Part shown: in pieces, positions 1 through 64,000 of the stretch
How the letters are laid out: the number at the start of each line of letters is the position of its first letter
Position numbering within the stretch: the first letter of the stretch is position 1
Origin: Jiangella mangrovi
GTDB lineage: Bacteria; Actinomycetota; Actinomycetes; Jiangellales; Jiangellaceae
Direction: 5' to 3'
Assembly: GCF_014204975.1 (NCBI RefSeq)
Contig: NZ_JACHMM010000001.1
Span: 558,001-622,000 of the forward strand
DNA: 64,000 nt
Position numbers and translations under genes: made by a program
Notes under the pieces: model-generated
Database searches by the model: none
What the model was told of the DNA's origin: nothing
Seen by the model: only the letters and a program-made list of their open reading frames with translations

Positions 1-2876
1 GCCAGCACGTCGATGGCGACTTCCCTCAGCTTCGCGCCGTCGAGCGCCGGCTGCAGCGTGCCCGCGTCGTCGGGCGCCATGGTGAGCGCCTGGCCGATGA
101 GCTCCGGCGGCAGCTCGACGCTCTCGTCGTCGGCGACGACGGTGACCGGTCCGGACATGGCCGGCTCGGCGAACTCGGCGACGGCCCGCTGCACCTCCTC
201 GGCGCTGACAGCCGGCTGCACCTCGTCGATGACCAGCGGCACGTCACCGAGCGGCACCCGCGACTCGGCGCCGAAGAAGACACCCTCGAGCCGCTCGATG
301 GTGGCGTCGGCGTTGACCGCACGGCCGGGCTGCGGGTCGCTGGTGACGACCTCGCCACCGTCGAAGGCCACGGCGCCGTTGACCGGCTCGATATCGGCCT
401 GCGCGGCGATCTCGGCGAGCGACGCCTCGAGCGCCGCGTGGTCGACCGCCGCGACCGGCGTGGTCTCGCCGCCGCCGAGCAGCGCCCGGAACAGCGAGAC
501 GGGGTTGGCGCTGCCGCCCGGGACGGCGTCGATGGTCGCCGGCACGTCGATCGTCAGGCCGGCCGCCGACGGGACCAGCTCGAACGAGGTCTCGCCCTCG
601 CCGATGGTCAGGTGGAACGGCTGGTCGACGAGCGCCGGCAGCTGCTCGTTGAGCGCGGTCTCGGCCTCCTCGGGCGTCATGCCGCCGATGTCGATGCCCG
701 CGACCGTCGCACTGCGCGCCAGCGAGTTGCCGGCGACCGCGTAGGCGACGCCGTAGCCGATGCCCAGCACGACGACGACCCCGGCGGTGACCAGCGCCGC
801 GACGCGCAGCTTGCTGCGACCGCCGGACGCGCCCTCGCCGTCTCCGTCGCCGGAGCAGCCGCCGTCGGCGCCGCCGCCGTTGCCGCGGCCGCCGGGCTGG
901 TCGAGCAGGGCAGCCGCGGTGGCCGCCTGGCCGAACGATCGCTGCTGCTGACGGCGGGACGACCGGCCGGGCCCGTTCGAGCCGGAGCCGGCGTCCTTCG
1001 CGCCCGCCGCCTGCTCCGCCGCCGCGAGCGAGGCCGGGAGCGGCATCGCGGGCATCGTCGGAGCGTCGCCCGCGGCCAGTGCCTCGGTCGGCAGGTCGGT
1101 GGGCTGGTCGGCGCCGGAGCGCTGCGGGGCGGTGTAGATGCCCGCGGCCCGGACGCCCGGCTCACGCGGCGTCCTGGGCGTCTCCTGCTCAGGGGCTTGC
1201 TGCTCCGCGGCCGGCTGCTCCGGTGCCGGCTGCTCGGCGGGCTCCTGCTCCTGAGCCCGCGGTTCGGGTGCCTGGGCCGCGGGCTCCTCGGGCCGCTCGG
1301 CAGCGGCCGGGACCGGGATCGGGCCGGAGAGCTTCGGCTCGGCGCCCTGGTCGTCGCTCTGAGCCGCGACCTGCGGCGCCTCGGTGGACGGCCGCTTGCG
1401 CTGGTTGGACCGGCCGGGTGCCGGGCGCTCGCTCGCGACCTGCGGCGGGGCGGCCTGGGTCGCGCCGGTGGCGCTCGCGGCCTGCATCGCCGCCAGCGCC
1501 TCGGCCGCCGTCGGGACCGGGCCCGACAGCCGCGGGTCGAGCGCCGGGGACTGCTCGCCGGACCGGGACCGGTCCTTGACGTTCGACTTGCCTGGCGCGG
1601 GCCGGCTGCTCGCGGCGGGAGCCGCCTCGGCGGTCCGGTCGTCCGGGGTATCCTGCTGGTCCGGTTCGGCCGGCGGCTCCTCGGCCGGGCGCGCGAACCG
1701 CGTCTTCAGCGACGGCGGCGGCACCGGCCCCGCGGGCGGCGCGGCGGGTTCGGTCTGCTGTGCGGCCGGTTCGGTCTGCTGCGCGGCCGGTTCGGTCTGC
1801 TGCGCGGCCGGTTCGGTATGGGGGGCTTCCTCGGCGCGCGGCTGCTCTGCCTGCGGCTGCTGCTCGACCCGCGGCTGCTCGACCGGGCGCTGCTGCTCGA
1901 CGGGCTGCCGCTCGACCGGCGGCTGCTGCTCTGCCGACGGCTGCTCGGTGGCGCGCGCCCGGGCCGCCTGTGCCCCGGCGATCGCCGAGGCGCCCGCGGC
2001 GAAGCGCGTGGCCGCCGACGACGGCTGCACCGGCCCGGCGGACTCGGTCTCCGGCAGGACCGGCGGCTGCGCGTCGGACATCGCCCCGGCCGGCGGAATC
2101 ACGGACCGCCGCCGGGTCGGCAGCTCGACCGGACCCGGCCGTCGTCCGCCGTTCTCGGAGCCGTCGGGGCGCTGAGCCCACGCCGGGGGCGCCCACGGCG
2201 ACGGCTCCGGGCTCGGCTGCGCGGCCTGCTGGTCGCGGCCGGAGTCGGAGCCCTTCTGCGGTCGCGAGAACGGCGACCACTCCTGGGCCTGCGGACGAGG
2301 CTGCTCGTCGCTGCCCTGCCGCGGCTGCTCGGACGGCTGCGACCGCTCGAGCGGCGGCGCCCACGGCGACCGCTCGGCGGCGTCGGCACGCGGCGCCTCG
2401 TGCCCGGAGCGGGCCGCGGAATCGGCACCACCGGACCTCGACTCGCGGTCAGCGCGCGGGTCAGCGCCGTTGCTCCGGCTCGCACCGTGGTCGCGGGGCG
2501 CGTCGCCCGGAGGCGTCGCCGCGGTGGCGGCACCGGAAGCACTCGCCGCCGTAGCCTCCTTCACCGCGCCGGCGGCACTCGCACGATCGGCACCGGCATC
2601 ATCGCTGCTCGCGGCGGCCGCGCGGGCCCTGGCCGCACGCTTGGCCGCGAGGGTCGCCGCCGAGGCAGCGATGGTCGTGCGGCGCACGGGCGCCGCGCCA
2701 CCACCGCCGCCTGGGGCGGGCGATGTGCCGTTGGTCTCAGCCTCGGGGCGGGCGGATGCGTTTCCGGGCGACCCGGTAGGGTCTGCCGCAGACGTCACCG
2801 CCGGACCACCGGCGGCTTCGCCGTGGTCAGCGGAACCGGCCGCGGCATCGCCTCGGCCAGCTGGGTTGTCGGTCAC
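1..2876 (-). CDS. VanW-type membrane-anchored protein with very long low-complexity N-terminus (partial)
   Basis: The gene starts at a GTG at 2876 and reads off the left edge; 958 codons are present. Residues 1 to about 690 are low complexity, rich in Ala, Pro, Gln, Glu and Arg, and should be cytoplasmic. One hydrophobic helix follows at about 691-715 (KLRVAALVTAGVVVVLGI). After it comes an extracytoplasmic part with the pattern of the peptidoglycan-binding-like domains that precede VanW domains (for example GIDIGGMTPEEAETAL, then DIEPVNGAVAFDGG). The VanW core, if present, lies beyond the edge, so an L,D-transpeptidase C-terminus cannot be excluded because those enzymes use the same domain. 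It lies 64 bp downstream of the mshB pair on the same strand and may be co-transcribed. Start choice is moderate: no clear ribosome site is seen, but no in-frame ATG lies upstream. Confidence 0.75.
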   Translation of the reverse strand, partial: MTDNPAGRGDAAAGSADHGEAAGGPAVTSAADPTGSPGNASARPEAETNGTSPAPGGGGGAAPVRRTTIAASAATLAAKRAARARAAAASSDDAGADRASAAGAVKEATAASASGAATAATPPGDAPRDHGASRSNGADPRADRESRSGGADSAARSGHEAPRADAAERSPWAPPLERSQPSEQPRQGSDEQPRPQAQEWSPFSRPQKGSDSGRDQQAAQPSPEPSPWAPPAWAQRPDGSENGGRRPGPVELPTRRRSVIPPAGAMSDAQPPVLPETESAGPVQPSSAATRFAAGASAIAGAQAARARATEQPSAEQQPPVERQPVEQQRPVEQPRVEQQPQAEQPRAEEAPHTEPAAQQTEPAAQQTEPAAQQTEPAAPPAGPVPPPSLKTRFARPAEEPPAEPDQQDTPDDRTAEAAPAASSRPAPGKSNVKDRSRSGEQSPALDPRLSGPVPTAAEALAAMQAASATGATQAAPPQVASERPAPGRSNQRKRPSTEAPQVAAQSDDQGAEPKLSGPIPVPAAAERPEEPAAQAPEPRAQEQEPAEQPAPEQPAAEQQAPEQETPRTPREPGVRAAGIYTAPQRSGADQPTDLPTEALAAGDAPTMPAMPLPASLAAAEQAAGAKDAGSGSNGPGRSSRRQQQRSFGQAATAAALLDQPGGRGNGGGADGGCSGDGDGEGASGGRSKLRVAALVTAGVVVVLGIGYGVAYAVAGNSLARSATVAGIDIGGMTPEEAETALNEQLPALVDQPFHLTIGEGETSFELVPSAAGLTIDVPATIDAVPGGSANPVSLFRALLGGGETTPVAAVDHAALEASLAEIAAQADIEPVNGAVAFDGGEVVTSDPQPGRAVNADATIERLEGVFFGAESRVPLGDVPLVIDEVQPAVSAEEVQRAVAEFAEPAMSGPVTVVADDESVELPPELIGQALTMAPDDAGTLQPALDGAKLREVAIDVL
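1747..1817. repeat. 21-bp tandem repeat inside the VanW-type gene
   Basis: Three full copies and a partial fourth of a 21-bp unit lie end to end and differ at only one position. Read on the minus strand in frame they encode the heptapeptide TEPAAQQ repeated. This is part of the Gln/Glu/Pro-rich cytoplasmic region. Confidence 0.9.
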
Positions 2877-2940
2877 GCTCGAGCACCTATCGGTTTGAAT
2901 ATGCGCAATTCGTCAGTAGTCAGGTCTTGCCCCGCGCATC

Positions 2941-3363
2941 TTACGTCACTCGTCGAGTCGATCTGGCCTCAACGCCCATGCCCAAGATGACGGCCAGGCA
3001 GACCGTTCCGCCGAAGAGGAACACCAGACCGAACTCGTCGCCCTGGATGACCACCGCGGAGTTCCGCGGGCGCGAGAGCACGATGACCGGCACCAGCCAG
3101 AGCATCGCGATGACCGCCAGCCCGAACCGGCTGCGCGCGCACGCCCGCGCCAGGATCGCCACCCCGGCTGCGCCGCCGATGGCCAGGATCAGCCCGACCG
3201 GGTTCTGCCATCGGTGCACGAACGCCCCGCACACCGCGACCACGACGGCGACGGCCCCGAGCCCCGTCACCGCGAGCGCGGACAGCACCCGCGACCACCA
3301 CGGCGGACCCTCGGCCCGTCCGGCCGGCGTGACGGACGGCGCCGCACCGGGGGCGACCGTCAC
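2941..3363 (-). CDS. Small four-helix membrane protein downstream of mshB
   Basis: A 140-residue protein starting at GTG 3363, whose start overlaps the mshB stop as GTGA, so the two are translationally coupled. After a short Pro/Ala-rich tail, four hydrophobic segments are visible (about residues 26-47, 54-72, 80-97 and 108-128). No catalytic motif is seen. Small multi-helix proteins of this kind commonly follow mshB in actinobacteria (DUF6113-like); the function is unknown. The tight coupling suggests a role linked to mycothiol or envelope maintenance, but that is inference. Confidence 0.75.
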
Positions 3364-4274
3364 GGCGAGACGCCGGCGAACAGGTCGGACTCGTACCCCG
3401 TAGCCGGGTCGACGGGGCCTCGCTGCCCGAACGCCAGCCGGAAGTGCTCCTGGGCCCACAGCGGCTGACCGACGCGGTCGGACAGGGCGAAGTACGGCCA
3501 CTGCACGTCGATCTGGGTGGCATGCGCCCGCATGGCCGCCATCTTGGCGTCGAGGTACTCGGTCCCGTCGACGACGGCGTCGACGTCGGCCTGGTCGACC
3601 ACGTAGCCGAAGTCGTCGGCGGTGGCGACGTGTTCGAATCCGCTGTCGCCGCGCTCGTGGGCGACCGTCAGCGCCTCTTGCATGAGCTGCCGCGGCGTCG
3701 CCGTCCAGTAGACCTTGGCGACCTGCCAGGCCGGCCCGAGGTCGGCGCGGTAGGAGCGGACGGAGGCCAGGGCGTGCGCGTAGGTGGCCACCCGGTGCGC
3801 CTGGATGTGGTCGGGGTGCCCGTAACCGCCGTGCTCGTCGTAGGTGACCAGCACCTGGGGCCGGACCTCTCGGATGACGGCGACCAGCTGGTCCGCGGCC
3901 TCGAGCATGTCGGCCGCCCAGAAGGAGCGCGGGTCGATCTGGTCGGGCGCGACCGCCCGGCGGCCGTCGGCACCCCACACCATGCCGGAGTCGCGGTAGC
4001 GGCCCGGACCACCGAGGTAGCGGTGGTCGGTGACCTTCAGCTGCGCCATGGCGTCGGCCAGCTCGCCCGCGCGGTGCGGCCCGAGGGTGTCGTCGTGCTC
4101 GGGCGCGAGGTGCGCCAGCCCGGGCGGGATGATCTCGCCCAGCTCGCCCTGGGTGCAGGTGACGAGCGTGACCAGCGCGCCCTCGGCGGCGTAGCGGGCC
4201 ATGGTGGCGCCGGTGCCGATGGACTCGTCGTCGGGGTGGGCGTGGACCAGCAGCAGGCGGCGGGCGGGAAGCAT
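3360..4274 (-). CDS. mshB: N-acetyl-1-D-myo-inositol-2-amino-2-deoxy-alpha-D-glucopyranoside deacetylase MshB
   Basis: Zinc-dependent amidase that removes the acetyl group from GlcNAc-inositol to give GlcN-inositol, the deacetylation step of mycothiol synthesis in the cytoplasm. The 304-residue length is normal for the family. The LmbE-family metal motif AHPDDE is at residues 12-17 right after the first strand (LLLVH), with the second metal-ligand region [10 protein letters not shown] about residue 145. CTQGELGEI and [13 protein letters not shown] are typical MshB segments, as is the C-terminal FRLAFG. ATG at 4274 is the only sensible start. It heads a minus-strand group with the small membrane protein (4-bp overlap) and the VanW-type gene. 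Confidence 0.95.
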
Positions 4275-4392
4275 GCTTCCACCCTATGCAGGCCCTCCGA
4301 CAGCCCGCCGATCACCGGGGTTCGCCCGTCGGCTCGTCCCGGGACGTCCTACTCTAGGCGTGTCCGCGGACCACCTCCCCAGGAGGAGTGAC

Positions 4393-5667
4393 GTGCCCAG
4401 ACTCTCGCTCGCGCTCCCGCACGGCGCCGACCCGGTCAGCCGCTGGCGCATCACCGCGCGAGCCCACGAGAACTTCCTGCGCTCCGACCCGCGCGGCGAC
4501 GCCGAGGTCCGGCCGGTGGTCCTCGAGTCGTGGCGCCGCTCCGCGGCACTGCACGTCGACCCCGACCGCCCCGGCTCGCCCATCACCCTGACCGACGACG
4601 CCCTGGCCGAGGCCCGCGCCACGCACCCGCTGCGCTACGCCATGCCGGTGGTGCGGCGGCTGCTCATCGACGACGCCGCCGAGGCCGGCGTGCTGGTCAT
4701 CGTCGGCGACGCCCAGGGCCGGCTGCTGTGGGCCGAGGGCGACGAGGACCTGCGCCGCCGGGCCGAGCGGATCCACCTCGTCGCCGGGGCGGACTGGGGT
4801 GAGGACGCCGTGGGCACCAACGCCATCGGCACCGCGCTGGCCGTCGGCGACACCGTCCAGGTCTTCGGCAGCGAGCACTACACCCGCAGCGTGCAGCCGT
4901 GGAGCTGCACCGCCGCGCCCATCCGCGACCCCCTCACCGGGCACGTCCTCGGTGTCCTCGACATCACCGGCGGCGCGTCCGTGGTGGCCCCGCAGTCGGC
5001 GTTCCTGGTCCGCTCCGCCGTCGCCGCGGTCGAGGCCGAGCTGCGGTTGCTCGGCGCCACCGAGGGCATGGCGGCCCCCGGCAGCCGTCTCGAGGTCCTC
5101 GGCCGGCCGCGCGGACAGCTGACCCACCGCGGCCGGACCCACGAGCTGAGCCTGCGCCACACCGAGCTGCTGCTGCTCCTCGCCGAGCACCCCGACGGCC
5201 TGCCCGCCGGCGAGCTGGCATGGCAGCTGTACGAGCACGACGCCGCCGAGGTCACCGTCCGGGCCGAGATGTCGCGGCTGCGCAAGGCGGTGCCCGACCT
5301 CGTCTCCCCCGCCGGGCAGTACCGCCTGCAGACCGAGCTGCGCACCGACGCCATGGAGGTCGCCGAGCGGCTGACCCGCGGCGACCACCGCAGCGCCGTC
5401 GAGCTGTACAAGGGCGAGCTGCTGCCGCGGTCGACGGCGCCAGGGGTCGTCGCGCTGCGCTACCGGCTGCACGGCTGGCTGCGCAACGTGCTGCTGCAGT
5501 CCGGCGACACCGAGGCGCTGCGCACCTACGCGACCTCTCCCGCGGGCCGCGAGGACACCCAGATCTGGCGGGCCTGCCTGGACCGGCTGGCCCCCGGATC
5601 ACCCCACCGCGCCGAGGCGGCCGCCGTGCTCACGGGCCTGGACGGCGAGCTCGGCCACGCCGGCTGA
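4393..5667 (+). CDS. GAF-domain transcriptional regulator with C-terminal winged helix
   Basis: A 424-residue protein; GTG 4393 is chosen because a strong AGGAGG lies at about 4380-4386. Upstream in-frame ATGs would run into the opposite mshB gene. The N-terminal half (about residues 30-210) resembles the sensor region of AcoR-type activators: VLESWRRSA, then a GAF domain with DWGEDAVGTNAIGTAL and VQPWSCTAAPIRDP. There is no AAA+ sigma-54 domain. The C-terminal part (about 240-330) looks like a winged helix (LRHTELLLLLAEHPDG, then VTVRAEMSRLRKAVPDL). In actinobacteria such proteins often sit beside aldehyde or alcohol dehydrogenases; none is adjacent here, so its target is unknown. Confidence 0.8.
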   Translation: MPRLSLALPHGADPVSRWRITARAHENFLRSDPRGDAEVRPVVLESWRRSAALHVDPDRPGSPITLTDDALAEARATHPLRYAMPVVRRLLIDDAAEAGVLVIVGDAQGRLLWAEGDEDLRRRAERIHLVAGADWGEDAVGTNAIGTALAVGDTVQVFGSEHYTRSVQPWSCTAAPIRDPLTGHVLGVLDITGGASVVAPQSAFLVRSAVAAVEAELRLLGATEGMAAPGSRLEVLGRPRGQLTHRGRTHELSLRHTELLLLLAEHPDGLPAGELAWQLYEHDAAEVTVRAEMSRLRKAVPDLVSPAGQYRLQTELRTDAMEVAERLTRGDHRSAVELYKGELLPRSTAPGVVALRYRLHGWLRNVLLQSGDTEALRTYATSPAGREDTQIWRACLDRLAPGSPHRAEAAAVLTGLDGELGHAG

Positions 5668-5683
5668 CCTGCACGATCACCTG

Positions 5684-5759
5684 AGGAGTTCGACCGGGCG
5701 GGCATCCATGGAGTCAGCCGGGCTCGTCTCAGCGCTCAGGAGTTCGACCGGGCGGGCAT
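5684..5759. repeat. Pair of 22-bp direct repeats in an intergenic region
   Basis: Copies at 5684-5705 and 5738-5759 are identical over 22 bp (AGGAGTTCGACCGGGCGGGC plus AT), 54 bp apart. A reverse-oriented partial copy of the GC-rich core (GCCCGCCCGGTCG) follows at about 5786. They lie in the 222-bp gap between two convergent transcription units. No coding role is apparent. Confidence 0.8.
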
Positions 5760-5840
5760 ATGGGCGGGCTGGGTTTATGGGCGGCCCGCCCGGTCGTGAG
5801 ACGAGGGTAGGCGACCGGACGTTGCAGTCGCGTTGCAGCC

Positions 5841-5891
5841 AGGGTGCGTCTCCCGAACCCATGGCCTACTGCGACTCGGGAGACACACCCT
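5841..5891 (-). terminator. Long hairpin at the end of the first Opp-type ABC operon
   Basis: Arms 5841-5856 and 5876-5891 pair over 16 bp with one mismatch around a 19-nt loop. The hairpin begins within the stop codon of the ATPase gene at 5890. There is no T-run, which is common for high-GC terminators. Confidence 0.75.
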
Positions 5892-6892
5892 AGTGCTGGA
5901 CGACGACGTCCTCGCGGACGGCGGCGTAGTGGCACGCCGACTCGTGGTCGCTGCCCGGCCGCACCGTCAGCGCGGGGTCCTCTTCGGCGCACTTGTCGGT
6001 GGCCTTCCAGCAGCGGGTCCGGAACCGGCAGCCGCTGGGCGGGTTGGCCGGGCTGGGGACGTCGCCGCTGAGGATGATCTGCTGGCGCTGCCCCCGCACG
6101 GACGGGTCGGGCACCGGCACCGCCGAGAGCAGCGCCTGGGTGTACGGGTGCGTCGGCTTCTCGTAGATCTGCGTGTCGGTGCCGGTCTCGACGATGCGGC
6201 CGAGGTACATGACGGCGACGCGGTCGGCGATGTGCCGGACCACGGAGAGGTCGTGCGCGATGAAGATGTACGACAGCCCGAACTCGTCCTGCAGCTTCTC
6301 GAGCAGGTTGATGACCTGCGCCTGCACCGACACGTCGAGCGCGGACACCGGCTCGTCGCAGATGATGATCTCGGGCCGCAGCGCCAGGCCGCGGGCGATG
6401 CCGATGCGCTGGCGCTGGCCGCCGGAGAACTGGTGCGGGTAGCGGTTGATGTGCTCGGGGTTGAGCCCGACGACGTCGAGCAGCTCCTGGACCCGCTTGC
6501 GGCGCTGGCCGCGCGGCGCCACCTCGGGGTGGATGTCGAACGGCTCGCCGACGATGTCGCCGACGGTCATGCGCGGGTTCAGCGACGAGTAGGGGTCCTG
6601 GAACACGATCTGGATGTTCCGGCGCAGTTCGCGCAGCGCCCGGCCCTGCAGGTCGTAGATGTTCTGTCCGTGGAAGTACGCCTTGCCGCTGCTCGGCTCC
6701 TCGAGCCGCATGAGCAGCTTAGCCAGGGTGGACTTGCCGCTGCCGGACTCGCCGACGATGCCGAGCGTCTCGCCCTTGTGCAGCTGCAGCGAGACGCCGT
6801 CGACGGCCTGCACGGCGCCGACCTGGCGCTTGACGACGATGCCGGTGGTCAGCGGGAAGTGCTTGACCAGGTTGTCGACCTCGAGGACGACC

Positions 6893-6918
<26 letters not shown>
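5890..6918 (-). CDS. Oligopeptide/dipeptide-type ABC transporter ATPase (OppF/DppF-like)
   Basis: Cytoplasmic ATPase of a peptide-type importer, 342 residues with a GTG start at 6918 preceded by AGGAGG. Walker A is GESGSGKST (about 56-64), the Q-loop region is [12 protein letters not shown], the signature is [15 protein letters not shown], Walker B is [12 protein letters not shown] and the switch His is in IAHDLSV. The C-terminal oligopeptide domain carries the cysteine-rich pattern [15 protein letters not shown], found in OppD/OppF families where it can bind an iron-sulfur cluster. It is the last gene of the unit and overlaps the upstream ATPase by 26 bp. Confidence 0.93.
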
Positions 6919-7968
<1,050 letters not shown>

Positions 7969-7972
<4 letters not shown>

Positions 7973-8895
7973 CGGAGCTTCGGATCGAGCGCGTCACGAA
8001 TGGCGTCGCCAAGCATGATGAAGGCCAGCACACACAGAGACAGCGCTGACGCCGGGAACAACAGCATATGCGGCGACGTGCGGACGTAGTCCTGAGCACG
8101 GCTGATGGCCAGGCCCCACGACACCACCGGCGGCTGCAGCCCGACACCCAGGAACGACAGCGTGGCCTCGGCCGCGATGTAGCCGCCGATGCCGATGGTG
8201 GCGACGACGATGACCGGCGCGATCGAGTTCGGCACGATGTGCTTGAGGATCATCCGGCGGCCGCCGGCGCCGAGCGCGCGGGCCGCCTGGACGTAGTCGG
8301 CCGAGCGCACCTGCAGCACCGACGACCGCGTGATGCGCATGATCTGCGGCCAGCCCAGCACGGCCAGCGCCAGCACGACCTTCGAGATCGTGACCAGCTC
8401 CGGCGTCTCGGCGTCGCCCGGGAACGAGACCAGCACGATCAGGGCGCCGAGCAGCAGCGGGATGCCGAAGAAGATGTCGCCGACCCGGGACACGACGGTG
8501 TCGGTGGCCTTGCCGTAGAACCCGGCGACGGTGCCGGCGATGCCACCGATGAGCAGCACGCCGATGGCCGTCAGCACCCCCACCATGATCGACGCGCGGG
8601 CGCCGTAGATGGTGTGCGTGTAGACGTCGCAGCCGTTGTTGTCGTAGCCGAACCAGGCGGAGCTGCTGGGACCCTGCCGGGTCAGCGCGAGATCGCAGTC
8701 GTTCGGGCTCAGCGACGTGAACAGGCCCGGCGCGATCGCGATGGTCACGAAGAACACGAACAGCACGCCCGAGACGATGAACGTCGGCTTGCGGACCAGG
8801 TCGTGCCACGCGTCGCGGCCCAGCGAGCGGACGGCGGTCTCCGTCGCCCGGGGCGCCTCGGCCTCGAGGACGGTGGGAGGTGTGGGGTCAGCCAT
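7969..8895 (-). CDS. Peptide-type ABC permease (OppC/DppC-like), cassette 1
   Basis: Membrane permease subunit, 308 residues. The N-terminal region with a single helix (TFIVSGVLFVFFVTIAIAPG) is followed by the GARASIMVGVLTAIG motif that opens the permease core, and the EAA-type coupling loop is at about residues 205-235 (YVQAARALGAGGRRMILKHI). The C-terminus DALDPKLR is typical. Overlaps the DppB-like gene upstream by 8 bp. It closely resembles the second-cassette permease at 11940-12872. Confidence 0.93.
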
Positions 8896-9814
8896 GACTG
8901 ATCCTCGGGTCGAGCCAGCCGTAGATGAGATCGACCAGCAGGTTCACCAGCAGGAACACGAGCACGAGGACGGTCACCGCGCCGGTGACCATGACGCCGT
9001 CCCTGGTGGTGATGGAACGGAAGATGAGGTTCCCCACGCCGGGGATGTTGAAGATGCCCTCGGTGACGATCGCGCCGCCGAGGAGCGCGCCGAAGTCGGC
9101 ACCGATGAACGTGATCACCGGGATCAGCGAGTTGCGCATCGTGTGGACGCCGATGACGCGGCGTTGCGGCAGGCCCTTGGCCACCGCCGTCCGGACGTAG
9201 TCGGCGCGCCGGTTCTCGGCCAGACTCGTCCGGGTCAGCCGGGCGACGTAGGCCAGTGAGAGTGACGCGAGCACGAAGCCCGGCAATATCAGGTTGTACA
9301 AGCTCGCATCGCCGCCCACGGTGGCCGGGAAGATCCCCCAGCGCATCCCCAGGAACAGCTGCAGCACCGAGCCGATGACGAACACCGGGATCGAGACCAC
9401 GACCAGCGTCGACACCAGCACGAGGTTGTCGAGGTAGCTGCCGCGGCGAAGGCCGGCCATGATGCCGGCGCCGATGCCGATGAGGATCTCGAAGAAGATG
9501 GCGACCAGGGCCAGCTTGACCGTGGTCGGGTAGGCCCGGACCAGCTCCTCGGCGACGGAGAGCCCCTGGAACGTCTCGCCGAAGTCCCCGCGGAGCAGAT
9601 TGCCCAGGTACTGGATGTACGCGATGGGCAGCGGGTCGTCGAGGTTGTACTTCTCCGTCATCTCCGCGACGTACGCGGGAGGACACGGCCTGGCCCCGCA
9701 CCGGCCGGCGAACGGATCGCCCGGCAGGGCCCAGACCAGGGCGTAGATGATGAACGTCGTGCCGATGACCACGGGGATCATCTGAAGCAGGCGGCGCGCG
9801 ACGTACCGGCCCAT
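8888..9814 (-). CDS. Peptide-type ABC permease (OppB/DppB-like), cassette 1
   Basis: Membrane permease of 308 residues beginning MGRYVARRLLQMIPVV. ATG 9814 is preferred because GGAAAGG lies about 7 nt upstream; the open frame extends a few codons further without a ribosome site. The loop after the first helix has two cysteines (RCGARPCPPAY), also seen in the cassette 2 paralog. The coupling loop YVRTAVAKGLPQRRVIGVH is intact, and the C-terminus WLDPRISHG is typical. Confidence 0.93.
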   Translation of the reverse strand: MGRYVARRLLQMIPVVIGTTFIIYALVWALPGDPFAGRCGARPCPPAYVAEMTEKYNLDDPLPIAYIQYLGNLLRGDFGETFQGLSVAEELVRAYPTTVKLALVAIFFEILIGIGAGIMAGLRRGSYLDNLVLVSTLVVVSIPVFVIGSVLQLFLGMRWGIFPATVGGDASLYNLILPGFVLASLSLAYVARLTRTSLAENRRADYVRTAVAKGLPQRRVIGVHTMRNSLIPVITFIGADFGALLGGAIVTEGIFNIPGVGNLIFRSITTRDGVMVTGAVTVLVLVFLLVNLLVDLIYGWLDPRISHG

Positions 9815-9850
9815 GACCAACCTTTCCGTGCGCAACGGTTTGCGCCAGCG

Positions 9851-9893
9851 TGCGGGGCGTCCATCTCGTGTGCCACGAGATGAACGCCCCGCA
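9851..9893 (-). terminator. Strong hairpin between binding-protein and permease genes, cassette 1
   Basis: Arms 9851-9870 and 9874-9893 pair over 20 bp with a single mismatch around a 3-nt loop. It lies 37 bp after the stop of the binding-protein gene and 37 bp before the permease start. It could be a partial terminator or an mRNA 3-prime stabiliser that keeps the binding protein in excess over the membrane parts. Confidence 0.8.
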
Positions 9894-9929
9894 ACCGACC
9901 GCTGCGACTCTAGACCATCAGTGGACCGG

Positions 9930-11612
9930 TCAGTTCTTGACCGAGATGGACAGCGGGTCGACGTAGCCCTTCCAGGTGAAGCCCGGCTCGTTGACGTTCT
10001 CGGACCAGCCGCGCTGGCCGTTGTCGTACCAAAGCGGGATGACCGCCATGTCCTCGGCGAGCAGCGTCTCGGCCTGGTTGTACAGGTCGAGGGCTTCGTC
10101 GCCCTCCAGGCCGGCGGCCTGGCGGATCAGGTCGTCGAACTGCGGGTTGGAGTACCCGCCGTCGTTGGCCGAGCCGTTCGAGGTGTAGAGCGGCGCCAGG
10201 AAGTTCTGGATCGACGGGTAGTCGGCCACCCAGCCGGTCCGGAACGGCGACGTGAGCTCGTTGGCGTTGACCCGGGCGCGGAACGACCCGAAGTCGGGGT
10301 CGAAGTCGCCCTGGCAGGGAACGCCCAGCGCGTTGGTGATCGACGTGCAGGCCGCCTCGACCCACTCGCGGTGGCCACCGTCGGAGTTGCTCGCGATCAT
10401 CAGCGTGCCCTGGATGCCGGCGGTCTGGTCGTAGAGCTCCTTCGCCGCGGCGGCGTCGAACTCGCACCACTCGCCGCAGGTGCCCTCGACGTAGCCGTCG
10501 TTGCCCGGCGGGACCCAGCTGTTGGCCGGCACGTAGTTGCCCGGGCCGTAGGCCGCGGCGATGACGGCCTCGCGGTCGATGGCCTTCGAGATGGCCTTGC
10601 GCAGGTTCGCGTCGGCCCACACGTCGGTGCTCGTCAGCGGGAACGTCATGCTGGTGAACCGCGTGGTCAGCGGCGCCGAGGCCGACCGGCCCTCGAGGTC
10701 GGTCTTCCAGACGTCACCGGCCAGGCCCACCGGCGGGATCTTGTCGAGGATGTCGAGCTGGTTCGACACGACGTCGGCGTAGGCGGCGTCGAGGTCGGCG
10801 TAGATGCGGTACTCGATGTTCTCGACCTGCGGCTTCTCGTCACCGGCGTAGTCGGCGAAGGCCGTCAGGTTGATCGACTGGTTCGGGATCTCCTCGACGA
10901 ACTCGAACGGCCCGTTGCCGACCGGGTGGGCCTCGAACGCGGCCTGGTCGGTGAAGAAGCTCTCCGGCATCGGGTAGAACGCCGAGTAGCCGATGATCGT
11001 CTCGAACAGCGAGTTCGGCGAGCCCAGGGTCACCGTGAAGGTGGTGTCGTCGACGACCTCGAGGCCGCTCATGGCGTCGGCCGTCGCCGAGCCGGGCACG
11101 AAGGCGCCTGCGTCGTCGGTCTGGCCGGCCACCTCGTCGAACCCGGCGATGTTGGCGCCGTCGGGGCCGAAGAAGTACTGGTTGAGCTGGGCGTTCTCAC
11201 CGGCCGCACCGAAGTTCCAGGCGTCGACGAAGCTCTGCGCCGTGACCGGCGTGCCGTCGTGGAACGTCCAGCCGTCCTTGATGGTGATGGTGAACTGGGT
11301 GAAGTCCTCGTTCGGCTCGATCGACTCGGCGACGGCCAGGCCGGGCTCGGCGGTCTCCGGGTCGTACGAGACCAGGCCGGTCCACATCGCGTCGACGATG
11401 TTGCCGCCACCGACCTCGTTGGTGGTGGTCGGGATCAGCGGGTTCTCCGGCTGCGTGCTGTTGATCGACACCGTGCCGGTGGGGCCCTCGCTCGAGCCGC
11501 CCTCGTCACCAGAACCGCTGTCGCCGCCGTCGTCGTCGCCACCGCACGCGGCGAGCACGAGCGTCAGACCAACTGCTGCGACCGCGAATCCTCTGCGGGC
11601 AGAGCCTCGCAT
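9930..11612 (-). CDS. ABC transporter substrate-binding lipoprotein, peptide/Opp family, cassette 1
   Basis: Extracellular lipid-anchored solute receptor, 560 residues. The signal peptide ends in the lipobox LAAC with Cys at about residue 23, followed by a Gly/Asp/Ser linker. Family segments include VAESIEPNEDFTQFTITIK, GWTFHDGTPVTAQSF and, late, DMAVIPLWYDNGQ. An ATG at 11612 with GAGGAGG just upstream fixes the start. It shares many segments with the cassette 2 protein at 13858 (NGSANDGGYSNPQFD versus GASANDGDYSNPDFD). The substrate cannot be read from sequence; peptides are the default for this family. Confidence 0.92.
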   Translation of the reverse strand: MRGSARRGFAVAAVGLTLVLAACGGDDDGGDSGSGDEGGSSEGPTGTVSINSTQPENPLIPTTTNEVGGGNIVDAMWTGLVSYDPETAEPGLAVAESIEPNEDFTQFTITIKDGWTFHDGTPVTAQSFVDAWNFGAAGENAQLNQYFFGPDGANIAGFDEVAGQTDDAGAFVPGSATADAMSGLEVVDDTTFTVTLGSPNSLFETIIGYSAFYPMPESFFTDQAAFEAHPVGNGPFEFVEEIPNQSINLTAFADYAGDEKPQVENIEYRIYADLDAAYADVVSNQLDILDKIPPVGLAGDVWKTDLEGRSASAPLTTRFTSMTFPLTSTDVWADANLRKAISKAIDREAVIAAAYGPGNYVPANSWVPPGNDGYVEGTCGEWCEFDAAAAKELYDQTAGIQGTLMIASNSDGGHREWVEAACTSITNALGVPCQGDFDPDFGSFRARVNANELTSPFRTGWVADYPSIQNFLAPLYTSNGSANDGGYSNPQFDDLIRQAAGLEGDEALDLYNQAETLLAEDMAVIPLWYDNGQRGWSENVNEPGFTWKGYVDPLSISVKN

Positions 11613-11786
11613 GGAATCCTCCTCTAACGGGCCTGCGCCCTGTGGTGATCATGGGCGTGGCCGATCGGCCTCGCCGCAGGGTGCGGATCTGCGCGCAGCC
11701 GGGTACGGTCGCGATCCCGATCCGCGTCCTCATTTCTAAACCCGGGCCTGGCTGCGGGCAAGCCTGACCGGACGGACGACTCACAA

Positions 11787-11804
11787 CGCAACCGGACTGT
11801 GACC
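11787..11804 (-). promoter_or_regulatory. 18-bp motif shared by the two twin cassettes (copy 1)
   Basis: On the plus strand this reads CGCAACCGGACTGTGACC. It matches 17 of 18 bases of the motif at 15654-15671. It lies 175-192 nt upstream of the cassette 1 binding-protein start, nearly the same distance as copy 2 from its gene. Candidate operator or promoter element. Confidence 0.6.
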
Positions 11805-11902
11805 ATACTGGCTGATTGCTGTGATCCTGCCGCCCCGCAGGCGTGTGAGCTGCGGAATCTTCGGCCGGAGCAGTCCGTTAACGTGATGTTTGCGGCATTG
11901 GC

Positions 11903-11934
11903 GTGGCGCCGGTCACACCCGTGTCCGGCGCCAC
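11903..11934 (-). terminator. Hairpin terminating cassette 2
   Basis: Arms 11903-11912 and 11925-11934 pair perfectly over 10 bp (GTGGCGCCGG/CCGGCGCCAC), and the loop contains a further short ACAC/GTGT stem. It is 5 bp past the stop of the cassette 2 permease. No T-run. Confidence 0.75.
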
Positions 11935-11939
11935 ACCGC

Positions 11940-12872
11940 TCAGCGCAGCTTGGGGTCGAAGGCGTCGCGGACGGCGTCGCCGAGCATGATGAAGGCGAGC
12001 ACCGTCACCGACAGGAACACGCTCGGGAACAGCAGCATGTGCGGCGACTGGCGCACGTACGTCCGGGCCTCGCTGATCGCCGTGCCCCAGGAGATGACCG
12101 GCGCCTGCAGCCCGATGCCCAGGAACGACAGCGTCGCCTCGAGGACCACGAACACCCCGAGGATGATCGTCGAGTAGACGATGACCGGCGCCATGGCGTT
12201 GGGGACGATGTGGCGCAGCAGGATCCGCCGCGGCCCCGCGCCGAGTCCGCGCGCGGCGTTGACGAAGTCGGCCTCCTTGACCTGGATGACGGTCGAGCGC
12301 ATGAGCCGGGCCACCGTCGTCCAGCCGAGCACGCCGAGCGCCAGCACGACCTTCCCGATGGTCTGCCAGGCCGGCGTGTGCACGTCCGACGGGAACGTCG
12401 CGAGCACGATGATCGCGCCGAGCAGCATGGGGACGGCGAAGAACATGTCCGTGACCCGCGAGAGCAGGGCGTCGACGCGGCCGCCGTGGTAGCCGGCCAG
12501 CATGCCGACCACGCTGCCGACGATCGCGATGCCGACGGTGGTCAGGACGCCGACCAGGATCGACGCCCGGGCGCCGTAGATGGTCCGCGCGTACATGTCG
12601 CAGCCCTGCAGGTCGTAGCCGAACCAGGCACTGCCGCTCGGTGGCAGCCGGGACAGCGCCAGGTCGCAGTCGCGCGGGTCGCTGCTCGTGAACAGGCCGG
12701 GCGCCACGGCCATGGCGATCAGCACGAGGATGATCGCCGCCGAGATCAGGAACAGTGGGCTACGCCGCAGGTCCTGCCAGGCGTCGCCGGCCAGCGAGCG
12801 GGGCGTGCTCGCCGCGTGGCCGCCTCCGCGCCGGCGCCGGACCCGCCGTCTGCTCCGCCGTCCGTCATGCAT
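11940..12872 (-). CDS. Peptide-type ABC permease (OppC/DppC-like), cassette 2
   Basis: Membrane permease, 310 residues, with an Arg-rich N-terminal tail (residues 3-16) before the first helix. GARASILVGVLTTVG opens the core, the coupling loop FVNAARGLGAGPRRILLRHI is intact and the C-terminus is DAFDPKLR. It overlaps the DppB-like gene by 8 bp. It is the last gene of cassette 2: no ATPase genes follow before the hairpin at 11903-11934, so it probably uses the ATPases at 5890-7972. Confidence 0.92.
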   Translation of the reverse strand: MHDGRRSRRRVRRRRGGGHAASTPRSLAGDAWQDLRRSPLFLISAAIILVLIAMAVAPGLFTSSDPRDCDLALSRLPPSGSAWFGYDLQGCDMYARTIYGARASILVGVLTTVGIAIVGSVVGMLAGYHGGRVDALLSRVTDMFFAVPMLLGAIIVLATFPSDVHTPAWQTIGKVVLALGVLGWTTVARLMRSTVIQVKEADFVNAARGLGAGPRRILLRHIVPNAMAPVIVYSTIILGVFVVLEATLSFLGIGLQAPVISWGTAISEARTYVRQSPHMLLFPSVFLSVTVLAFIMLGDAVRDAFDPKLR

Positions 12873-13785
12873 GGCGGATCCTCGGGTCGAGCACGGCGTA
12901 CAACAGGTCGACGAGCAGGTTCACGATGAGGAACACGAGGACGAGGACGGTGACGGCGGCCGTCACGGTGCCGCCCTCGTGGGCGTTGATCCCGCGGAAG
13001 ATCATGTCGCCGACGCCCGGGATGTTGAAGATGCCTTCGATGACGACGGCGCCGCCGAGCAGCCCGCCGAAGTCGGCGCCGACGAAGGTCACGACGGGGA
13101 TCAGCGAGTTCCGCAGGGTGTGCACGCCGACCACGCGCTGGCGCGGCAGGCCCTTGGCGATCGCGGTGCGCACGTAGTCCGAGCGCAGGTTCTCGACCAG
13201 GTTCGCCCGGGTCAGCCGGGCCACGAACGCCAGTGACAGGCTGCCCAGCACGACGGCGGGGAGGATCAGCGAGAAGAAGGTGCCGTCGAAGGTCACCGGG
13301 AACCAGCCGAGGCGCACGCCGAACGTGACCTGCGCCAGCAGTCCGATGACGAACACCGGAACCGACACCAGCACCAGCGTGCTGACCAGGACCAGGTTGT
13401 CGAGGAACCCGCCGCGGCGGATCCCGGCCAGCACGCCGGCCGCGACGCCGATGACCAGCTCGACGGCGATGGCGAGCAGCGTCAGTTTGAGCGTCGTCGG
13501 GTAGCGCTGCAGCAGCTCGCCGGCGACGGACACCCCCGAGAACGTCTGCCCGAAGTCGCCGGTGAGCAGCTTGCCCATGTACTTCACGTACTGCACGGGC
13601 AGCGGGTCGTCGAGGTTGTAGGCGGCCGACATGCGCTCGACGTAGCTCTGCGGGCAGGGCCGGTCGCCGCACTTCGCCGCGAACGGGTCGCCGGGCAGCG
13701 CCCACACCAGCGCGTAGATGAGGAACGTGGTCCCGATGACCACCGGCACCATCTGGCCGAGGCGCTGGACGACGTACCGACCCAT
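12865..13785 (-). CDS. Peptide-type ABC permease (OppB/DppB-like), cassette 2
   Basis: Membrane permease, 306 residues, starting MGRYVVQRLGQMVPVV with AAGGAAGG just upstream. It is plainly paralogous to the cassette 1 permease along its whole length, including the loop cysteines (KCGDRPCPQSY) and the segment NSLIPVVTFVGADFGGLLGG. The coupling loop YVRTAIAKGLPRQRVVGVH is intact. Confidence 0.93.
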   Translation of the reverse strand: MGRYVVQRLGQMVPVVIGTTFLIYALVWALPGDPFAAKCGDRPCPQSYVERMSAAYNLDDPLPVQYVKYMGKLLTGDFGQTFSGVSVAGELLQRYPTTLKLTLLAIAVELVIGVAAGVLAGIRRGGFLDNLVLVSTLVLVSVPVFVIGLLAQVTFGVRLGWFPVTFDGTFFSLILPAVVLGSLSLAFVARLTRANLVENLRSDYVRTAIAKGLPRQRVVGVHTLRNSLIPVVTFVGADFGGLLGGAVVIEGIFNIPGVGDMIFRGINAHEGGTVTAAVTVLVLVFLIVNLLVDLLYAVLDPRIRHA

Positions 13786-13814
13786 GACCTTCCTTCAGCG
13801 ATCAGCGGCACCGC

Positions 13815-13853
13815 CGTGCGCGCGCCGCGTCAGACTGTACGGCGTCGCGCACG
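13815..13853 (-). terminator. Hairpin between binding-protein and permease genes, cassette 2
   Basis: Arms around 13815-13827 and 13840-13853 pair with one bulged base (outer 8-bp stem CGTGCGCG/CGCGCACG plus an inner 4-5 bp). It starts 4 bp beyond the binding-protein stop, in the same relative place as the hairpin of cassette 1. Probably a partial terminator or mRNA stabiliser. Confidence 0.6.
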
Positions 13854-13857
13854 AGCG

Positions 13858-15498
13858 TCAGCCGGTGGTCGTCCGCACGGTCAGCAGGTCGACCGTCTGG
13901 AAGATCGTGATCTGGACGTTCTCGACGTGGGTCGAGTAGCCGGCGATGTTCACCCGGTTCCACAGCGGGATGGCCGGCATGTCCGCGGCCAGCATCTGCT
14001 CGGCCTCGCGGTAGCCCGCGGCGGCCGCCTCGGCGTCCGGGTTCGCGGCGGCGGCCTTGACCGCGGCGTCGAAGTCGGGGTTGCTGTAGTCGCCGTCGTT
14101 CGCCGACGCACCCGTGGCGAAAACGGGCACCAGGAAGTTCTCGAGCGACGGGTAGTCCATCTGCCAGCCGGTGCGGAAGACGCCGCCCATCTCGCGCGCC
14201 GTGATCTGGTCGCGGAAGGTGGCGAGGTCGACCACGCCCCGGCCGAGGCACGGGACGTCGAGCGCGTTGGTGATGGAGGTGCAGACCGCGTCGACCCAGG
14301 CCTTGTGGTCGGAGTCGCTGTTGTACGAGATGGTGATGGTGCCGTCGTAGCCGCCGGAGTCGTCGAAGAGCGTCTTCGCGGCCGCGGCGTCGTAGGTGCA
14401 GTAGGTGCCGCAGGCGCCGTCCTGGAAGCCCGGGACCACCGGCGAGACCCAGCCGTTGGCCGGGATGCGGGCGCCGGAGAAGATCTTGTCGACGATGAGC
14501 GGGCGGTCGATCGCCATCGAGATGGCCTGCCGGATCCCGGCTTCGTCGTAGGTGCTGTCGACGGCGCTGGGCGCGAACGTCATGGTCTCGAGGACGCCCG
14601 TCGGCCGCGAGACGAACCGCTCGCCGAGGTCGATCTTGTAGGTGTCGCCAGCCAGGGCCGACGTCGGCAGCAGCGGCATGATGTCGAGCTGGTCGGCCTG
14701 CAGGTCGTTGTAGGCGGCGTCGTCGTTCTCGTAGATGCGGTAGGTCGCGCCGTCGATGCTCGGCTTGACGTCGCCCGCGTAGTCCTCGTAGGCCGAGATC
14801 CGGATGTCGATGTTCGGCTCCCAGGAGTCGAACTGGAACGGCCCGGTGCCGATGGGGTGCTGGCCGAACGCCTCGGGGTCCTCGAAGAACGACTGCGGCA
14901 GCGGGGCGAACGCCGTGTAGCCCAGGCGCATCGGGAACTGCGACTCGGGCTGGGACAGCGTGACGGTGAACGTGAGGTCGTCGACGACCGCGAGGCCGGA
15001 CATCGTCTCGGCCGCCGCCGACCCGTCGATGTAGTTGCCTTCGTCGTCGACCTCGCCCTGGACCTCGGCGTAGCCGGCGATCGGCTCGAAGAAGTAGCTG
15101 TTCAGCGTGGCGTTCGCGCCGGAGGCGGCCCAGTTCCACGCGTCGACGAAGCTGCTCGAGGTGACCGGGGTGCCGTCGTGGAACGTCCAGCCGTCCTTCA
15201 GCGTGATGGTCCAGGTCACGCTGTCCTCGGTCGAGATGTCGGCGGCGATCTCGTTCTCGGGCTGCCCGTCCTCGGGGTTGTACCTCACGAGGAAGGAGAA
15301 GATCTGGTCCAGGACGTCGCCACCACAGACCTCATTGGTGTTCGCCGGGACGAACGGGCTCTGCGGGTTGCAGCCACGGACGGTGACGGTGTTGCCACCG
15401 TCGGCGGCGGCTCCGTCGTCACCTCCGCCGCAGGCGCCCAGCGTGAGGGCGAGTGCGACGGCTCCCAGCACCACCGACGTGCGGCGCGAGACTGGCAT
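13858..15498 (-). CDS. ABC transporter substrate-binding lipoprotein, peptide/Opp family, cassette 2
   Basis: Extracellular lipoprotein of 546 residues. ATG 15498 is chosen because AGGAGG lies 7 nt upstream; the frame is open further upstream without a ribosome site. The lipobox is LGAC with Cys at about residue 22, followed by GGGDDG. It shares with the cassette 1 protein the fold segments GWTFHDGTPVTSSSFVDAW and DMPAIPLWN and a CxxxC pair near residue 360 (ACGTYC). Substrate unknown; sequence divergence between the two suggests different but related ligands. Confidence 0.92.
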   Translation of the reverse strand: MPVSRRTSVVLGAVALALTLGACGGGDDGAAADGGNTVTVRGCNPQSPFVPANTNEVCGGDVLDQIFSFLVRYNPEDGQPENEIAADISTEDSVTWTITLKDGWTFHDGTPVTSSSFVDAWNWAASGANATLNSYFFEPIAGYAEVQGEVDDEGNYIDGSAAAETMSGLAVVDDLTFTVTLSQPESQFPMRLGYTAFAPLPQSFFEDPEAFGQHPIGTGPFQFDSWEPNIDIRISAYEDYAGDVKPSIDGATYRIYENDDAAYNDLQADQLDIMPLLPTSALAGDTYKIDLGERFVSRPTGVLETMTFAPSAVDSTYDEAGIRQAISMAIDRPLIVDKIFSGARIPANGWVSPVVPGFQDGACGTYCTYDAAAAKTLFDDSGGYDGTITISYNSDSDHKAWVDAVCTSITNALDVPCLGRGVVDLATFRDQITAREMGGVFRTGWQMDYPSLENFLVPVFATGASANDGDYSNPDFDAAVKAAAANPDAEAAAAGYREAEQMLAADMPAIPLWNRVNIAGYSTHVENVQITIFQTVDLLTVRTTTG

Positions 15499-15564
15499 GG
15501 GATTCCTCCTGGGATCTGCCCGAGGCGTGGCATGGCTGCGGACCTGGTCGGCGCCTTTGCCACC

Positions 15565-15582
15565 ATCGGCCATTCGGCCGAT
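15565..15582 (-). promoter_or_regulatory. Inverted repeat upstream of cassette 2 binding-protein gene
   Basis: ATCGGCC and GGCCGAT arms are separated by 4 nt, 67-84 nt upstream of the start. The palindrome upstream of cassette 1 (11659-11670) contains the same GGCCGAT half-site. Candidate regulator site. Confidence 0.45.
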
Positions 15583-15653
15583 TTATGTGCCCGTCACTTT
15601 CTATGTGCCGTTCGCCTCTCAGGGCAAGTCCTGAGTTTCGCCGCCTCACCACT

Positions 15654-15671
15654 CGCAACAGGACTGTGACC
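15654..15671 (-). promoter_or_regulatory. 18-bp motif shared by the two twin cassettes (copy 2)
   Basis: Plus strand CGCAACAGGACTGTGACC, one mismatch from the copy at 11787-11804, 156-173 nt upstream of the cassette 2 binding-protein gene. It partly overlaps the typA terminator hairpin. Confidence 0.6.
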
Positions 15672-15688
15672 TCCTGAACAGGAGGTCA
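15667..15688 (-). terminator. Hairpin downstream of typA
   Basis: A perfect 10-bp stem (TGACCTCCTG/CAGGAGGTCA) with a 2-nt spacer lies 5 bp after the typA stop on the minus strand. No T-run. Confidence 0.65.
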
Positions 15689-15693
15689 GCGGG

Positions 15694-17553
<1,860 letters not shown>

Positions 17554-17701
17554 GCGGAGAACTCGTTCCTGGAAGGGGGAGATGACGCCTAATCCTACGG
17601 CCTGCCGCCCCGCTCCCCCGCATCGCGCCACCGAGCCCCTGGAGTCTTCACCCGCTCGTCACGAACGATGTGGCATCGCTGCGGCCCCGGGCACCGTGAA
17701 C

Positions 17702-18664
17702 TCACATCGATCCGGCAGTGACGTCACACCGTCGACCCGCGTGCCGGCGATGACCCGACTGGACCGCGGCCTCGATCTCCGCGAGCACCGTCCGTGGCTC
17801 GTGACGCAGCCGCCAGGGCGAGACCGGCACGACGGTCCACCCCAGGGCGGCGTAGTGAGCGCGTCGCCGCTCGGTCCGCTCCGGCCCGTCACCGAGCCGG
17901 TGCCACTCCGACGAGTCGACCTCGACCACGACGCGCGCGTCGCGCCAGTGAGCATCGGGAGTCAGCTGAGCGTCGGCCTCCTCGGGCAACGGACGGTTCC
18001 ACAGAGGCTCGTCGAGCACGAGCGAGGTCCGCACGAGGTCGCGCAACTCGCATTCCGGCGCCGACCGGCAGCCCGCCCGCACGTCGCCCAGTGCCAGCCG
18101 GACCAGCGCCGACCCCTGCCACCTGGCATCACCGACGGCGTCGGCCAGCAGCTCGCGCGTGGTCAGGCCGGACTGCACGGCCTCGCAGAGCAGGGCCCGG
18201 ACCGCACGCAGCGGGAACCGGCCTCGGCAGGTGTCGATGACCGCACGCGCCGGCGGCGCGACGGGAACGCCGTCGATCCACCGGGACGCAGGCAGGGCCG
18301 CTGCGCGCCGGAACTCGGCGAAGGCCATTGCGGCCGGCTGCGCGCCCGCCGGCACCAGGCAGATCAGTGGTGCGTCGTCGGGCACATAGCGCAGTCCGTA
18401 GGCGCGGCAGGCGTGGCCACCGCTGATCATCGCGGCAGCGCCGCCGCGCAACAGTGCGGCCCGCACTCGGTGCCGAGGAGTCAACCGGCCGGTGAACGTC
18501 GCGTAGATGCCAGCGGCGAGCCGCTGCCAGTGCCCGCCGGCACCGAGCGCGTGCCGGATGGCGGCAGGCGACATGCCGCAGGCAGCGGCCTGACGCCGGG
18601 TCACGAGACCGTCCTGGGTATCGGCCAGGAGCAACAACTCGTCAGGGATGCGCACGCCGTTCAT
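17702..18664 (-). CDS. AbiEi-antitoxin-like protein with C-terminal Vsr/DUF559-like domain
   Basis: A 320-residue protein. The N-terminal about 60 residues form an AbiEi-type winged helix ([18 protein letters not shown], then [15 protein letters not shown]). The middle part is the usual extension of these proteins (VIDTCRGR, then a Leu/Ala-rich helix region). The last about 80 residues carry EVDSSEWH and [16 protein letters not shown], resembling Vsr/DUF559 PD-(D/E)XK folds. No AbiEii nucleotidyltransferase toxin gene lies next to it, so it is probably a free-standing member of a large actinobacterial family rather than an antitoxin. The start is uncertain: ATG 18664 fits the family; an ATG at 18730 is possible, and neither has a clear ribosome site. 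Confidence 0.75.
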
Positions 18665-18785
18665 CGTGCGTCGCCGCGCGGCGCCGTGCGTCCGAGAAAC
18701 CGTCGATTGTGGACGACGCGTGCGGGTCATTCGCGTTGTGGAAACCCGCCCCGAAGCATCGATGCGGCATCGCTGCCGGATCGAG

Positions 18786-18821
18786 GTGAGGTCGCTGTCG
18801 CGAGAGGGACAGCGATCTCAC
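18786..18821 (-). terminator. Hairpin at the end of the third Opp-type operon
   Basis: Arms 18786-18799 and 18808-18821 pair over 14 bp with one mismatch and an 8-nt loop, 20 bp after the stop of the ATPase gene at 18842. Confidence 0.7.
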
Positions 18822-18841
18822 TCCGAAACGACGCGGTGAGT

Positions 18842-19882
18842 TCAGACGATGCGGGTGTTGACCTCGGCGAAGTGGCAGGCGACCGGGTGGCCGACGCCGG
18901 TGTCGATGAGCGGCGGCTCCTTGGCGGCGCAGATGTCCTGGGCCTTCCAGCAGCGGGTCCGGAACCGGCAGCCGCTCGGCGGGTCGAGAGGGCTGGGGAC
19001 GTCGCCGGCGAGGATGATGCGCTCGCGGCGGCGCTCCTCGACGGGGTCGGCGGCGGGGGCGGCCGAGAGCAGCGCCTGGGTGTAGGGGTGCGCCGGCCGC
19101 TCGTAGACCTCGTCGCGGGTGCCGGTCTCGACGATCTTGCCGAGGTACATGACGGCGACGCGGTCGGAGATGTGGCGGACGACCGAGAGGTCGTGGGCGA
19201 TGAAGATGTACGCCAGCCCCAGCTCGTCCTGCAGGTCCTCGAGCAGGTTCACGACGCCGGCCTGGACGGACACGTCGAGCGCGGACACCGGCTCGTCGAG
19301 CACCAGCAGCCGCGGCTCCAGCGCCAGGGCCCGGGCGATGCCGATGCGCTGGCGCTGGCCGCCGGAGAACTCGTGCGGGTAGCGGTTGCCGTGCTCGGGG
19401 TTGAGGCCGACCAGCTCGAGCAGCTCGGCGACCCGCTTCTTGCCGCCGCCGCGCCACCGGCCGTGCACCTTGAGCGGCTCGGCGATGATGTCGTTGACCG
19501 GCATCTTCGGGTTCAGCGAGGCGTAGGGGTCCTGGAACACGATCTGCAGGTCGCGCCGGACCTCGTTCATGCCGCGGGCGTCGAGCTTCGTGAGCTCCTT
19601 GCCCTGGAACACCACGGACCCGGACGTCGGCTTGTGCAGCTGCAGGATGGCCCGGCCGGTGGTGGACTTGCCGCAGCCGGACTCGCCGACGACGCCCAGG
19701 GTCTCGCGCGCGTCGACGTGCAGGGAGACGCCCGTGACGGCCTGGACGTGGCCGACGACGCGGCGCAGCAGGCCGCCGCCGTAGACCGGGAAGTGCATGA
19801 CGAGGTCCTGGACGTCGAGCAGGTGCTGCCCGGTGGCGCCCTCGGACGCCGCCTGGGGCGAGGTCTCCGTGGAGGTCACCAT
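18842..19882 (-). CDS. Oligopeptide/dipeptide-type ABC ATPase (OppF/DppF-like), system 3
   Basis: ATPase of 346 residues. ATG 19882 is chosen because it follows the upstream ATPase stop by 1 nt; a longer frame reaching upstream would overlap that gene widely. Walker [11 protein letters not shown]-loop [12 protein letters not shown], signature [15 protein letters not shown], Walker [13 protein letters not shown] and H-loop IAHDLSV are intact, and the C-terminal motif [15 protein letters not shown] is present. Last gene of a five-gene unit running from 25531. Confidence 0.93.
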
Positions 19883-19883
19883 G

Positions 19884-21044
19884 TCAGACCGCCTCGCTCT
19901 CAGTGCGGAAGAACACCGTCGGGTCGTCGACCTCGGCGAGCTTGTCCCAATGGTGACACGCCGCGACGTGGCCGAGCTCGTCGACGGAGGCCAGCGGCGG
20001 CTCCGACTCATGGCAGACGTCCGTGGCCAGCGGGCAGCGCGGCGAGAACGGGCAGCCCTTCGGCAGGTTGATCAGCGACGGCGGGGTGCCGACGATGGGC
20101 CGCAGCCGTGAGCCGGAGCCGCTGCCCTCGAGCGACGGAATGGACCCCAGCAGCCCGGCGGTGTACGGCATGCGCGGGTGGTAGAACATCCGGTCGGTCT
20201 CGGCGATCTCGACCGGCTTGCCCGCGTACATGACGAGCACCCGGTGCGCCATGCCCGCGACCACGCCGAGGTCATGCGTGATGAGCACGATGGCGGCGTT
20301 GACCTCGTCCTTCACCTGGACCAGCGTCTCGAGGATCTGCGCCTGGACGGTGACGTCGAGGGCCGTGGTGGGCTCGTCGGCGATGATGACGTCGGGGTTG
20401 TTGATGACCGCCATGGCGATCATTGCGCGCTGGCGCATGCCGCCGGAGAACTCGTGCGGGTAGTTGTCGAGGCGCCGCTTCGGCTGCGGGATGCCGACCA
20501 GCGCCAGCATCTCCTCGGCCCGGGCCAGCGCCTTCTTGCGCGGCATGATCTCGTGCGACAGCACCGCCTCGGCGAGCTGGTCGCCGATGGAGTAGACGGG
20601 GTTCAGCGCGGTCATCGGGTCCTGGAAGATCATCCCGATTTTCTTGCCCCGCAGCGCGCGCTGCTGCTTCGCCGACTTCTTCAGCAGGTCGTCGCCGCGG
20701 TACAGGATCTTGCCGGCGATGCGCGCGGACTTGGGCAACAGCCCCATGACCGCCATGGACGACACCGACTTGCCCGAACCGGACTCGCCGACGATGCCCA
20801 GGACCTCGCGCTCGTGGACGGCGTACGAGACGCCCCGCACGGCGCGGACGAGGCCGTCGTCGGTGGGGAACGAGACGGTGAGGTCCTCGACGCGCAGGAC
20901 CTCCTTCTCGCCGGGGCCCGCGGTCTCGTCGAGCTTGGTGGCGACGTGCACCTCGGCCGCGGACTCGGTGACGGCGGGCTGGTCGATGCCGCCCGCGGCG
21001 GGGTCGGGCAGCGGTGCGCCGATCGGCATGCCTGGAGTCGTCAT
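19884..21044 (-). CDS. Oligopeptide/dipeptide-type ABC ATPase (OppD/DppD-like), system 3
   Basis: ATPase of 386 residues with an N-terminal extension of about 45 residues before the ABC domain. Walker [11 protein letters not shown]-loop [12 protein letters not shown], signature [15 protein letters not shown], Walker [13 protein letters not shown] and H-loop ITHDLGV are intact. The C-terminal motif [15 protein letters not shown] is present. Its start overlaps the upstream permease stop by 1 nt (TGATG). Confidence 0.93.
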
Positions 21045-22045
21045 CAGTCACGCACCCGGTTCTGTCGAGGGTCGAAGGCGTCGCGCAACCCGTCGCCGAT
21101 GAAGTTCACCGACAGGGCGATCGCGATGATGAACACGCCGGGGAACCAGAACAGCCAGGGTCTGGTCGAGAACGCCGTCTGATAGTTGCTGATCAGCTTG
21201 CCCAGCGACGTGTCCGGGTCCTGCACGCCGAAGCCCAGGAACGACAGCGCAGCCTCGAGCAGGATCGCCGCCGCGATGGCCAAAGTGGCGGCGACGATGA
21301 TGACGCCGACGATGTTCGGCAGCATGTGCTTGACGATGATGCGCCGGGCCGACGTGCCGGCCGCGCGGGCGGCCTCGACGAACTCCTTCTCGCGCAGCGA
21401 GAGGAACTCGCCGCGGACCAGCCGGGCCAGTCCGGTCCACGTGACCAGCCCGATGACCAGGCCCAGCACCACGATGCCGGAGCTGCCGTAGCGGCGGCCG
21501 AGGACGGCGGCGACGACCAGCAGCGGGATGGTGATCATGACGTCGGTGAAGCGCATCAGGATGGCCTCGGTGCGGCCCCGGAAGTAGCCGGCGGAGGCGC
21601 CGATGAGAGTGCCGATGACCGTGCCGACGAAGCCGACGATGAACGCGATGGTCAGCGACTGCTGCACACCGCGCATGGTCAGCGCGAAGTAGTCCTTGCC
21701 GACGTTGTCCTGGCCGAACGGGTGCTCGCCGAGGTGCATGCCGCTGCCGCCGAGCCAGGTCGGGACGACGCTGAGCGTCGGCCGGCCGCCGTTCTCGACG
21801 GTGGCGATGGAGAAGTAGTCCTTGTCCCACCAGCCGGGGATGCTCGCGAAGCCGATGGAGCTGAACGCCAGCAGCACGATCAGCAGCAGCGCGATCAGCC
21901 CGCCCATGGCGGCGCGGTGCCGGAAGAACCGGCGCCGGACCATCTGGGCCTGGGTCCGGGCGACGACGGTCATGCCCTGGGCGTCGCCCGCCGTGGCGGC
22001 GGCCGCCGGCTGGGAGCCGGGGCCGGGAGTCGTGGGGTCGCTCAT
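21044..22045 (-). CDS. Peptide-type ABC permease (OppC/DppC-like), system 3
   Basis: Membrane permease of 333 residues. A cytoplasmic N-terminal tail of about 45 residues precedes the first helix (MGGLIALLLIVLLAFSSIGF). An extracytoplasmic loop before the core contains HLGEHPFGQDNVGKDYFA, typical of dipeptide permeases. The coupling loop is FVEAARAAGTSARRIIVKHM and the C-terminus is DAFDPRQ. It is 13 bp downstream of the DppB-like gene. Confidence 0.93.
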   Translation of the reverse strand: MSDPTTPGPGSQPAAAATAGDAQGMTVVARTQAQMVRRRFFRHRAAMGGLIALLLIVLLAFSSIGFASIPGWWDKDYFSIATVENGGRPTLSVVPTWLGGSGMHLGEHPFGQDNVGKDYFALTMRGVQQSLTIAFIVGFVGTVIGTLIGASAGYFRGRTEAILMRFTDVMITIPLLVVAAVLGRRYGSSGIVVLGLVIGLVTWTGLARLVRGEFLSLREKEFVEAARAAGTSARRIIVKHMLPNIVGVIIVAATLAIAAAILLEAALSFLGFGVQDPDTSLGKLISNYQTAFSTRPWLFWFPGVFIIAIALSVNFIGDGLRDAFDPRQNRVRD

Positions 22046-22058
22046 CGTTTCGTCCTCC

Positions 22059-23591
22059 TCACGACAACCGGATGCGCGGATCGAGGAACGCGTACGCGAT
22101 GTCGGCCAGCATGTTGAACACCACGGCGGCGGTTCCGGCGATCAGGAAGAACCCCATGACGGGGTTCGGATCGACCCGGTTGAGCGAGTCGGTGAACAGT
22201 CTGCCCAACCCGGTCCAGCCGAAGACGTTCTCGGTGATGACGGCCCCGCTCAGGACGCCCGCGAAGTCGAACGCCATGAGCGTCGTGATGGGGATCATCG
22301 CGTTGCGGAAGGCGTGTTTGACGATGACGCCGCGCTCCGCGAGGCCCTTGGACCGGGCGGTGCGCACGTAGTCCTGGTTCAGCACCTCGAGCATGCTCGA
22401 CCGGGTGTACCGGGTGTAGGTGGCGAACGAGATCAGCACGATGGCGATGGTCGGCAAAACCAGGTGCGTGGCGCGGTCCAGGCCCTCTTCCCAGTACGTG
22501 CCCTCGAAGTTCGGGGTGCGCGCGCCGATGGTCGCGATGACGCGTCCGTTGACGCGGTCGGAGTAGCTGCTCCAGGCGCCCAGCAGGCGGTCGAGGAAGA
22601 GCAGCGCGCCGGTGCCGAGACCGGTGAGCACGGCGGCCTGGATGGCCTGCCGGCGCTGCAACCCGCCGATGGCGTAGCCGATGCCCACGCCGACGGCGAC
22701 CGTCACCGCTGCCAGCAGCACGAGGGTGAGGGTGCTGGGATCCTCGAGGACGGAGCTCAGGGCGAAGTGGCAGACGATGCCGACGCCGGCCGACGCGAGC
22801 GCCGAGTACAGCACGTTGCGATAGGTGAACCCGGCCACGACGGCCGTGGTCAGGAACGCCAGCCCCACCGAGGTGACCGCGATGACGACGATGCCGAGGC
22901 CGGGGTCGGCGAACCACTGGGTCTCGGAGAGCAGCCACAGCGCGCCGGCCGAGGCGACGAACGCCGCGACGAACGTGGTGATGCGTCTGTTCCGGTCGCC
23001 CGCGATGACGATCATCCAGAACAGGCCGCTGATGACGCCGAGGACGACCGCCACGGTGATGGGGACCGTCGGATCGGCGAGCCAGTCGTTGAACCGGATC
23101 GCGCCGTACTCCTTGAGCAGCACCGCGACCCAGAAGATCGGCAGCGAGAAGAAGAGGAAGGCGCTGAACGTGACGGTGTAGTCCAGCCCGCTGTACTGCC
23201 GCAGCGCGGTGACGATGCCGACGGTGATGCCCAGCACCATGGCCAGCACGGTGGCCGCGAGGACCAGCTGCAGCGTCTGCGTGAACGCGACGCTGAGCAG
23301 GGCGGTGACGTCCTGGCCCATGATGCTCTGGCCGAGGTCGCACTCCATCACGAAGGGGACCAGGCAGCCCGCGGCGCCCTTGAGCCAGATGAAGTAGCGC
23401 AGCGGCGCGGGCGTCTCGAGGTTCAGCAGCCGGATGCGCGCCTCGATCAGCGCCTCGCGGTTCGGCGCCCGTGACTCCTGCAGGTCACCCAGGGGATTAC
23501 CCGAGTTCGCCGTGAGCAGGTACATCACGAACGTCGCGGCCAGCAGGATGAAGAAGGAGATGATCACCCTGCGCACGATGAAGACCAGCAT
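22059..23591 (-). CDS. Oversized peptide-type ABC permease (OppB/DppB-like), system 3
   Basis: A 510-residue permease against the usual 305-340. The N-terminal part (1-170) and the C-terminal part (from about 370, LDRATHLVLPTIAIV) align with normal family members, including the coupling loop YVRTARSKGLAERGVIVKHA and the terminal YAFLDPRIRL. Between them, at about residues 171-340, lies an insertion with five or six extra hydrophobic segments (for example VPITVAVVLGVISGLFWMIV and VLLAAVTVAVGVGIGYAI). No frameshift or second start is needed to explain it. The role of the insertion is unknown. First permease after the binding-protein gene. Confidence 0.9.
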   Translation of the reverse strand: MLVFIVRRVIISFFILLAATFVMYLLTANSGNPLGDLQESRAPNREALIEARIRLLNLETPAPLRYFIWLKGAAGCLVPFVMECDLGQSIMGQDVTALLSVAFTQTLQLVLAATVLAMVLGITVGIVTALRQYSGLDYTVTFSAFLFFSLPIFWVAVLLKEYGAIRFNDWLADPTVPITVAVVLGVISGLFWMIVIAGDRNRRITTFVAAFVASAGALWLLSETQWFADPGLGIVVIAVTSVGLAFLTTAVVAGFTYRNVLYSALASAGVGIVCHFALSSVLEDPSTLTLVLLAAVTVAVGVGIGYAIGGLQRRQAIQAAVLTGLGTGALLFLDRLLGAWSSYSDRVNGRVIATIGARTPNFEGTYWEEGLDRATHLVLPTIAIVLISFATYTRYTRSSMLEVLNQDYVRTARSKGLAERGVIVKHAFRNAMIPITTLMAFDFAGVLSGAVITENVFGWTGLGRLFTDSLNRVDPNPVMGFFLIAGTAAVVFNMLADIAYAFLDPRIRLS

Positions 23592-23693
23592 GGCTACACC
23601 AGCCCGTCGACAGTCATCAGATCAGGTCCAACCCTCGTCAGGTCAGCGCACTCAGGCCCCATCGTGGTGGGACGGGCACCTCGGCGCAAGGCT

Positions 23694-23723
23694 CGGGCCA
23701 GGGGCGTTGCGGCCCCTGGCCCG
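23694..23723 (-). terminator. Hairpin between binding-protein and permease genes, system 3 (distal)
   Basis: Arms CGGGCCAGGGGC (23694-23705) and GCCCCTGGCCCG (23712-23723) pair perfectly over 12 bp around a 6-nt loop. It is the second of two consecutive hairpins after the binding-protein gene. Confidence 0.7.
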
Positions 23724-23732
23724 TGCCATCGG

Positions 23733-23765
23733 GCCGGTCCGGCCGGGATTCCCGGCCGGACCGGC
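23733..23765 (-). terminator. Hairpin between binding-protein and permease genes, system 3 (proximal)
   Basis: A perfect 15-bp stem with a 3-nt loop (arms 23733-23747 and 23751-23765), starting 5 bp after the stop of the binding-protein gene. With the next hairpin it should give strong but possibly incomplete termination. Confidence 0.8.
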
Positions 23766-23770
23766 ATCGG

Positions 23771-25531
23771 TCAGCTGCGTGCCCACTCTTCCATGTTGAA
23801 CGACACCTGGGTCTGCGCGGAGTTCTGCTGGACGCCGGTGACGTCCGGAGCGTGCGCGGTGACACCCGGGTGCGCGTACAGCGGGATGCTGAAGAGGTCG
23901 GCCCAGAGGTTGGTCTCGATCTCGGTCAGCAGCTCCACCTGGCGAGCCTCGTCGGTGGTGACGACCAGCTCGTCCCAGGCCGCGTCGACGTCGGGGTTGG
24001 AGTAGCCGTACGGGTTCTGGCCCTCGGCGGTGCGGTACAGCGAGGCACCGGAGGTCAGGACACCGGAGCCGGCCCACGCGAACAGCGCGACCTCGTAGCT
24101 GGTGACGTCGGTGATGCCGGCGCCCAGGTCGGGGGTCGGGGTGTCGACGATCTCGAAGCCGGCCTGGTCACACGAGGCCTTGATGGCCGCGACCGTGTCG
24201 GCACGACGCGGGTTCGGGTCGGACCGGAGGATGCGGACCTGGGTACCGGCCGCACCGGCGGCGTCGATCAGAGCCTTGGCGCCCTCGATGTCGGGCTCGT
24301 CGTACTCGCCGCCGTAGGCAGCGCCCACGACCTGGTCGTACTCCGGGTCCCACGGGAAGAACTCGCGCAGGTTCATGACGACCGCCTCGGGGTTGGCCGG
24401 GGCGATGAGGTTGTCGACGATCTGCTGGCGCGGGACGCACATGGCGAACGCCTGACGCAGGTTCGGGTCTTCCATGACCGCACCCGGCGTCTGGTTGAAG
24501 TCGAGGTGCTCCCACGTCATCTCGTCACCGGTGATCATGGTGACCTGGTCGCCCAGAGCCTCGAGCGCCTGGACGAGGTCCACGCTGACCTGCGGGGCGA
24601 TGACGTCGACCTCGCCGTTGGCCAGCGCCTGGACCTGCTGGTCCTGCGGGATGAACCGGACGACGATGGTGTCGGTCGCCGGGGCGTCGCCGTAGTAGTT
24701 CTCGTTGGCGACGAGCGTCAGCGACTGGCCCGCCTCCCAGCTGTCGATCACGTACGGGCCCGAGGAGGGCAGCACGGCCGGGTCGAGCAGCGCGCCCGGC
24801 TCCATGTCCCAGCCGGTGTTCCAGAACTCCGCGACCGGCGCGAGGGCCTCGAGGTCGTCGTTCTGGATCGCCGTGACGAGGTCCTCCGGCGTCATGCCGG
24901 CCTGCTCGGCCACGATGTGGGCCGGCAGCATGTTGGTGTTCGTCACCTGCTGCCAGTCGGCGAACGGCTCGGAGTAGACGTAGTCCACTTCCTTGTCACC
25001 GGGCTGGCAGGTCGGCTTGGCCACGAGGTCGTAGCCGGTGGTGCCGGGGACGCGGAACAGCGGGATCGGGTTGCCGTCCTCGCCGATCTCCGCGGTCTCG
25101 TAGCCGGCGCCCTGGGTCGCCCACTCGAGCAGGAGGTCGTCGCAGTCGATCGCCACGCCGTCGGACCACACGGCGTCCTCGGCGAAGGTGTAGTGGACCG
25201 TCAGCGGGTCCTCGGAGGTCGTCTCGTACGTGCCGAAGGCCTCGTTGCGGACGATCTCGCCTTGCGGACCGTAGTCCCAGAAGCCGTCCTGGACACCGTT
25301 GAGCACGAACGCGTTCCAGGTGCCGTTACCGGTCTCGGAGTTGCCGTTGTACGACGTGAACTCCGCGTCGGAGGCAACCGTGATGGGGTCGCCACTCGAC
25401 TCGGCGGGGGACTCGGTGCTGTCGCTGCCGCCGGACTCGTTGTCGTCGTCGCCGCCGCCACATGCAGAGAGCGCCAGCGCCCCTGCCGTGAGGACGGCGA
25501 AGACCGCCATACCCCTGCGCTTGGTGGTCAA
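23771..25531 (-). CDS. ABC transporter substrate-binding lipoprotein, peptide/Opp family, system 3
   Basis: Extracellular lipoprotein, 586 residues. The start is a TTG at 25531, supported by GAGGAG 8 nt upstream and by the basic residues it supplies (TTKRRG) before the signal helix; the internal ATG at codon 8 has no ribosome site. The lipobox is LSAC followed by GGGDDDNESGG. Family segments include VWSDGVAIDCDDLLLEWA and IEGAKALIDAAGAAG, and DLFSIPLYAHPG near the end. It belongs to a different subgroup from the twin-cassette proteins. Confidence 0.9.
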   Translation of the reverse strand: MTTKRRGMAVFAVLTAGALALSACGGGDDDNESGGSDSTESPAESSGDPITVASDAEFTSYNGNSETGNGTWNAFVLNGVQDGFWDYGPQGEIVRNEAFGTYETTSEDPLTVHYTFAEDAVWSDGVAIDCDDLLLEWATQGAGYETAEIGEDGNPIPLFRVPGTTGYDLVAKPTCQPGDKEVDYVYSEPFADWQQVTNTNMLPAHIVAEQAGMTPEDLVTAIQNDDLEALAPVAEFWNTGWDMEPGALLDPAVLPSSGPYVIDSWEAGQSLTLVANENYYGDAPATDTIVVRFIPQDQQVQALANGEVDVIAPQVSVDLVQALEALGDQVTMITGDEMTWEHLDFNQTPGAVMEDPNLRQAFAMCVPRQQIVDNLIAPANPEAVVMNLREFFPWDPEYDQVVGAAYGGEYDEPDIEGAKALIDAAGAAGTQVRILRSDPNPRRADTVAAIKASCDQAGFEIVDTPTPDLGAGITDVTSYEVALFAWAGSGVLTSGASLYRTAEGQNPYGYSNPDVDAAWDELVVTTDEARQVELLTEIETNLWADLFSIPLYAHPGVTAHAPDVTGVQQNSAQTQVSFNMEEWARS

Positions 25532-25714
25532 GGTCTGACTCCTCGTGTGTCGGATCGCAAGGATCGCAGAATGAGAGTGGGGCTAACACCATCACCGCTA
25601 CTGACGTACACACAAGGTGGGGGGACGCGCTGTTACCGACCCGAAACCCAACTGGGGCCGCAGGCTACGAAATCACAACGGATCGGACACGAACGTTCCC
25701 GGAAATTCTCCTGT

Positions 25715-26983
25715 TCAATCGCCGTCCGGCAGGACAAGAAGCGAACGGCGGACCACCAATCCCGCTATGGCGATGCCCATTCCGCCGACGATGAATGGCA
25801 ATCGGAGGTCGGTACTGCCCAGGAGTCCGCCGATGAACGTGCCGACCGGGATCAGGCCCCACCCGAGCGTGCGCCAGGCGCCGTGGACGCGCCCGAGCAG
25901 GCGGCTGGGGACCAGCTCCTGCCGGACCGTGACGCTGACGATGTTCCACGTCGCCACGCCGGCGCCGACGAGCAGCATCCCGGCGCCGGCGGCGGCCGCG
26001 TGCGGCACGAACCCGCACAGCGCGTACGACGTCCCGGTCAGCAGGACCGAGGCGACCATCACCGGGCCGCGGCCGAACCGCCGGACCAGCCGCGGCGCGA
26101 CCACCGCGCCGAGCAGCGCGCCGACGGCGGCGGCCATGGCGAACGCGCCGTAGACGGCCGTCGGCACGCCCAGCAGGTCCAGCACGTAGAGGACGAACAC
26201 CGCCTGCGCGAGCGCGTTGAACAGCGCGAGGAGGATGCTGACCGTCCACAGCCGGCGCAGCACCGGGTGGCCGGCGAGGAAGCGGAAGCCCTCGGCCAGC
26301 GAGCGGCGGGTCACCTTCTCCTTGGGCTCCTCGGCGCCACGGGGCGGGCGCGCGGCGCTGCGCGGCAGCATGAGCGCCAGCACCGCGGCCAGCACGTAGC
26401 CGGCCGAGTGCAGCACGAACGGCAGCGCCGCGGCCACCGCGAACAGCACGCCGGCCAGCGGCGCGGCGACGAAGTTCTGCGCCACGACCTCGGTGGCCTG
26501 GATGCGGCTGTTGGCCCGGACCAGCCGGCCGCCCACGCCGTCGCCGCCCACGCCGTCGCCGCCCTCGCCGTCGCGGCCCACGATGGACGGCACCATGGCC
26601 TGCACCGATCCGTCGGCCATGGTCTCGAACGCGCCGAACACGAACACCGCGGCGATCAGCACGGCGATGGCCATGTGGTCCGTGGCGACGAGCACGCACA
26701 CGACGGCGGCGACCACGGCCCGGACCCCGCAGGCGACGGCGGCGACCCGGCGCCGGTCGAACCGGTCGACCACGCCGCCGGACGGCACACCGAGCAGCAG
26801 CCACGGCAGGAACTGCGCGACGCCCACCAGCGAGATGACGACGGGGTCGCGGGTCAGGCTCGCCGCCAGCAACGGCGCGGCCGTCGCCGCGAACCCGTCG
26901 GACAGGTTGCTGCCGAGGGCGGCGCCCCAGAGCCGGGTGAACGCCGGGCCGAGCCCGCGTCCCTCGCGGGCCGCCACCGTCAC
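25715..26983 (-). CDS. MFS exporter, MFS_3/EntS-like
   Basis: A 422-residue membrane transporter with about 12 hydrophobic segments. GTG 26983 overlaps the regulator stop (GTGA). Motif A-like residues after helix 2 are GGVVDRFDRRRV, with a second copy (PRLVRRFGRGPV) in the C-terminal half. The central loop contains a short Gly/Asp/Glu-rich repeat (GEGGDGVGGDGVGG) encoded by a near-repeating CCGTCGCCGCC sequence at 26537-26575. The overall type is that of drug or siderophore exporters. Coupling to an ArsR-type repressor suggests inducible efflux; the substrate is unknown. Confidence 0.85.
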   Translation of the reverse strand: MTVAAREGRGLGPAFTRLWGAALGSNLSDGFAATAAPLLAASLTRDPVVISLVGVAQFLPWLLLGVPSGGVVDRFDRRRVAAVACGVRAVVAAVVCVLVATDHMAIAVLIAAVFVFGAFETMADGSVQAMVPSIVGRDGEGGDGVGGDGVGGRLVRANSRIQATEVVAQNFVAAPLAGVLFAVAAALPFVLHSAGYVLAAVLALMLPRSAARPPRGAEEPKEKVTRRSLAEGFRFLAGHPVLRRLWTVSILLALFNALAQAVFVLYVLDLLGVPTAVYGAFAMAAAVGALLGAVVAPRLVRRFGRGPVMVASVLLTGTSYALCGFVPHAAAAGAGMLLVGAGVATWNIVSVTVRQELVPSRLLGRVHGAWRTLGWGLIPVGTFIGGLLGSTDLRLPFIVGGMGIAIAGLVVRRSLLVLPDGD

Positions 26984-27564
26984 GGGACGTCCTGCGCCGC
27001 GACCGGGAACGTGCGGACCTGTACCTCGACGATCCGCTCCCCGTCGACCGCGTCGCGGTCGGCGACGCGGTCCTGCCAGGCGTCGACGACGGCGGTGAGC
27101 TCGGCGCTGAGCCGCGCCAGCTCCTCGGGCCGCAGCCGCAGATGCGAGGTGGCGTTCATGGTCGCCGCGCCCCACTCGCGCGGCACCTGCTGGTAGCCGA
27201 CGGCGAGCCAGTGCTCGAGCCGGGCCGACTGCGCGCGCTGGAACTCGTCGACCACCAGCCGGGCGGCCTCGCCGCTGGCGCCGTCGGACAGGTCGTAGCG
27301 GTCGAGCCGGCTGCCGCCGGGATAGGCGCGCCAGTACCGCTCGCGCCCGACGCCGCGGACCGGGTCCTCCTCGACGAAGCCGTGCTTGGCGAGTTGCCGC
27401 AGGTGGTAGCTGGTGGAGGCGCTGCTCTCGCCGAACCGCTCGGCCAGCATGGTCGCCGTCGCAGGTCCGTAGGTGACCAGCGCGTCGTAGAGCTGCACGC
27501 GGAGCGGGTGCGCGAGACCGCGCAGGGTGGTCGCGTCGATGCGGCGCCGGGGCGCTTCGGGCAT
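26980..27564 (-). CDS. ArsR-family-like winged-helix transcriptional regulator
   Basis: A 194-residue protein. The N-terminal winged helix (about residues 10-85) starts DATTLRGLAHPLRVQLYDAL, with recognition helix SASTSYHLRQLAKHGFVEE. There is no cysteine metal site of the classical ArsR type. The C-terminal half (about 95-185) is helical and probably a ligand or dimerisation domain. It is translationally coupled to the MFS exporter, so it most likely represses this pair through the repeat just upstream. Confidence 0.88.
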   Translation of the reverse strand: MPEAPRRRIDATTLRGLAHPLRVQLYDALVTYGPATATMLAERFGESSASTSYHLRQLAKHGFVEEDPVRGVGRERYWRAYPGGSRLDRYDLSDGASGEAARLVVDEFQRAQSARLEHWLAVGYQQVPREWGAATMNATSHLRLRPEELARLSAELTAVVDAWQDRVADRDAVDGERIVEVQVRTFPVAAQDVP

Positions 27565-27570
27565 ACCGGG

Positions 27571-27613
27571 ACGCTAGCGCTTCCCAAGACTTCTTTGCAA
27601 CCATGTCTTTGCA
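27571..27613 (-). promoter_or_regulatory. Leaderless-type promoter and direct repeats upstream of the ArsR-like regulator
   Basis: On the minus strand TTGCAA, 18 bp, TAGCGT is followed by 6 nt and then the ATG, a layout expected for a leaderless transcript. Two copies of TCTTTGCA (plus strand 27592-27599 and 27606-27613), 14 bp apart, cover the -35 region and are a candidate autoregulatory operator. Confidence 0.55.
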
Positions 27614-27763
27614 TGGCCGCGCGAATTTCACAACATGATCGTCCAGAAAATCAAGGGTGCGGCTATGTGACGTTCATCCCATCGCCGCCAACCCCTGGAT
27701 TCGCGCCGGGACCCGTGCCAGGCTGCGGCCTATCGCGACCGCCGACGCTCGCGGGAGGCTGTG

Positions 27764-28051
27764 ATGGGAGTGCACGAGAGCCGCGCCGCCGTGGCTGAAG
27801 CCGTGTCCGCACTGGACTCGGCCGTGGCCACCCTGCGCCTGCACTACGGCGACACCCTCGGCGTCCGGCGGCTTGTCAGCGACGTGGCACGGCTCGGCGA
27901 CGACCTCGACGAGCTCGGCGACCCCCAGCCCGGCCATGGACCGCATCCGGTCCGGCAGCTGGAGATCGTGCCCGACGAGCCGTACGACCGCAGCATGTGG
28001 GCCGGCGCGGACGACGAGGGCCTGGGTGCCCCCGACCGGCGTGCCCCATGA
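27764..28051 (+). CDS. Small conserved-looking hypothetical protein
   Basis: A 95-residue acidic protein, ATG at 27764 with GGAGG about 7 nt upstream (a GTG immediately before is less well placed). The N-terminal half is helical (AEAVSALDSAVATLRLHYG, then LVSDVARLGDDLDELG). The C-terminal part is Pro/Asp-rich. Not recognised. It lies 131 bp before the succinate dehydrogenase genes on the same strand. Confidence 0.6.
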   Translation: MGVHESRAAVAEAVSALDSAVATLRLHYGDTLGVRRLVSDVARLGDDLDELGDPQPGHGPHPVRQLEIVPDEPYDRSMWAGADDEGLGAPDRRAP

Positions 28052-28182
28052 CCGGCCGCGTCGCGTGAGCCGGCCTCCTGAGCCTCAGCTGAGAAGCGTG
28101 CTTCGGCAACCCAAACCCGCTGTCGCGTGAGGCCCGTTCGTTCCCCGTCCCGCCCGTCCTCTGAAAAGAGCGCACAAGAGAT

Positions 28183-28980
28183 ATGGCCGCCCCTACCGGA
28201 ATCAAGTCTCCGACCCGGGCCCGCATCGCAGCCCGCACGCTGCGTACGGACCGCTGGTGGCTCTACCCCACGTTCACGGCGCTGGTGCTGCTCGCCTTCG
28301 TGGCCTATGCGACCTACCGGGCCTTCTCCGGCGAGCACTACTTCGCCGAGCCCTACCTGACGCCGTTCTACTCGCCGTGCGTCACCACCGAGTGCGTCGA
28401 GGGCTCCAGCCACCTGGGCACCTGGGTGGGCGACTGGTGGCCGTTCTCGCCGGCGGTGCTGATCCTCGTGATCCCGCTGAGCCTGCGGCTGACCTGTTAC
28501 TACTACCGCAAGGCCTACTACCGGTCGTTCTGGATGTCGCCGCCGGCCTGTTCCGTCGCCGAGCCGCACCGCCGTTACACCGGCGAGACGCGATTCCCGC
28601 TCATCCTGCAGAACATCCACCGGTACGCGCTGTATGTCGCGCTCGCGTACAACGTGCTGCTGACCTATGACGCGGTCATGGCGTTCAAGTCGCCCGAGGG
28701 CGAATGGGGACACATGGGCCTGGGCACGTTGATCCTCGTGGTCAACGCCGTCCTGCTGGGTCTCTACAGCCTGTCGTGCCATTCGTGCCGGCACATCATC
28801 GGCGGCCGGCTGCGCAACTTCTCCCAGCACCCGGTGCGCTACCGCGCCTGGGGCATGGTGTCGGTGCTCAACGGCCGGCACGCGCAGCTCGCGTGGGCGT
28901 CGCTGGTGTGGGTCGCGTTCACCGACTTCTACATCTGGATGGTCGCGTCCGGCACCTGGTCCGACCCGCGGTTCTTCTGA
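28183..28980 (+). CDS. sdhC: Succinate dehydrogenase cytochrome b-type membrane subunit
   Basis: Membrane anchor of the succinate:quinone oxidoreductase, 265 residues with five hydrophobic segments (about 26-48, 85-105, 147-168, 180-205 and 229-250). That matches the type B layout with one fused b subunit. Candidate haem ligands are the histidines in NIHRY and CHSCRHIIGG. It precedes sdhA by 18 bp and sdhB closes the operon, so the complete three-subunit complex is encoded here. Confidence 0.88.
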   Translation: MAAPTGIKSPTRARIAARTLRTDRWWLYPTFTALVLLAFVAYATYRAFSGEHYFAEPYLTPFYSPCVTTECVEGSSHLGTWVGDWWPFSPAVLILVIPLSLRLTCYYYRKAYYRSFWMSPPACSVAEPHRRYTGETRFPLILQNIHRYALYVALAYNVLLTYDAVMAFKSPEGEWGHMGLGTLILVVNAVLLGLYSLSCHSCRHIIGGRLRNFSQHPVRYRAWGMVSVLNGRHAQLAWASLVWVAFTDFYIWMVASGTWSDPRFF

Positions 28981-28998
28981 GGAGCATGAGCTACCACC

Positions 28999-30786
28999 AT
29001 GGCTGAAATCGAACGCCACAGCTTCGACGTCCTCGTGGTCGGCGCCGGCGGCGCCGGACTGCGCGCCGCCATCGCGGCCCACGACGCGGGGGCGAAGGTC
29101 GGCATCGTCTGCAAGTCGCTGCTGGGCAAGGCCCACACCGTCATGGCCGAGGGCGGCATCGCCGCCGCCATGGCGAACGTGTGGAAAGAGGACAACTGGC
29201 AGGTGCACTTCCGCGACACCATGCGCGGCGGGAAGATGCTCAACCACTGGCGCATGGCCCAGCTGCACGCGCAGGAGGCGCCCGACCGCGTCCGCGAGCT
29301 CGAGGAGTGGGGCGCGCTGTTCGACCGCACGCCCGACGGCCTGATCTCGCAGCGCGACTTCGGCGGCCACCGCTACGCCCGGCTGGCCCACGTCGGCGAC
29401 CGCACCGGTCTCGAGCTGATCCGCACGCTGCAGCAGCGCGCCGTGGCCCTCGGCATCGAGGTGTTCATGGAGTGCACCATCACGAAGCTGGTGACGACCG
29501 GCGGCCGCATCGCCGGCGCGTTCGGCTACTGGCGCGAGTCCGGCCGGTTCGTCGCCTTCGACGCGCCGTCGGTCGTGCTCGCCACCGGCGGCATCGGCAA
29601 GTCGTACAAGGTGACGTCGAACTCGTGGGAGTACACCGGCGACGGCCACGCGCTGGCGCTGGAGGCCGGCGCGAGCCTGGTGAACATGGAGTTCGTGCAG
29701 TTCCACCCGACGGGCATGGTCTGGCCGCCGTCGGTGAAGGGGATCCTGGTCACCGAGTCGGTCCGCGGCGACGGCGGCGTCCTGCGCAACAGCGAGGGCC
29801 GCCGGTTCATGTTCGACTACATCCCCGAGTTCTTCAAGGCCGAGACGGCGGACTCCGAGGAGGAGGCCGACCGCTGGTACGAGGACAAGACGAACAACCG
29901 CCGGCCACCGGAGCTGCTCCCCCGCGACGAGGTCGCGCGCGCCATCAACTCCGAGGTCAAGGCCGGGCGCGGGTCACCGCACGGCGGCGTGTTCCTCGAC
30001 ATCGCGTCGCGCCGCACGCCCGAGTACATCCGCCGCCGGCTGCCGTCGATGTACCACCAGTTCAAGGAGCTGGCCGACGTCGACATCACGGCCGAGCCCA
30101 TGGAGGTCGGCCCGACCTGCCACTACGTCATGGGCGGCGTCGCCGTCGACCCCGACACCGGCGAGTCCGCGGTCCAGGGCCTGTACGCCGCGGGCGAGGT
30201 GGCCGGCGGCATGCACGGCGCCAACCGCCTGGGCGGCAACTCGCTGTCGGACCTGCTGGTCTTCGGCCGGCGGACGGGGCTCAACGCGGCCTACGCGGCG
30301 GCCCGGCTGAAGCAGCGCCCGGAGATCAGCGACGACGAGATCAGCGCGGCCTCGGAGCACGCCCTGGCGCCGTTCGGCATCGAGGGCGGCGAGAACCCGT
30401 ACACGGTCCAGCACGACCTGCAGGAGGTCATGCACAACCTGGTCGGCATCATCCGGACCGCCGACGAGATGGAGCAGGCGATCACGGACCTCGCCTCGCT
30501 GCGCGAGCGGATCACCCGGCTCAGCGTCGAGGGGCACCGGCAGTACAACCCGGGCTGGCACCTGGCGCTGGACCTGCACAACATGCTGCGGGTCAGCGAG
30601 TGCATCGCCCGTGCGGCGCTGGAGCGCACGGAGAGCCGCGGCGGGCACACGCGCGACGACTTCCCGGCCACCGACGACTCGTGGGGCAAGGTCAACCTGC
30701 ACTGCCGGGTCGACGGCGACGGCGTCGGCATCACCCGCGAGCCGCTCCCCCAGATGCCCGACGACCTGCGTGAGCTCTTCAACTAG
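28999..30786 (+). CDS. sdhA: Succinate dehydrogenase flavoprotein subunit
   Basis: FAD-carrying catalytic subunit, 595 residues. The dinucleotide-binding motif GAGGAGLRAA is at about 15-24. KAHTVMAEGG holds His46, the expected covalent FAD attachment site. Substrate-site segments are FHPTGM, RGDGGVLRN and HYVMGGV, and the FAD-contact segment GANRLGGNSLSDLLVFG is intact. The C-terminal domain is standard (DLHNMLRVSE, then RGGHTRDDFP). It oxidises succinate to fumarate in the citric acid cycle. Confidence 0.95.
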   Translation: MAEIERHSFDVLVVGAGGAGLRAAIAAHDAGAKVGIVCKSLLGKAHTVMAEGGIAAAMANVWKEDNWQVHFRDTMRGGKMLNHWRMAQLHAQEAPDRVRELEEWGALFDRTPDGLISQRDFGGHRYARLAHVGDRTGLELIRTLQQRAVALGIEVFMECTITKLVTTGGRIAGAFGYWRESGRFVAFDAPSVVLATGGIGKSYKVTSNSWEYTGDGHALALEAGASLVNMEFVQFHPTGMVWPPSVKGILVTESVRGDGGVLRNSEGRRFMFDYIPEFFKAETADSEEEADRWYEDKTNNRRPPELLPRDEVARAINSEVKAGRGSPHGGVFLDIASRRTPEYIRRRLPSMYHQFKELADVDITAEPMEVGPTCHYVMGGVAVDPDTGESAVQGLYAAGEVAGGMHGANRLGGNSLSDLLVFGRRTGLNAAYAAARLKQRPEISDDEISAASEHALAPFGIEGGENPYTVQHDLQEVMHNLVGIIRTADEMEQAITDLASLRERITRLSVEGHRQYNPGWHLALDLHNMLRVSECIARAALERTESRGGHTRDDFPATDDSWGKVNLHCRVDGDGVGITREPLPQMPDDLRELFN

Positions 30787-30819
30787 AGACCAGTGTGTGA
30801 CCGCCGAGGAGGCGTTGAA

Positions 30820-31608
30820 GTGGGATACGACCTGCAGATGAGGGTGTGGCGGGGCGACGCCACCGGCGGGGAGCTGGTGGACTACACCGTCCCCGTCGAA
30901 GAGGGCGAGGTGGTCCTCGACGCGCTGCACCGCATCCAGGCGACGCAGTCCGGTGACCTCGCCGTGCGGTGGAACTGCAAGGCCGGCAAGTGCGGCTCGT
31001 GCAGCACTGAGATCAACGGCAAGCCGCGGCTGGCGTGCATGACCCGGCTGTCGACGTTCGAGCAGGGCGAGACGATCACGGTGACGCCGTTGCGCACCTT
31101 CCCCGTGATCCGCGACCTCGTCACCGACGTCTCGTACAACTACCGGGTCGCCGAGACGATCCCGGCGTTCGCGCCGCAGCCGCGGCCGGCCGACGGCGCC
31201 TACCGCATGCAGCAGGTCGACGTCGAGCGCGGCCAGGAGTTCCGCAAGTGCATCGAGTGCTTCCTCTGCCAGACGGTGTGCCACGTCATCCGTGACCACG
31301 AGGAGAACAAGCCGGCCTTCTCGGGTCCGCGGTTCTTCCTGCGCTACGCCGAGCTCGAGATGCACCCGCTGGACACCAACGACCGCCGCCAGCTGGCCCG
31401 CGAGCAGGCCGGCATCGGGCTGTGCAACATCACCAAGTGCTGCACCGAGGTGTGCCCCGAGGGCATTCACATCACCGACAACGCGATCATCCCGATGAAG
31501 GAGCGCGTCGTCGACCGGTCCTTCGACCCCGTCACCTGGCTCGGCCGCAAGATCTTCCGCCGCGACCAGCTCGAGGAGGCGCAAGTCCCTCAGGGGCGCG
31601 CAGAATGA
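30820..31608 (+). CDS. sdhB: Succinate dehydrogenase iron-sulfur subunit
   Basis: Electron-transfer subunit of 262 residues. GTG 30820 is chosen because GAGGAGG ends 7 nt upstream. The [2Fe-2S] ligands are in CKAGKCGSC with a later Cys (LACM). The two other clusters are bound by CIECFLCQTVC and CNITKCCTEVCPEG. Directly follows sdhA. Confidence 0.95.
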   Translation: MGYDLQMRVWRGDATGGELVDYTVPVEEGEVVLDALHRIQATQSGDLAVRWNCKAGKCGSCSTEINGKPRLACMTRLSTFEQGETITVTPLRTFPVIRDLVTDVSYNYRVAETIPAFAPQPRPADGAYRMQQVDVERGQEFRKCIECFLCQTVCHVIRDHEENKPAFSGPRFFLRYAELEMHPLDTNDRRQLAREQAGIGLCNITKCCTEVCPEGIHITDNAIIPMKERVVDRSFDPVTWLGRKIFRRDQLEEAQVPQGRAE

Positions 31609-31612
31609 CTTC

Positions 31613-31912
31613 ATGACTCTGCTCGACGACGACGGCGTCCGGGCGGCCCTCGAGGGGCTGCCCGGATGGTCCGGCGACACGTCCGCCATCGCCCGCTCCG
31701 TCGAGGCGCCGGACTTCTCCACGGGAATCCGGATCGTCGACGACGTCGCGGCGGCGGCAGAGGCGGCCGACCACCACCCCGACATCGACATCCGCTGGAC
31801 GAAGGTGACGTTCACGCTGGTCACCCACTCCGAGGGCGGAGTGACCGGCAAGGACGTCGACCTCGCCGGCACCATCAGCGAGATCGCCGCCCGGCACGGC
31901 GCGCGGGGCTGA
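31613..31912 (+). CDS. 4a-hydroxytetrahydrobiopterin dehydratase (pterin carbinolamine dehydratase family)
   Basis: A 99-residue protein, normal length for the family. It has the active-site segment ADHHPDIDIRW and the second histidine in VTHSEGGVT. The reaction recycles the 4a-hydroxy pterin left by aromatic amino acid hydroxylases; no such hydroxylase is nearby, and actinobacterial members may act with molybdopterin or other pterins. It begins 4 bp after sdhB and may be co-transcribed. Confidence 0.9.
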   Translation: MTLLDDDGVRAALEGLPGWSGDTSAIARSVEAPDFSTGIRIVDDVAAAAEAADHHPDIDIRWTKVTFTLVTHSEGGVTGKDVDLAGTISEIAARHGARG

Positions 31913-31928
31913 TCGGGAGCCCGCCGGA

Positions 31929-33146
31929 ATGACCGCTCGCCGCCGGCCGCGCTGGTCCGAGCTGCGGCCGCTGCTGCAGCCCGGAGCCGGGCCGCTCGGC
32001 CTCACGGACCGCCGCCTGGCGCGGGCGTCCTCCGTCGAGGACCTGCGGGCCCTGGCCCGGCGCCGGGCGCCGCGGGCCGTGTTCGACTACACCGACGGCG
32101 CCGCCGGCCGCGAGCTCGCGCTGCGCCGGTCGCGGCAGGCCTACGCCCGGGTCGAGTTCCTGCCGCGGGTGCTCCAGGACGTGTCGTCCGTCGACCTCTC
32201 GACGACGATCCTCGGCACTCCCTCGTCGGCGCCGCTCGTCTTCGCACCGACCGGCTTCACCCGGATGATGCACACCGAGGGCGAGCCGGCCGTCGCCCGC
32301 GTCGCGGCCCGGACCGGCCTCCCGTACGCCCTGTCGACCATGGGCACGACGTCCATCGAGCGGCTCGCCGCCGAAGTACCCAAGGGCCGCCGGTGGTTCC
32401 AGCTCTACCTGTGGCGCGACCGCGCGGCCAGCCGCGACCTGGTCGAACGCGCCCGCGAGAGCGGCTACGAGGCGCTGGTGCTGACCGTCGACACACCGGT
32501 CCCGGGGCCGCGCCTGCGCGACGCCCGCAACGGCCTCACCATCCCGCCGTCGCTGACCGCGCGCACGGTCGCCGAGGCGGTCCGGCACCCGGCCTGGTGG
32601 GTCGACCTGCTGACCACCGAGCCGCTGGAGTTCGCGTCGCTGCACCGGTTCGAGGGCACCGTCGCCGAGCTGGTGGCGCGCATGTTCGACCCGTCGGCGA
32701 CCATGGACGACCTCGCCTGGCTGCGGTCGGCCTGGCCCGGGCCGCTGATCGTCAAGGGCGTCCAGACCGTCGCCGACGCCCGAGCCGTCGTCGACGGAGG
32801 CGCCGACGCGATCGTGGTCTCGAACCACGGCGGCCGGCAGCTGGACCGCGCGCCGACGCCGCTCGAGATCCTCCCGGAGGTGGCCGACGCGGTGGGCGAC
32901 CGCGCCGAGGTGTACGTCGACGGCGGCATCCTGTCCGGCAGCGACGTGGTCGCCGCCGTCGCCCTCGGAGCCCGCGCGGCGCTCGTCGGACGGGCCTACC
33001 TCTACGGCCTGATGGCCGGCGGCGAGCGCGGGGTGCAGCGGGCCGCCGACCTGCTGCTGCAGGAGGCCGCCACCACGCTCGCGCTGCTCGGCGTGGCCCG
33101 GATCGAGGATCTAGGCCGCAACCATGTACGGCTCCGACCGGGCTGA
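31929..33146 (+). CDS. FMN-dependent alpha-hydroxy-acid oxidase/dehydrogenase
   Basis: A 405-residue TIM-barrel flavoprotein of the lactate/glycolate oxidase family. FDYTDGAAGRE is the N-terminal signature, FAPTGFTRMMHTEGE and ALSTMGTTSIE line the FMN site, LYLWRDR and LTVDTPVPGPR follow, and the catalytic His lies in SNHGGRQLD with the late FMN loop YVDGGILSGSD. It oxidises a 2-hydroxyacid to a 2-oxoacid. It sits only 14 bp before the acetamidase-family gene, so it may belong to the amide cluster. Confidence 0.9.
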   Translation: MTARRRPRWSELRPLLQPGAGPLGLTDRRLARASSVEDLRALARRRAPRAVFDYTDGAAGRELALRRSRQAYARVEFLPRVLQDVSSVDLSTTILGTPSSAPLVFAPTGFTRMMHTEGEPAVARVAARTGLPYALSTMGTTSIERLAAEVPKGRRWFQLYLWRDRAASRDLVERARESGYEALVLTVDTPVPGPRLRDARNGLTIPPSLTARTVAEAVRHPAWWVDLLTTEPLEFASLHRFEGTVAELVARMFDPSATMDDLAWLRSAWPGPLIVKGVQTVADARAVVDGGADAIVVSNHGGRQLDRAPTPLEILPEVADAVGDRAEVYVDGGILSGSDVVAAVALGARAALVGRAYLYGLMAGGERGVQRAADLLLQEAATTLALLGVARIEDLGRNHVRLRPG

Positions 33147-33160
33147 GATATTTTCCGGAA

Positions 33161-34159
33161 ATGGATGTCGTCGAGTACACGCCCTCCCGTGACCAGTACG
33201 CCTACACCTTCGGCGGCGCCGCTCCGGCCATGCGCGTCACACCGGGGACCGCCCTGCGGCTCTGGTCCGACGACGCGTTCGGGGGCGTGCTGCGCTCGAC
33301 CGACGACCTCTCCAGCGAGAAGGTCGACCTCCGGTTCGTCAACCCGCAGACCGGGCCGTTCTGGGTCGAGGGCGCCGAGCCCGGCGACACCCTGGTGCTG
33401 CACCTGGTCGACCTCGAACCGGCGCGCGACTGGGGCGCCTCGGCGGCCATCCCGTTCTTCGGCGGCATGACGAGCACCGACCGCGTCGTCACCCTGCAGG
33501 ACCCGCTGCCCGACACCACCTGGATCTACGAGCTGGACCGCGACCGCAACACGGTGGCGTTCGCGGCCCGGCACAGTGACCACCGCATCGAGCTGCCGGT
33601 CGCGCCCATGCTCGGCACGGTCGGGGTGGCTCCCGCCGGCGGCGAGGTGCGCTCCTCGCTGGTGCCCGACCGCTTCGGCGGCAACATGGACACCCCGCAG
33701 ATGCGCGCCGGCACGACGGTGTTCCTCGGCGTGAACGTCGAGGGCGCCCTGTTCTCCGTCGGCGACGGCCACTACCGCCAGGGAGAGGGCGAGGCCTGCG
33801 GCACCGCCGTCGAGGGCGCCATGACCACCACGCTCATCGTCGACCTCGTCAAGGGCGGGGCGCCGGGCTGGCCGCGGCTCGAGGACGACACCCACTGGAT
33901 GACGGTCGGGTCGAGCCGCCCGCTCGAGGACTCCTGGCGCATCGGCAACGCCGAGCTGGTGCACTGGGTCGCCGAGCTCTACGGCCTGCACACCATGGAC
34001 GCCTACCAGCTGTGCTCGCAGCTCGCCGAGGTGCCGATCGCCAACGTCGTCGACGCCAACTACAGCGTCGTGGTCAAGGCCGCGAAGTCGCTGCTGCCCG
34101 CCGCCGACGCGTTCGGCGGCATCCACGCCGACCTGCGCGACCGCGCCGCCACGCTCTGA
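33161..34159 (+). CDS. Acetamidase/formamidase family protein
   Basis: A 332-residue FmdA/AmdA-family amidohydrolase. Family segments are GPFWVEGAEPGDTLVLHL, MLGTVGVAP, FGGNMDTPQMRAGTTVFL and ALFSVGDGHYRQGEGEACGT. Members hydrolyse short amides to acid plus ammonia. It opens a run of hydrolases (nitrilase superfamily at 35052, deacetylase fold at 35954) and is followed 27 bp later by an SDR gene. The substrate is unknown; the cluster suggests a more complex amide or imide. Confidence 0.92.
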   Translation: MDVVEYTPSRDQYAYTFGGAAPAMRVTPGTALRLWSDDAFGGVLRSTDDLSSEKVDLRFVNPQTGPFWVEGAEPGDTLVLHLVDLEPARDWGASAAIPFFGGMTSTDRVVTLQDPLPDTTWIYELDRDRNTVAFAARHSDHRIELPVAPMLGTVGVAPAGGEVRSSLVPDRFGGNMDTPQMRAGTTVFLGVNVEGALFSVGDGHYRQGEGEACGTAVEGAMTTTLIVDLVKGGAPGWPRLEDDTHWMTVGSSRPLEDSWRIGNAELVHWVAELYGLHTMDAYQLCSQLAEVPIANVVDANYSVVVKAAKSLLPAADAFGGIHADLRDRAATL

Positions 34160-34186
34160 CCCTCCTCCCCCACTGAAAGGCCAGCC

Positions 34187-34945
34187 ATGGATCTGCAGCT
34201 CAGCGGCACTCGCGTCCTCGTCACCGGCGGCACCCGCGGCATCGGACGGGCCATCGTCAGGGCGTTCCTCGACGAGGGCGCCACCGTCGGCTTCTGCGGG
34301 CGCACCGCCGACGCCGTGAGCGCCACCCAGGAGGCGCTCGGCGCCCGCGGCAACGTCACCGGCACGGTGGTCGACGTCGGCGACGGCGACGCCTTGGCCG
34401 CGTGGGTGGACGAGTCGGCCGCGGCGTTCGGCGGACTCGACACCGTGGTGGCCAACGTCAGCGCGCTCGCCATCCCCGACACCGAGGAGAACTGGCAGCT
34501 CAGCCTGAACGTCGACGTCATGCACACCGTCCGGCTGGTCCGCGCCGCCCTCCCGCACCTCGAGGGGTCCTCGTCGCCGTCGATCATCGCGATCTCGAGC
34601 GTGTCCGGGCGCGAGTCGGACTTCGCCTCCGGACCCTACGGGACGGCCAAGACCGCCATCCTCGGCTACATCAGCGGGCTGGCCCTCCAGCTGGCCGAGA
34701 AGGGCATCCGCGCCAACACGGTCTCGCCCGGAAACACCTACTTCGAGGGCGGCGTCTGGGCGAGCATCGAGACCGGCAACCCCGAGCTGTACAGCACCGC
34801 GGTGGGCCTGAACCCGACCGGCCACATGGGCACGCCCGAAGAGGTCGCCGCTCCCGTGGTGTTCCTCGCCAGCCCCGTGGCCCGGCGCATCAGCGGCACC
34901 AACCTCGTCGTCGACGGCGCCCTCACCCGCGGCATCCAGGTGTAG
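34187..34945 (+). CDS. Short-chain dehydrogenase/reductase (SDR)
   Basis: A 252-residue Rossmann enzyme starting 15 nt after a GAAAGG. The cofactor motif TGGTRGIG is at about residues 14-21. The catalytic Ser is in AISSVSGRE and Tyr/Lys in YGTAKTAIL. The C-terminal GTNLVVDGALTRG is typical. Arg in the FCGRT loop after strand 2 points to NADP(H). It sits between acetamidase and nitrilase genes. Confidence 0.92.
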   Translation: MDLQLSGTRVLVTGGTRGIGRAIVRAFLDEGATVGFCGRTADAVSATQEALGARGNVTGTVVDVGDGDALAAWVDESAAAFGGLDTVVANVSALAIPDTEENWQLSLNVDVMHTVRLVRAALPHLEGSSSPSIIAISSVSGRESDFASGPYGTAKTAILGYISGLALQLAEKGIRANTVSPGNTYFEGGVWASIETGNPELYSTAVGLNPTGHMGTPEEVAAPVVFLASPVARRISGTNLVVDGALTRGIQV

Positions 34946-34976
34946 CCCGCGCCTGCCGGTCGATTGCTGACGCCGT

Positions 34977-34996
34977 CGTCGGTCATCTGACCGACG
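34977..34996. other. Palindrome between SDR and nitrilase genes
   Basis: CGTCGGTCA and TGACCGACG are separated by two bases, in the 106-bp gap. It could be an operator or a small terminator hairpin. Confidence 0.4.
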
Positions 34997-35051
34997 CGGC
35001 GGCGACGGCGAGCGCGCACGCTGGCCTCCACTCGTCCACGAGGGAGGTCAC

Positions 35052-35927
35052 ATGGCCAGGAACGTCTCCATCGCCGCGGTCAACTTCGCCGTCCAGCCGG
35101 TCGACAGCTTCGGCGGGTTCGCCGCCCACACCGAACGGCTCCTCGCCGGCTGCCGGGGCGCCGACCTGGTGGTCTACCCGGAGCTGTTCACCGTCGAGCT
35201 GTTCACGACGCTGCCGGGGTGGCAGGACCTGCCGATCGCCGAGCTGACCCGGATCGACCGCTACACCGACGACTACCTGGAGCTGTTCACGCGGCTGGCC
35301 CGGCGCAACGGCCAGCACATCGTCGCCGGGTCGCACCTGGTGGCCGACGGCGACCGCTTCCTCAACGTCGCCCACCTGTTCACGCCCGACGGCGACGTCG
35401 TCAAGCACGCCAAGACGCACATCTTCCCGGCCGAGGCCGACTGGCACACGTCCGAGGGCGACGTCTTGGAGGCCTTCGACCTGCCGTTCGCCCGGGTCGG
35501 CTTCAACGTCTGTTACGAGGCGGAGATCCCGGAGTGCGCGGCGACCCTGGCCGAGCAGGGCGCCGAGATCATCCTCAGCCCGTCGTACACGTTCACCGAG
35601 CACGGCTTCTGGCGGGTGCGCCACTCCGCCCAGGCGCGCGCCGTCGAGAACCAGGTGTACGTCGTGCACTGCAGCACCGGCGGGGCACCGGGCGCGCCGC
35701 TGCCGCTGGGCTGGGCGCAGAGCTCGATCCTCAGCCCCTGCGACGCGATCTTCTCGCCGAAGGGGATCGTCGCCGAGGCGACCGCGAACACCGAGGCGGT
35801 GGTCCGCGGCATCGTCGACCTCGACCTGCTGGCGATCAACCGCGAGACCGGCGCCGCGCCCACCTACCGCGACCGCCGCCGCCGGTCCGACCTCTACAAG
35901 ACCTGGCCGTCGCACCTCAGCCTCTGA
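35052..35927 (+). CDS. Carbon-nitrogen hydrolase (nitrilase superfamily)
   Basis: A 291-residue amidase-type enzyme with GGGAGG just upstream of the ATG. The catalytic triad is visible: Glu in VVYPELF (about 44), Lys in HAKTHIFP (about 121) and Cys in NVCYEAEIPE (about 156), with a further Glu beside the Cys. The aliphatic amidase/omega-amidase type is more likely than a true nitrilase. In this cluster it could open the half-amide released by an imide or acyl-amide hydrolase. Confidence 0.92.
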   Translation: MARNVSIAAVNFAVQPVDSFGGFAAHTERLLAGCRGADLVVYPELFTVELFTTLPGWQDLPIAELTRIDRYTDDYLELFTRLARRNGQHIVAGSHLVADGDRFLNVAHLFTPDGDVVKHAKTHIFPAEADWHTSEGDVLEAFDLPFARVGFNVCYEAEIPECAATLAEQGAEIILSPSYTFTEHGFWRVRHSAQARAVENQVYVVHCSTGGAPGAPLPLGWAQSSILSPCDAIFSPKGIVAEATANTEAVVRGIVDLDLLAINRETGAAPTYRDRRRRSDLYKTWPSHLSL

Positions 35928-35953
35928 TCTCGTCGATCCAGAAGGAGACACCG

Positions 35954-36883
35954 ATGGGACACCTCCAGCTGCCCGAGGGCAAGAAGATCGCCGTCAACCT
36001 GGGCACCGACTTCGACGCCCAGTGCCTGTGGCTCGGCGCGTTCAACCGCAACAGCCCGTCGTTCATGTCGCGCGGTGAGTTCGGCGCCGAGGTCGGCGTG
36101 CCGCGGCTGCTCGAGCTGTACGAGCGCTACGGTGTGAAGTCGACCTGGTTCACGCCCGGCCACTCCGTCGACACCTTCCCGCAGTGGTGCAAGAAGATCC
36201 TCGACGGCGGCCACGAGTTCGGCCACCACGGCTACTACCACGAGATCCCGCCGGCCATCAGCCGCGACACCGAGCGCCGGCTGGTCGACCTCGCGTTCGA
36301 GTCGTTCAAGCGGGTCCTCGGCGTCCGCCCGACGGGGTACCGCTCGCCCTACTGGGACTACAGCGAGAACACGCTGGACATCATCGAGGAGTCCGGCTTC
36401 ACCTACGACAGCAGCCTCATGGCCCGCGACCTGGTGCCGTACCACCCGCAGCGCTGGCAGGTGAACTGGGAGCAGGGCAATGTCGCCGGCAAGGCCAGCC
36501 ACGTGCTGGAGATCCCGGTGAACTGGTACCTCGACGACTTCCCGCCCCTGGCCTACACCGGGACGTCGACGGGGATGCAGGACACCGAGTCGATCTTCCG
36601 GCGCTGGCGCGACATCTTCGACTACGCCTACGAGCGGGTCGAGAACCCGGTCTACGCCACCTGCGTGCACCCGCAGATCGTCGGGCAGGCGCACCACATG
36701 CTCTGGTACGAGCGGCTCATCGAGCACATCTCGTCGAAGGACGGGGTCTGGTTCGCCACGCTCGACGAGATCGCCGCCGTCTGGGTCGACGACGAGGACG
36801 ACCACGCGCGCATGGCACTGCCCGACGTGCGCGGCACCCAGCCGCCGCCGGCCGACTCCAGCTGGGCCGCCGGGGCGGCCTGA
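35954..36883 (+). CDS. NodB-fold polysaccharide deacetylase family protein (PgdA/imidase-like)
   Basis: A 309-residue cytoplasmic protein (no signal peptide), ATG with AAGGAG 6 nt upstream. Motif 1 is TDFDAQ (metal Asp), motif 2 is HEFGHHGYYHE (two metal His) and motif 3 is RSPYWDYS. The late His is in YATCVHPQIVG. Lack of export argues against a wall deacetylase. The same subfamily (HpPgdA-like) includes cyclic imidases and allantoinase-like enzymes that open C-N bonds, which fits the neighbouring amidases. Assignment to imide cleavage is inference. Confidence 0.85.
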   Translation: MGHLQLPEGKKIAVNLGTDFDAQCLWLGAFNRNSPSFMSRGEFGAEVGVPRLLELYERYGVKSTWFTPGHSVDTFPQWCKKILDGGHEFGHHGYYHEIPPAISRDTERRLVDLAFESFKRVLGVRPTGYRSPYWDYSENTLDIIEESGFTYDSSLMARDLVPYHPQRWQVNWEQGNVAGKASHVLEIPVNWYLDDFPPLAYTGTSTGMQDTESIFRRWRDIFDYAYERVENPVYATCVHPQIVGQAHHMLWYERLIEHISSKDGVWFATLDEIAAVWVDDEDDHARMALPDVRGTQPPPADSSWAAGAA

Positions 36884-36912
36884 ACCGCGCCGGCCCGGCC
36901 TATCATCCGACC

Positions 36913-38688
36913 ATGGCACGCGTCTTCGGCGCACCCGCCGACGCGACCCGCTGGGCCTGCGTCGACGATCGCGACGTGCTCAGCAGCGCGCCGCGCGGCT
37001 GGCCGGACGCCGACCCCGCGCTGCTGACGTACGTGCACGCCGCGGCGGCGGCCGGCGAGCCGGCGGCGTTCCTGTGGAGCGGCGGGCCGGGCCGGGTGGT
37101 GGCGGTCGGCGTCACCCCGGTCTGGTCCGCCGGCCCGCGCCCGGTCGCCGAGGTGACCACCGAGGCCGCGCCCGCGCCGTACGGCCTCACCTGGCGCGAG
37201 CTGCAGGTGCTGACGCTAGTCGCGGGCGGGCTGACGAACACCGAGATCGCGGCGCGGCTGCGCACGGCGCGCCGGACGGTGGCCACGCACGTCGAGCGGC
37301 TGCTCACCAAACTCGAGGTGCCCACCCGCACGGCCGCGGCGTCGACGGCGGTCGACGCCCGGCTGCTGGTGCTGCCCATCCCCGGCGGCGCCGGTGGGCT
37401 GGCGGCCATCGGCGTGCAGCGGCTCGAGGCGGCGGTGTCACGGCGGACGACGGCGCCGGCCCGGCCGGGGCCGAGACCGGTGCGCAAGCACCCGATCGTC
37501 ATCGGCGGCGTGTATCCCGCCGAGGGCCGGCTGTCCGCCGACGGCCAGGGCCGGCGACGGGCGGCGGAGCTGGCCGTCGGCGAGGTGAACGCCCACGGCG
37601 GTGTCGACGGGCACGAGCTGGTGCACGTCGCCGTCGAGGCCGACCTCGCCGACCTCACGTCGCTCGCCGGGGGCATCGACGACCTCGTCGGACGCGGTGT
37701 CGACGCCGTGACGCTGGGCTACACGCTGGCCCGGCACGACTTCGCCGGTGTGTTCGCCTCGGCCGCGGACCACGGCTGCCCGGTCCTGCACTCGGCGACG
37801 TCGCAGAGCGCGCAGTCGCTGGTGCTCGAGGAGCCGGTGCGCTTCGGCAACGTCTTCCAGGTGTGCGCGCCCGAGAGCCGCTACGGCGTCGGGTTCGTGC
37901 GGGCGCTGCGTGACTTCGAGGCGTCCGGGTCGTGGCGGCCGCACCGCCGCGAGCTGCTCGTCGTCGACTCCACCGACCCGCACCTGACCACGTTCACCGC
38001 GCAGGCGCACGAGGCCGCCGAGCGGGCCGGCTGGCGGGTCGAGGTCGAGCGGGTCGACTTCCTGCGGCCCGGCTGGCGGCAGGTCCTCGACGTCATCGGG
38101 CAGCGCGACCCGGCCGCCGTCATGGTCGCCACGTGGGTCGAGCCGAGCCTGCTCGACTTCCTGCGCCGGTTCCGGGCCACCGGGTCACAGGCGCTGGTCT
38201 ACGCCATCTACGCGCCGTCGGTGCCGGGCTTCCTCGAGCGAGCCGGCGCGCTGGCCGAGGGGTTGTCGTGGGCGACGGTCATCGGCACCTACCAGGACGG
38301 TCTGGCCGGGCGGTTCGCGCACGAGTTCGCCGGCGCGCACCACAGCGACCCGGGCCGCTCCGGCGCCGGCATCCACTACGACATGGTCCACCTGCTCACG
38401 CAGGCCTGGCGGCAGGTCGCCAACCCGCACGACACCGCCGCCGTCAATCAGCAGCTGCGCACGCTGGTGTACCGCGGGGTCAGCGGCGCCTACTGGTTCG
38501 GCAGCCCCGGCCAGTCGGCGCTGACCTACCCCGACGACACCGCCGACCCGTCCATCGCCCAGGCGCACCTCGTGCACCAGGTGCAGGACGGCCGGCACGT
38601 CATCGTGGCGCCGTCGCCGTACGCCCAGGGGACGTTCCGCCCGCCGCCACTCAGCTCGACCGGCCCGCCCGGTGCCGCAGCACGCTGA
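36913..38688 (+). CDS. One-component regulator: LuxR-type HTH fused to an amide/branched-chain amino acid type solute-binding domain
   Basis: A 591-residue protein without signal peptide or membrane helix. Residues 1-85 are of unknown type. A LuxR/GerE helix-turn-helix follows at about 92-150 (LTWRELQVLTLVAGGLTNTE, recognition helix TARRTVATHVERLLTKL). From about 193 to 565 there is a type I periplasmic-binding fold of the amide-binding kind (PIVIGGVYPAEGRLSADGQG, later YAIYAPSVPGFLERAG and YDMVHLLTQAWRQV), resembling AmiC and urea/short-chain amide receptors. It should sense a small amide in the cytoplasm and control the upstream amidase genes, 29 bp away. Its 3-prime end overlaps the opposite methyltransferase gene by 38 bp. 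Confidence 0.88.
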   Translation: MARVFGAPADATRWACVDDRDVLSSAPRGWPDADPALLTYVHAAAAAGEPAAFLWSGGPGRVVAVGVTPVWSAGPRPVAEVTTEAAPAPYGLTWRELQVLTLVAGGLTNTEIAARLRTARRTVATHVERLLTKLEVPTRTAAASTAVDARLLVLPIPGGAGGLAAIGVQRLEAAVSRRTTAPARPGPRPVRKHPIVIGGVYPAEGRLSADGQGRRRAAELAVGEVNAHGGVDGHELVHVAVEADLADLTSLAGGIDDLVGRGVDAVTLGYTLARHDFAGVFASAADHGCPVLHSATSQSAQSLVLEEPVRFGNVFQVCAPESRYGVGFVRALRDFEASGSWRPHRRELLVVDSTDPHLTTFTAQAHEAAERAGWRVEVERVDFLRPGWRQVLDVIGQRDPAAVMVATWVEPSLLDFLRRFRATGSQALVYAIYAPSVPGFLERAGALAEGLSWATVIGTYQDGLAGRFAHEFAGAHHSDPGRSGAGIHYDMVHLLTQAWRQVANPHDTAAVNQQLRTLVYRGVSGAYWFGSPGQSALTYPDDTADPSIAQAHLVHQVQDGRHVIVAPSPYAQGTFRPPPLSSTGPPGAAAR

Positions 38689-39250
38689 CCGCGAAGTCGG
38701 CGTCGTCGTGCCAGGCGCGCAGGTCCCAGGTGGCGAACCGGTGCTCCAACCGCAGCCCGGCCTCGTGCACGGCCGCATCGAAGTCGGCCAGGGCGAGGTG
38801 CCGGTTCACGTGGAAGCCGGCGACGACGAACCCGTCCGGCACGACGTGCGCGCCCACCCGGCGCAGCACCTCGGTCTCGGTGTCCGGTGCCAGGAACACC
38901 ATGACGTTGCCGGCCAGCACCGCGGCGTCGAACGTCTCGCCGAGGTCCAGCTCGGAGAGGTCGGCGACGAGGTAGCGCGGGCCGGGGTAGTCGGTCCGCG
39001 CCGCCTCGATCAGCGCCGGGTCGACGTCGACGCCGACGACGATGTGCCCGCGCGCATGCAGCGCCGCGGCGATGCGCCCGGTGCCGCAGCCGGCATCGAG
39101 CACGCGGGCGCCGCGAGGGAGCATGGCGTCGACCAGCCGCGCCTCACCCGTCAGGTCGGCGCCGTCGGCCGCGAGCTTCCGGAACCGCTCGATGTACCAC
39201 TGCGAGTGGCCCTCTTTGGTCTCGGACAGCCAGCGCGTCGGCTTCGCCAT
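38651..39250 (-). CDS. Class I SAM-dependent methyltransferase
   Basis: A 199-residue Rossmann methyltransferase. The SAM motif VLDAGCGTGRIAAAL is at about residues 50-64, with the acidic residue VGVDVDPALIEAAR after strand 2 and LVADLSELDLG at motif II. The N-terminus (WLSETKEGHSQWYIERF) is typical of a small actinobacterial family of unknown substrate. It starts 12 bp after the sialidase-like gene on the same strand and may be its operon partner. Confidence 0.88.
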   Translation of the reverse strand: MAKPTRWLSETKEGHSQWYIERFRKLAADGADLTGEARLVDAMLPRGARVLDAGCGTGRIAAALHARGHIVVGVDVDPALIEAARTDYPGPRYLVADLSELDLGETFDAAVLAGNVMVFLAPDTETEVLRRVGAHVVPDGFVVAGFHVNRHLALADFDAAVHEAGLRLEHRFATWDLRAWHDDADFAVSVLRHRAGRSS

Positions 39251-39262
39251 GCTCCCATCAGA

Positions 39263-40918
39263 TCACGCGAGGACCAGCCCGATGAGGTCGGGAGCGAACC
39301 GCACGCCGCTGGCGTCGACGTTCTTGTCGACGACGGTGAACCGGACGGTGTGCGTCCCCCGGCCCAGCGCCACCCGGCCCACCCGCTCGGTCTTGAAGGA
39401 GCGCACCGACACCGTCGAGGTGTCGAACGGGCCGCCGAGCCGCTCACCGTCGACGTCGATGACCACGACGCCGGCGTTCGCCTGGTGCCGGAACCGCGCG
39501 TACAGGTCGTACTGGCCGCCGCGGGTGATCTCGATGGTCGCCTCGAGGTACTGGCCGTAGTCGGTGGCCCGCACCTCGACGACGGCGCCGCCACTAGCCG
39601 CCGCGTCCGCCGTCCGGACCACGGTCAGGCCGGGCGACGTCGTCGACGGCAGGTCCTCGACCTCGAAGCCGAGGCGCGTGGCCGGGCCGCGGCGGCCGGT
39701 GTCGGCGCCGCCGGTCAGCCAGGCCAGGTCGAAGGTCGCGAACACGATGTCGCGCGAGAAGCTGGTCGTCACGCCGGGCTGGCTCTCGCGGCCGTACAGC
39801 ACGCCGATGCGCCCGTCCGGCAGCGCGACGGTGTCGGAGTACGACGCCGGGCCTTCGGTCAGGACGCGGCTGTACGGCCAGCTCATGCCCTCGTCGTAGG
39901 AGATCGAGACGGTCATGTTGCGGCGCGTCGGCGAGTCGGTGCGCGAGAACACCAGCCGGCTGTCCTCGCGCTCCCCCAGCCCGCTGAGCCGGACGATGCC
40001 GGTGTCGATCGCGTTGACCGGCCGGGCCGCCGCGTCGAGCACGGGCGGGGACCAGGTGGCGCCGCGGTCGGTGCTGACCGACGTGATGCGCGGGTGCGTG
40101 CCGCCCGACGCGTACCGGCCGAGCACCACCAGCGAGCCGTCGGGCCGCTCGATCAACCGGGCCTCGTTCAGCGGGTAGGCGCCGTCCAGCGGCACGCCGC
40201 CGCCCGCCTGCCAGGTGGCGCCGCCGTCGTCGCTGTGGATGACGGTGACGCCGTAGCGCCGCTCGGCGACCGGGAACGCGATGGCCCTGCGGTGCCAGAC
40301 CTGCAGCATCAGCCGGCCGTCGGCGAGCTGCAGGCCGTGCCCCGGGCCGGGCATGTGCAGCGTCTGGCCGTTCGGGTCGCCGTCGAACAGCTGGGTCAGC
40401 TCGGTCGGCGACGACCACGTCTCGCCGTCGTCGTCGCTGGTCACGACGTACAGCCGGGAGCTGTCCGGCGAGCCGCCGGTGTTGCCCGCGTCGCGGAAGC
40501 ACTCGGCGTGGAACAGGAAGATGCGCCCGGTCTCGCGGTCGACCAGCGGCGTCGGGTTGATGAAGGACTGGACGCCGTCGGAGCGGCGCACGTAGCGCAG
40601 CGGCTCCCAGGTGCGGCCGCCGTCGCGGCTGCGGCGGACGGCGATGTGGTGCGGGTCGGCGTCGTGCTGGGTGATGCGGGCTTCGGAGAACGCCAGCACC
40701 GAGCCGGCCACCGTCGTCGTCAGCCCGAAGACGTGGAAGACCGCGAGGCCGTCGTCGCCGGCCTGGAACACCAGCGACTCGTGGAAGTCGCCGGTGTCGG
40801 CCGAGGCCGTCGCCGCCCGAGGCAGGGCGGCGGCGGGCGAGGCCAGCGCGCCGATCGCGGCGGTGCCGGCGGCGGCGCCGAGGACGAGGGTGCGACGGCT
40901 GATCGGGGTGTGTTCCAC
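39263..40918 (-). CDS. Secreted sialidase-like six-bladed propeller with C-terminal carbohydrate-binding-like domain
   Basis: A 551-residue exported enzyme. GTG 40918 is chosen for the AAGGAG located 6 nt upstream. A twin-arginine signal (SRRTLVLGAAAGTAAIGALA) leads it. Five Asp-box repeats are visible (SRDGGRTWEP, SDDDGETWSS, SDDGGATWQA, STDRGATWSP, SYDEGMSWPY), a hallmark of GH33-type propellers. The C-terminal about 130 residues (GQYDLYARFRHQANAGVVVI, then RGTHTVRFTVVDKN) look like a jelly-roll sugar-binding domain. Sialidase is the default name, but not all Asp-box enzymes cleave sialic acid. It is the tail of the LacI-led unit. Confidence 0.88.
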   Translation of the reverse strand: MEHTPISRRTLVLGAAAGTAAIGALASPAAALPRAATASADTGDFHESLVFQAGDDGLAVFHVFGLTTTVAGSVLAFSEARITQHDADPHHIAVRRSRDGGRTWEPLRYVRRSDGVQSFINPTPLVDRETGRIFLFHAECFRDAGNTGGSPDSSRLYVVTSDDDGETWSSPTELTQLFDGDPNGQTLHMPGPGHGLQLADGRLMLQVWHRRAIAFPVAERRYGVTVIHSDDGGATWQAGGGVPLDGAYPLNEARLIERPDGSLVVLGRYASGGTHPRITSVSTDRGATWSPPVLDAAARPVNAIDTGIVRLSGLGEREDSRLVFSRTDSPTRRNMTVSISYDEGMSWPYSRVLTEGPASYSDTVALPDGRIGVLYGRESQPGVTTSFSRDIVFATFDLAWLTGGADTGRRGPATRLGFEVEDLPSTTSPGLTVVRTADAAASGGAVVEVRATDYGQYLEATIEITRGGQYDLYARFRHQANAGVVVIDVDGERLGGPFDTSTVSVRSFKTERVGRVALGRGTHTVRFTVVDKNVDASGVRFAPDLIGLVLA

Positions 40919-40932
40919 GGGCTCTCCTTGGA

Positions 40933-41847
40933 TCAACGGGGGGTGATCAGGTGCGCGTCGAGCGGGGCGAGCAGGTCGAGCAGCCCGGCGCGTTCGGCCG
41001 GGCTCGCGGGGACGAACGGGGCCGCGACGTGCGGCGGGCAGAGGCCGCGGGCGGCGAGGACGGCCTTGACGGCGGGCACGCCGCGGCGGACGGTATGCAG
41101 CGCGAGGACGCGGTCGGCGGTCTCCTGCGCGGCGTCGGCGGCGGCCATGCGCCCGGACCGGAACGCGTCGTACAGCTCGGTACAGAGCACCGGTGCGAGG
41201 TTCGCGATGCCGGGCACGATGCCGTCGGCGCCCGCCTCGAGCCCGGCGACCAGCTGCGTCTCCGACCCCTGGCTGACCCCGACGTCGGGACGGCGGCGGG
41301 CCGCGGCGACCAGGTGACCCAGCAGCGCGAGGTCGCCGGAGCTGTCCTTGATGCCGACGACGTGCGGCATCGCCAGCACCTCGTCGAGCACCGCGGGTGT
41401 CATCGGCACGCTGTAGCTCGGCACGTTGTACGCGACCACCGGCACGCCGAGCCCGGCGAACGCGGCGAAGTGGGCGACCACCTCGTCGTCGCGGTGCCGG
41501 AAGTAGATCGGCGGGCTGACGACGACGGCGTCCGGCTCGGCCAGGCGGACGGCGGCGGCCCGCTCCAGCGCCTCGGCCGTCCCCGCGGCCGTGACGTTGA
41601 CCAGCACCGGACCGTCGCCGGTGAGCTCGCGCCAGCGCGCCGCGACACCGGCCGCGAACTCCGTCAGGGCGGACGTGGGCAGCAGCGGGCCCTCGCCGTT
41701 GCTGCCGAACAGCATGAGGCTGCGCGCGCCGGCCCGAGCCAGCGCCGCGAGCAGGTCGTACGCCGCGGCGGCGGACGGCTCGCCGGGCGCGCTCATCGGC
41801 GTCACGAGCGGGACCATGACGCCGCTCAGCAGGTCTCGGCCGTTCAT
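40933..41847 (-). CDS. Dihydrodipicolinate synthase/N-acetylneuraminate lyase family aldolase
   Basis: A 304-residue class I aldolase. The substrate-carboxylate motif is FGSNGEGPLL, the catalytic Tyr is in VVAYNVPSY and the Schiff-base Lys in VGIKDSSGD. It starts 1 nt after the FAD-oxidoreductase stop. Next to a sialidase-like gene a sialic acid or other 2-keto-3-deoxy-sugar-acid lyase is more plausible than lysine biosynthesis, though the sequence does not settle the substrate. Confidence 0.88.
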   Translation of the reverse strand: MNGRDLLSGVMVPLVTPMSAPGEPSAAAAYDLLAALARAGARSLMLFGSNGEGPLLPTSALTEFAAGVAARWRELTGDGPVLVNVTAAGTAEALERAAAVRLAEPDAVVVSPPIYFRHRDDEVVAHFAAFAGLGVPVVAYNVPSYSVPMTPAVLDEVLAMPHVVGIKDSSGDLALLGHLVAAARRRPDVGVSQGSETQLVAGLEAGADGIVPGIANLAPVLCTELYDAFRSGRMAAADAAQETADRVLALHTVRRGVPAVKAVLAARGLCPPHVAAPFVPASPAERAGLLDLLAPLDAHLITPR

Positions 41848-41848
41848 G

Positions 41849-43462
41849 TCAGTACCCCTTGATCGCAGGCCACGCCAGCTCGACGCCGTCGGCGGCCAGG
41901 TCGTCCTGGAACGCGGCCAGCCGGTCACCGGACTCGTGCACCTGGCCCGGCTCCAGTCCACCGGCCAGGCAGTGCGCGGCCAGCGCGCCGGCCACCTCGC
42001 CGACGTTCCACTCGACCGGGTGCAGCCGGTAGCAGCCGTTGGTGATGTGCGTCGTCCCGATGTTCTTGCCGGCCGGCAGCAGGTTGCGCACCCGCTGCGG
42101 GACCAGCGCGCCGAGCGGGATCTGGAACGGGCTGCTGGCGACGTCGATGTAAGTGTCGCCGCCGGTCGAGGGGTGCAGGTCGATGCGGTACATGCCGACG
42201 CCGACGGAGTCCGGGTACTCGACCGCCCCGGCGTCGCCGCGCACAGCCAGCGACAGGTCCTGCTCGACGACGCGGCGCCGCGAGAGGATGCGGCGCGACT
42301 CGCGGATGTACGGCGCCTTCGCCAGGCCGTCGGTCGTGCCCATGACGTCGCCGCGCAGCCGCAGCCCCGGCCAGCCGGTGCCGCCGTCGGGCCGCGGCGC
42401 CTCGGTCTGCAGCCAGTAGAGCATCGACATCGACAGCTCGCGGGCGCCGGCGAGGTGCTTGTCGCGCTCCTCGTCGCTGACCCCGATGAGCGGGCCGGGC
42501 AGGTAGTCGATCATCGGCCAGTTGACGACGGTGACGTCGCTGTCGGCGAAGCCGGGCCGGAACACCGAGCGCGCGACGATGCGGCGGAACGCCCACAGCT
42601 CGCGGTCGCCCGGGTCCTTGCTCTGGTCGGCGACGACCGGGCCGGTGTCGCCGTTGGGGACGAAGGCCCGCTCGAACGGCTCCAGCGTCCGCGGGTCCGG
42701 CGCACGCAGGCTGATCAGCGGGTTCGGCCACTTCGGCGGCTGGTACTCGCGCCACGCGGCGTACCCGGCGGGGCGGTCGACGGTGTGGTCCTCGCCGGCG
42801 CGGTGCTCGACCGCGAACACCCACGAGAACGCCTGCATGTTGTCCGGCTGCGCCTCGTCGGGCGCGCTGGGCTCGCCGGTGTCGTGCCGCGACTCGAACC
42901 CGGTGACGTGCTCGGTGCCGGTGAGCGGCAGCAGGTCGCCCAGCTCGGTGGCGTCGAGGACGTAGGGCGCGCGGATCTCGACCCGGACGCCGTCGGGACC
43001 CTCGACCACGACGGCGGTGACGCGGTCGCCGTCGACGCTCGCGGCCACCGGGCGGTGCCGGTAGAGAATGCGCAGCCGGCCGGCTGCGATCCAGGGCGCC
43101 ACCATGGCCTCGAGCACGGCGGCGCCGACGCGCGGCTCGTGGCAGAGCCGGCTGACCTTCCCCTGGCCGGGGTTGAGGTCGCGGGCCTCGCGGGCCCAGT
43201 CGGTCAGCGGGTACCAGGTGCGGTAGTAGGCGCGGATGTTCTCGCGCAGCTCGCGGTAGGTGCGGGTGCTGCCGAACTGCTCGATCCAGGCGTGCTCGTC
43301 CGGCGGGACGCCCTGGCTGGTCAGCTGGCCGCCGATCCAGTCGGTCTCCTCGGTGAGCAGGACGGACCTGCCTCGCCGCAGTGCCGCGAGGGCCGCGGCG
43401 ACGCCGCCGAGCCCACCGCCCACCACGAGGATGTCGGTCGTCGTTGCCGTCTCACTGCTCAC
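41849..43462 (-). CDS. FAD-dependent oxidoreductase (FAD_oxidored family)
   Basis: A 537-residue flavoprotein with the Rossmann motif VGGGLGGVAAALAALRRG at about 14-31 and the family segment LLTEETDWIGGQLTSQG. RLCHEPRVGAAVLEAM and YVLDATELGDLLPL follow, and the late segment LLPAGKNIGTTHITNGCYRL is conserved in carbohydrate-cluster members. GTG 43462 overlaps the previous gene stop as GTGA. The reaction is unknown; such proteins are frequent in glycan-use loci. Confidence 0.88.
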   Translation of the reverse strand: MSSETATTTDILVVGGGLGGVAAALAALRRGRSVLLTEETDWIGGQLTSQGVPPDEHAWIEQFGSTRTYRELRENIRAYYRTWYPLTDWAREARDLNPGQGKVSRLCHEPRVGAAVLEAMVAPWIAAGRLRILYRHRPVAASVDGDRVTAVVVEGPDGVRVEIRAPYVLDATELGDLLPLTGTEHVTGFESRHDTGEPSAPDEAQPDNMQAFSWVFAVEHRAGEDHTVDRPAGYAAWREYQPPKWPNPLISLRAPDPRTLEPFERAFVPNGDTGPVVADQSKDPGDRELWAFRRIVARSVFRPGFADSDVTVVNWPMIDYLPGPLIGVSDEERDKHLAGARELSMSMLYWLQTEAPRPDGGTGWPGLRLRGDVMGTTDGLAKAPYIRESRRILSRRRVVEQDLSLAVRGDAGAVEYPDSVGVGMYRIDLHPSTGGDTYIDVASSPFQIPLGALVPQRVRNLLPAGKNIGTTHITNGCYRLHPVEWNVGEVAGALAAHCLAGGLEPGQVHESGDRLAAFQDDLAADGVELAWPAIKGY

Positions 43463-45438
43463 GCGGGGGATCCCTCTCTGACGAACTGGACGCGCCGGGT
43501 GCCGCCGTCGACGGTGACGACTTCCGGCTCGCCGTTGGTGGTGCCCGGCACGGCGACGCGGACGTCCCCGGTGCCGGTGACGGTGGCGCCGACCTCGTCG
43601 GCCGTGCGCCGGTAGGCGGTGACGACGACGCCCGGTGCGGCGTCGAGCAGGACGGCGCCGTCGAGCGTGACCACGAGCCGATCGCCGGCGGTCACCGTGA
43701 GGCGGCCGTCACCGAGCGGCAGGTTGCTCAGCTCGGCCGGTCGTCCGGGGTGGGCGAAGCGCCAGCCGTCGGTCCGTGCCTCGGCCAGCTCGCCGAACGC
43801 GAGGTGCGCCAGCAGCCCGCCCCAGGCCATCAGCCCGTCGGAGCGCTGCTGGAAGCCGGTGAGGTCCTCGCCGTCGAAGGCCGGGTAGTTCTCGCGGACC
43901 GCGCTGTGGGTGTCCCACTCGGCGAGGAAGAGGCCGAGCAGGGCGCCGCTGACCGCGCGGCTGTGGTCGCGCAGGTCGTAGCGGCGCAGCCCCTGCACGG
44001 CCAGGTAGGCCATGGGCGCCCAGATGCGGCCGCGCCAGTAGGTGGCGGCGAAGCCGGGGTCGTTGCGGGCGACGCTGGGCAGCGGCCGGTCGCCGCCGAG
44101 GACGCCGGGTTGCAGGAGGGCGTCGGCGATGTCCCGCGCTGTCGCCTCGTCCGGGAACCCACCGAGCAGGGGGTACAGCAGCGTCGGCGAGACGTGCGGG
44201 TCGTGGCTGCCGTCGGCGCGCAGGTTGCGGTAGGCGTGCGCGTCGTCGTCCCAGAACGCCTTCGCGGCGGTGGCGCGCGCGTCGTCGGCCTCGGCCGTGA
44301 GCCGGGCGGCCGTGGCGTCGTCGCCGAGGATCGCGGCCATGGTGGCCAGGGCCTCGGCGTCGGCGACGTGCAGCGCGTTCAGCCCGGCGTCGGCGAGGTC
44401 CATGGTGTGCGTCGCCGGGTCGTACGTGGCCTCGTCGTACATGGGCGAGTCGTCCAGGCCGGACTCGCGCTTGGTGCGGTCGAGGGTGGCCGACTCCGGG
44501 TCGCCGTCGATCGGGTCCGACCCCCACGCCAGCAGCCCGTACGGGCCGCGGCGGTGGGCCGGCCACCAGTCGTGCCAGGCCAGCAGTCCGTCGAAGGTCT
44601 CTTCGAGGAGGCGCCGGTCGCGGGTCTCGTCGGACAGCCCGCCGGCGAGGTACGCGTTGAGGACGGTCAGCGCGCCGACCGGCGGCTGCGAGCGGTCCCA
44701 CGTGGTGCCGCGCTCGTCGCTGACGCGGTTCGGGATCATCCCGGCGTCGTCGGCGAACGGCAGGATCTGCGCCAGGATGCCGCGGGCGTAGTCGCGGTCG
44801 ACCACGCTCGCGACCAGCCCGGTGAAGAACGTGTCCCACGCGTGCAGCGCCCAGGTGCCGTAGAACCCCTGCCGCTCGACGGAGACGAAGTCGCGCGACG
44901 TCGGGGTCAGCACGCGGTCGAGGTCCGGCGCGTGGATGGTGTTCCAGGTGACGGCGCGGGTCAGCGCGTCGGCGGCGGTGCCGTACCAGCCTGCGGAGCG
45001 GGGGCGGACGGCGTCCGCGGCGGCCCGGTGCTCCTCGACGACGGCGCCGGCGTCGCCGGCCTTCGCGGCGGACGCGAGCGGCGCGATCAGGACGTCGTCG
45101 CCGTCGCGGTCCAGTCGCCAGCCGGGCGTCTCCGGCCAGTCGACGACGACGATGCCGGCGGACTCGGCGCGCACGTACAGCTCGTCGCCGGGGCCGCCGG
45201 CCATGGCCAGCCGCAGCTCGACGCCGTCGACCTCGACCGTGACCTCGGCGAACGAGCCGTCGACGGTGTGGTGGCCGAGCCGGACCAGGCCGTGGCGCCA
45301 GGTGAACCCGTCGAACACGGGCGTGCCCGCGGCGTCGAGCAGGCCGAAGCGGACCCGCAGGCCCGACGGCAGGTGGGTCATGCCGGTGTGGGTGCGGACG
45401 TCCCAGGTGTTCCAGCCGGAGGGTGCGGGAGTGGTCAT
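43459..45438 (-). CDS. GH63/trehalase-like (alpha/alpha)6 glycoside hydrolase
   Basis: A 659-residue cytoplasmic protein, ATG 45438 overlapping the ATPase stop. An N-terminal beta-sandwich-like part (about 1-170) precedes the helical barrel. Barrel segments typical of the MGH1/GH63 clade are GFYGTWALHAWDTFFTGLVA, DRSQPPVGALTVLNAYLA and YWRGRIWAPMAYLAVQGLRR, with NYPAFDGED late. No signal peptide, so it should process an imported oligosaccharide. The linkage specificity is unknown. Confidence 0.85.
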   Translation of the reverse strand: MTTPAPSGWNTWDVRTHTGMTHLPSGLRVRFGLLDAAGTPVFDGFTWRHGLVRLGHHTVDGSFAEVTVEVDGVELRLAMAGGPGDELYVRAESAGIVVVDWPETPGWRLDRDGDDVLIAPLASAAKAGDAGAVVEEHRAAADAVRPRSAGWYGTAADALTRAVTWNTIHAPDLDRVLTPTSRDFVSVERQGFYGTWALHAWDTFFTGLVASVVDRDYARGILAQILPFADDAGMIPNRVSDERGTTWDRSQPPVGALTVLNAYLAGGLSDETRDRRLLEETFDGLLAWHDWWPAHRRGPYGLLAWGSDPIDGDPESATLDRTKRESGLDDSPMYDEATYDPATHTMDLADAGLNALHVADAEALATMAAILGDDATAARLTAEADDARATAAKAFWDDDAHAYRNLRADGSHDPHVSPTLLYPLLGGFPDEATARDIADALLQPGVLGGDRPLPSVARNDPGFAATYWRGRIWAPMAYLAVQGLRRYDLRDHSRAVSGALLGLFLAEWDTHSAVRENYPAFDGEDLTGFQQRSDGLMAWGGLLAHLAFGELAEARTDGWRFAHPGRPAELSNLPLGDGRLTVTAGDRLVVTLDGAVLLDAAPGVVVTAYRRTADEVGATVTGTGDVRVAVPGTTNGEPEVVTVDGGTRRVQFVREGSPA

Positions 45439-46220
45439 CCGGTCACCGATCCGGCGTCGTCGAGGTCGAGGGCGGCGTCGAGCAGCGCCCGCGTGTACTC
45501 GTGCTGGGGCGCGCCGAGCACGTCGGAGGCCGGGCCCTCCTCGACGACCAGGCCGCGGCGCATGACGGCGACGCGGTCGGCGATCTGGTGCACCACGCCG
45601 AGGTCGTGCGAGATGAACAGCATGGCCAGGTGGTGGGTGCGGCGCAGGTCGACCAGCAGCCGCAGGATCTGTGCCTGCACGCTCACGTCCAGCGCCGACA
45701 CCGCCTCGTCGCAGACCAGCAGCCGCGGCCGCACGGCCAGCGCCCGGGCGATGCTGACCCGCTGGCACTGCCCGCCGGAGAGGTCGCCGGGACGGCGGGA
45801 CGCGACGTCGGCGTCGAGGCCGACGTCGGCGAGCAGTGCGTGGACGGCCGCGCGCCGGTCGCCGGACGGCGCCGCCGACGGGTGCGTGCGCCAGGACTCG
45901 CCGATGATCGCGTCGATGCTCATGCGCGGGTTCAGCGACGAGCGCGGGTCCTGGAAGACCATCTGCACGGCGCGCTGCAGCGGGGACGGACGGCGGCCGA
46001 CCCGGTCCAGCGCCCGGCCCTCGAACGTGACGGTGCCGGCGTCGGGGCGCTGCAGCCCGGCGACGCAGCGGGCGACGGTCGTCTTGCCCGAGCCGGACTC
46101 GCCGACCAGTCCGACGGTCTGCTCGGCGCCGACGTCGAGGCTCACGCCGTCGACGGCGACGAACGGATCGCGCCGTCGCCCGAACGTCACCCGCAGGTCG
46201 CGGATCTCGAGCAGACTCAT
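45435..46220 (-). CDS. Oligopeptide-type ABC ATPase (OppF-like), system 4
   Basis: A 261-residue ATPase, shorter than its relatives because it lacks the C-terminal cysteine-rich oligopeptide domain. Walker [11 protein letters not shown]-loop FQDPRSSLNPRM, signature LSGGQCQRVSIARAL, Walker B LLVCDEAVSALD (Pro of the usual DEP replaced by Ala) and H-loop ISHDLGV. It overlaps both neighbours by 4 bp. Part of the LacI-led glycan operon. Confidence 0.92.
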   Translation of the reverse strand: MSLLEIRDLRVTFGRRRDPFVAVDGVSLDVGAEQTVGLVGESGSGKTTVARCVAGLQRPDAGTVTFEGRALDRVGRRPSPLQRAVQMVFQDPRSSLNPRMSIDAIIGESWRTHPSAAPSGDRRAAVHALLADVGLDADVASRRPGDLSGGQCQRVSIARALAVRPRLLVCDEAVSALDVSVQAQILRLLVDLRRTHHLAMLFISHDLGVVHQIADRVAVMRRGLVVEEGPASDVLGAPQHEYTRALLDAALDLDDAGSVTG

Positions 46221-47236
46221 GGGGCGAGCACCTCCTCGGCGAAGTGGCAGGCGCTGAACCGGCCCGGCGCGACCTCGCGGACGGCGGGCACCTCGCTCCG
46301 GCAGCGGTCCTGGGCGATCGGGCAGCGCGGGTGGAACGGGCAGCCGGCCGGGCGGTTGGCCGGGGTGGCCGGCGCACCGGGCAGCGGGTCGGCGAGCGCG
46401 GTCTTCGTGCGCACCGCCGGCACGCTGCGGACCAGCGCCTTCGTGTAGGGGTGGGCCGGGCGGCGCAGCACCGCCGGTGCCGGGCCGCGCTCGGCGACCC
46501 GTCCGGCGTACATGACCACCACTTGCGACGCCACGTTGGCGACGACCCGCAGGTCGTGGCTGACCAGCAGGATCGAGAGCCCCTCGTCCTGCTGGATCGA
46601 GTGCAGCAATGTCAGGATCCGGGCCTGGACGGTGACGTCGAGCGCCGTCGTCGGCTCGTCGGCGAGCAGCAGCGAGGGGTTGCCGGCCAGGGCCAGTGCG
46701 ATCATGGCCCGCTGCCGCAGCCCACCGGAGAACTCGTGTGGATAGTTCCCCGCCCGCGAAGCCGGGTCCGGCACGCCGGCGCGGTCGAGCAGCTCGACCA
46801 CCCGCCGGCGCACCTCGCCGCGGCCGACGCCGTCGCGCCGGAGGATCTCACCGACCTGCCGGCCGATGCGCTGCGTCGGGTTCAGCGCGGCCAGCGGATC
46901 CTGGAAGATCATCGAGATCTCGTGGCCGCGGGCCTTGCGCCGGCGACCGGCGCCTGCGTGCAGCAGGTCCTCGCCCCGCCACAGCAGCCGGCCGCCGGTG
47001 CCGGCGCCGTCCGGCAGCAGCCCGATGATCGCGTTGGCGGTCATCGTCTTGCCGCTGCCGGACTCGCCGATCAGGCCGACCGTGGTGCCGGCCGGCACGT
47101 CGAACGACACGCCGTCGACGATCCGGAGGTCCCCGCGCGTTCCCGGCAGGTCGACGGTGAGCCCGTCGACCTGCAGCAACGCCTCGTGCTGGGCCACCGG
47201 GGAGCCGCCGGCTCGCGCCGTCCGTACGTCGCTCAC
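46217..47236 (-). CDS. Oligopeptide-type ABC ATPase (OppD-like), system 4
   Basis: A 339-residue ATPase. GTG 47236 overlaps the binding-protein stop as GTGA; the longer open frame above it is out of register with the real upstream gene. Walker [11 protein letters not shown]-loop [12 protein letters not shown], signature [15 protein letters not shown], Walker [13 protein letters not shown] and H-loop VSHDLRV are intact. C-terminal cysteine motif [15 protein letters not shown]. Confidence 0.92.
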
Positions 47237-48771
47237 GAGCCCGAGACCGTCACCGTCGAGAAGTCCGGCAGGCCGCTGGGGTCGGGCGTGAAGCCCTCGA
47301 GGTCGCTGTTCCAGGCGTACGCCAGGCTCACGGCCATCGGGTACATGCCGACCGCGTCGCGCCAGATGATCTCGCTGGCCTGGCCGTAGAGGTCGGTCCG
47401 CTCGGCCTCGTCGGCGGAGCCGCCGGCCGCGGCGAGCAGTGCGTCGAGCTCGGGGTTGCAGTAGCCGTTGCGGCCGGCGGCGCAGGTGTAGAGGCGGCCG
47501 AGGTTGCTGGCAGCGTCGTAGGTCGGCGTGGCGAGCTGCTGGAAGTTGATGTCCCAGTTCAGCGCCAGCAGGTCCTCGGTGAAGACGGCCTGCTCCTTCT
47601 CCAGCGGCTCGACGGTGACGCCGATCTCGGCGAGGTCGGACACGACGGCCTGGATGAACGGGCGGAACTCGGCGTTGGCGAACTGCAGGCGCAGCGACTG
47701 CGAGAAGTCGAACCCGGCCGCCGTCAGCGCCGCCTGGGCCGCCTCGGGGTCGTAGCCGACCGGCTCCTGCGGCGAGTAGCCGAGCACCAGCGGCGAGACG
47801 GGCGCCTCGGCCAGCGTCCCGGTCTCCGGGTAGAGCGTGGAGATGATGGTGTCGAAGTCGACGGCCTGCCAGAGCGCCCGGCGGACCTCCGGCGTGGTCA
47901 GCGACGGGATCGAGGAGTTGAACCACATCGTGTAGACGGCGGTGCTGGGCACGGTCTCGACGGTCAGCGTGTCCTCGCCCTGCAGCGCGCCGAGCTGGTC
48001 GTCGGGGATGCCCCAGACGACGTCGACCTCGCCGGTGCGCAGCGCCGTCAGCCGGGCCGACAGCTCCGGGATGTTCCGGACGGTGACGGAGTCGACCTGC
48101 GGGACGTCGCCCCAGTAGTTCTCGTTCGGCACCAGCTCGAGCGAGTCGCCCGGCGTGAAGGCGCCGACGGTGAACGGCCCGGAGCCGACCGGCTCGGCGA
48201 AGAACGCGGTGTCGTCGGGCGCGACGCCGACCGGGATGACGTAGAAGATGAGCAGCTTGCCCGGGACGGCGGCGTCGGGAGCGGGCGCGGTGATGGTCAC
48301 CTCGGTGTCCGACGCGGCCGTCATCGTGTACTCGGGGAAGTTGCCGGCGTTGGGGCCGTCGAGCGTGATCATCCGCTCGAACGAGGCCACGACGTCGTCG
48401 GCCGTCACCGGCTCGCCGTCGCTGAACGTGGCGTCGTCGCGCAGGGTGAACGTCCACGCCGTCACGTCGGCGTTCGGCTCCCACGACTCCGCGAGGTCGC
48501 CGGTCAGCGAGCCGTCGGGCGCGGGGCGGACCAGCCGGCTGAAGATCGCCTGGCCGGCGAACTGGGTGCCGGTGGACGCGCCCTGGGCGCCGTGCGGGTC
48601 GAGGCTCTCGATGGGGTACGTGCCGGCAGCGACGACGTCGCCGCCGGCCGCCTCGCCGGAGTCGCCGGCGTCGGCCGTGTCGTCACCGCCGCCCGACGTC
48701 GTCGAGCAGGCCGCGAGCAGCAGCGCGGCGGCCGCGGCGACGGCCGCGAGGCGGCCCCTGGATCGGGTCAT
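47233..48771 (-). CDS. ABC transporter substrate-binding lipoprotein, Opp family, system 4
   Basis: A 512-residue lipoprotein with AAGGAG before its ATG. The lipobox is LAAC (Cys at about residue 22) followed by STTSGGGDD. Family segments are LAESWEPNADVTAWTFTLR, FSDGEPVTADDVVASFERM and YWGDVPQVDSVTVRN. Its position after the permeases, rather than before them, differs from the other three systems. Given the glycosidases downstream, its ligand is more likely an oligosaccharide than a peptide, which members of this SBP family can bind; that is inference. Confidence 0.92.
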   Translation of the reverse strand: MTRSRGRLAAVAAAAALLLAACSTTSGGGDDTADAGDSGEAAGGDVVAAGTYPIESLDPHGAQGASTGTQFAGQAIFSRLVRPAPDGSLTGDLAESWEPNADVTAWTFTLRDDATFSDGEPVTADDVVASFERMITLDGPNAGNFPEYTMTAASDTEVTITAPAPDAAVPGKLLIFYVIPVGVAPDDTAFFAEPVGSGPFTVGAFTPGDSLELVPNENYWGDVPQVDSVTVRNIPELSARLTALRTGEVDVVWGIPDDQLGALQGEDTLTVETVPSTAVYTMWFNSSIPSLTTPEVRRALWQAVDFDTIISTLYPETGTLAEAPVSPLVLGYSPQEPVGYDPEAAQAALTAAGFDFSQSLRLQFANAEFRPFIQAVVSDLAEIGVTVEPLEKEQAVFTEDLLALNWDINFQQLATPTYDAASNLGRLYTCAAGRNGYCNPELDALLAAAGGSADEAERTDLYGQASEIIWRDAVGMYPMAVSLAYAWNSDLEGFTPDPSGLPDFSTVTVSGS

Positions 48772-48795
48772 GGGTCTGGCTCCTTCGTGTGTGCT

Positions 48796-49680
48796 TCAGG
48801 GGTCGCGGCGTCCGCGCCCGTACCGGGCGGTCAGCTGGTCGCCGAGGATCCCGACGTTGATGATCAGCAGGGACAGCGCGATGCCGGGGAGGGTGGAGAT
48901 CCACCACGCCGTCTCGAGGTAGGTCTTGCCGTTGGCGATGGTCTGGCCCCACGACACCGTCGACGAGGGCAGCCCGATGCCGAGGAAGCTCAGGCCCGCC
49001 TCGGCCAGCACGACCAGGGCGAACTCGAGCGTCGCCAGCGCGACGATCGGTCCGGCGGTGAACGGGAGGACGTGCCGCCACAGGATCGAGCGGTTCGGGA
49101 CGCCGAGCACGCGGGCCGCGTCGACCCAGGCCCGCTCCCGCAGGGACAGGGCCACGCTGCGGGTGACCCGGGCGAACGAGATCCATGCGGTGGCCGACAG
49201 CGCGACCACCACGAGCAGGACGCTGCGCTGGAAGGCGCCCGCGATGACGATGGCGAGCAGGATCGCCGGGAACGCCAGCAGCACGTCGAAGATGCGGGCG
49301 AGGACGGCGTCGAGCCAGCCGCGCGCGAATCCGGCGACGGCGCCGAGCAGCAGCCCGACGACGCTCGAGATGCCCACCGTCGCGACGCCGATGAGCACCG
49401 ACGTGCGGGCGCCGTAGACGATCTGGGCCAGCACGTCGCGGCCGAGGTCGTCGGTGCCGAGCCAGGCCGTGCCGCCGTCGGCCGTCGTCGAGCCCGGCGA
49501 GAGCAGCCGGTCCTCGAGCGGCGTGTGGACGGGGTCGTAGTCGAGCAGCAGCGGCCCGACCATCCCCACCAGCACGTACAGGCCGATGACGACGTAGGGG
49601 ACCGTGCCGAGCCAGCCGGCGCGGCGTCTGGTCCGCTTGCCGGTGGCCAGGGGCGCGGACAGGGTGGCGGTGGCGGTCAC
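48796..49680 (-). CDS. Peptide-type ABC permease (OppC-like), system 4
   Basis: A 294-residue permease with a GTG start at 49680 overlapping the OppB-like stop. GARTSVLIGVATVGISSVVG opens the core, the coupling loop is WVDAARVLGVPNRSILWRHV and LSFLGIGLPSSTVSWGQ is near the end. The C-terminus LTARYGRG differs a little from the usual DPR ending. Confidence 0.92.
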   Translation of the reverse strand: MTATATLSAPLATGKRTRRRAGWLGTVPYVVIGLYVLVGMVGPLLLDYDPVHTPLEDRLLSPGSTTADGGTAWLGTDDLGRDVLAQIVYGARTSVLIGVATVGISSVVGLLLGAVAGFARGWLDAVLARIFDVLLAFPAILLAIVIAGAFQRSVLLVVVALSATAWISFARVTRSVALSLRERAWVDAARVLGVPNRSILWRHVLPFTAGPIVALATLEFALVVLAEAGLSFLGIGLPSSTVSWGQTIANGKTYLETAWWISTLPGIALSLLIINVGILGDQLTARYGRGRRDP

Positions 49681-50606
49681 GACGCGCCCTCCATCCGGAT
49701 GCGCGGATCGAGCTGGGTGTACAGCAGGTCCGCGACCAGGTTGAGCACCATGACGATGCCGGCGATCAGCAGCGTCACGGCCTGGACGACGGCGTAGTCG
49801 CGGTTGGCGACGGCGTCGACGACCAGCGACCCGAGTCCGGGCCAGGCGAACACGTTCTCGACGATCACGGCGCCGCCCATGAGCGCGCCCATCTGCAAGC
49901 CGACCACCGTCACGACGGGGATCAGCGAGTTGCGCAGAGCGTGGCCGACCAGCACCTGCGGCTCGGTCAGGCCCTTGGACCGGGCGGTCTGCACGTACGG
50001 CTCGCGCATCGCCTCGGCGACGGAGCTGCGGGTCAGCCGGGCGACGATGGCGGTGAACGGCAGCGCGAGCGTCACCGCCGGCAGCACCATGTGCTGCGGG
50101 GTTCCGACCCCGGCGCTGGGCAGCAGCCGCAGGCCCAGCGCGAACACCAGGATCAGCATGATGCCGACCCAGAACGTCGGGAACGACTGCAGCGCGATGG
50201 TGGCCGCCGACACGACCCGGTCGACGACGCCACCCGGCCGGCCACCCGCCACGAGGCCGAGCGTGAGCCCGACGACGACGGCGATCGCGGTGGCGGCGAG
50301 GGTCAGCTCGATGGTCGCCGGCAGCCGGTCGAACACCGCCTCCATGGCGGGGCGGCCGAGCCGGTGCGAGTCGCCGAAGTCGAGCCGGACCGCGTCACCC
50401 AGGAAGCTCAGGTACTGCGCGAACATCGGCCGGTCGAGTCCGAGCGTCTCGTGCAGCCGCGCGACCTGCTCCGGGTCGGCGTCCGGGCCGAGCATGACAG
50501 TGGCAGGGTCGCCCGGCGCGACGCGCACGATGACGAAGATCAGCGAGGCGGCGCCCCACATGACGAAGACGCCGATGAGCAGCCGGCGGAGGATGAGCTT
50601 GATCAC
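49677..50606 (-). CDS. Peptide-type ABC permease (OppB-like), system 4
   Basis: A 309-residue permease starting at GTG 50606, overlapping the LacI stop by 4 bp. The N-terminus MIKLILRRLLIGVFVMWGAA, the loop GDPATVMLGPDADPEQVARL, the coupling loop YVQTARSKGLTEPQVLVGHA and the C-terminus YTQLDPRIRM are typical. Confidence 0.93.
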   Translation of the reverse strand: MIKLILRRLLIGVFVMWGAASLIFVIVRVAPGDPATVMLGPDADPEQVARLHETLGLDRPMFAQYLSFLGDAVRLDFGDSHRLGRPAMEAVFDRLPATIELTLAATAIAVVVGLTLGLVAGGRPGGVVDRVVSAATIALQSFPTFWVGIMLILVFALGLRLLPSAGVGTPQHMVLPAVTLALPFTAIVARLTRSSVAEAMREPYVQTARSKGLTEPQVLVGHALRNSLIPVVTVVGLQMGALMGGAVIVENVFAWPGLGSLVVDAVANRDYAVVQAVTLLIAGIVMVLNLVADLLYTQLDPRIRMEGAS

Positions 50607-51679
50607 GGGGCGGCCGCCTCAGGGGCCGGGCCGATGGAGTCGCCGGGCAAGAACGTGCACGGGATGCTGACCTGGCGCGACGACGACTGTGGGTCGCCGA
50701 GCAGGTCGACCAGCATGCGCACCGCCTCGCGCCCCATCTCCGCCCGCGGCAGCGAGAACCGGGTCCAGTCGCGCAGCTCCGGCGTCCACGACGGCGGCTC
50801 ACCGAGCAGGGCGATCGAGCAGTCCTCGGGAAAACGCACCCGCTCGCCGTCGGTCATCGCCGTCAGCGCGTCGACCAGCCGGTTGTCCTCGGTCGGCTCG
50901 ACCAGGATCGCGGTGACGCCGTAGGCGCCGATCCAGTGCTGGACGTGCTCGGCGGACAGGTCGGCGGGGTCGGCGAGGCCCTGGATGAGCCGCTCGTCGA
51001 CCTCGAGGCCGGCGGCGGCCAGGCCCTCGCGGTAGCCCTGCTCGCGGTCGCGGGTGGGCTCGGTGTCCTCGATGGCGCGCAGGTAGAGGATGCGCCGGTG
51101 GCCCAGGCGGTGCAGCTCGGCGACCATGGCGCTGGTGGCGGCGACGTAGTCGGCCCCGACGTAGCTGATCTCACCCTCGTCGACCTCGCGGCGGCCGATG
51201 AAGACGAACGGGAAGTCCTCTTGGACCAGCGCGTTCAGCTCTTCGCGGCGAACGTTGCGGCCGAGCAGGACGCAGCCGTCGGCGAGCTTGAGCCGATTGG
51301 TCCCGCCGGCGTAGATGGACCGGTCGGGCGACGAGGTGACCGAGCTGAACAGCAGCAGGTCGTAGCCCTGGGACGCGGTCTCCTCTTCGACCCCCAGCAG
51401 GAACGGGTAGTAGAAGTCGCGCAGATCGGTCGGGAACACCGGCTCGAACGTGTAGAGGCCGAGCAGCCGGTTGCGGCCGCCCTTGAGGCTGCGGGCGGCG
51501 ACGTTGACCGCGTAGCCGAGCTCCGCCGCGGCCGCGAGGACCGCCTGTCGCGTCGACGCGGCGATCTGGTCGCTGGCCGCGCCGCCGCTGATGACCAGCG
51601 AGACGGTGGCCTGCGAGACGCCGGCGCGGCGTGCGATGTCGACCTGGGTCGGCCGGCGTCGTCGCCCCTGGGGTGGCAC
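50603..51679 (-). CDS. LacI-family transcriptional regulator of the glycan operon
   Basis: A 358-residue repressor-type protein, GTG 51679 with GGAGG upstream. The N-terminal HTH (about 11-30) is VDIARRAGVSQATVSLVI followed by the hinge helix region AARSLKGGRNRLLG. The ligand domain is a periplasmic-binding-like fold (LGLYTFEPVFPTDLRDFYYP, later RRILYLRAIED). It is the first gene of its own operon and is coupled to the OppB-like gene, so it most likely represses the unit through the palindromes just upstream and responds to an imported sugar. Confidence 0.93.
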   Translation of the reverse strand: MPPQGRRRRPTQVDIARRAGVSQATVSLVISGGAASDQIAASTRQAVLAAAAELGYAVNVAARSLKGGRNRLLGLYTFEPVFPTDLRDFYYPFLLGVEEETASQGYDLLLFSSVTSSPDRSIYAGGTNRLKLADGCVLLGRNVRREELNALVQEDFPFVFIGRREVDEGEISYVGADYVAATSAMVAELHRLGHRRILYLRAIEDTEPTRDREQGYREGLAAAGLEVDERLIQGLADPADLSAEHVQHWIGAYGVTAILVEPTEDNRLVDALTAMTDGERVRFPEDCSIALLGEPPSWTPELRDWTRFSLPRAEMGREAVRMLVDLLGDPQSSSRQVSIPCTFLPGDSIGPAPEAAAP

Positions 51680-51696
51680 GTCCCGTCCTCCAATTC

Positions 51697-51744
51697 ATAC
51701 GTATTAGGTACGGTGGCGTCGAGATTACGCGCACGTTTCGCGAA
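51697..51744 (-). promoter_or_regulatory. Two palindromes upstream of the LacI gene: candidate operators
   Basis: ATACGTAT at 51697-51704 and TTCGCGAA at 51737-51744 both have a central CG, as LacI-family sites usually do. Their centres are exactly 40 bp apart. The first sits between the GGAGG ribosome site and the presumed promoter of the LacI-led unit. Confidence 0.5.
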
Positions 51745-51875
51745 TCGTCAAGGCATAGCGCGCAAGGAGTCGTTGTGACAGGATTCGCCATCATGCTGCG
51801 TGGTGGAGCCATGGCCGCGGCGGGGTGGACGACGCCACGCTGGTGTCGTCCGTCCCTCGTCCTCGGGAGTGTGCC

Positions 51876-52775
51876 GTGACCGTCACCCCAGCTGCCGCCG
51901 TCGTCCTGCCCGCCGTCGATGTCTCGGCGCCAGGTGTCCTGGAAGAGCGCTATGAGCAGGACGGATTCGCCATCCTGCCGGACGTGCTGAGCCGCGCTGA
52001 ACTCGACGCACTGCTAGCCGAGACGGCCCGGATCTGCCGCGGCGAGCTCGGCGCCATCGAGGGTGCGGTCGCGTCCTCCGCGGACGAGACCGACGACGAA
52101 GTGATCCGCCGGTTCCTCTGCATCCACTACCCGCACAAGCTGTCGTCGCTGATGCTCGACACGATGCGCCATCCCGGCATCGTCGGTCCGCTCACCCGCG
52201 TCATCGGCCCGAACGTCAAGGCGATGCAGTCGATGCTGTTCGTCAAGGCCGAGGGGAAGCCCGGCCAGGCCTGGCACCAGGACGAGATGTTCATCCCCAC
52301 GCGCGACCGCTCGCTGACCGCCGCGTGGATCGCTCTCGACGACGCCACCGTCGAGAACGGCTGCCTCTGGGTGCTGCCCGGCTCGCACCGCCGCGGCGTC
52401 ATCTACCCCAACCGCGAGCACGACGACCCGCGCTACGACTGCACCGTCGAGTCCTACGACTTCCCGTGGACCGACGACGACGCCGTCCCGGTCGAGCTGA
52501 AGGCCGGGTCGGTGCTGCTGTTCAACGGCTACCTGCTGCACAAGTCGCTGCCCAACACCGGCGCGCACGGCTACCGGCGGGCGCTGGCCGACCACTACAT
52601 GAGTGCCGAGTCGCTGCTGCCGTGGGCGCTGCCGTACGAGGGCCAGAACATGGCGCAGGCCGACTTCCGCGACGTCGTGCTGGTGGCCGGCGACGACCCG
52701 TATGCCTACAAGGGGGTCGAGCAGCTGCGCACTCCGCGGATCCGGCCCGATCGCGACGGTGGCTGTGACCGCTGA
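51876..52775 (+). CDS. Phytanoyl-CoA dioxygenase (PhyH) family oxygenase
   Basis: A 299-residue Fe(II)/2-oxoglutarate-type oxygenase. GTG 51876 follows a GGGAG. The iron facial triad is visible: HQD in GQAWHQDEMF (about residue 130) and the distal His in LLHKSLPNTG. GSVLLFNGYLLH and the preceding WVLPGSHRRG are family hallmarks. The substrate is unknown. It is divergent from the LacI unit and overlaps an AraC-type regulator gene. Confidence 0.88.
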   Translation: MTVTPAAAVVLPAVDVSAPGVLEERYEQDGFAILPDVLSRAELDALLAETARICRGELGAIEGAVASSADETDDEVIRRFLCIHYPHKLSSLMLDTMRHPGIVGPLTRVIGPNVKAMQSMLFVKAEGKPGQAWHQDEMFIPTRDRSLTAAWIALDDATVENGCLWVLPGSHRRGVIYPNREHDDPRYDCTVESYDFPWTDDDAVPVELKAGSVLLFNGYLLHKSLPNTGAHGYRRALADHYMSAESLLPWALPYEGQNMAQADFRDVVLVAGDDPYAYKGVEQLRTPRIRPDRDGGCDR

Positions 52776-53664
52776 GGTCGCTGCGTTCGGGTCCGGGGTC
52801 TCCGGCGGGTTCGAGGTGGGGCTGGTGTCCCGCCTCGGGCCCGCCGTCGCCGACTACCCTCCGGGCTCGACGTTCGGCCCGCGCGACGCCCGCACCTACG
52901 AGTTCGTCTGGCTGCTGTCCGGCAGTGCGACCTGGCACTGGGACGACATGCGGGTGCCGCTGGCGCCGGGCACGCTGCTGCTGGTCCGGCCGGGCATGCG
53001 CGACTCGTTCCGGTGGGACCCGCGCCGCCCCACCCGGCACGCGTACGTGCACTTCACGCTGTCGGGGTCCGGGCTGGACGGCGCGATGTGGCCGGTCGTG
53101 CGCGACCTCGGCGGCCGGCCCGATCCCATGGGCGCGCTCTGCCAGTACTTGCTCTGGCTCGGCGCGGCCTGTCCCCCGGCCTGGCGCGAGCAGGCCGCGG
53201 AGACGCTGCGCCTGTTGGTGCTGACGTTCCTCGCGCCGCCGCCGTCGCCGTCCTCGGATCCGGGCGCCGACGGCGGGCTGCCGCGACCCGTCGTCGCCGC
53301 AATGGCCGCCGTCCGGTCCGCCTGGGCCGCGGGCGTGGCCCGGCCGGTGCCGCTGGGCGAGCTCGCCGCCGCCGCGGGCGTCTCCGTCAGCACCTTGTGC
53401 CGGGTGTTCCAGCGGCAGTTCGGCGTCGGCCCGGTCGCCGCGCTGGAACGGCTGCGGCTGGCCCGCGCCGAGCCGCTGCTGTGGATGAGCAACCTGTCGC
53501 TGCAGGCCATCGCCGTGCAGTGCGGCTTCGCCGACGCCTACCACTTCTCCCGCCGGTTCCGTGCGGTCTACGGCCTCGCCCCGAGCGCCTTCCGCGCCGC
53601 CACGCCGGACACCGCGCCCCGCCCGCCCGTGCCGGCGGCCCTCGACGCCCTCATCACCCCGTGA
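52759..53664 (+). CDS. AraC-family transcriptional regulator
   Basis: About 301 residues; start GTG 52759 or 52765, both inside the end of the oxygenase gene, neither with a clear ribosome site. The N-terminal cupin-like sensor (about 20-130) includes FVWLLSGSATWHWDD and GTLLLVRPGMRDSFRWDP. The C-terminal double HTH (about 185-285) has LGELAAAAGVSVSTLCRVFQ and the family signature IAVQCGFADAYHFSRRFRAV. It probably controls the co-transcribed oxygenase gene. Confidence 0.88.
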   Translation: MAVTAEVAAFGSGVSGGFEVGLVSRLGPAVADYPPGSTFGPRDARTYEFVWLLSGSATWHWDDMRVPLAPGTLLLVRPGMRDSFRWDPRRPTRHAYVHFTLSGSGLDGAMWPVVRDLGGRPDPMGALCQYLLWLGAACPPAWREQAAETLRLLVLTFLAPPPSPSSDPGADGGLPRPVVAAMAAVRSAWAAGVARPVPLGELAAAAGVSVSTLCRVFQRQFGVGPVAALERLRLARAEPLLWMSNLSLQAIAVQCGFADAYHFSRRFRAVYGLAPSAFRAATPDTAPRPPVPAALDALITP

Positions 53665-53878
53665 TCTGCCGGAACCGGTACCTGGCCTTGATGACCTGGT
53701 TGATGAAGGTGCCCTTGCTGTCGGCCAGGATGAGCGCCTCGACGTCCGCGGGAGCCACGCTGTAGTAGCGGTACACGTCGCCGGAGCTGAACTCGACCTC
53801 GAGGGTCGACGACTCGGGGTCGTAGCCCATGGTCCGCACCGCGGACGACTCGATCGGCCAGCGTCTGATCTTCTCCAT
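53654..53878 (-). CDS. KTSC-domain protein
   Basis: A 74-residue protein that is almost entirely a KTSC domain: SSAVRTMGYDPESSTLEVEF, VYRYYSVAP and KGTFINQVIKARYRFRQI. Domains of this type are found alone or at the ends of lysyl-tRNA synthetase-like and phage proteins; the role is unclear. It converges with the AraC gene with an 11-bp overlap and diverges from the ABC exporter. Confidence 0.85.
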   Translation of the reverse strand: MEKIRRWPIESSAVRTMGYDPESSTLEVEFSSGDVYRYYSVAPADVEALILADSKGTFINQVIKARYRFRQITG

Positions 53879-53936
53879 CGCCGTCGATCGTGGGTGCTGT
53901 GGTCGGTGCCGGTCAAGGTCGCGGCCGGTAATCGCA

Positions 53937-53965
53937 TTGCCGCCGGGTGCGGGCCGGGCTAGGCT
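53937..53965 (+). promoter_or_regulatory. Promoter of the ABC exporter pair
   Basis: TTGCCG (53937-53942), 17-bp spacer, TAGGCT (53960-53965), then 10 nt to the GTG at 53976. This is a good fit to a housekeeping actinobacterial promoter and implies a very short leader. Confidence 0.6.
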
Positions 53966-53975
53966 CCCCTGTCTT

Positions 53976-55673
53976 GTGCGGCGCTTCCCCGATGCGGATC
54001 CCGGTGAGCCGAGCCGCCTGACGCCCGGCCGGTACCTGTTGTGGCTGGCCCGCACCCAGTGGCCGGTCGTCCTGCTGGGCGCCTTCTGGGGCTGCCTCTG
54101 GCCGACGGCGCAGGCGCTGATCCCGTACGGCGTCGGCCGGGCCATCGACGACGGGCTGACCGGACGCGACCGCGGCGACCTGGTGCTGTGGGGCGGAGTG
54201 GTGCTCGCCCTGGGCCTGCTGCAGGCCGCCGCCGCCATCCTGCAGGACCGGTGCGCGCTGACCAACGCGCTGGGCGCGCGGTACCGGACGCTGCAGCTGG
54301 TCACCCGGCAGGCGGCCCGGCTCGGCGCGACGCTGCCGCGCAAGACGTCGGCCGGCGAGGTCATGAGCGTGGGCGTCGCCGACGTGCTGCAGATCGGCCG
54401 CGTGCTGGACCTCAGCTCGCGCGGCATCGGCTCCGTCGTCGCGATCGCAGTGGTGGCCGCCGTCATGCTCGCGACGTCGTGGCAGCTCGGGCTGGTCGTC
54501 CTGGCCGGCGTGCCGCTCATGGTCGCGGCGGTCGCCCTGCTGCTGCGGCCGCTGCACGACCGGCAGGCGCGGCTACGCGACCAGCAGGCCGAACTGAGCT
54601 CGCACGCCGTCGACATCGTCGGCGGACTCCGGGTGCTGCGCGGCATCGGCGGCGAGGAGCTGTTCGCCGGGCGCTACCACGCGGAGTCGCAGCGGGTCCG
54701 CCACGCCGGTGTGCGTCTGGCCGGTGCCGAGGCGGTGTTCGACGGCGTGCGCATGCTGCTACCCGGGCTGCTGGTCGCGGTGATCGTGTACCTCGGCGCG
54801 CGCTCGGTGCTGGCCGGCGACCTCACCGCCGGCCAGCTGGTCGCGTTCTACGGGTACGCGGTGTTCCTGGCGACGCCGATCCGCCGGGTCACGTTCTTCG
54901 CGAGCACGACGATGAAGGGGTTCGTGGCGGCGCGCCGGGTCGTGGAGCTGCTGGCGCTGACGCCGTCGATCGGGCCGGGTGGCGCGGCGCGGTTGCCCTC
55001 GGCGGGTGGCGATCTGGTGGACCCGGTGTCGGGCCTGGTCGTGAAGGGTGGCGGTGTCACCGCGGTGGCGTGCACGGTGCCGGCCGACGGGGCCGAGCTG
55101 GCCGACCGGCTGGGCCTCTATGTGGATTCCGACGTCACGTGGGACGGTGTGCCGCTGCGGGCGGCCGGGCTCGACGAGGTGCGTCGGCGCATCCTCGTGT
55201 CCGGCAACGAGGCGCGGCTGTTCGCCGGACCGCTACGGAGCGAGCTGTCGCCGTCGTCGTCCGCCGAAGAGCTGCTCGCCGCGATCGAGGTCGCGTCGGC
55301 GGCCGACGTGCTGGAGGCGCTGCCCGACGGGCTGGACACCGTCGTGACCGCGGGCGGCAAGGAGTTCTCCGGCGGCCAGCAGCAGCGGCTCCGGCTGGCT
55401 CGGGCCGTCCTGAGCTCGCCGGACGTGCTGGTGCTGGTCGAGCCGACGAGCGCCGTCGACGCGCACACCGAGGCGCGCATCGCCGCCCGGCTGGCCGCGG
55501 CCCGGGCCGGGCGGACCACCGTCGTCGTCGGGACCAGCCCGATCCTGCTCGACCACGCCGACGACGTCGTCCTGGTCGACGGCGGCACGGTGGTCGCCAC
55601 CGGCACGCATGCGTCGGTGCTGGACGACCCGCGCTACCGGGCGCTGGTCGCTCGTGAGGAGGGGACGGCATGA
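53976..55673 (+). CDS. Heterodimeric ABC exporter subunit with degenerate nucleotide-binding domain
   Basis: A 565-residue half transporter; start GTG 53976. A six-helix exporter domain (about 25-310) is followed by an NBD (about 335-560) that has lost most catalytic motifs. The Walker A position reads VACTVPADGAELADRLG with no GKS/T, the Q-loop region is SGNEARLFAG, Walker B is VLVLVEPTSAVD with Val for the Asp, and the switch His is missing (VVVGTSPILLDHADD). In contrast the signature FSGGQQQRLRLARAV is intact. It overlaps its partner gene by 4 bp. Substrate unknown; peptides, lipids or drugs are typical. Confidence 0.9.
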   Translation: MRRFPDADPGEPSRLTPGRYLLWLARTQWPVVLLGAFWGCLWPTAQALIPYGVGRAIDDGLTGRDRGDLVLWGGVVLALGLLQAAAAILQDRCALTNALGARYRTLQLVTRQAARLGATLPRKTSAGEVMSVGVADVLQIGRVLDLSSRGIGSVVAIAVVAAVMLATSWQLGLVVLAGVPLMVAAVALLLRPLHDRQARLRDQQAELSSHAVDIVGGLRVLRGIGGEELFAGRYHAESQRVRHAGVRLAGAEAVFDGVRMLLPGLLVAVIVYLGARSVLAGDLTAGQLVAFYGYAVFLATPIRRVTFFASTTMKGFVAARRVVELLALTPSIGPGGAARLPSAGGDLVDPVSGLVVKGGGVTAVACTVPADGAELADRLGLYVDSDVTWDGVPLRAAGLDEVRRRILVSGNEARLFAGPLRSELSPSSSAEELLAAIEVASAADVLEALPDGLDTVVTAGGKEFSGGQQQRLRLARAVLSSPDVLVLVEPTSAVDAHTEARIAARLAAARAGRTTVVVGTSPILLDHADDVVLVDGGTVVATGTHASVLDDPRYRALVAREEGTA

Positions 55674-57457
55674 GCGGCACCTCGCCGGCCGGGTCGTCGG
55701 CCGGGTCGTCGGCCGGCCTGCCGGTCGCGACGGCGCGGGAGGTGCGCCGGCACGCCCGCCGGCTCGCGCTGCGGCACCGGCGTGAGCTGACGGTCGCCGT
55801 CGTCCTGCACTCGCTCGGCGCGGCGACCGGGCTGGCCGGGCCCTGGCTGATCGGCCGGCTGGTCCAGGACGTCAGCGCCGGCGTCGACGACGTGGGGCGC
55901 ATCACGGCGCTGATCTGCTTCTTCGTCGTCGCGCAGGCCGTGCTCACCGGGCTGGCGATGTTCGCGTCGGCACGGCTCGGCGAGAAGGTGCTGGCCCAGC
56001 TGCGCGAGGAGTTCGTCGACGGGGTCCTGGCGCTGCCGCTCGGCACGGTCGAGGCAGCCGGCACCGGCGACCTGATCACCCGCACCACCCGCGACGTCGA
56101 CCTGCTGGCCCGCGCGGTGCGCTACGCGGTCCCGGACACGTTCCTCAGCGTCGTGACGATCGTGCTGACGCTCGGCGGGCTGGTGCTGCTGGGACCGCTA
56201 CTGGCCGCGTTCGCGCTGGTGAGCGCGCCGATCCTGGGGGTGGCGACGCGCTGGTACCTGCGCCGGGCGCGCGACGCGTACCTGCGCGAGAACGCGTCGT
56301 ACTCGCGACTCGCCGAAGGACTGGCCGAGACCGTCGACGGCGCCCGGACGGTGGAGGCGCTGCGGCTGGGCGACCGGCGCTTCGCCCGGGTCCAGTCCGA
56401 CATCGCCACGTCCTACGGCGCCGAGCGCTTCACCATGTACCTGCGCACGGTGTACCTGCCGCACGTCGACGTGTCGTTCATCCTGCCGGTGGTCGCGACC
56501 CTCGTGTTCGGCGGGCTGCTCTACCTCGACGGCGTGGTCACGCTGGCCGCGGTGACCGCCGCGACGCTGTACACCCAGCAGTTGCTGAACCCGGTCGACA
56601 CCCTGCTGTTCTGGCTGAACGAGCTGCAGGTCGGCGGCGCGGCGATGGCCCGGCTGCGGGGTGTGCGGCCGTCGGCGGCTCCGGCGAGCGCCCCGGGTGA
56701 GTCGCACGGGCCGCAGGCTGACGCCGTCGTCGACAAGGGGTTCGAGCTGCATGGCGTGAGCCATGCCTACCGGCCGGGCCACGACGTCCTCCACGACATC
56801 GACCTCACCATCGCGGCGGGTGAGCGGCTCGCCGTCGTCGGGCCGTCCGGGGCCGGGAAGTCGACGCTCGGGAAGCTGCTCGCCGGCGTGCACGCGCCCC
56901 GGACCGGCACGATCACCGTCGGCGGCGTGCCGGTGGCGTCGTTGTCGCTGGAGGACCTGCGGGCCGAGGTCGCGCTGGTGACGCAGGAGCACCACGTGTT
57001 CCGCGCGTCGCTGCGCGACAACGTGCTGATGGCGCGGCCGTCGGCCTCGGATGCGTCGGTGGAGGAGGCGTTGCGCGCGGTCGACGCGTGGTCCTGGGCG
57101 GCCTCCGTGGGGCTGGACACCGCGGTGGGTGCGGGCGGGGTCGAGCTGTCGCCGGCGCAGGCGCAGCAGCTCGCGCTGGCCCGGCTCGTGCTGGCCGACC
57201 CGCACACGCTGGTCCTCGACGAGGCGACGTCGCTGCTGGACCCGCGGGCGGCGCGGCATCTGGAGCGTTCGCTGGCGGCGGTGCTGACGGGCCGGACGGT
57301 GGTCGCGATCGCGCACCGCCTGCACACCGCCCACGACGCCGACCGGATCGCCGTCATGGAGGCCGGCCGGATCGTCGAGCTGGGATCGCACGCCGAACTG
57401 GTGGCGGCGGGTGGCGCCTACGCCGCGCTCTGGCGGTCGTGGCACGGCCAGGACTGA
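55670..57457 (+). CDS. Heterodimeric ABC exporter subunit with intact Walker motifs and degenerate signature
   Basis: A 595-residue half transporter. A short Ser/Ala/Gly-repeat N-terminus (AGSSAGSSAGLP) precedes the six-helix domain (about 45-320). The NBD has Walker A GPSGAGKST, Q-loop TQEHHVFRASLRDN, Walker B TLVLDEATSLLD and the switch His in IAHRLHTA, all consensus, but the signature is LSPAQAQQLALARLVL instead of LSGGQ. In the heterodimer its Walker A/B pairs with the good signature of the first subunit to form one consensus ATP site. Confidence 0.93.
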   Translation: MSGTSPAGSSAGSSAGLPVATAREVRRHARRLALRHRRELTVAVVLHSLGAATGLAGPWLIGRLVQDVSAGVDDVGRITALICFFVVAQAVLTGLAMFASARLGEKVLAQLREEFVDGVLALPLGTVEAAGTGDLITRTTRDVDLLARAVRYAVPDTFLSVVTIVLTLGGLVLLGPLLAAFALVSAPILGVATRWYLRRARDAYLRENASYSRLAEGLAETVDGARTVEALRLGDRRFARVQSDIATSYGAERFTMYLRTVYLPHVDVSFILPVVATLVFGGLLYLDGVVTLAAVTAATLYTQQLLNPVDTLLFWLNELQVGGAAMARLRGVRPSAAPASAPGESHGPQADAVVDKGFELHGVSHAYRPGHDVLHDIDLTIAAGERLAVVGPSGAGKSTLGKLLAGVHAPRTGTITVGGVPVASLSLEDLRAEVALVTQEHHVFRASLRDNVLMARPSASDASVEEALRAVDAWSWAASVGLDTAVGAGGVELSPAQAQQLALARLVLADPHTLVLDEATSLLDPRAARHLERSLAAVLTGRTVVAIAHRLHTAHDADRIAVMEAGRIVELGSHAELVAAGGAYAALWRSWHGQD

Positions 57458-57460
57458 GGT

Positions 57461-58048
57461 TCAGCCCTTGGCGCCGGCCTCTTCGGCGAGGCGCTTCAGT
57501 TTCTCGACGTAGTCGGCCCAGCGCTGGGCGTCCTGGTCGGGCAGGTTGGAGTTGCCGGGCCGCAGCCCCGCGGTGCCGTCGATCTGCTCGCGCACGATGT
57601 CGGCGTGGCCGGCGTGCCGGGCGGTCTCGGCGATCATGTGGACGAGGATCTGGTGCAGCGTGACCTGCCGTCTGTCCTCCGGCCACCAGGGGACGCTGCC
57701 GGTGTCGTCGAGCGCGAGGGCGTCGATGGTGGCGTCGGCGTGCGCGACGGCGCGGTCGTAGAAGGCGAGAACCCACTCGATGGACTGCTCCGCCGTCGCC
57801 CACAGGTCGGCGTTGACCTCGGCGTCGTCCTCGAGCCAGGGCATCGGCTCGGGCTTGGGGCGGTCGAAGACCAGGCCGAAGTAGTCGTACTCCATGCTGC
57901 CGACGTGTTTGACCAGCCCGAGCAGGTTGGTGCCGGTGGTCGTCATGGGCCAGCGGGCGTCGCGCTCGCCGAGCCCGTCGAGCTTCCACCGCAACCCGTC
58001 GCGCTGAGCCTGCAGGTACCGCTTGAGGGTGTCCTTCTCGTCCGGCAT
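57461..58048 (-). CDS. DinB-superfamily protein (DUF664-like)
   Basis: A 195-residue four-helix-bundle protein; ATG 58048. TTTGTNLLGLVKHVGSMEYD and LHQILVHMIAETARHAGHAD carry the three histidines expected for the DinB metal site. Members include mycothiol- or bacillithiol-dependent S-transferases; the mycothiol pathway is present in this genome. The exact role is unknown. Confidence 0.88.
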   Translation of the reverse strand: MPDEKDTLKRYLQAQRDGLRWKLDGLGERDARWPMTTTGTNLLGLVKHVGSMEYDYFGLVFDRPKPEPMPWLEDDAEVNADLWATAEQSIEWVLAFYDRAVAHADATIDALALDDTGSVPWWPEDRRQVTLHQILVHMIAETARHAGHADIVREQIDGTAGLRPGNSNLPDQDAQRWADYVEKLKRLAEEAGAKG

Positions 58049-58058
58049 GGCCGTCACG

Positions 58059-58457
58059 CTAGCCGACGGCGGCGACAGCCTCGATCTCGACGAGCGCGCC
58101 GGGCACACCCAGCGCGGCGACGAAAGCAGCGGTGATGGCGGGCGGGTTCGGGCGCTGCCCCCACACCTCGCCGAACGCGGCGAAGCCCTCTTGGACCGAC
58201 TCGCCGGCCTGGATGAGGATGGTCCACTTCACGACGTCCTCGGGCTGCGCGCCGGCCGCGTCGAGGCATGTCAGCAGGTTCTTCACCGCCTGCCGCGTCT
58301 GGCTCGCGAGGTCCGGCCCGACGACCTGCCCGCTGGCGTCGACACCGTTCTGGCCGCCGACGAAGACGAGGTCACTTCCCGCGGGCACCCGCACGACCTG
58401 CGAGAACGCCGGGTTGGAGTGCATGGACTCGGGGTTGATGTGTGTGATGTGGGTCAT
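58059..58457 (-). CDS. RidA family protein
   Basis: A 132-residue member of the YjgF/RidA family, which hydrolyses reactive enamine/imine intermediates. Segments FVGGQNGVDASGQVVGPD, KNLLTCLDAAGAQPEDVVKW and PPAITAAFVAALGVPGALVE are typical. The catalytic Arg common in archetypal RidA (usually in an R-P-A segment) is not evident here (PPAITAAFV), so it may belong to a Rid subfamily lacking deaminase activity. No ribosome site precedes the ATG; a -10-like TACAGT lies 6 nt upstream, suggesting a leaderless transcript. Divergent from the CGNR gene. Confidence 0.88.
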   Translation of the reverse strand: MTHITHINPESMHSNPAFSQVVRVPAGSDLVFVGGQNGVDASGQVVGPDLASQTRQAVKNLLTCLDAAGAQPEDVVKWTILIQAGESVQEGFAAFGEVWGQRPNPPAITAAFVAALGVPGALVEIEAVAAVG

Positions 58458-58463
58458 GGAGGG

Positions 58464-58493
58464 ACTGTAACCAGTTATAGTGGTGTCATGCAA
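58464..58493. promoter_or_regulatory. Back-to-back leaderless promoters of ridA and the CGNR gene
   Basis: Minus strand: TTGCAT (58488-58493), 18 bp, TACAGT (58464-58469), 6 nt, ATG of ridA. Plus strand: TATAGT (58476-58481), 6 nt, ATG of the CGNR gene. The two start codons are only 30 bp apart and neither gene has a Shine-Dalgarno sequence. Confidence 0.6.
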
Positions 58494-59057
58494 GGACGGG
58501 CCGATCTCCCCCTCGACGTGCGACGGCGTTTCCTCACCGGCCGCGTCTCGCTCGACTTCAGCCACACCGGCGGCGACGGCGACTGGGCGGTGTGGGAGAT
58601 CCTCCACACGCCCGCCGACCTGTCGCACTGGCTCGGCGTCATCCTGTCGGTCGACGGTCTGTCGGCCGGCGGGCCGGACCTGGCGGCGGCCCGGCCGGTG
58701 CGCATGGCCATCGCCGTCGGGGCTCGGTCGCTGGCGGCGGGCCGATCCGTGTCCGCTTCCGACGTGGCGGTGCTGAACGCGGCCGCCGCGGCGCCCCCGC
58801 TGGTGCCGCAGCTGACGCCATCGGGCATGGGCGTGTCTTTCGAGGCGCCGACGGCGGCGGCCGCGCTCTCGACCCTGGCGAGAGACGCGATCGACCTGTT
58901 CAGCGGCCCGTGGGCCGGGCGCATCCGGGTCTGCGCGGCCGCCGACTGCGGGCTGCTGCTGGTCGACACCTCCCGGCCGGGGCAGCGGCGGTGGTGCTCG
59001 ATGCAGCGCTGCGGCAACCTTGCCAAGGTGCGCGGTCACCGTCGGCGCGCGACCTGA
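58488..59057 (+). CDS. CGNR zinc-finger (ABATE-domain) putative transcriptional regulator
   Basis: A 189-residue protein. The N-terminal ABATE-like region (about 10-130) begins FLTGRVSLDFSHTGGDGDW. The C-terminal zinc finger (about 145-185) shows CAAADCGLLLVDTSRPGQRR then WCSMQRCGNLAKVRGHRRR, with four cysteines and the CGN core. Such proteins are taken to be DNA-binding regulators. It likely starts leaderless (TATAGT 6 nt upstream) and may control the divergent ridA. Confidence 0.88.
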   Translation: MQGRADLPLDVRRRFLTGRVSLDFSHTGGDGDWAVWEILHTPADLSHWLGVILSVDGLSAGGPDLAAARPVRMAIAVGARSLAAGRSVSASDVAVLNAAAAAPPLVPQLTPSGMGVSFEAPTAAAALSTLARDAIDLFSGPWAGRIRVCAAADCGLLLVDTSRPGQRRWCSMQRCGNLAKVRGHRRRAT

Positions 59058-59120
59058 CCTCATGTGGCGCTATGCTGTGTCGTGCCGGCGGAGGTGCTTC
59101 CACCACTTTTGATGCCGGTC

Positions 59121-59165
59121 GGCCGCGACGCAGTCCCACACCGGTGCTGCGCCGCGGTCTTTTTA
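59121..59165 (+). terminator. Rho-independent terminator after the CGNR gene
   Basis: Arms 59121-59133 (GGCCGCGACGCAG) and 59147-59159 (CTGCGCCGCGGTC) pair over 13 positions with one mismatch, followed directly by TTTTTA. It is the only hairpin with a clear T-run that I found in the window. Confidence 0.8.
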
Positions 59166-59188
59166 TGTTGTGGCTAGGCTTGCCGGCC

Positions 59189-59560
59189 GTGGGTACTTTC
59201 GCGACCTTCGTCTACAGCGACGGCGGATGGGATACTTCGGCCGTCTCGGAGCGGTTCCTCTCCATCGACCTCCACGACCGCGACCACGCGACCCTCCGGT
59301 TCGCACCCGTCGAGCCGCCCGCCCGCGGCCTGCTCCACCTCGGCCGCCCCGACGGCGGCGACCCCGTCCCGGTCTCCGTCTCCGTCGAGACCGAGGCGTT
59401 GATCGTCTGGGCGGCGGACGTGACCGGCGTACAGGCGTCGCCGGACGAGATCCTCCCCCTCCTCGCCTCGGTGGACGTCGTGGTCGAGAAGAGGACGGTC
59501 CAGCTCCTGAAGGTCATCGGTCTCCTCCCGCCGCCCGACCTCGACGACGAGGACGCGTAG
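59189..59560 (+). CDS. Hypothetical protein with acidic C-terminus
   Basis: A 123-residue protein; GTG 59189 is proposed because the beta-rich start (MGTFATFVYSDGGWDTS) follows and TAGGCT lies 8 nt upstream. The C-terminus is PPPDLDDEDA. Not recognised. It is followed 5 bp later by another small gene, forming a pair between a terminator and a palindromic element. Confidence 0.55.
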   Translation: MGTFATFVYSDGGWDTSAVSERFLSIDLHDRDHATLRFAPVEPPARGLLHLGRPDGGDPVPVSVSVETEALIVWAADVTGVQASPDEILPLLASVDVVVEKRTVQLLKVIGLLPPPDLDDEDA

Positions 59561-59565
59561 CCCCA

Positions 59566-59898
59566 GTGCCGATCGCGATCCGGGTGCGGGACGAGCGGTT
59601 CCGCGACATCGCGCAACTCCAGGACGTCGAGGACACGCTGCCCGGTGAGCCTCGGGTCCTCCTCGAGAGCCACCTGCCGCTAGGCCGCGCCGACCGCTAC
59701 CCCTTGCTCGCTCACATCGACCCCGTCGGCGACACCTGCTTCAATCGCGGCCAGACGGTCGTTCTGATGAGCGAGCTCAGGCGGTGGGCTGACGAGACCG
59801 GCAATGCGGACGTCCGCGCGATCTGTGGCGCGCTCACCGTGCTGGTCGCGACCCACATGCGGCGCCCGCACACCTACCTGTGGTTACTCGGCGACTGA
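59566..59898 (+). CDS. Hypothetical protein
   Basis: A 110-residue protein, GTG 59566, 5 bp after the previous gene. It contains VLLESHLPLGRADRYPLLAH and DTCFNRGQTVVLMSELRRWA, with a C-terminal helix (AICGALTVLVATHMRR). Not recognised. The gene pair could be an immunity- or partner-type module, but nothing in the sequence proves it. Confidence 0.55.
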   Translation: MPIAIRVRDERFRDIAQLQDVEDTLPGEPRVLLESHLPLGRADRYPLLAHIDPVGDTCFNRGQTVVLMSELRRWADETGNADVRAICGALTVLVATHMRRPHTYLWLLGD

Positions 59899-59919
59899 GT
59901 GTCGATATCCGCCCTCCTT

Positions 59920-59975
59920 CCATGATCATCAAGGATCGATGGGGCCATCACCCCACGAATCTTGGATGATCATGG
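59920..59975. repeat. 56-bp imperfect palindrome
   Basis: 25-bp arms (59920-59944 and 59951-59975) match at 19 of 25 positions, with the outer 11 bp perfect (CCATGATCATC) and the inner 4-5 bp paired, around a 6-nt loop. It is notably AT-richer than its surroundings. It could be a bidirectional terminator or a small dispersed palindromic repeat. Confidence 0.75.
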
Positions 59976-60021
59976 CTGCTCAATCCCGGGATCGGACGAT
60001 CCGCGGCCCTACGCTCGGATC

Positions 60022-60420
60022 GTGCCGTCTCGCAGCCGAGCCGCGACCTATGCGCGTCGCCGGAAGCGTCGCATGGGCAAGGTCGAGCACGACCTCACCG
60101 ACGACCAGTGGTCGGCCCTCGTCGCCGCCTGGGGCGGCTGCGCCTACTGCGGCGCTCCGGAGCCGCAGCCCAAGCTGCAGAAGGACTGCATGCTGCCCAT
60201 CTCCCGCGGCGGCCGCTACACGCTGACGAACGTCGTGCCCGCCTGTCGCTCGTGCAACGCGAGCAAGTGCAACGTTGAGGTCACCACCTGGATGCGCCGC
60301 AAGAAGCTGGACGAGCAGGCCTTCCTCGTCCGGCAGATCGAGATCGCCCGGGCGGCCGCGAACGCCGTACCCGTCGCCGATGTACCCCCGGGCACAAGGC
60401 CCGAGTCTGCTGGACGATGA
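60022..60420 (+). CDS. HNH endonuclease family protein
   Basis: A 132-residue protein. GTG 60022 is chosen: TACGCT ends 6 nt upstream, the leaderless layout seen elsewhere here. A basic N-terminus (ATYARRRKRRMGK) is followed by the HNH domain: CAYCG, then DCMLPISRGGRYTLTNVVPA and CRSCNASK. The usual first His of the motif is replaced by the LPISRGG variant (His to Pro/Ile area), so activity should be checked. HNH proteins next to an integrase are common, but this is a small free-standing type. Confidence 0.75.
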   Translation: MPSRSRAATYARRRKRRMGKVEHDLTDDQWSALVAAWGGCAYCGAPEPQPKLQKDCMLPISRGGRYTLTNVVPACRSCNASKCNVEVTTWMRRKKLDEQAFLVRQIEIARAAANAVPVADVPPGTRPESAGR

Positions 60421-60424
60421 CGCC

Positions 60425-60811
60425 ATGAGCTGGGTGACCAACGTACTGCTGTCGGTCGACACGGCCGAGGACCGAGCGCTCGTGCACGACTTCGACCGTT
60501 GGCTGCAGACCGAGGCCCCACGGCAAGGTCAGCCCGACGTCCGAGGCGTCGGTTCTCTCCGGGCCCTGCACGACCACCCGGACGCATGGGGCGGCTGGAA
60601 GTTCCCCGAAGCACTGCTCTGGGCCGGTGTGCTCAACCATGCCGACATCGCCGCCGTCGTCCAGCGATTCGGAACCACCGGCTGGCGCGTTCCGGCGCTC
60701 GCTCAACTCTTCGTCCAAGATCAAGAACAGGGTGCGTTCCGGGTCTGGATGATCCGTGACGTCAGGGCGCGCCAATACGCGCCCCTTCCCGACCTCGACG
60801 CGGACGAATGA
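60425..60811 (+). CDS. Conserved actinobacterial protein of unknown function
   Basis: A 128-residue protein, ATG 4 bp after the HNH gene. It contains MSWVTNVLLSVDTAEDRALV, GVGSLRAL, DAWGGWKFPEALLWAGVLNH and LFVQDQEQGAFRVWMIRD. Proteins with this pattern occur in many actinomycetes, often near mobile or contact-dependent genes. Function unknown. Confidence 0.65.
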   Translation: MSWVTNVLLSVDTAEDRALVHDFDRWLQTEAPRQGQPDVRGVGSLRALHDHPDAWGGWKFPEALLWAGVLNHADIAAVVQRFGTTGWRVPALAQLFVQDQEQGAFRVWMIRDVRARQYAPLPDLDADE

Positions 60812-60908
60812 AGCCACAGGGTCGGCTCGCCCCGTCCGCCGTCGTGGCGGAAGCTCACACGTTGAAGCGGAACTCGACCTGATGGCGTCACTATGCAACA
60901 CTTCGACG

Positions 60909-62285
60909 GTGAGCACAAGACCCCGAACGACCCGATGTGCGGTGTACTTGCGCATCTCGCTCGACGCCAACGGCGATGGCCTGGCCATTGACCGCCAGCG
61001 TGAGGACTGCCTGCGCATCGCGGCCGAGCGCGGCTGGGACGTCATCCAGCCGTTGTTCATCGACAAGGTCTCGGCCAGCAAGCCGACCAAGGTCCGGCCC
61101 CACTACGACGCGATGGTCGCCGCATTCGGCCGCGGCGAATTCGATGCCCTGGTGTGCTGGGACCTGGACAGACTCACGCGTCAGCCACGCCAACTCGAGG
61201 ATTGGATCGACGCCGCCACCGACCGGGACCTCATCCTCGTCACGGCCAACGGCGAGGCCGACCTATCGACCGACGCGGGCCGGCTCTTCGCGCGCATCAA
61301 GGCATCTGTGGCGCGCGCCGAGGTCGAGCGAAAGGGCGCCCGGCAACGTCGCGCGGCCTTGCAACGGTCGGAGCACGGCCGGCCGCCGCTCGGTGTCCGG
61401 CTCACCGGGTACGAGATCGACGGCACCGTCATCTCGTCGGAGGCCGTCGTCGTCCGGGAGATGTTCGAGATGTTCGCCGCCGGTGAATCGCTGCGCGGGC
61501 TCGCGAGCCAGCTGACGGAGGCCGGAGTCTCGACCCGCAGCGGGCGGCCGTGGAACCCGTCGACAATCCGCACCGCGCTCGCCAACCCGCGTTACGCCGG
61601 CCGCACCGTTTATCAGGGCAAGGAGACAGGCCAGCGCGGCGGCTGGGACGCGATCGTCGACGATGACCTGTTCGACATCGTCCAGACCCGCCTCTCCGAC
61701 CCCCGCCGCCGCACACAGGTCGGGACGGACCGCAAGCACCTCGGCGCCGGCCTATACCGATGCCAGTGTGGCCAGCGCGTCGTGTCGTGGAGCGGCGACC
61801 GTTACCGCTGCTCCAGGGGGTGTCTCACGCGTGCTCAGGGTCCCATCGACGACTACGTGCTCAGGGTCATCCGCGAGCGGCTGCGACGTCCCGACCTGGC
61901 GCAGCTGCTCGTGTCGCCCAAGGACGACGCCGAGGCCGAGCGGCTCGGCAAGGAGGCCACCACGCTCCGGCGTCGCATCGCTAAGACCGATGAGGACTAT
62001 GACGCCGACCTCATCGACGCGCGGCGGCACAGAGTCAAGGTCGAGAAGTTGCGGGCCGATCTCGACGACGTCAACGCGCGGCGCGCCAGGCTCACCAGAG
62101 CGGCCGGTCCCGCGGCGGCCGTACTGACGGCACCGGACCCCGCTGCGGCGTTCGACGCGCTGACCTCGTTGATGATTCGCCGAGCGGTCGTCGACCTGTT
62201 CGCGGAGTTCACACTCCACCCAGCACCGCGCGGGCGGCGTACGTTCGATCCCGAGAGCGTGAGCATTGAGTGGAGGCGGCCGTGA
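60909..62285 (+). CDS. Large serine recombinase (site-specific integrase)
   Basis: A 458-residue recombinase. Start GTG 60909 gives the usual short lead before the catalytic strand; ATG 60882 is an alternative. The resolvase domain (1-150) has the nucleophile Ser17 in YLRISLD and the later arginines in CWDLDRLTRQ. The recombinase domain (about 165-270) includes PPLGVRLTGYEIDG and TLRT-like STIRTALANPRYAGRTVY. A zinc ribbon (CQCGQRVV, then RCSRGC) and a coiled coil (TLRRRIAKTDEDYDADL) follow. It integrates and excises the element that starts here. The next gene overlaps its stop as GTGA. Confidence 0.92.
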   Translation: MSTRPRTTRCAVYLRISLDANGDGLAIDRQREDCLRIAAERGWDVIQPLFIDKVSASKPTKVRPHYDAMVAAFGRGEFDALVCWDLDRLTRQPRQLEDWIDAATDRDLILVTANGEADLSTDAGRLFARIKASVARAEVERKGARQRRAALQRSEHGRPPLGVRLTGYEIDGTVISSEAVVVREMFEMFAAGESLRGLASQLTEAGVSTRSGRPWNPSTIRTALANPRYAGRTVYQGKETGQRGGWDAIVDDDLFDIVQTRLSDPRRRTQVGTDRKHLGAGLYRCQCGQRVVSWSGDRYRCSRGCLTRAQGPIDDYVLRVIRERLRRPDLAQLLVSPKDDAEAERLGKEATTLRRRIAKTDEDYDADLIDARRHRVKVEKLRADLDDVNARRARLTRAAGPAAAVLTAPDPAAAFDALTSLMIRRAVVDLFAEFTLHPAPRGRRTFDPESVSIEWRRP

Positions 62286-62755
62286 AGTTGACCATCGTCT
62301 GCACCGGTCGCGGCAGCCACGAGGACTCACCGCGGGAGCTTGGTGTGGTGACGATGGAGCGCCGTCTCACCCAGGCGGACGTGGACCTCATGGCCGACGT
62401 CATCGAGAAGGTAACCCCCCACGATGCCGCATGGGCGGCGGAGATCCGCGAGAACTACGTCAAGAGCCAGCCGCCGCCTGGGCCGTTGTACGAGCGGCGC
62501 ACCGTGAAGTACACGATGGCGCAGGAGTTGCGTCGCTCGCCGAAGCCCGGCGCGGGAAAGAAGGTCATCAACCGCAAGTCGCTCAGCGTCACCGTGAACC
62601 CGAGTGGGAACCGCACGTTCACGTTCACGTGCCCCACCTGCCGCAAGCTCCGTCGCCGGCAGGTGAACTGGCCGCTCTCCGAGGCCGAGGTGGCCACGAT
62701 GGTCGAGGGCTGCGACGCGCGGGGCATCGAGTCCTTGGACATCTCGTACCGCTGA
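62282..62755 (+). CDS. Accessory protein coupled to the serine integrase
   Basis: A 157-residue protein, GTG 62282 with GGAGG 5 nt upstream and a GTGA overlap with the integrase. The middle contains LTQADVDLMADVIEKV and a positively charged stretch (RSPKPGAGKKVINRKSLSV). The C-terminal third has FTCPTCRKLRRRQVNWPL, one CxxC. Not recognised; it may be a small DNA-binding or directionality protein. Confidence 0.7.
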   Translation: MKLTIVCTGRGSHEDSPRELGVVTMERRLTQADVDLMADVIEKVTPHDAAWAAEIRENYVKSQPPPGPLYERRTVKYTMAQELRRSPKPGAGKKVINRKSLSVTVNPSGNRTFTFTCPTCRKLRRRQVNWPLSEAEVATMVEGCDARGIESLDISYR

Positions 62756-62760
62756 CCAGC

Positions 62761-62863
62761 TAAACTGGCCTGGCACGAAGTCGACCGGGCGGCGTCATCC
62801 CGGAGGTAGGCCACTCCCCGTCGGGGCGGGTGTGCGAGTTTCGCATGCCCGGAGGCCCGACAC
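62761..62863 (+). promoter_or_regulatory. Structured leader before the small element gene
   Basis: TAAACT at 62761-62766 is a good -10. The leader then contains a CCCC/GGGG hairpin (62816-62826) and an 11-bp stem with two G-T pairs and a 3-nt loop (arms 62827-62837 and 62841-62851). The last stem base is the first G of the GGAGG ribosome site at 62851-62855, 8 nt before the GTG, so the stem could affect translation. Confidence 0.5.
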
Positions 62864-63103
62864 GTGCCATCCATGTACTCCGCGCGGGCGCGCCACAACG
62901 CGCTGGTCCGCCACCGCGCACCTGACGACCCGGAAGTGGTCGCTGCCCGCCGCGAGCTGCGCGCCGCCGCGCTCGAAGACCACATCCGCAAGGTCGTCGA
63001 CCAGGCGCCGCCGCTGACCACCGAGCAGCGGGACCGACTCGCACAGCTGCTACGACCATCCGTCGCACGGAACGGCGGTGGCGCTCATGGCGTTGCCGCT
63101 TGA
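62864..63103 (+). CDS. Small helical protein typical of actinobacterial integrative elements
   Basis: A 79-residue protein, GTG 62864 after GGAGG. It begins VPSMYSARARHNALVRHRAP and continues DDPEVVAARRELRAAALEDH, then APPLTTEQRDRLAQLLRP. Proteins with this layout recur beside integrases of actinobacterial elements; the function is unknown. Confidence 0.7.
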   Translation: MPSMYSARARHNALVRHRAPDDPEVVAARRELRAAALEDHIRKVVDQAPPLTTEQRDRLAQLLRPSVARNGGGAHGVAA

Positions 63104-63140
63104 AAGAGAACGCCGCCCCGTGGACGAGGGCGGCGCTCCG

Positions 63141-63398
63141 ATGACTACCACGGCGGCGGAAGTCCCCTTCAGCATAGGCGAGACGACCGGCGACAGCACT
63201 GATGCCGCGCTGTTCGAGGGCATCGTCGATGGCGCCTACGTCGTGGTCTGCCGCTCGCTGGACGACCGGTTCAAGCGCCGGGTGTACCTCAACCTCCCCG
63301 CAGCCGAGAAGGCGGCTCAGCGCGCCAGCGAGCGCGGTGTCGACGTCGCGATCGTGCTCGCCCGACTGGTCCCCGTCCGGACGGGGTGGGTGCGATGA
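63141..63398 (+). CDS. Small hypothetical protein of the element
   Basis: 85 residues if ATG 63141 is used; longer starts (GTG 63120 or ATG 63078) are possible. It contains VDGAYVVVCRSLDDRFKRRV and LPAAEKAAQRASERG, suggesting a small beta-alpha fold. Its stop overlaps the next start as ATGA. Not recognised. Confidence 0.6.
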   Translation: MTTTAAEVPFSIGETTGDSTDAALFEGIVDGAYVVVCRSLDDRFKRRVYLNLPAAEKAAQRASERGVDVAIVLARLVPVRTGWVR

Positions 63399-64000
63399 CG
63401 GCGACGGTTTACGGCACTAGTCCGGTAAAGCGTCCCCGGCGGACCAAGGACCAGCTCGCCGCGCTCGACGAGGCGATCATCCGCGTCTGCACCACCGACC
63501 ATCCGATGTCGGTTCGCGGCGTGTTCTACCGCGTCATGTCCCTCGGCGCGGTGCCGAAGACGGAGAAGGGCTACGCCGCCGTCCAACGCGAGGTGCTCAA
63601 GCTCCGGCGGGCCGGCGACCTGCCGTACGAGTGGATCGCCGACGGCACCCGCTGGCACATCAAGGGCAGCACGTGGGATCGAGTCGAGGAGATGCTCGAC
63701 CATGCCGCGGCGTCCTACCGGCGGGCGCTGTGGAACGACCAGGACGTCTACGTCGAGGTGTGGTCGGAGAAGGAGGCCATCTCCTCGATCGTCTCGCCGA
63801 TCACGAGGTCCTGGGACGTGCCGCTGATGATCGCCCGCAGGTTCGCCTCGGAGTCGTTCCTGTGGTCCACCGCGTCCACGATCCGCAGGGTCGGCAAGCC
63901 CACCTTCGTCTACCAGCTCGGCGACCACGACCCATCGGGCGTCGCGGCCTGGCAGCACGTGCAGACCAGGCTGCGGGAGTTCGCCCCGAACGCCGAGATC
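63395..64000 (+). CDS. TopoVI-A/Spo11-like protein with winged-helix and Toprim motifs (partial)
   Basis: 202 codons are present and the gene runs off the right edge. A winged-helix region (about 20-85) contains VRGVFYRVMSLG; the R-x-x-x-Y arrangement (Tyr45) matches the catalytic tyrosine position of TopoVI-A/Spo11 proteins. Further on, VEVWSEKEAIS supplies the Toprim Glu and YQLGDHDPSGVAAW the Asp-x-Asp, as in that family. It lacks an obvious partner B subunit gene in view, which is the layout of the free-standing mini-A type of TopoVI-A homologs on mobile elements. Start is the ATG overlapping the previous stop. Confidence 0.7.
   Translation, partial: MTATVYGTSPVKRPRRTKDQLAALDEAIIRVCTTDHPMSVRGVFYRVMSLGAVPKTEKGYAAVQREVLKLRRAGDLPYEWIADGTRWHIKGSTWDRVEEMLDHAAASYRRALWNDQDVYVEVWSEKEAISSIVSPITRSWDVPLMIARRFASESFLWSTASTIRRVGKPTFVYQLGDHDPSGVAAWQHVQTRLREFAPNAEI

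Follow-up and report, generated by a model that had tools for sequence, protein, structure and literature searches.

Gene organization of the cluster

The cluster lies within a window of 64,000 nucleotides of Jiangella mangrovi DNA, by which we mean the whole stretch that was analyzed, and comprises the following genes and features:

31929–33146, plus strand: FMN-dependent hydroxyacid oxidase-type gene (PF01070), judged to lie outside the system
33161–34159, plus strand: acetamidase/formamidase-family gene (PF03069, E 2e-28; 99.7 bits, cut-off 27)
34187–34945, plus strand: SDR-family oxidoreductase (PF13561/PF00106)
34977–34996, no strand assigned: predicted operator in the SDR–nitrilase gap, a perfect 9-2-9 dyad CGTCGGTCA-TC-TGACCGACG
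35052–35927, plus strand: nitrilase-superfamily amide hydrolase (Nit), a carbon-nitrogen hydrolase (PF00795, E 1.4e-25; 90.6 bits, cut-off 23.2)
35954–36883, plus strand: NodB-fold metal hydrolase of the HpPgdA/cyclic-imidase type (PF01522, E 3e-16; PDB 3qbu)
36913–38688, plus strand: LuxR-HTH/solute-binding-domain fusion regulator, 591 aa (Pfam and PDB matches)
37018–37179, plus strand: regulator residues 36–89, a short module ahead of the HTH (HMM of the segment without HTH)
37186–37347, plus strand: regulator residues 92–145, LuxR-type (GerE) DNA-binding domain (PF00196, E 2.1e-14)
37486–38652, plus strand: regulator residues 192–580, solute-binding domain (Peripla_BP_6, 3h5l-like; PF13458, PDB 3h5l)

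From the acetamidase through the SDR, nitrilase and NodB genes to the regulator, gene content, coordinates, order and the common plus strand agree with what the original prediction had described. The run from the FMN oxidase to the regulator occupies a single strand with intergenic gaps of 14 to 106 nt, and no importer gene was found in the window cluster.

Architecture of the fusion regulator

The regulator matches GerE (PF00196) at residues 92–145 with 53.3 bits (Pfam cut-off 23.5) and Peripla_BP_6 (PF13458) at residues 194–529 with 69 bits (cut-off 31.7), the latter over profile positions 1–323 of 343. The binding domain is complete, since PDB 3h5l aligns to residues 192–580 (E 4e-41). Both Pfam domains are present in 19 of 19 full-length fusions found (E ≤ 0.001), some of which, e.g. 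those of the window and of the sister-species locus L051, are closely related to each other. In a tree, the 19 binding domains form a single clade (100/98), and many of their positions are invariant in the alignment of all 19. Two of the fusions (L148 and L149) are annotated as single CDSs on plasmids. The joining of a LuxR-type HTH to a whole solute-binding fold, which had been claimed for the window protein, is real and is neither a chance event nor an assembly join. The further claim that the regulator has no export signal is borne out as far as a reading by eye only can go: no hydrophobic N-terminal segment was visible in the sequence of the regulator or of the NodB enzyme. AlphaFold models, computed from two-sequence alignments (window and L009), were of low confidence (pLDDT 46 for the full length, 45 for the binding domain alone).

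No description of a LuxR-HTH/solute-binding fusion was found in the titles and abstract openings of the literature searched, mostly without subscription papers, and the terms "periplasmic" and "solute-binding" do not occur in the accessible text of a survey of actinobacterial LuxR proteins (PMC3466318).

Assignment of the binding domain

AmiC is an amide receptor with a periplasmic-binding-protein fold that acts in the cytoplasm, and the binding domain had been predicted to be of this AmiC/urea-amide receptor kind. This assignment was not upheld by the profile comparisons. The window regulator reached 21.3 bits with Peripla_BP_5 (PF13433), under the cut-off of 27; this family was matched by 17 of the 19 fusions at E ≤ 0.001, as members of the wider superfamily. 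A profile built from seven fusions matched 3h5l with E 3.7e-81 and 3hut with 7e-18 among the solved structures, far ahead of AmiC (E 8.6e-6, over a short stretch) and the urea-binding proteins (0.002–0.003). Judged by these profiles, the binding domain is not AmiC-like and falls outside that subfamily, with 3h5l as its nearest solved relative. Identity of the window domain to stand-alone binding proteins is about 24–35%, and no LacI family was among the Pfam matches of the window regulator at E ≤ 0.01.

A recurrent dyad ahead of the nitrilase gene

The 20-bp perfect dyad at 34977–34996 is located 55 bp ahead of the nitrilase start codon. It is the sole place in the window at up to three mismatches (0.03 matches expected), and its exact form occurs at a single place in the 7.16 Mb genome. 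With one mismatch allowed, eight further genome places appear, and the nine in all are no excess compared to five for a control pattern. The same dyad is present in L051 and L009, and a blind palindrome search recovered it in 8 of 13 gaps (window, L051, L009, L054, L055, L056, L097 and L100). An 18-bp core consensus, ATC[CG]GTCA-NN-TGAC[CG]GAT, gave 18 sites over 17 fusion loci at up to two mismatches, compared to 0.3 expected, the consensus being drawn from these same loci; 17 of the 18 sites are outside called genes. Together with a further core in L148, the total is 15 of 19 fusion loci, and no dyad at up to two mismatches was detected in the remaining four (L053, L101, L149 and L104). The L104 contig begins inside the gene ahead of which L103 and L105 carry the dyad.

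The dyad, a candidate operator, is situated in the SDR–nitrilase gap and its core recurs in fusion loci, so that its direct target would most likely be nitrilase–NodB–regulator.

Upstream genes

The proposal of one five-gene cluster under the regulator finds no support, given the position of the dyad between the SDR and nitrilase genes and the distribution of the two genes upstream of it. All five window genes from the acetamidase to the regulator are 91–99.7% identical in the sister species (acetamidase 95%, SDR 91%), while the acetamidase and the SDR gave no match in L009, L148 and L149, the nitrilase–NodB–regulator loci outside the genus. Among the loci checked, the acetamidase is thus conserved in the sister species only. 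Its nearest PDB entry is 5ubu (E 6e-65), and with 69.7 bits it remains under the FmdA equivalog cut-off of 500. The FMN oxidase found no match in the 20 kb around the L051 cluster, where the other five genes are kept; it is therefore rejected as a pathway member, and the hydroxyacid oxidase step of the original prediction finds no support.

The nitrilase and the NodB-fold enzyme

The nearest PDB entry of the nitrilase is mouse Nit2 (2w1v, E 1.7e-18), with an archaeal nitrilase close behind (2e-17), and all seven NCBIfam models matched are below their cut-offs. The Glu-Lys-Cys triad of the nitrilase superfamily is kept in four of four homologues aligned. At E ≤ 1e-50, Nit was present in only 2 of 393 genomes drawn from the class, both with a window-type regulator, which rules out for this class a common enzyme placed there by chance. 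On other plasmids, relatives were found in 10 of 72,556 records at E ≤ 1e-40; one of them, a Salmonella record, carries Nit–NodB without the regulator in the stretch examined.

The NodB enzyme is HpPgdA-like, as predicted: 3qbu is its nearest PDB entry (E 1.6e-64; 109 of 267 residues identical), and D19, D21, H92, H96 and H239 retain all five active-site residues of HpPgdA, given as Asp12, Asp14, His86, His90 and His247 in the accessible text of PMC3084791. These five residues are kept in 20 of 20 aligned cluster NodBs, 15 of which come from fusion loci. The match to the PuuE allantoinase model TIGR03212 (81.7 bits) is under the equivalog cut-off of 424.6. According to the available part of PMC9304392, the fungal cyclic imidase HxnM has HpPgdA as its closest structural homologue and acts ahead of the amide hydrolase HxnN in its pathway. 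HxnM shares the NodB fold with the window enzyme; HxnN is FAAH-like, whereas the window amide hydrolase is nitrilase-like. The available part of PMC3084791 records no activity of HpPgdA on allantoin, nor on any of the dipeptides and acetylated amines assayed. By homology to these enzymes, the window NodB may carry out imide-ring chemistry, a putative function. The 7.16 Mb genome contains eight NodB-family genes including that of the window, i.e. about 0.02 per 20 kb.

Gene neighborhoods of the fusion loci

The 19 fusion loci were found by the regulator alone. The original prediction had named regulator homologues never lying near amidases as a finding that would speak against it; the opposite was found, with a C-N hydrolase gene adjoining the full fusion in all 19 loci, and its proposal of a single-protein sensor beside amide-type hydrolases gains by this. 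The predicted role as a one-protein sensor-regulator tied to amide-type hydrolases is thus supported. Some amide-bond hydrolase gene is near 19 of 19 fusions and a NodB-fold hydrolase gene near 17, and HyuA or HyuB genes of the hydantoinase/caprolactamase type are present in 6 of the 19 loci. No importer of the binding-protein type was seen at several loci (window, L009, L102–L105).

The window NodB pairs with that of L149 (71% identical; 100/99 in the tree), whereas the window regulator clusters with those of L009 and L148, not L149. Because the regulator and NodB trees disagree, the NodB–regulator pairing was re-formed and not merely inherited. The accessible text of PMC9869045 lists strain YJN-D, the source of L148, among iprodione degraders and assigns to it ipaH, ddaH and duaH, of which ddaH cleaves the hydantoin ring. 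Outside this locus, the annotation of the L148 plasmid names no amidase.

Origin of the fusion

With the profile of the fusions' N-terminal part, the unfused LuxR proteins of L058–L061 scored 89–96 bits, compared to at most 68 bits for the other non-fusion LuxR proteins in the comparison. With the HMM of residues 36–89, from which the HTH is excluded, they were among the best non-fusion matches, at a weak E of 0.013–0.15. DmfR, the DMF-responsive LuxR activator of the dimethylformamidase operon (Paracoccus aminophilus pAMI2; PMC4543880, accessible part), scored 61 bits with the N-terminal profile, which does not exceed ordinary LuxR proteins, and gave no match to the profile of the segment ahead of the HTH. 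The L058–L061 proteins align to DmfR along their length, over 328–342 residues; for L059 the alignment covers 342 aa at 28.7%, with E 3e-29 when 21 sequences were compared. Most fusions align to it over about 50–100 residues around the HTH, the longest being L100 with 191 residues, and full-length similarity including the N-terminal sensor was not observed for them. The link between the fusions and DmfR thus runs via L058–L061. Of these four unfused sensors, two match a GAF domain below the Pfam cut-off, and the remaining two have no GAF entry among their matches.

In 13 of 15 cases, the gene for an unfused LuxR relative has as its divergent neighbor a gene from the same binding-protein family, and the unfused regulators of L059–L061 adjoin DMFA2-like genes. 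The fused domains have the binding proteins of the unfused systems as their sister group, at a support of only 91/91 and on a long branch. Since the nearest unfused LuxR proteins, of the DmfR type, lie divergent to a binding-protein gene of the same family, these relationships suggest one fusion of neighbors. The binding proteins of nine importers, eight of which come from genomes also carrying a fusion, form a separate clade (100/100), and an origin of the fusion from the neighboring importer's own binding protein was rejected on this basis.

Comparison with known systems

LacI/GalR proteins are one-component regulators with an N-terminal HTH followed by a binding-protein-fold sensor. The fusion has the same one-component layout, with a LuxR HTH and Peripla_BP_6 instead of the LacI HTH and sensor. 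It shares its whole binding domain with 3h5l, a putative branched-chain amino acid ABC transporter binding protein, which is a stand-alone PDB entry without an HTH. As in the AmiC–AmiR system of Pseudomonas amidase regulation, a binding-protein-fold receptor would control amide hydrolase expression; AmiC–AmiR differs in consisting of two proteins, with AmiC from another binding-protein subfamily, and AmiR works via an RNA-binding ANTAR domain (PMC8934654, accessible part). DmfR has in common with the fusions the LuxR HTH and the control of an amide hydrolase, but it carries an N-terminal region of its own, which the fusions have lost, and lacks the binding-protein domain added at their C-terminus.

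Proposed model and alternatives

The fusion, its family, its gene neighbors and the recurrent dyad were computed directly. In the model built on them, the solute-binding protein of a neighboring amide-type ABC importer would have been joined to the C-terminus of a DmfR-type LuxR regulator, whose own N-terminal sensor was lost. The fused regulator would be cytoplasmic, with the lobes of the binding domain holding a small amide-type solute, the likeliest ligand being a cyclic imide, hydantoin, lactam or half-amide product. Its HTH would act as a dimer on the 18–20 bp dyad. If the dyad at 34977–34996 controls nitrilase–NodB–regulator, the regulator would therefore also control itself, and by analogy to DmfR we infer activation, not repression. 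The NodB metal enzyme would probably open the ring to give a half-amide, which the nitrilase-family enzyme would then split into an acid and ammonia or an amine, in this presumed order. As a whole, we judge this model somewhat probable.

The same sensor-regulator might instead serve the breakdown of N-acylated or N-carbamoylated, polyamine-like amines, where NodB would deacylate, the nitrilase would cut an amide that is either terminal or carbamoyl, and oxidation of the released amine would follow. This would fit L148, with a primary-amine oxidase and an aldehyde dehydrogenase adjoining NodB–Nit–regulator, L149, with an aldehyde dehydrogenase, an FAD oxidoreductase, glnT and a succinate-semialdehyde dehydrogenase, and the Salmonella record, with Nit–NodB close to an aldehyde dehydrogenase, an FAD oxidoreductase and a permease. 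HpPgdA homologues are also reported next to polyamine importers (PMC3084791, accessible part), and the nitrilase has a weak match to the N-carbamoylputrescine amidase model (50.8 bits, cut-off 410). However, the HyuA/HyuB genes indicate rings, the window cluster has no amine oxidase, and in the same accessible text HpPgdA showed no activity on N-acetylputrescine, -spermidine and -cadaverine, though equally none on allantoin; we regard amine breakdown as rather unlikely.

The full pathway proposed earlier, in which FMN oxidase, acetamidase, SDR, nitrilase and NodB convert an imide to a keto acid under an AmiC-type sensor, draws on the closely spaced consecutive genes on one strand and on the acetamidase and SDR retained in the sister species. 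It is improbable in view of the FMN oxidase missing from the sister-species locus, the dyad downstream of the SDR, the absence of acetamidase and SDR from the three loci outside the genus and a binding domain unlike AmiC. A binding domain that no longer senses a small molecule and serves as a dimerization scaffold or reporter on importer proteins, with control elsewhere, would accord with its low identity to stand-alone binding proteins and with AlphaFold models that offer no usable pocket detail; a full-length domain with many positions invariant in 19 of 19 fusions, and several loci in which no such importer was seen, make it a poor prospect as well. An artefact of annotation or assembly, two genes being read as one, has practically no chance: the names of the L148 and L149 fusions would fit it, but comparison of the 19 fusions, whose open frames match both domains and whose residues are conserved on either side of the junction, ruled it out.

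Beyond the one-component sensor-regulator model itself, we tentatively propose, with slightly more doubt than confidence, a new one-component regulator family that arose from one fusion, joining a DmfR-type LuxR activator to its divergent neighbor, the amide importer's binding protein. It would then have become a portable sensor–operator–enzyme cassette for cyclic imide/hydantoin-type compounds, with the NodB partner swapped at least once, found in Actinomycetota and Pseudomonadota and on conjugative plasmids, one of them carried by a strain that degrades iprodione.

Significance

The findings outline a concrete route by which a transcription factor may acquire its sensor from a transporter's binding protein; the unfused pair of genes, the fused form and related dyads are all visible. 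They supply a predicted operator, target genes and an enzyme pair for an orphan sensor, and they flag proteins publicly annotated as "ABC transporter substrate-binding protein" (L148 and L149) as likely regulators. The regulator would be a candidate biosensor for pesticide-type rings, provided that its ligand is an imide or hydantoin.

Gene order and regulator architecture

The five clustered genes lie at the positions originally described, all on the plus strand, as gene calls and domain searches bore out:

33161-34159, + strand, acetamidase/formamidase family gene
34187-34945, + strand, SDR gene
35052-35927, + strand, carbon-nitrogen hydrolase gene of the nitrilase superfamily (Nit)
35954-36883, + strand, NodB-fold gene (NodB)
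36913-38688, + strand, fusion regulator gene

The successive intergenic gaps, from acetamidase through SDR, Nit and NodB to the regulator, are 27, 106, 26 and 29 nt, so the sole sizeable gap is that between the SDR gene and Nit. The proposed joining of a LuxR DNA-binding domain to a whole solute-binding fold was also confirmed, with the HTH at residues 92-145 and a full-length binding domain at residues 192-580, whose closest relative of solved structure is 3h5l. Classical LuxR and NarL proteins carry the HTH at the C-terminus, whereas in this regulator the order is reversed, with the HTH first and the sensor following.

Elsewhere in the window, the minus-strand region 39263-51679 encodes a BNR sialidase-type protein (PF13088) followed, as judged by eye, by a DapA/NanA-like lyase, an FAD-dependent oxidoreductase, a glycosidase-like protein and then an oligopeptide-type ABC transporter and a LacI-like regulator; it looks like a sugar-acid catabolic cluster. 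Minus-strand gene calls at 5890-25531, inspected by eye, show one set after another of oligopeptide/dipeptide-type ABC transporter genes.

Occurrence of the fusion

With either the regulator or just its binding domain as query, and with each species represented by a single genome in the genome sets, searches yielded 19 full-length fusions, which include close relatives (the window and the sister-species locus L051; L103 and L104). Both domains were matched in all 19, the fused binding domains form a single clade (support 100/98), and the remaining matches are stand-alone binding proteins. At family level 2 of the 22 genomes carry the fusion, and at genus level 2 of 12; these are the window's own genome, which is counted in, and that of L051. 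Pseudonocardia asaccharolytica (L009) also has a fusion, and the remaining 20 of the 21 returned loci match around the HTH only. Sampling of 393 class genomes added two (L052, L053), sampling of 396 phylum genomes three (L054-L056), and 250 genomes from the family of G298 yielded nine new fusions (L097-L105); these three counts are lower bounds because just 3-5 candidates were scored per genome. Two fusion plasmids were detected among 72,556 records (L148, L149), and searching another 27 genomes added none. For unannotated loci, genes were called with a home-made caller that moved some start codons, which was handled via stop-to-stop reading frames. The plasmid regulators WP_193591265.1 (L148) and WCA62514.1 (L149) are publicly annotated as 'ABC transporter substrate-binding protein', with the DNA-binding domain omitted.

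Gene neighbours of the fusion

At least one gene for a C-N bond hydrolase is present in 19 of 19 fusion loci, counting NodB, nitrilase, C45-type Ntn hydrolase, hydantoinase/caprolactamase type and penicillin amidase; representatives were identified via Pfam and NCBIfam, the others via BLAST to representatives or public annotation. A NodB-fold gene is found in the fetched locus of 17 fusions. L053, without NodB, has hydantoinase A and B type genes in its place, and L098, also without NodB, lies on a contig whose first gene is a partial SDR; besides genes of the hydantoinase A/B type, this locus encodes a C45 hydrolase and an LLM oxidoreductase. The window genome contains 8 NodB-family genes including that of the cluster (~0.02 per 20 kb); at this density the binomial probability of NodB in 17 of 19 loci by chance is near 1e-26, and 1e-15 at a density of 0.1, with the background taken from one genome and related loci not being independent. 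SDR genes occur in 14/19 loci, C45 in 10/19, HyuA/HyuB type genes in 6/19 and nitrilase genes in 5/19.

Branched-chain type ABC importers are encoded in L052, L054-L056, L097, L099 and L100, MFS-type transporters in L053 and L103 (best NCBIfam match TIGR00883, under cut-off) and, by eye, in L102, L104 and L105, and a sugar-type transport system with a weakly matching binding protein in L101. No transporter gene was seen in the window cluster.

In L098, urease-subunit-like genes (8174-10503, by eye) adjoin an operator-like site with 1 mismatch at 10573; together with the hydantoinase A/B types, a urea-releasing step is possible. In L101, a penicillin-amidase-type gene and then EutB (ethanolamine ammonia-lyase) at 13140-16917 lie downstream of the fusion regulator, SDRs and NodB, which may point to a substrate of the N-acylethanolamine type in this lineage.

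Candidate chemistry

The window NodB shares 109 of 267 residues with HpPgdA (3qbu), including the five active-site residues. HpPgdA is described as a metal-binding protein without signal peptide, with a poorly accessible active site and related to PuuE allantoinase, and is reported to show no activity on allantoin, acetylated polyamines or dipeptides (PMC3084791). HpPgdA is the closest known structural homologue of Aspergillus HxnM, which is assigned to the opening of 3-hydroxypiperidine-2,6-dione, an amide hydrolase acting next (PMC9304392). Given the likeness to HpPgdA and the assignment of HxnM, the leading interpretation is that NodB would open an imide and Nit would then cleave the half-amide. 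Room has to be left for the breakdown of N-acylated or N-carbamoylated amines, i.e. substrates that release an amine, since amine oxidase and aldehyde dehydrogenase genes adjoin L148 and related genes adjoin L149 and a further Nit-NodB locus, L155.

Pairing of regulator, NodB and Nit

For NodB, the window protein shows 71% identity to its counterpart on the Agrobacterium plasmid (L149) and 40% to the one in L009; for the regulator, L009 is the nearer of the two, at 49% identity, and L149 reaches 39%. In the trees, window and L149 NodB are grouped (100/99), and the two regulators stand apart. These identities and discordant trees argue that the regulator and NodB families were joined more than once or that one partner was replaced. 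The gene order Nit, NodB, regulator is common to the window and L149; in L009 and L148, the Nit-NodB pair and the regulator gene are divergently oriented. At E <= 1e-50, Nit was found in 2 of 393 class genomes, both with a window-type regulator.

In Paracoccus pantotrophus (L154, NZ_CP044425.1 248907-263747), Nit, NodB and regulator extend across several reading frames, i.e. the unit is broken or frameshifted, and hydantoinase B and A genes come after it. L155 (NZ_LN868944.1 433786-448661), from a 728 kb Salmonella record that is labelled plasmid and includes genes of uronate catabolism, encodes a Nit-NodB pair with 57% and 69% identity to the window counterparts, near genes for an aldehyde dehydrogenase, an FAD oxidoreductase, a cupin protein and an APC permease; the fusion regulator was not found in this stretch.

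Predicted operator

When 13 stretches were searched blind for palindromes, the window and L051 yielded the dyad CGTCGGTCA-TC-TGACCGACG, and L009 yielded GTCGGTCA-TC-TGACCGAC. The window dyad ends 55 bp upstream of the Nit start codon. ATCCGTCA-NN-TGACGGAT forms the whole or core of the dyads in L054, L055, L056 and L097, and the core of that in L100, which has mismatches outside it. No such dyad was present in the searched stretches of L052, L053, L101 and L105; the L103 stretch comprised 11 bases only. The dyad is a predicted operator, and its half-sites with a 2-bp spacer are consistent with NarL/LuxR-type recognition (7-2-7).

The pattern ATCSGTCANNTGACSGAT was then scanned against 17 fusion loci (355,797 bases), with 30 first-order Markov simulations as background. 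At up to 0, 1, 2 and 3 mismatches, 7, 13, 18 and 24 sites were observed vs. simulated means of 0, 0.03, 0.3 and 3.9; because the consensus was built from the scanned loci themselves, the simulations measure rarity and are not an independent prediction. The 18 sites at <=2 mismatches are spread over 14 of the 17 loci and all but one lie outside called genes, the exception (L103) overlapping the end of the gene that immediately precedes an SDR. L056 has three sites (one upstream of NodB, one upstream of HyuA and one in the region separating the regulator from the importer) and L148 one, between Nit and regulator; in L149 none was found at <=3 mismatches. In the window genome, TCSGTCANNTGACSGA occurs once in exact form and at <=1 mismatch in 9 places, compared with 5 for a reversed-pattern control, so the other 8 places are not clearly above background.

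Unfused relatives and origin of the fusion

In four loci (L058-L061), a separate LuxR gene is divergent from a binding-protein/ABC operon, and DMFA2-type genes are present in L059-L061 (confirmed by Pfam for L059); the L058 contig stops short of that position. A profile of fusion residues 36-160 gave 89-96 bits for these LuxR proteins and at most 68 bits for the other non-fusion LuxR proteins compared. With a profile of the pre-HTH segment they were among the best non-fusion matches, weakly (E 0.013-0.15). The L059 LuxR protein is 28.7% identical over 342 residues to DmfR (E 3e-29 in a 21-sequence set), with similar values for the other three, and DmfR reaches only 61 bits with the fusion profile. 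DmfR is described as an activator of dimethylformamidase genes when DMF is present (PMC4543880).

LuxR genes of this unfused type occur in 14 of 85 genomes of one family (15 matches), 13 of the 15 being divergent to a gene of the fusion's binding-protein family, with small ORFs in between in L132 and L133. Of the other two, one lies at a contig end (L140) and one has its neighbour cut off (L143). The fused domains have the binding proteins of the unfused LuxR loci as their sister group (91/91); binding proteins of the importers found next to several fusions fall into a clade of their own. The fusion-type dyad is found exactly in L059 (= L131) and at 3 mismatches in L142; 5 of 13 unfused gaps contain ATCGGYAGATCTRCCGAT or a close variant, which shares the outer arms and the spacing of that dyad, and the remainder of the 13 gaps contain neither.

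Stand-alone relatives of the binding domain also adjoin dimethylformamidase-type genes on Aminobacter and Agrobacterium plasmids. On one Aminobacter plasmid (L150, 6424-10221), a response regulator, an ATP-binding protein (kinase-like, judging from its position) and a stand-alone member of the fusion's binding-protein family occur together, with a dimethylformamidase gene nearby; this trio may represent a two-component form of the sensor.

The simplest account for the origin of the regulator is that two adjacent genes, coupled in function, fused once and the old sensor was lost.
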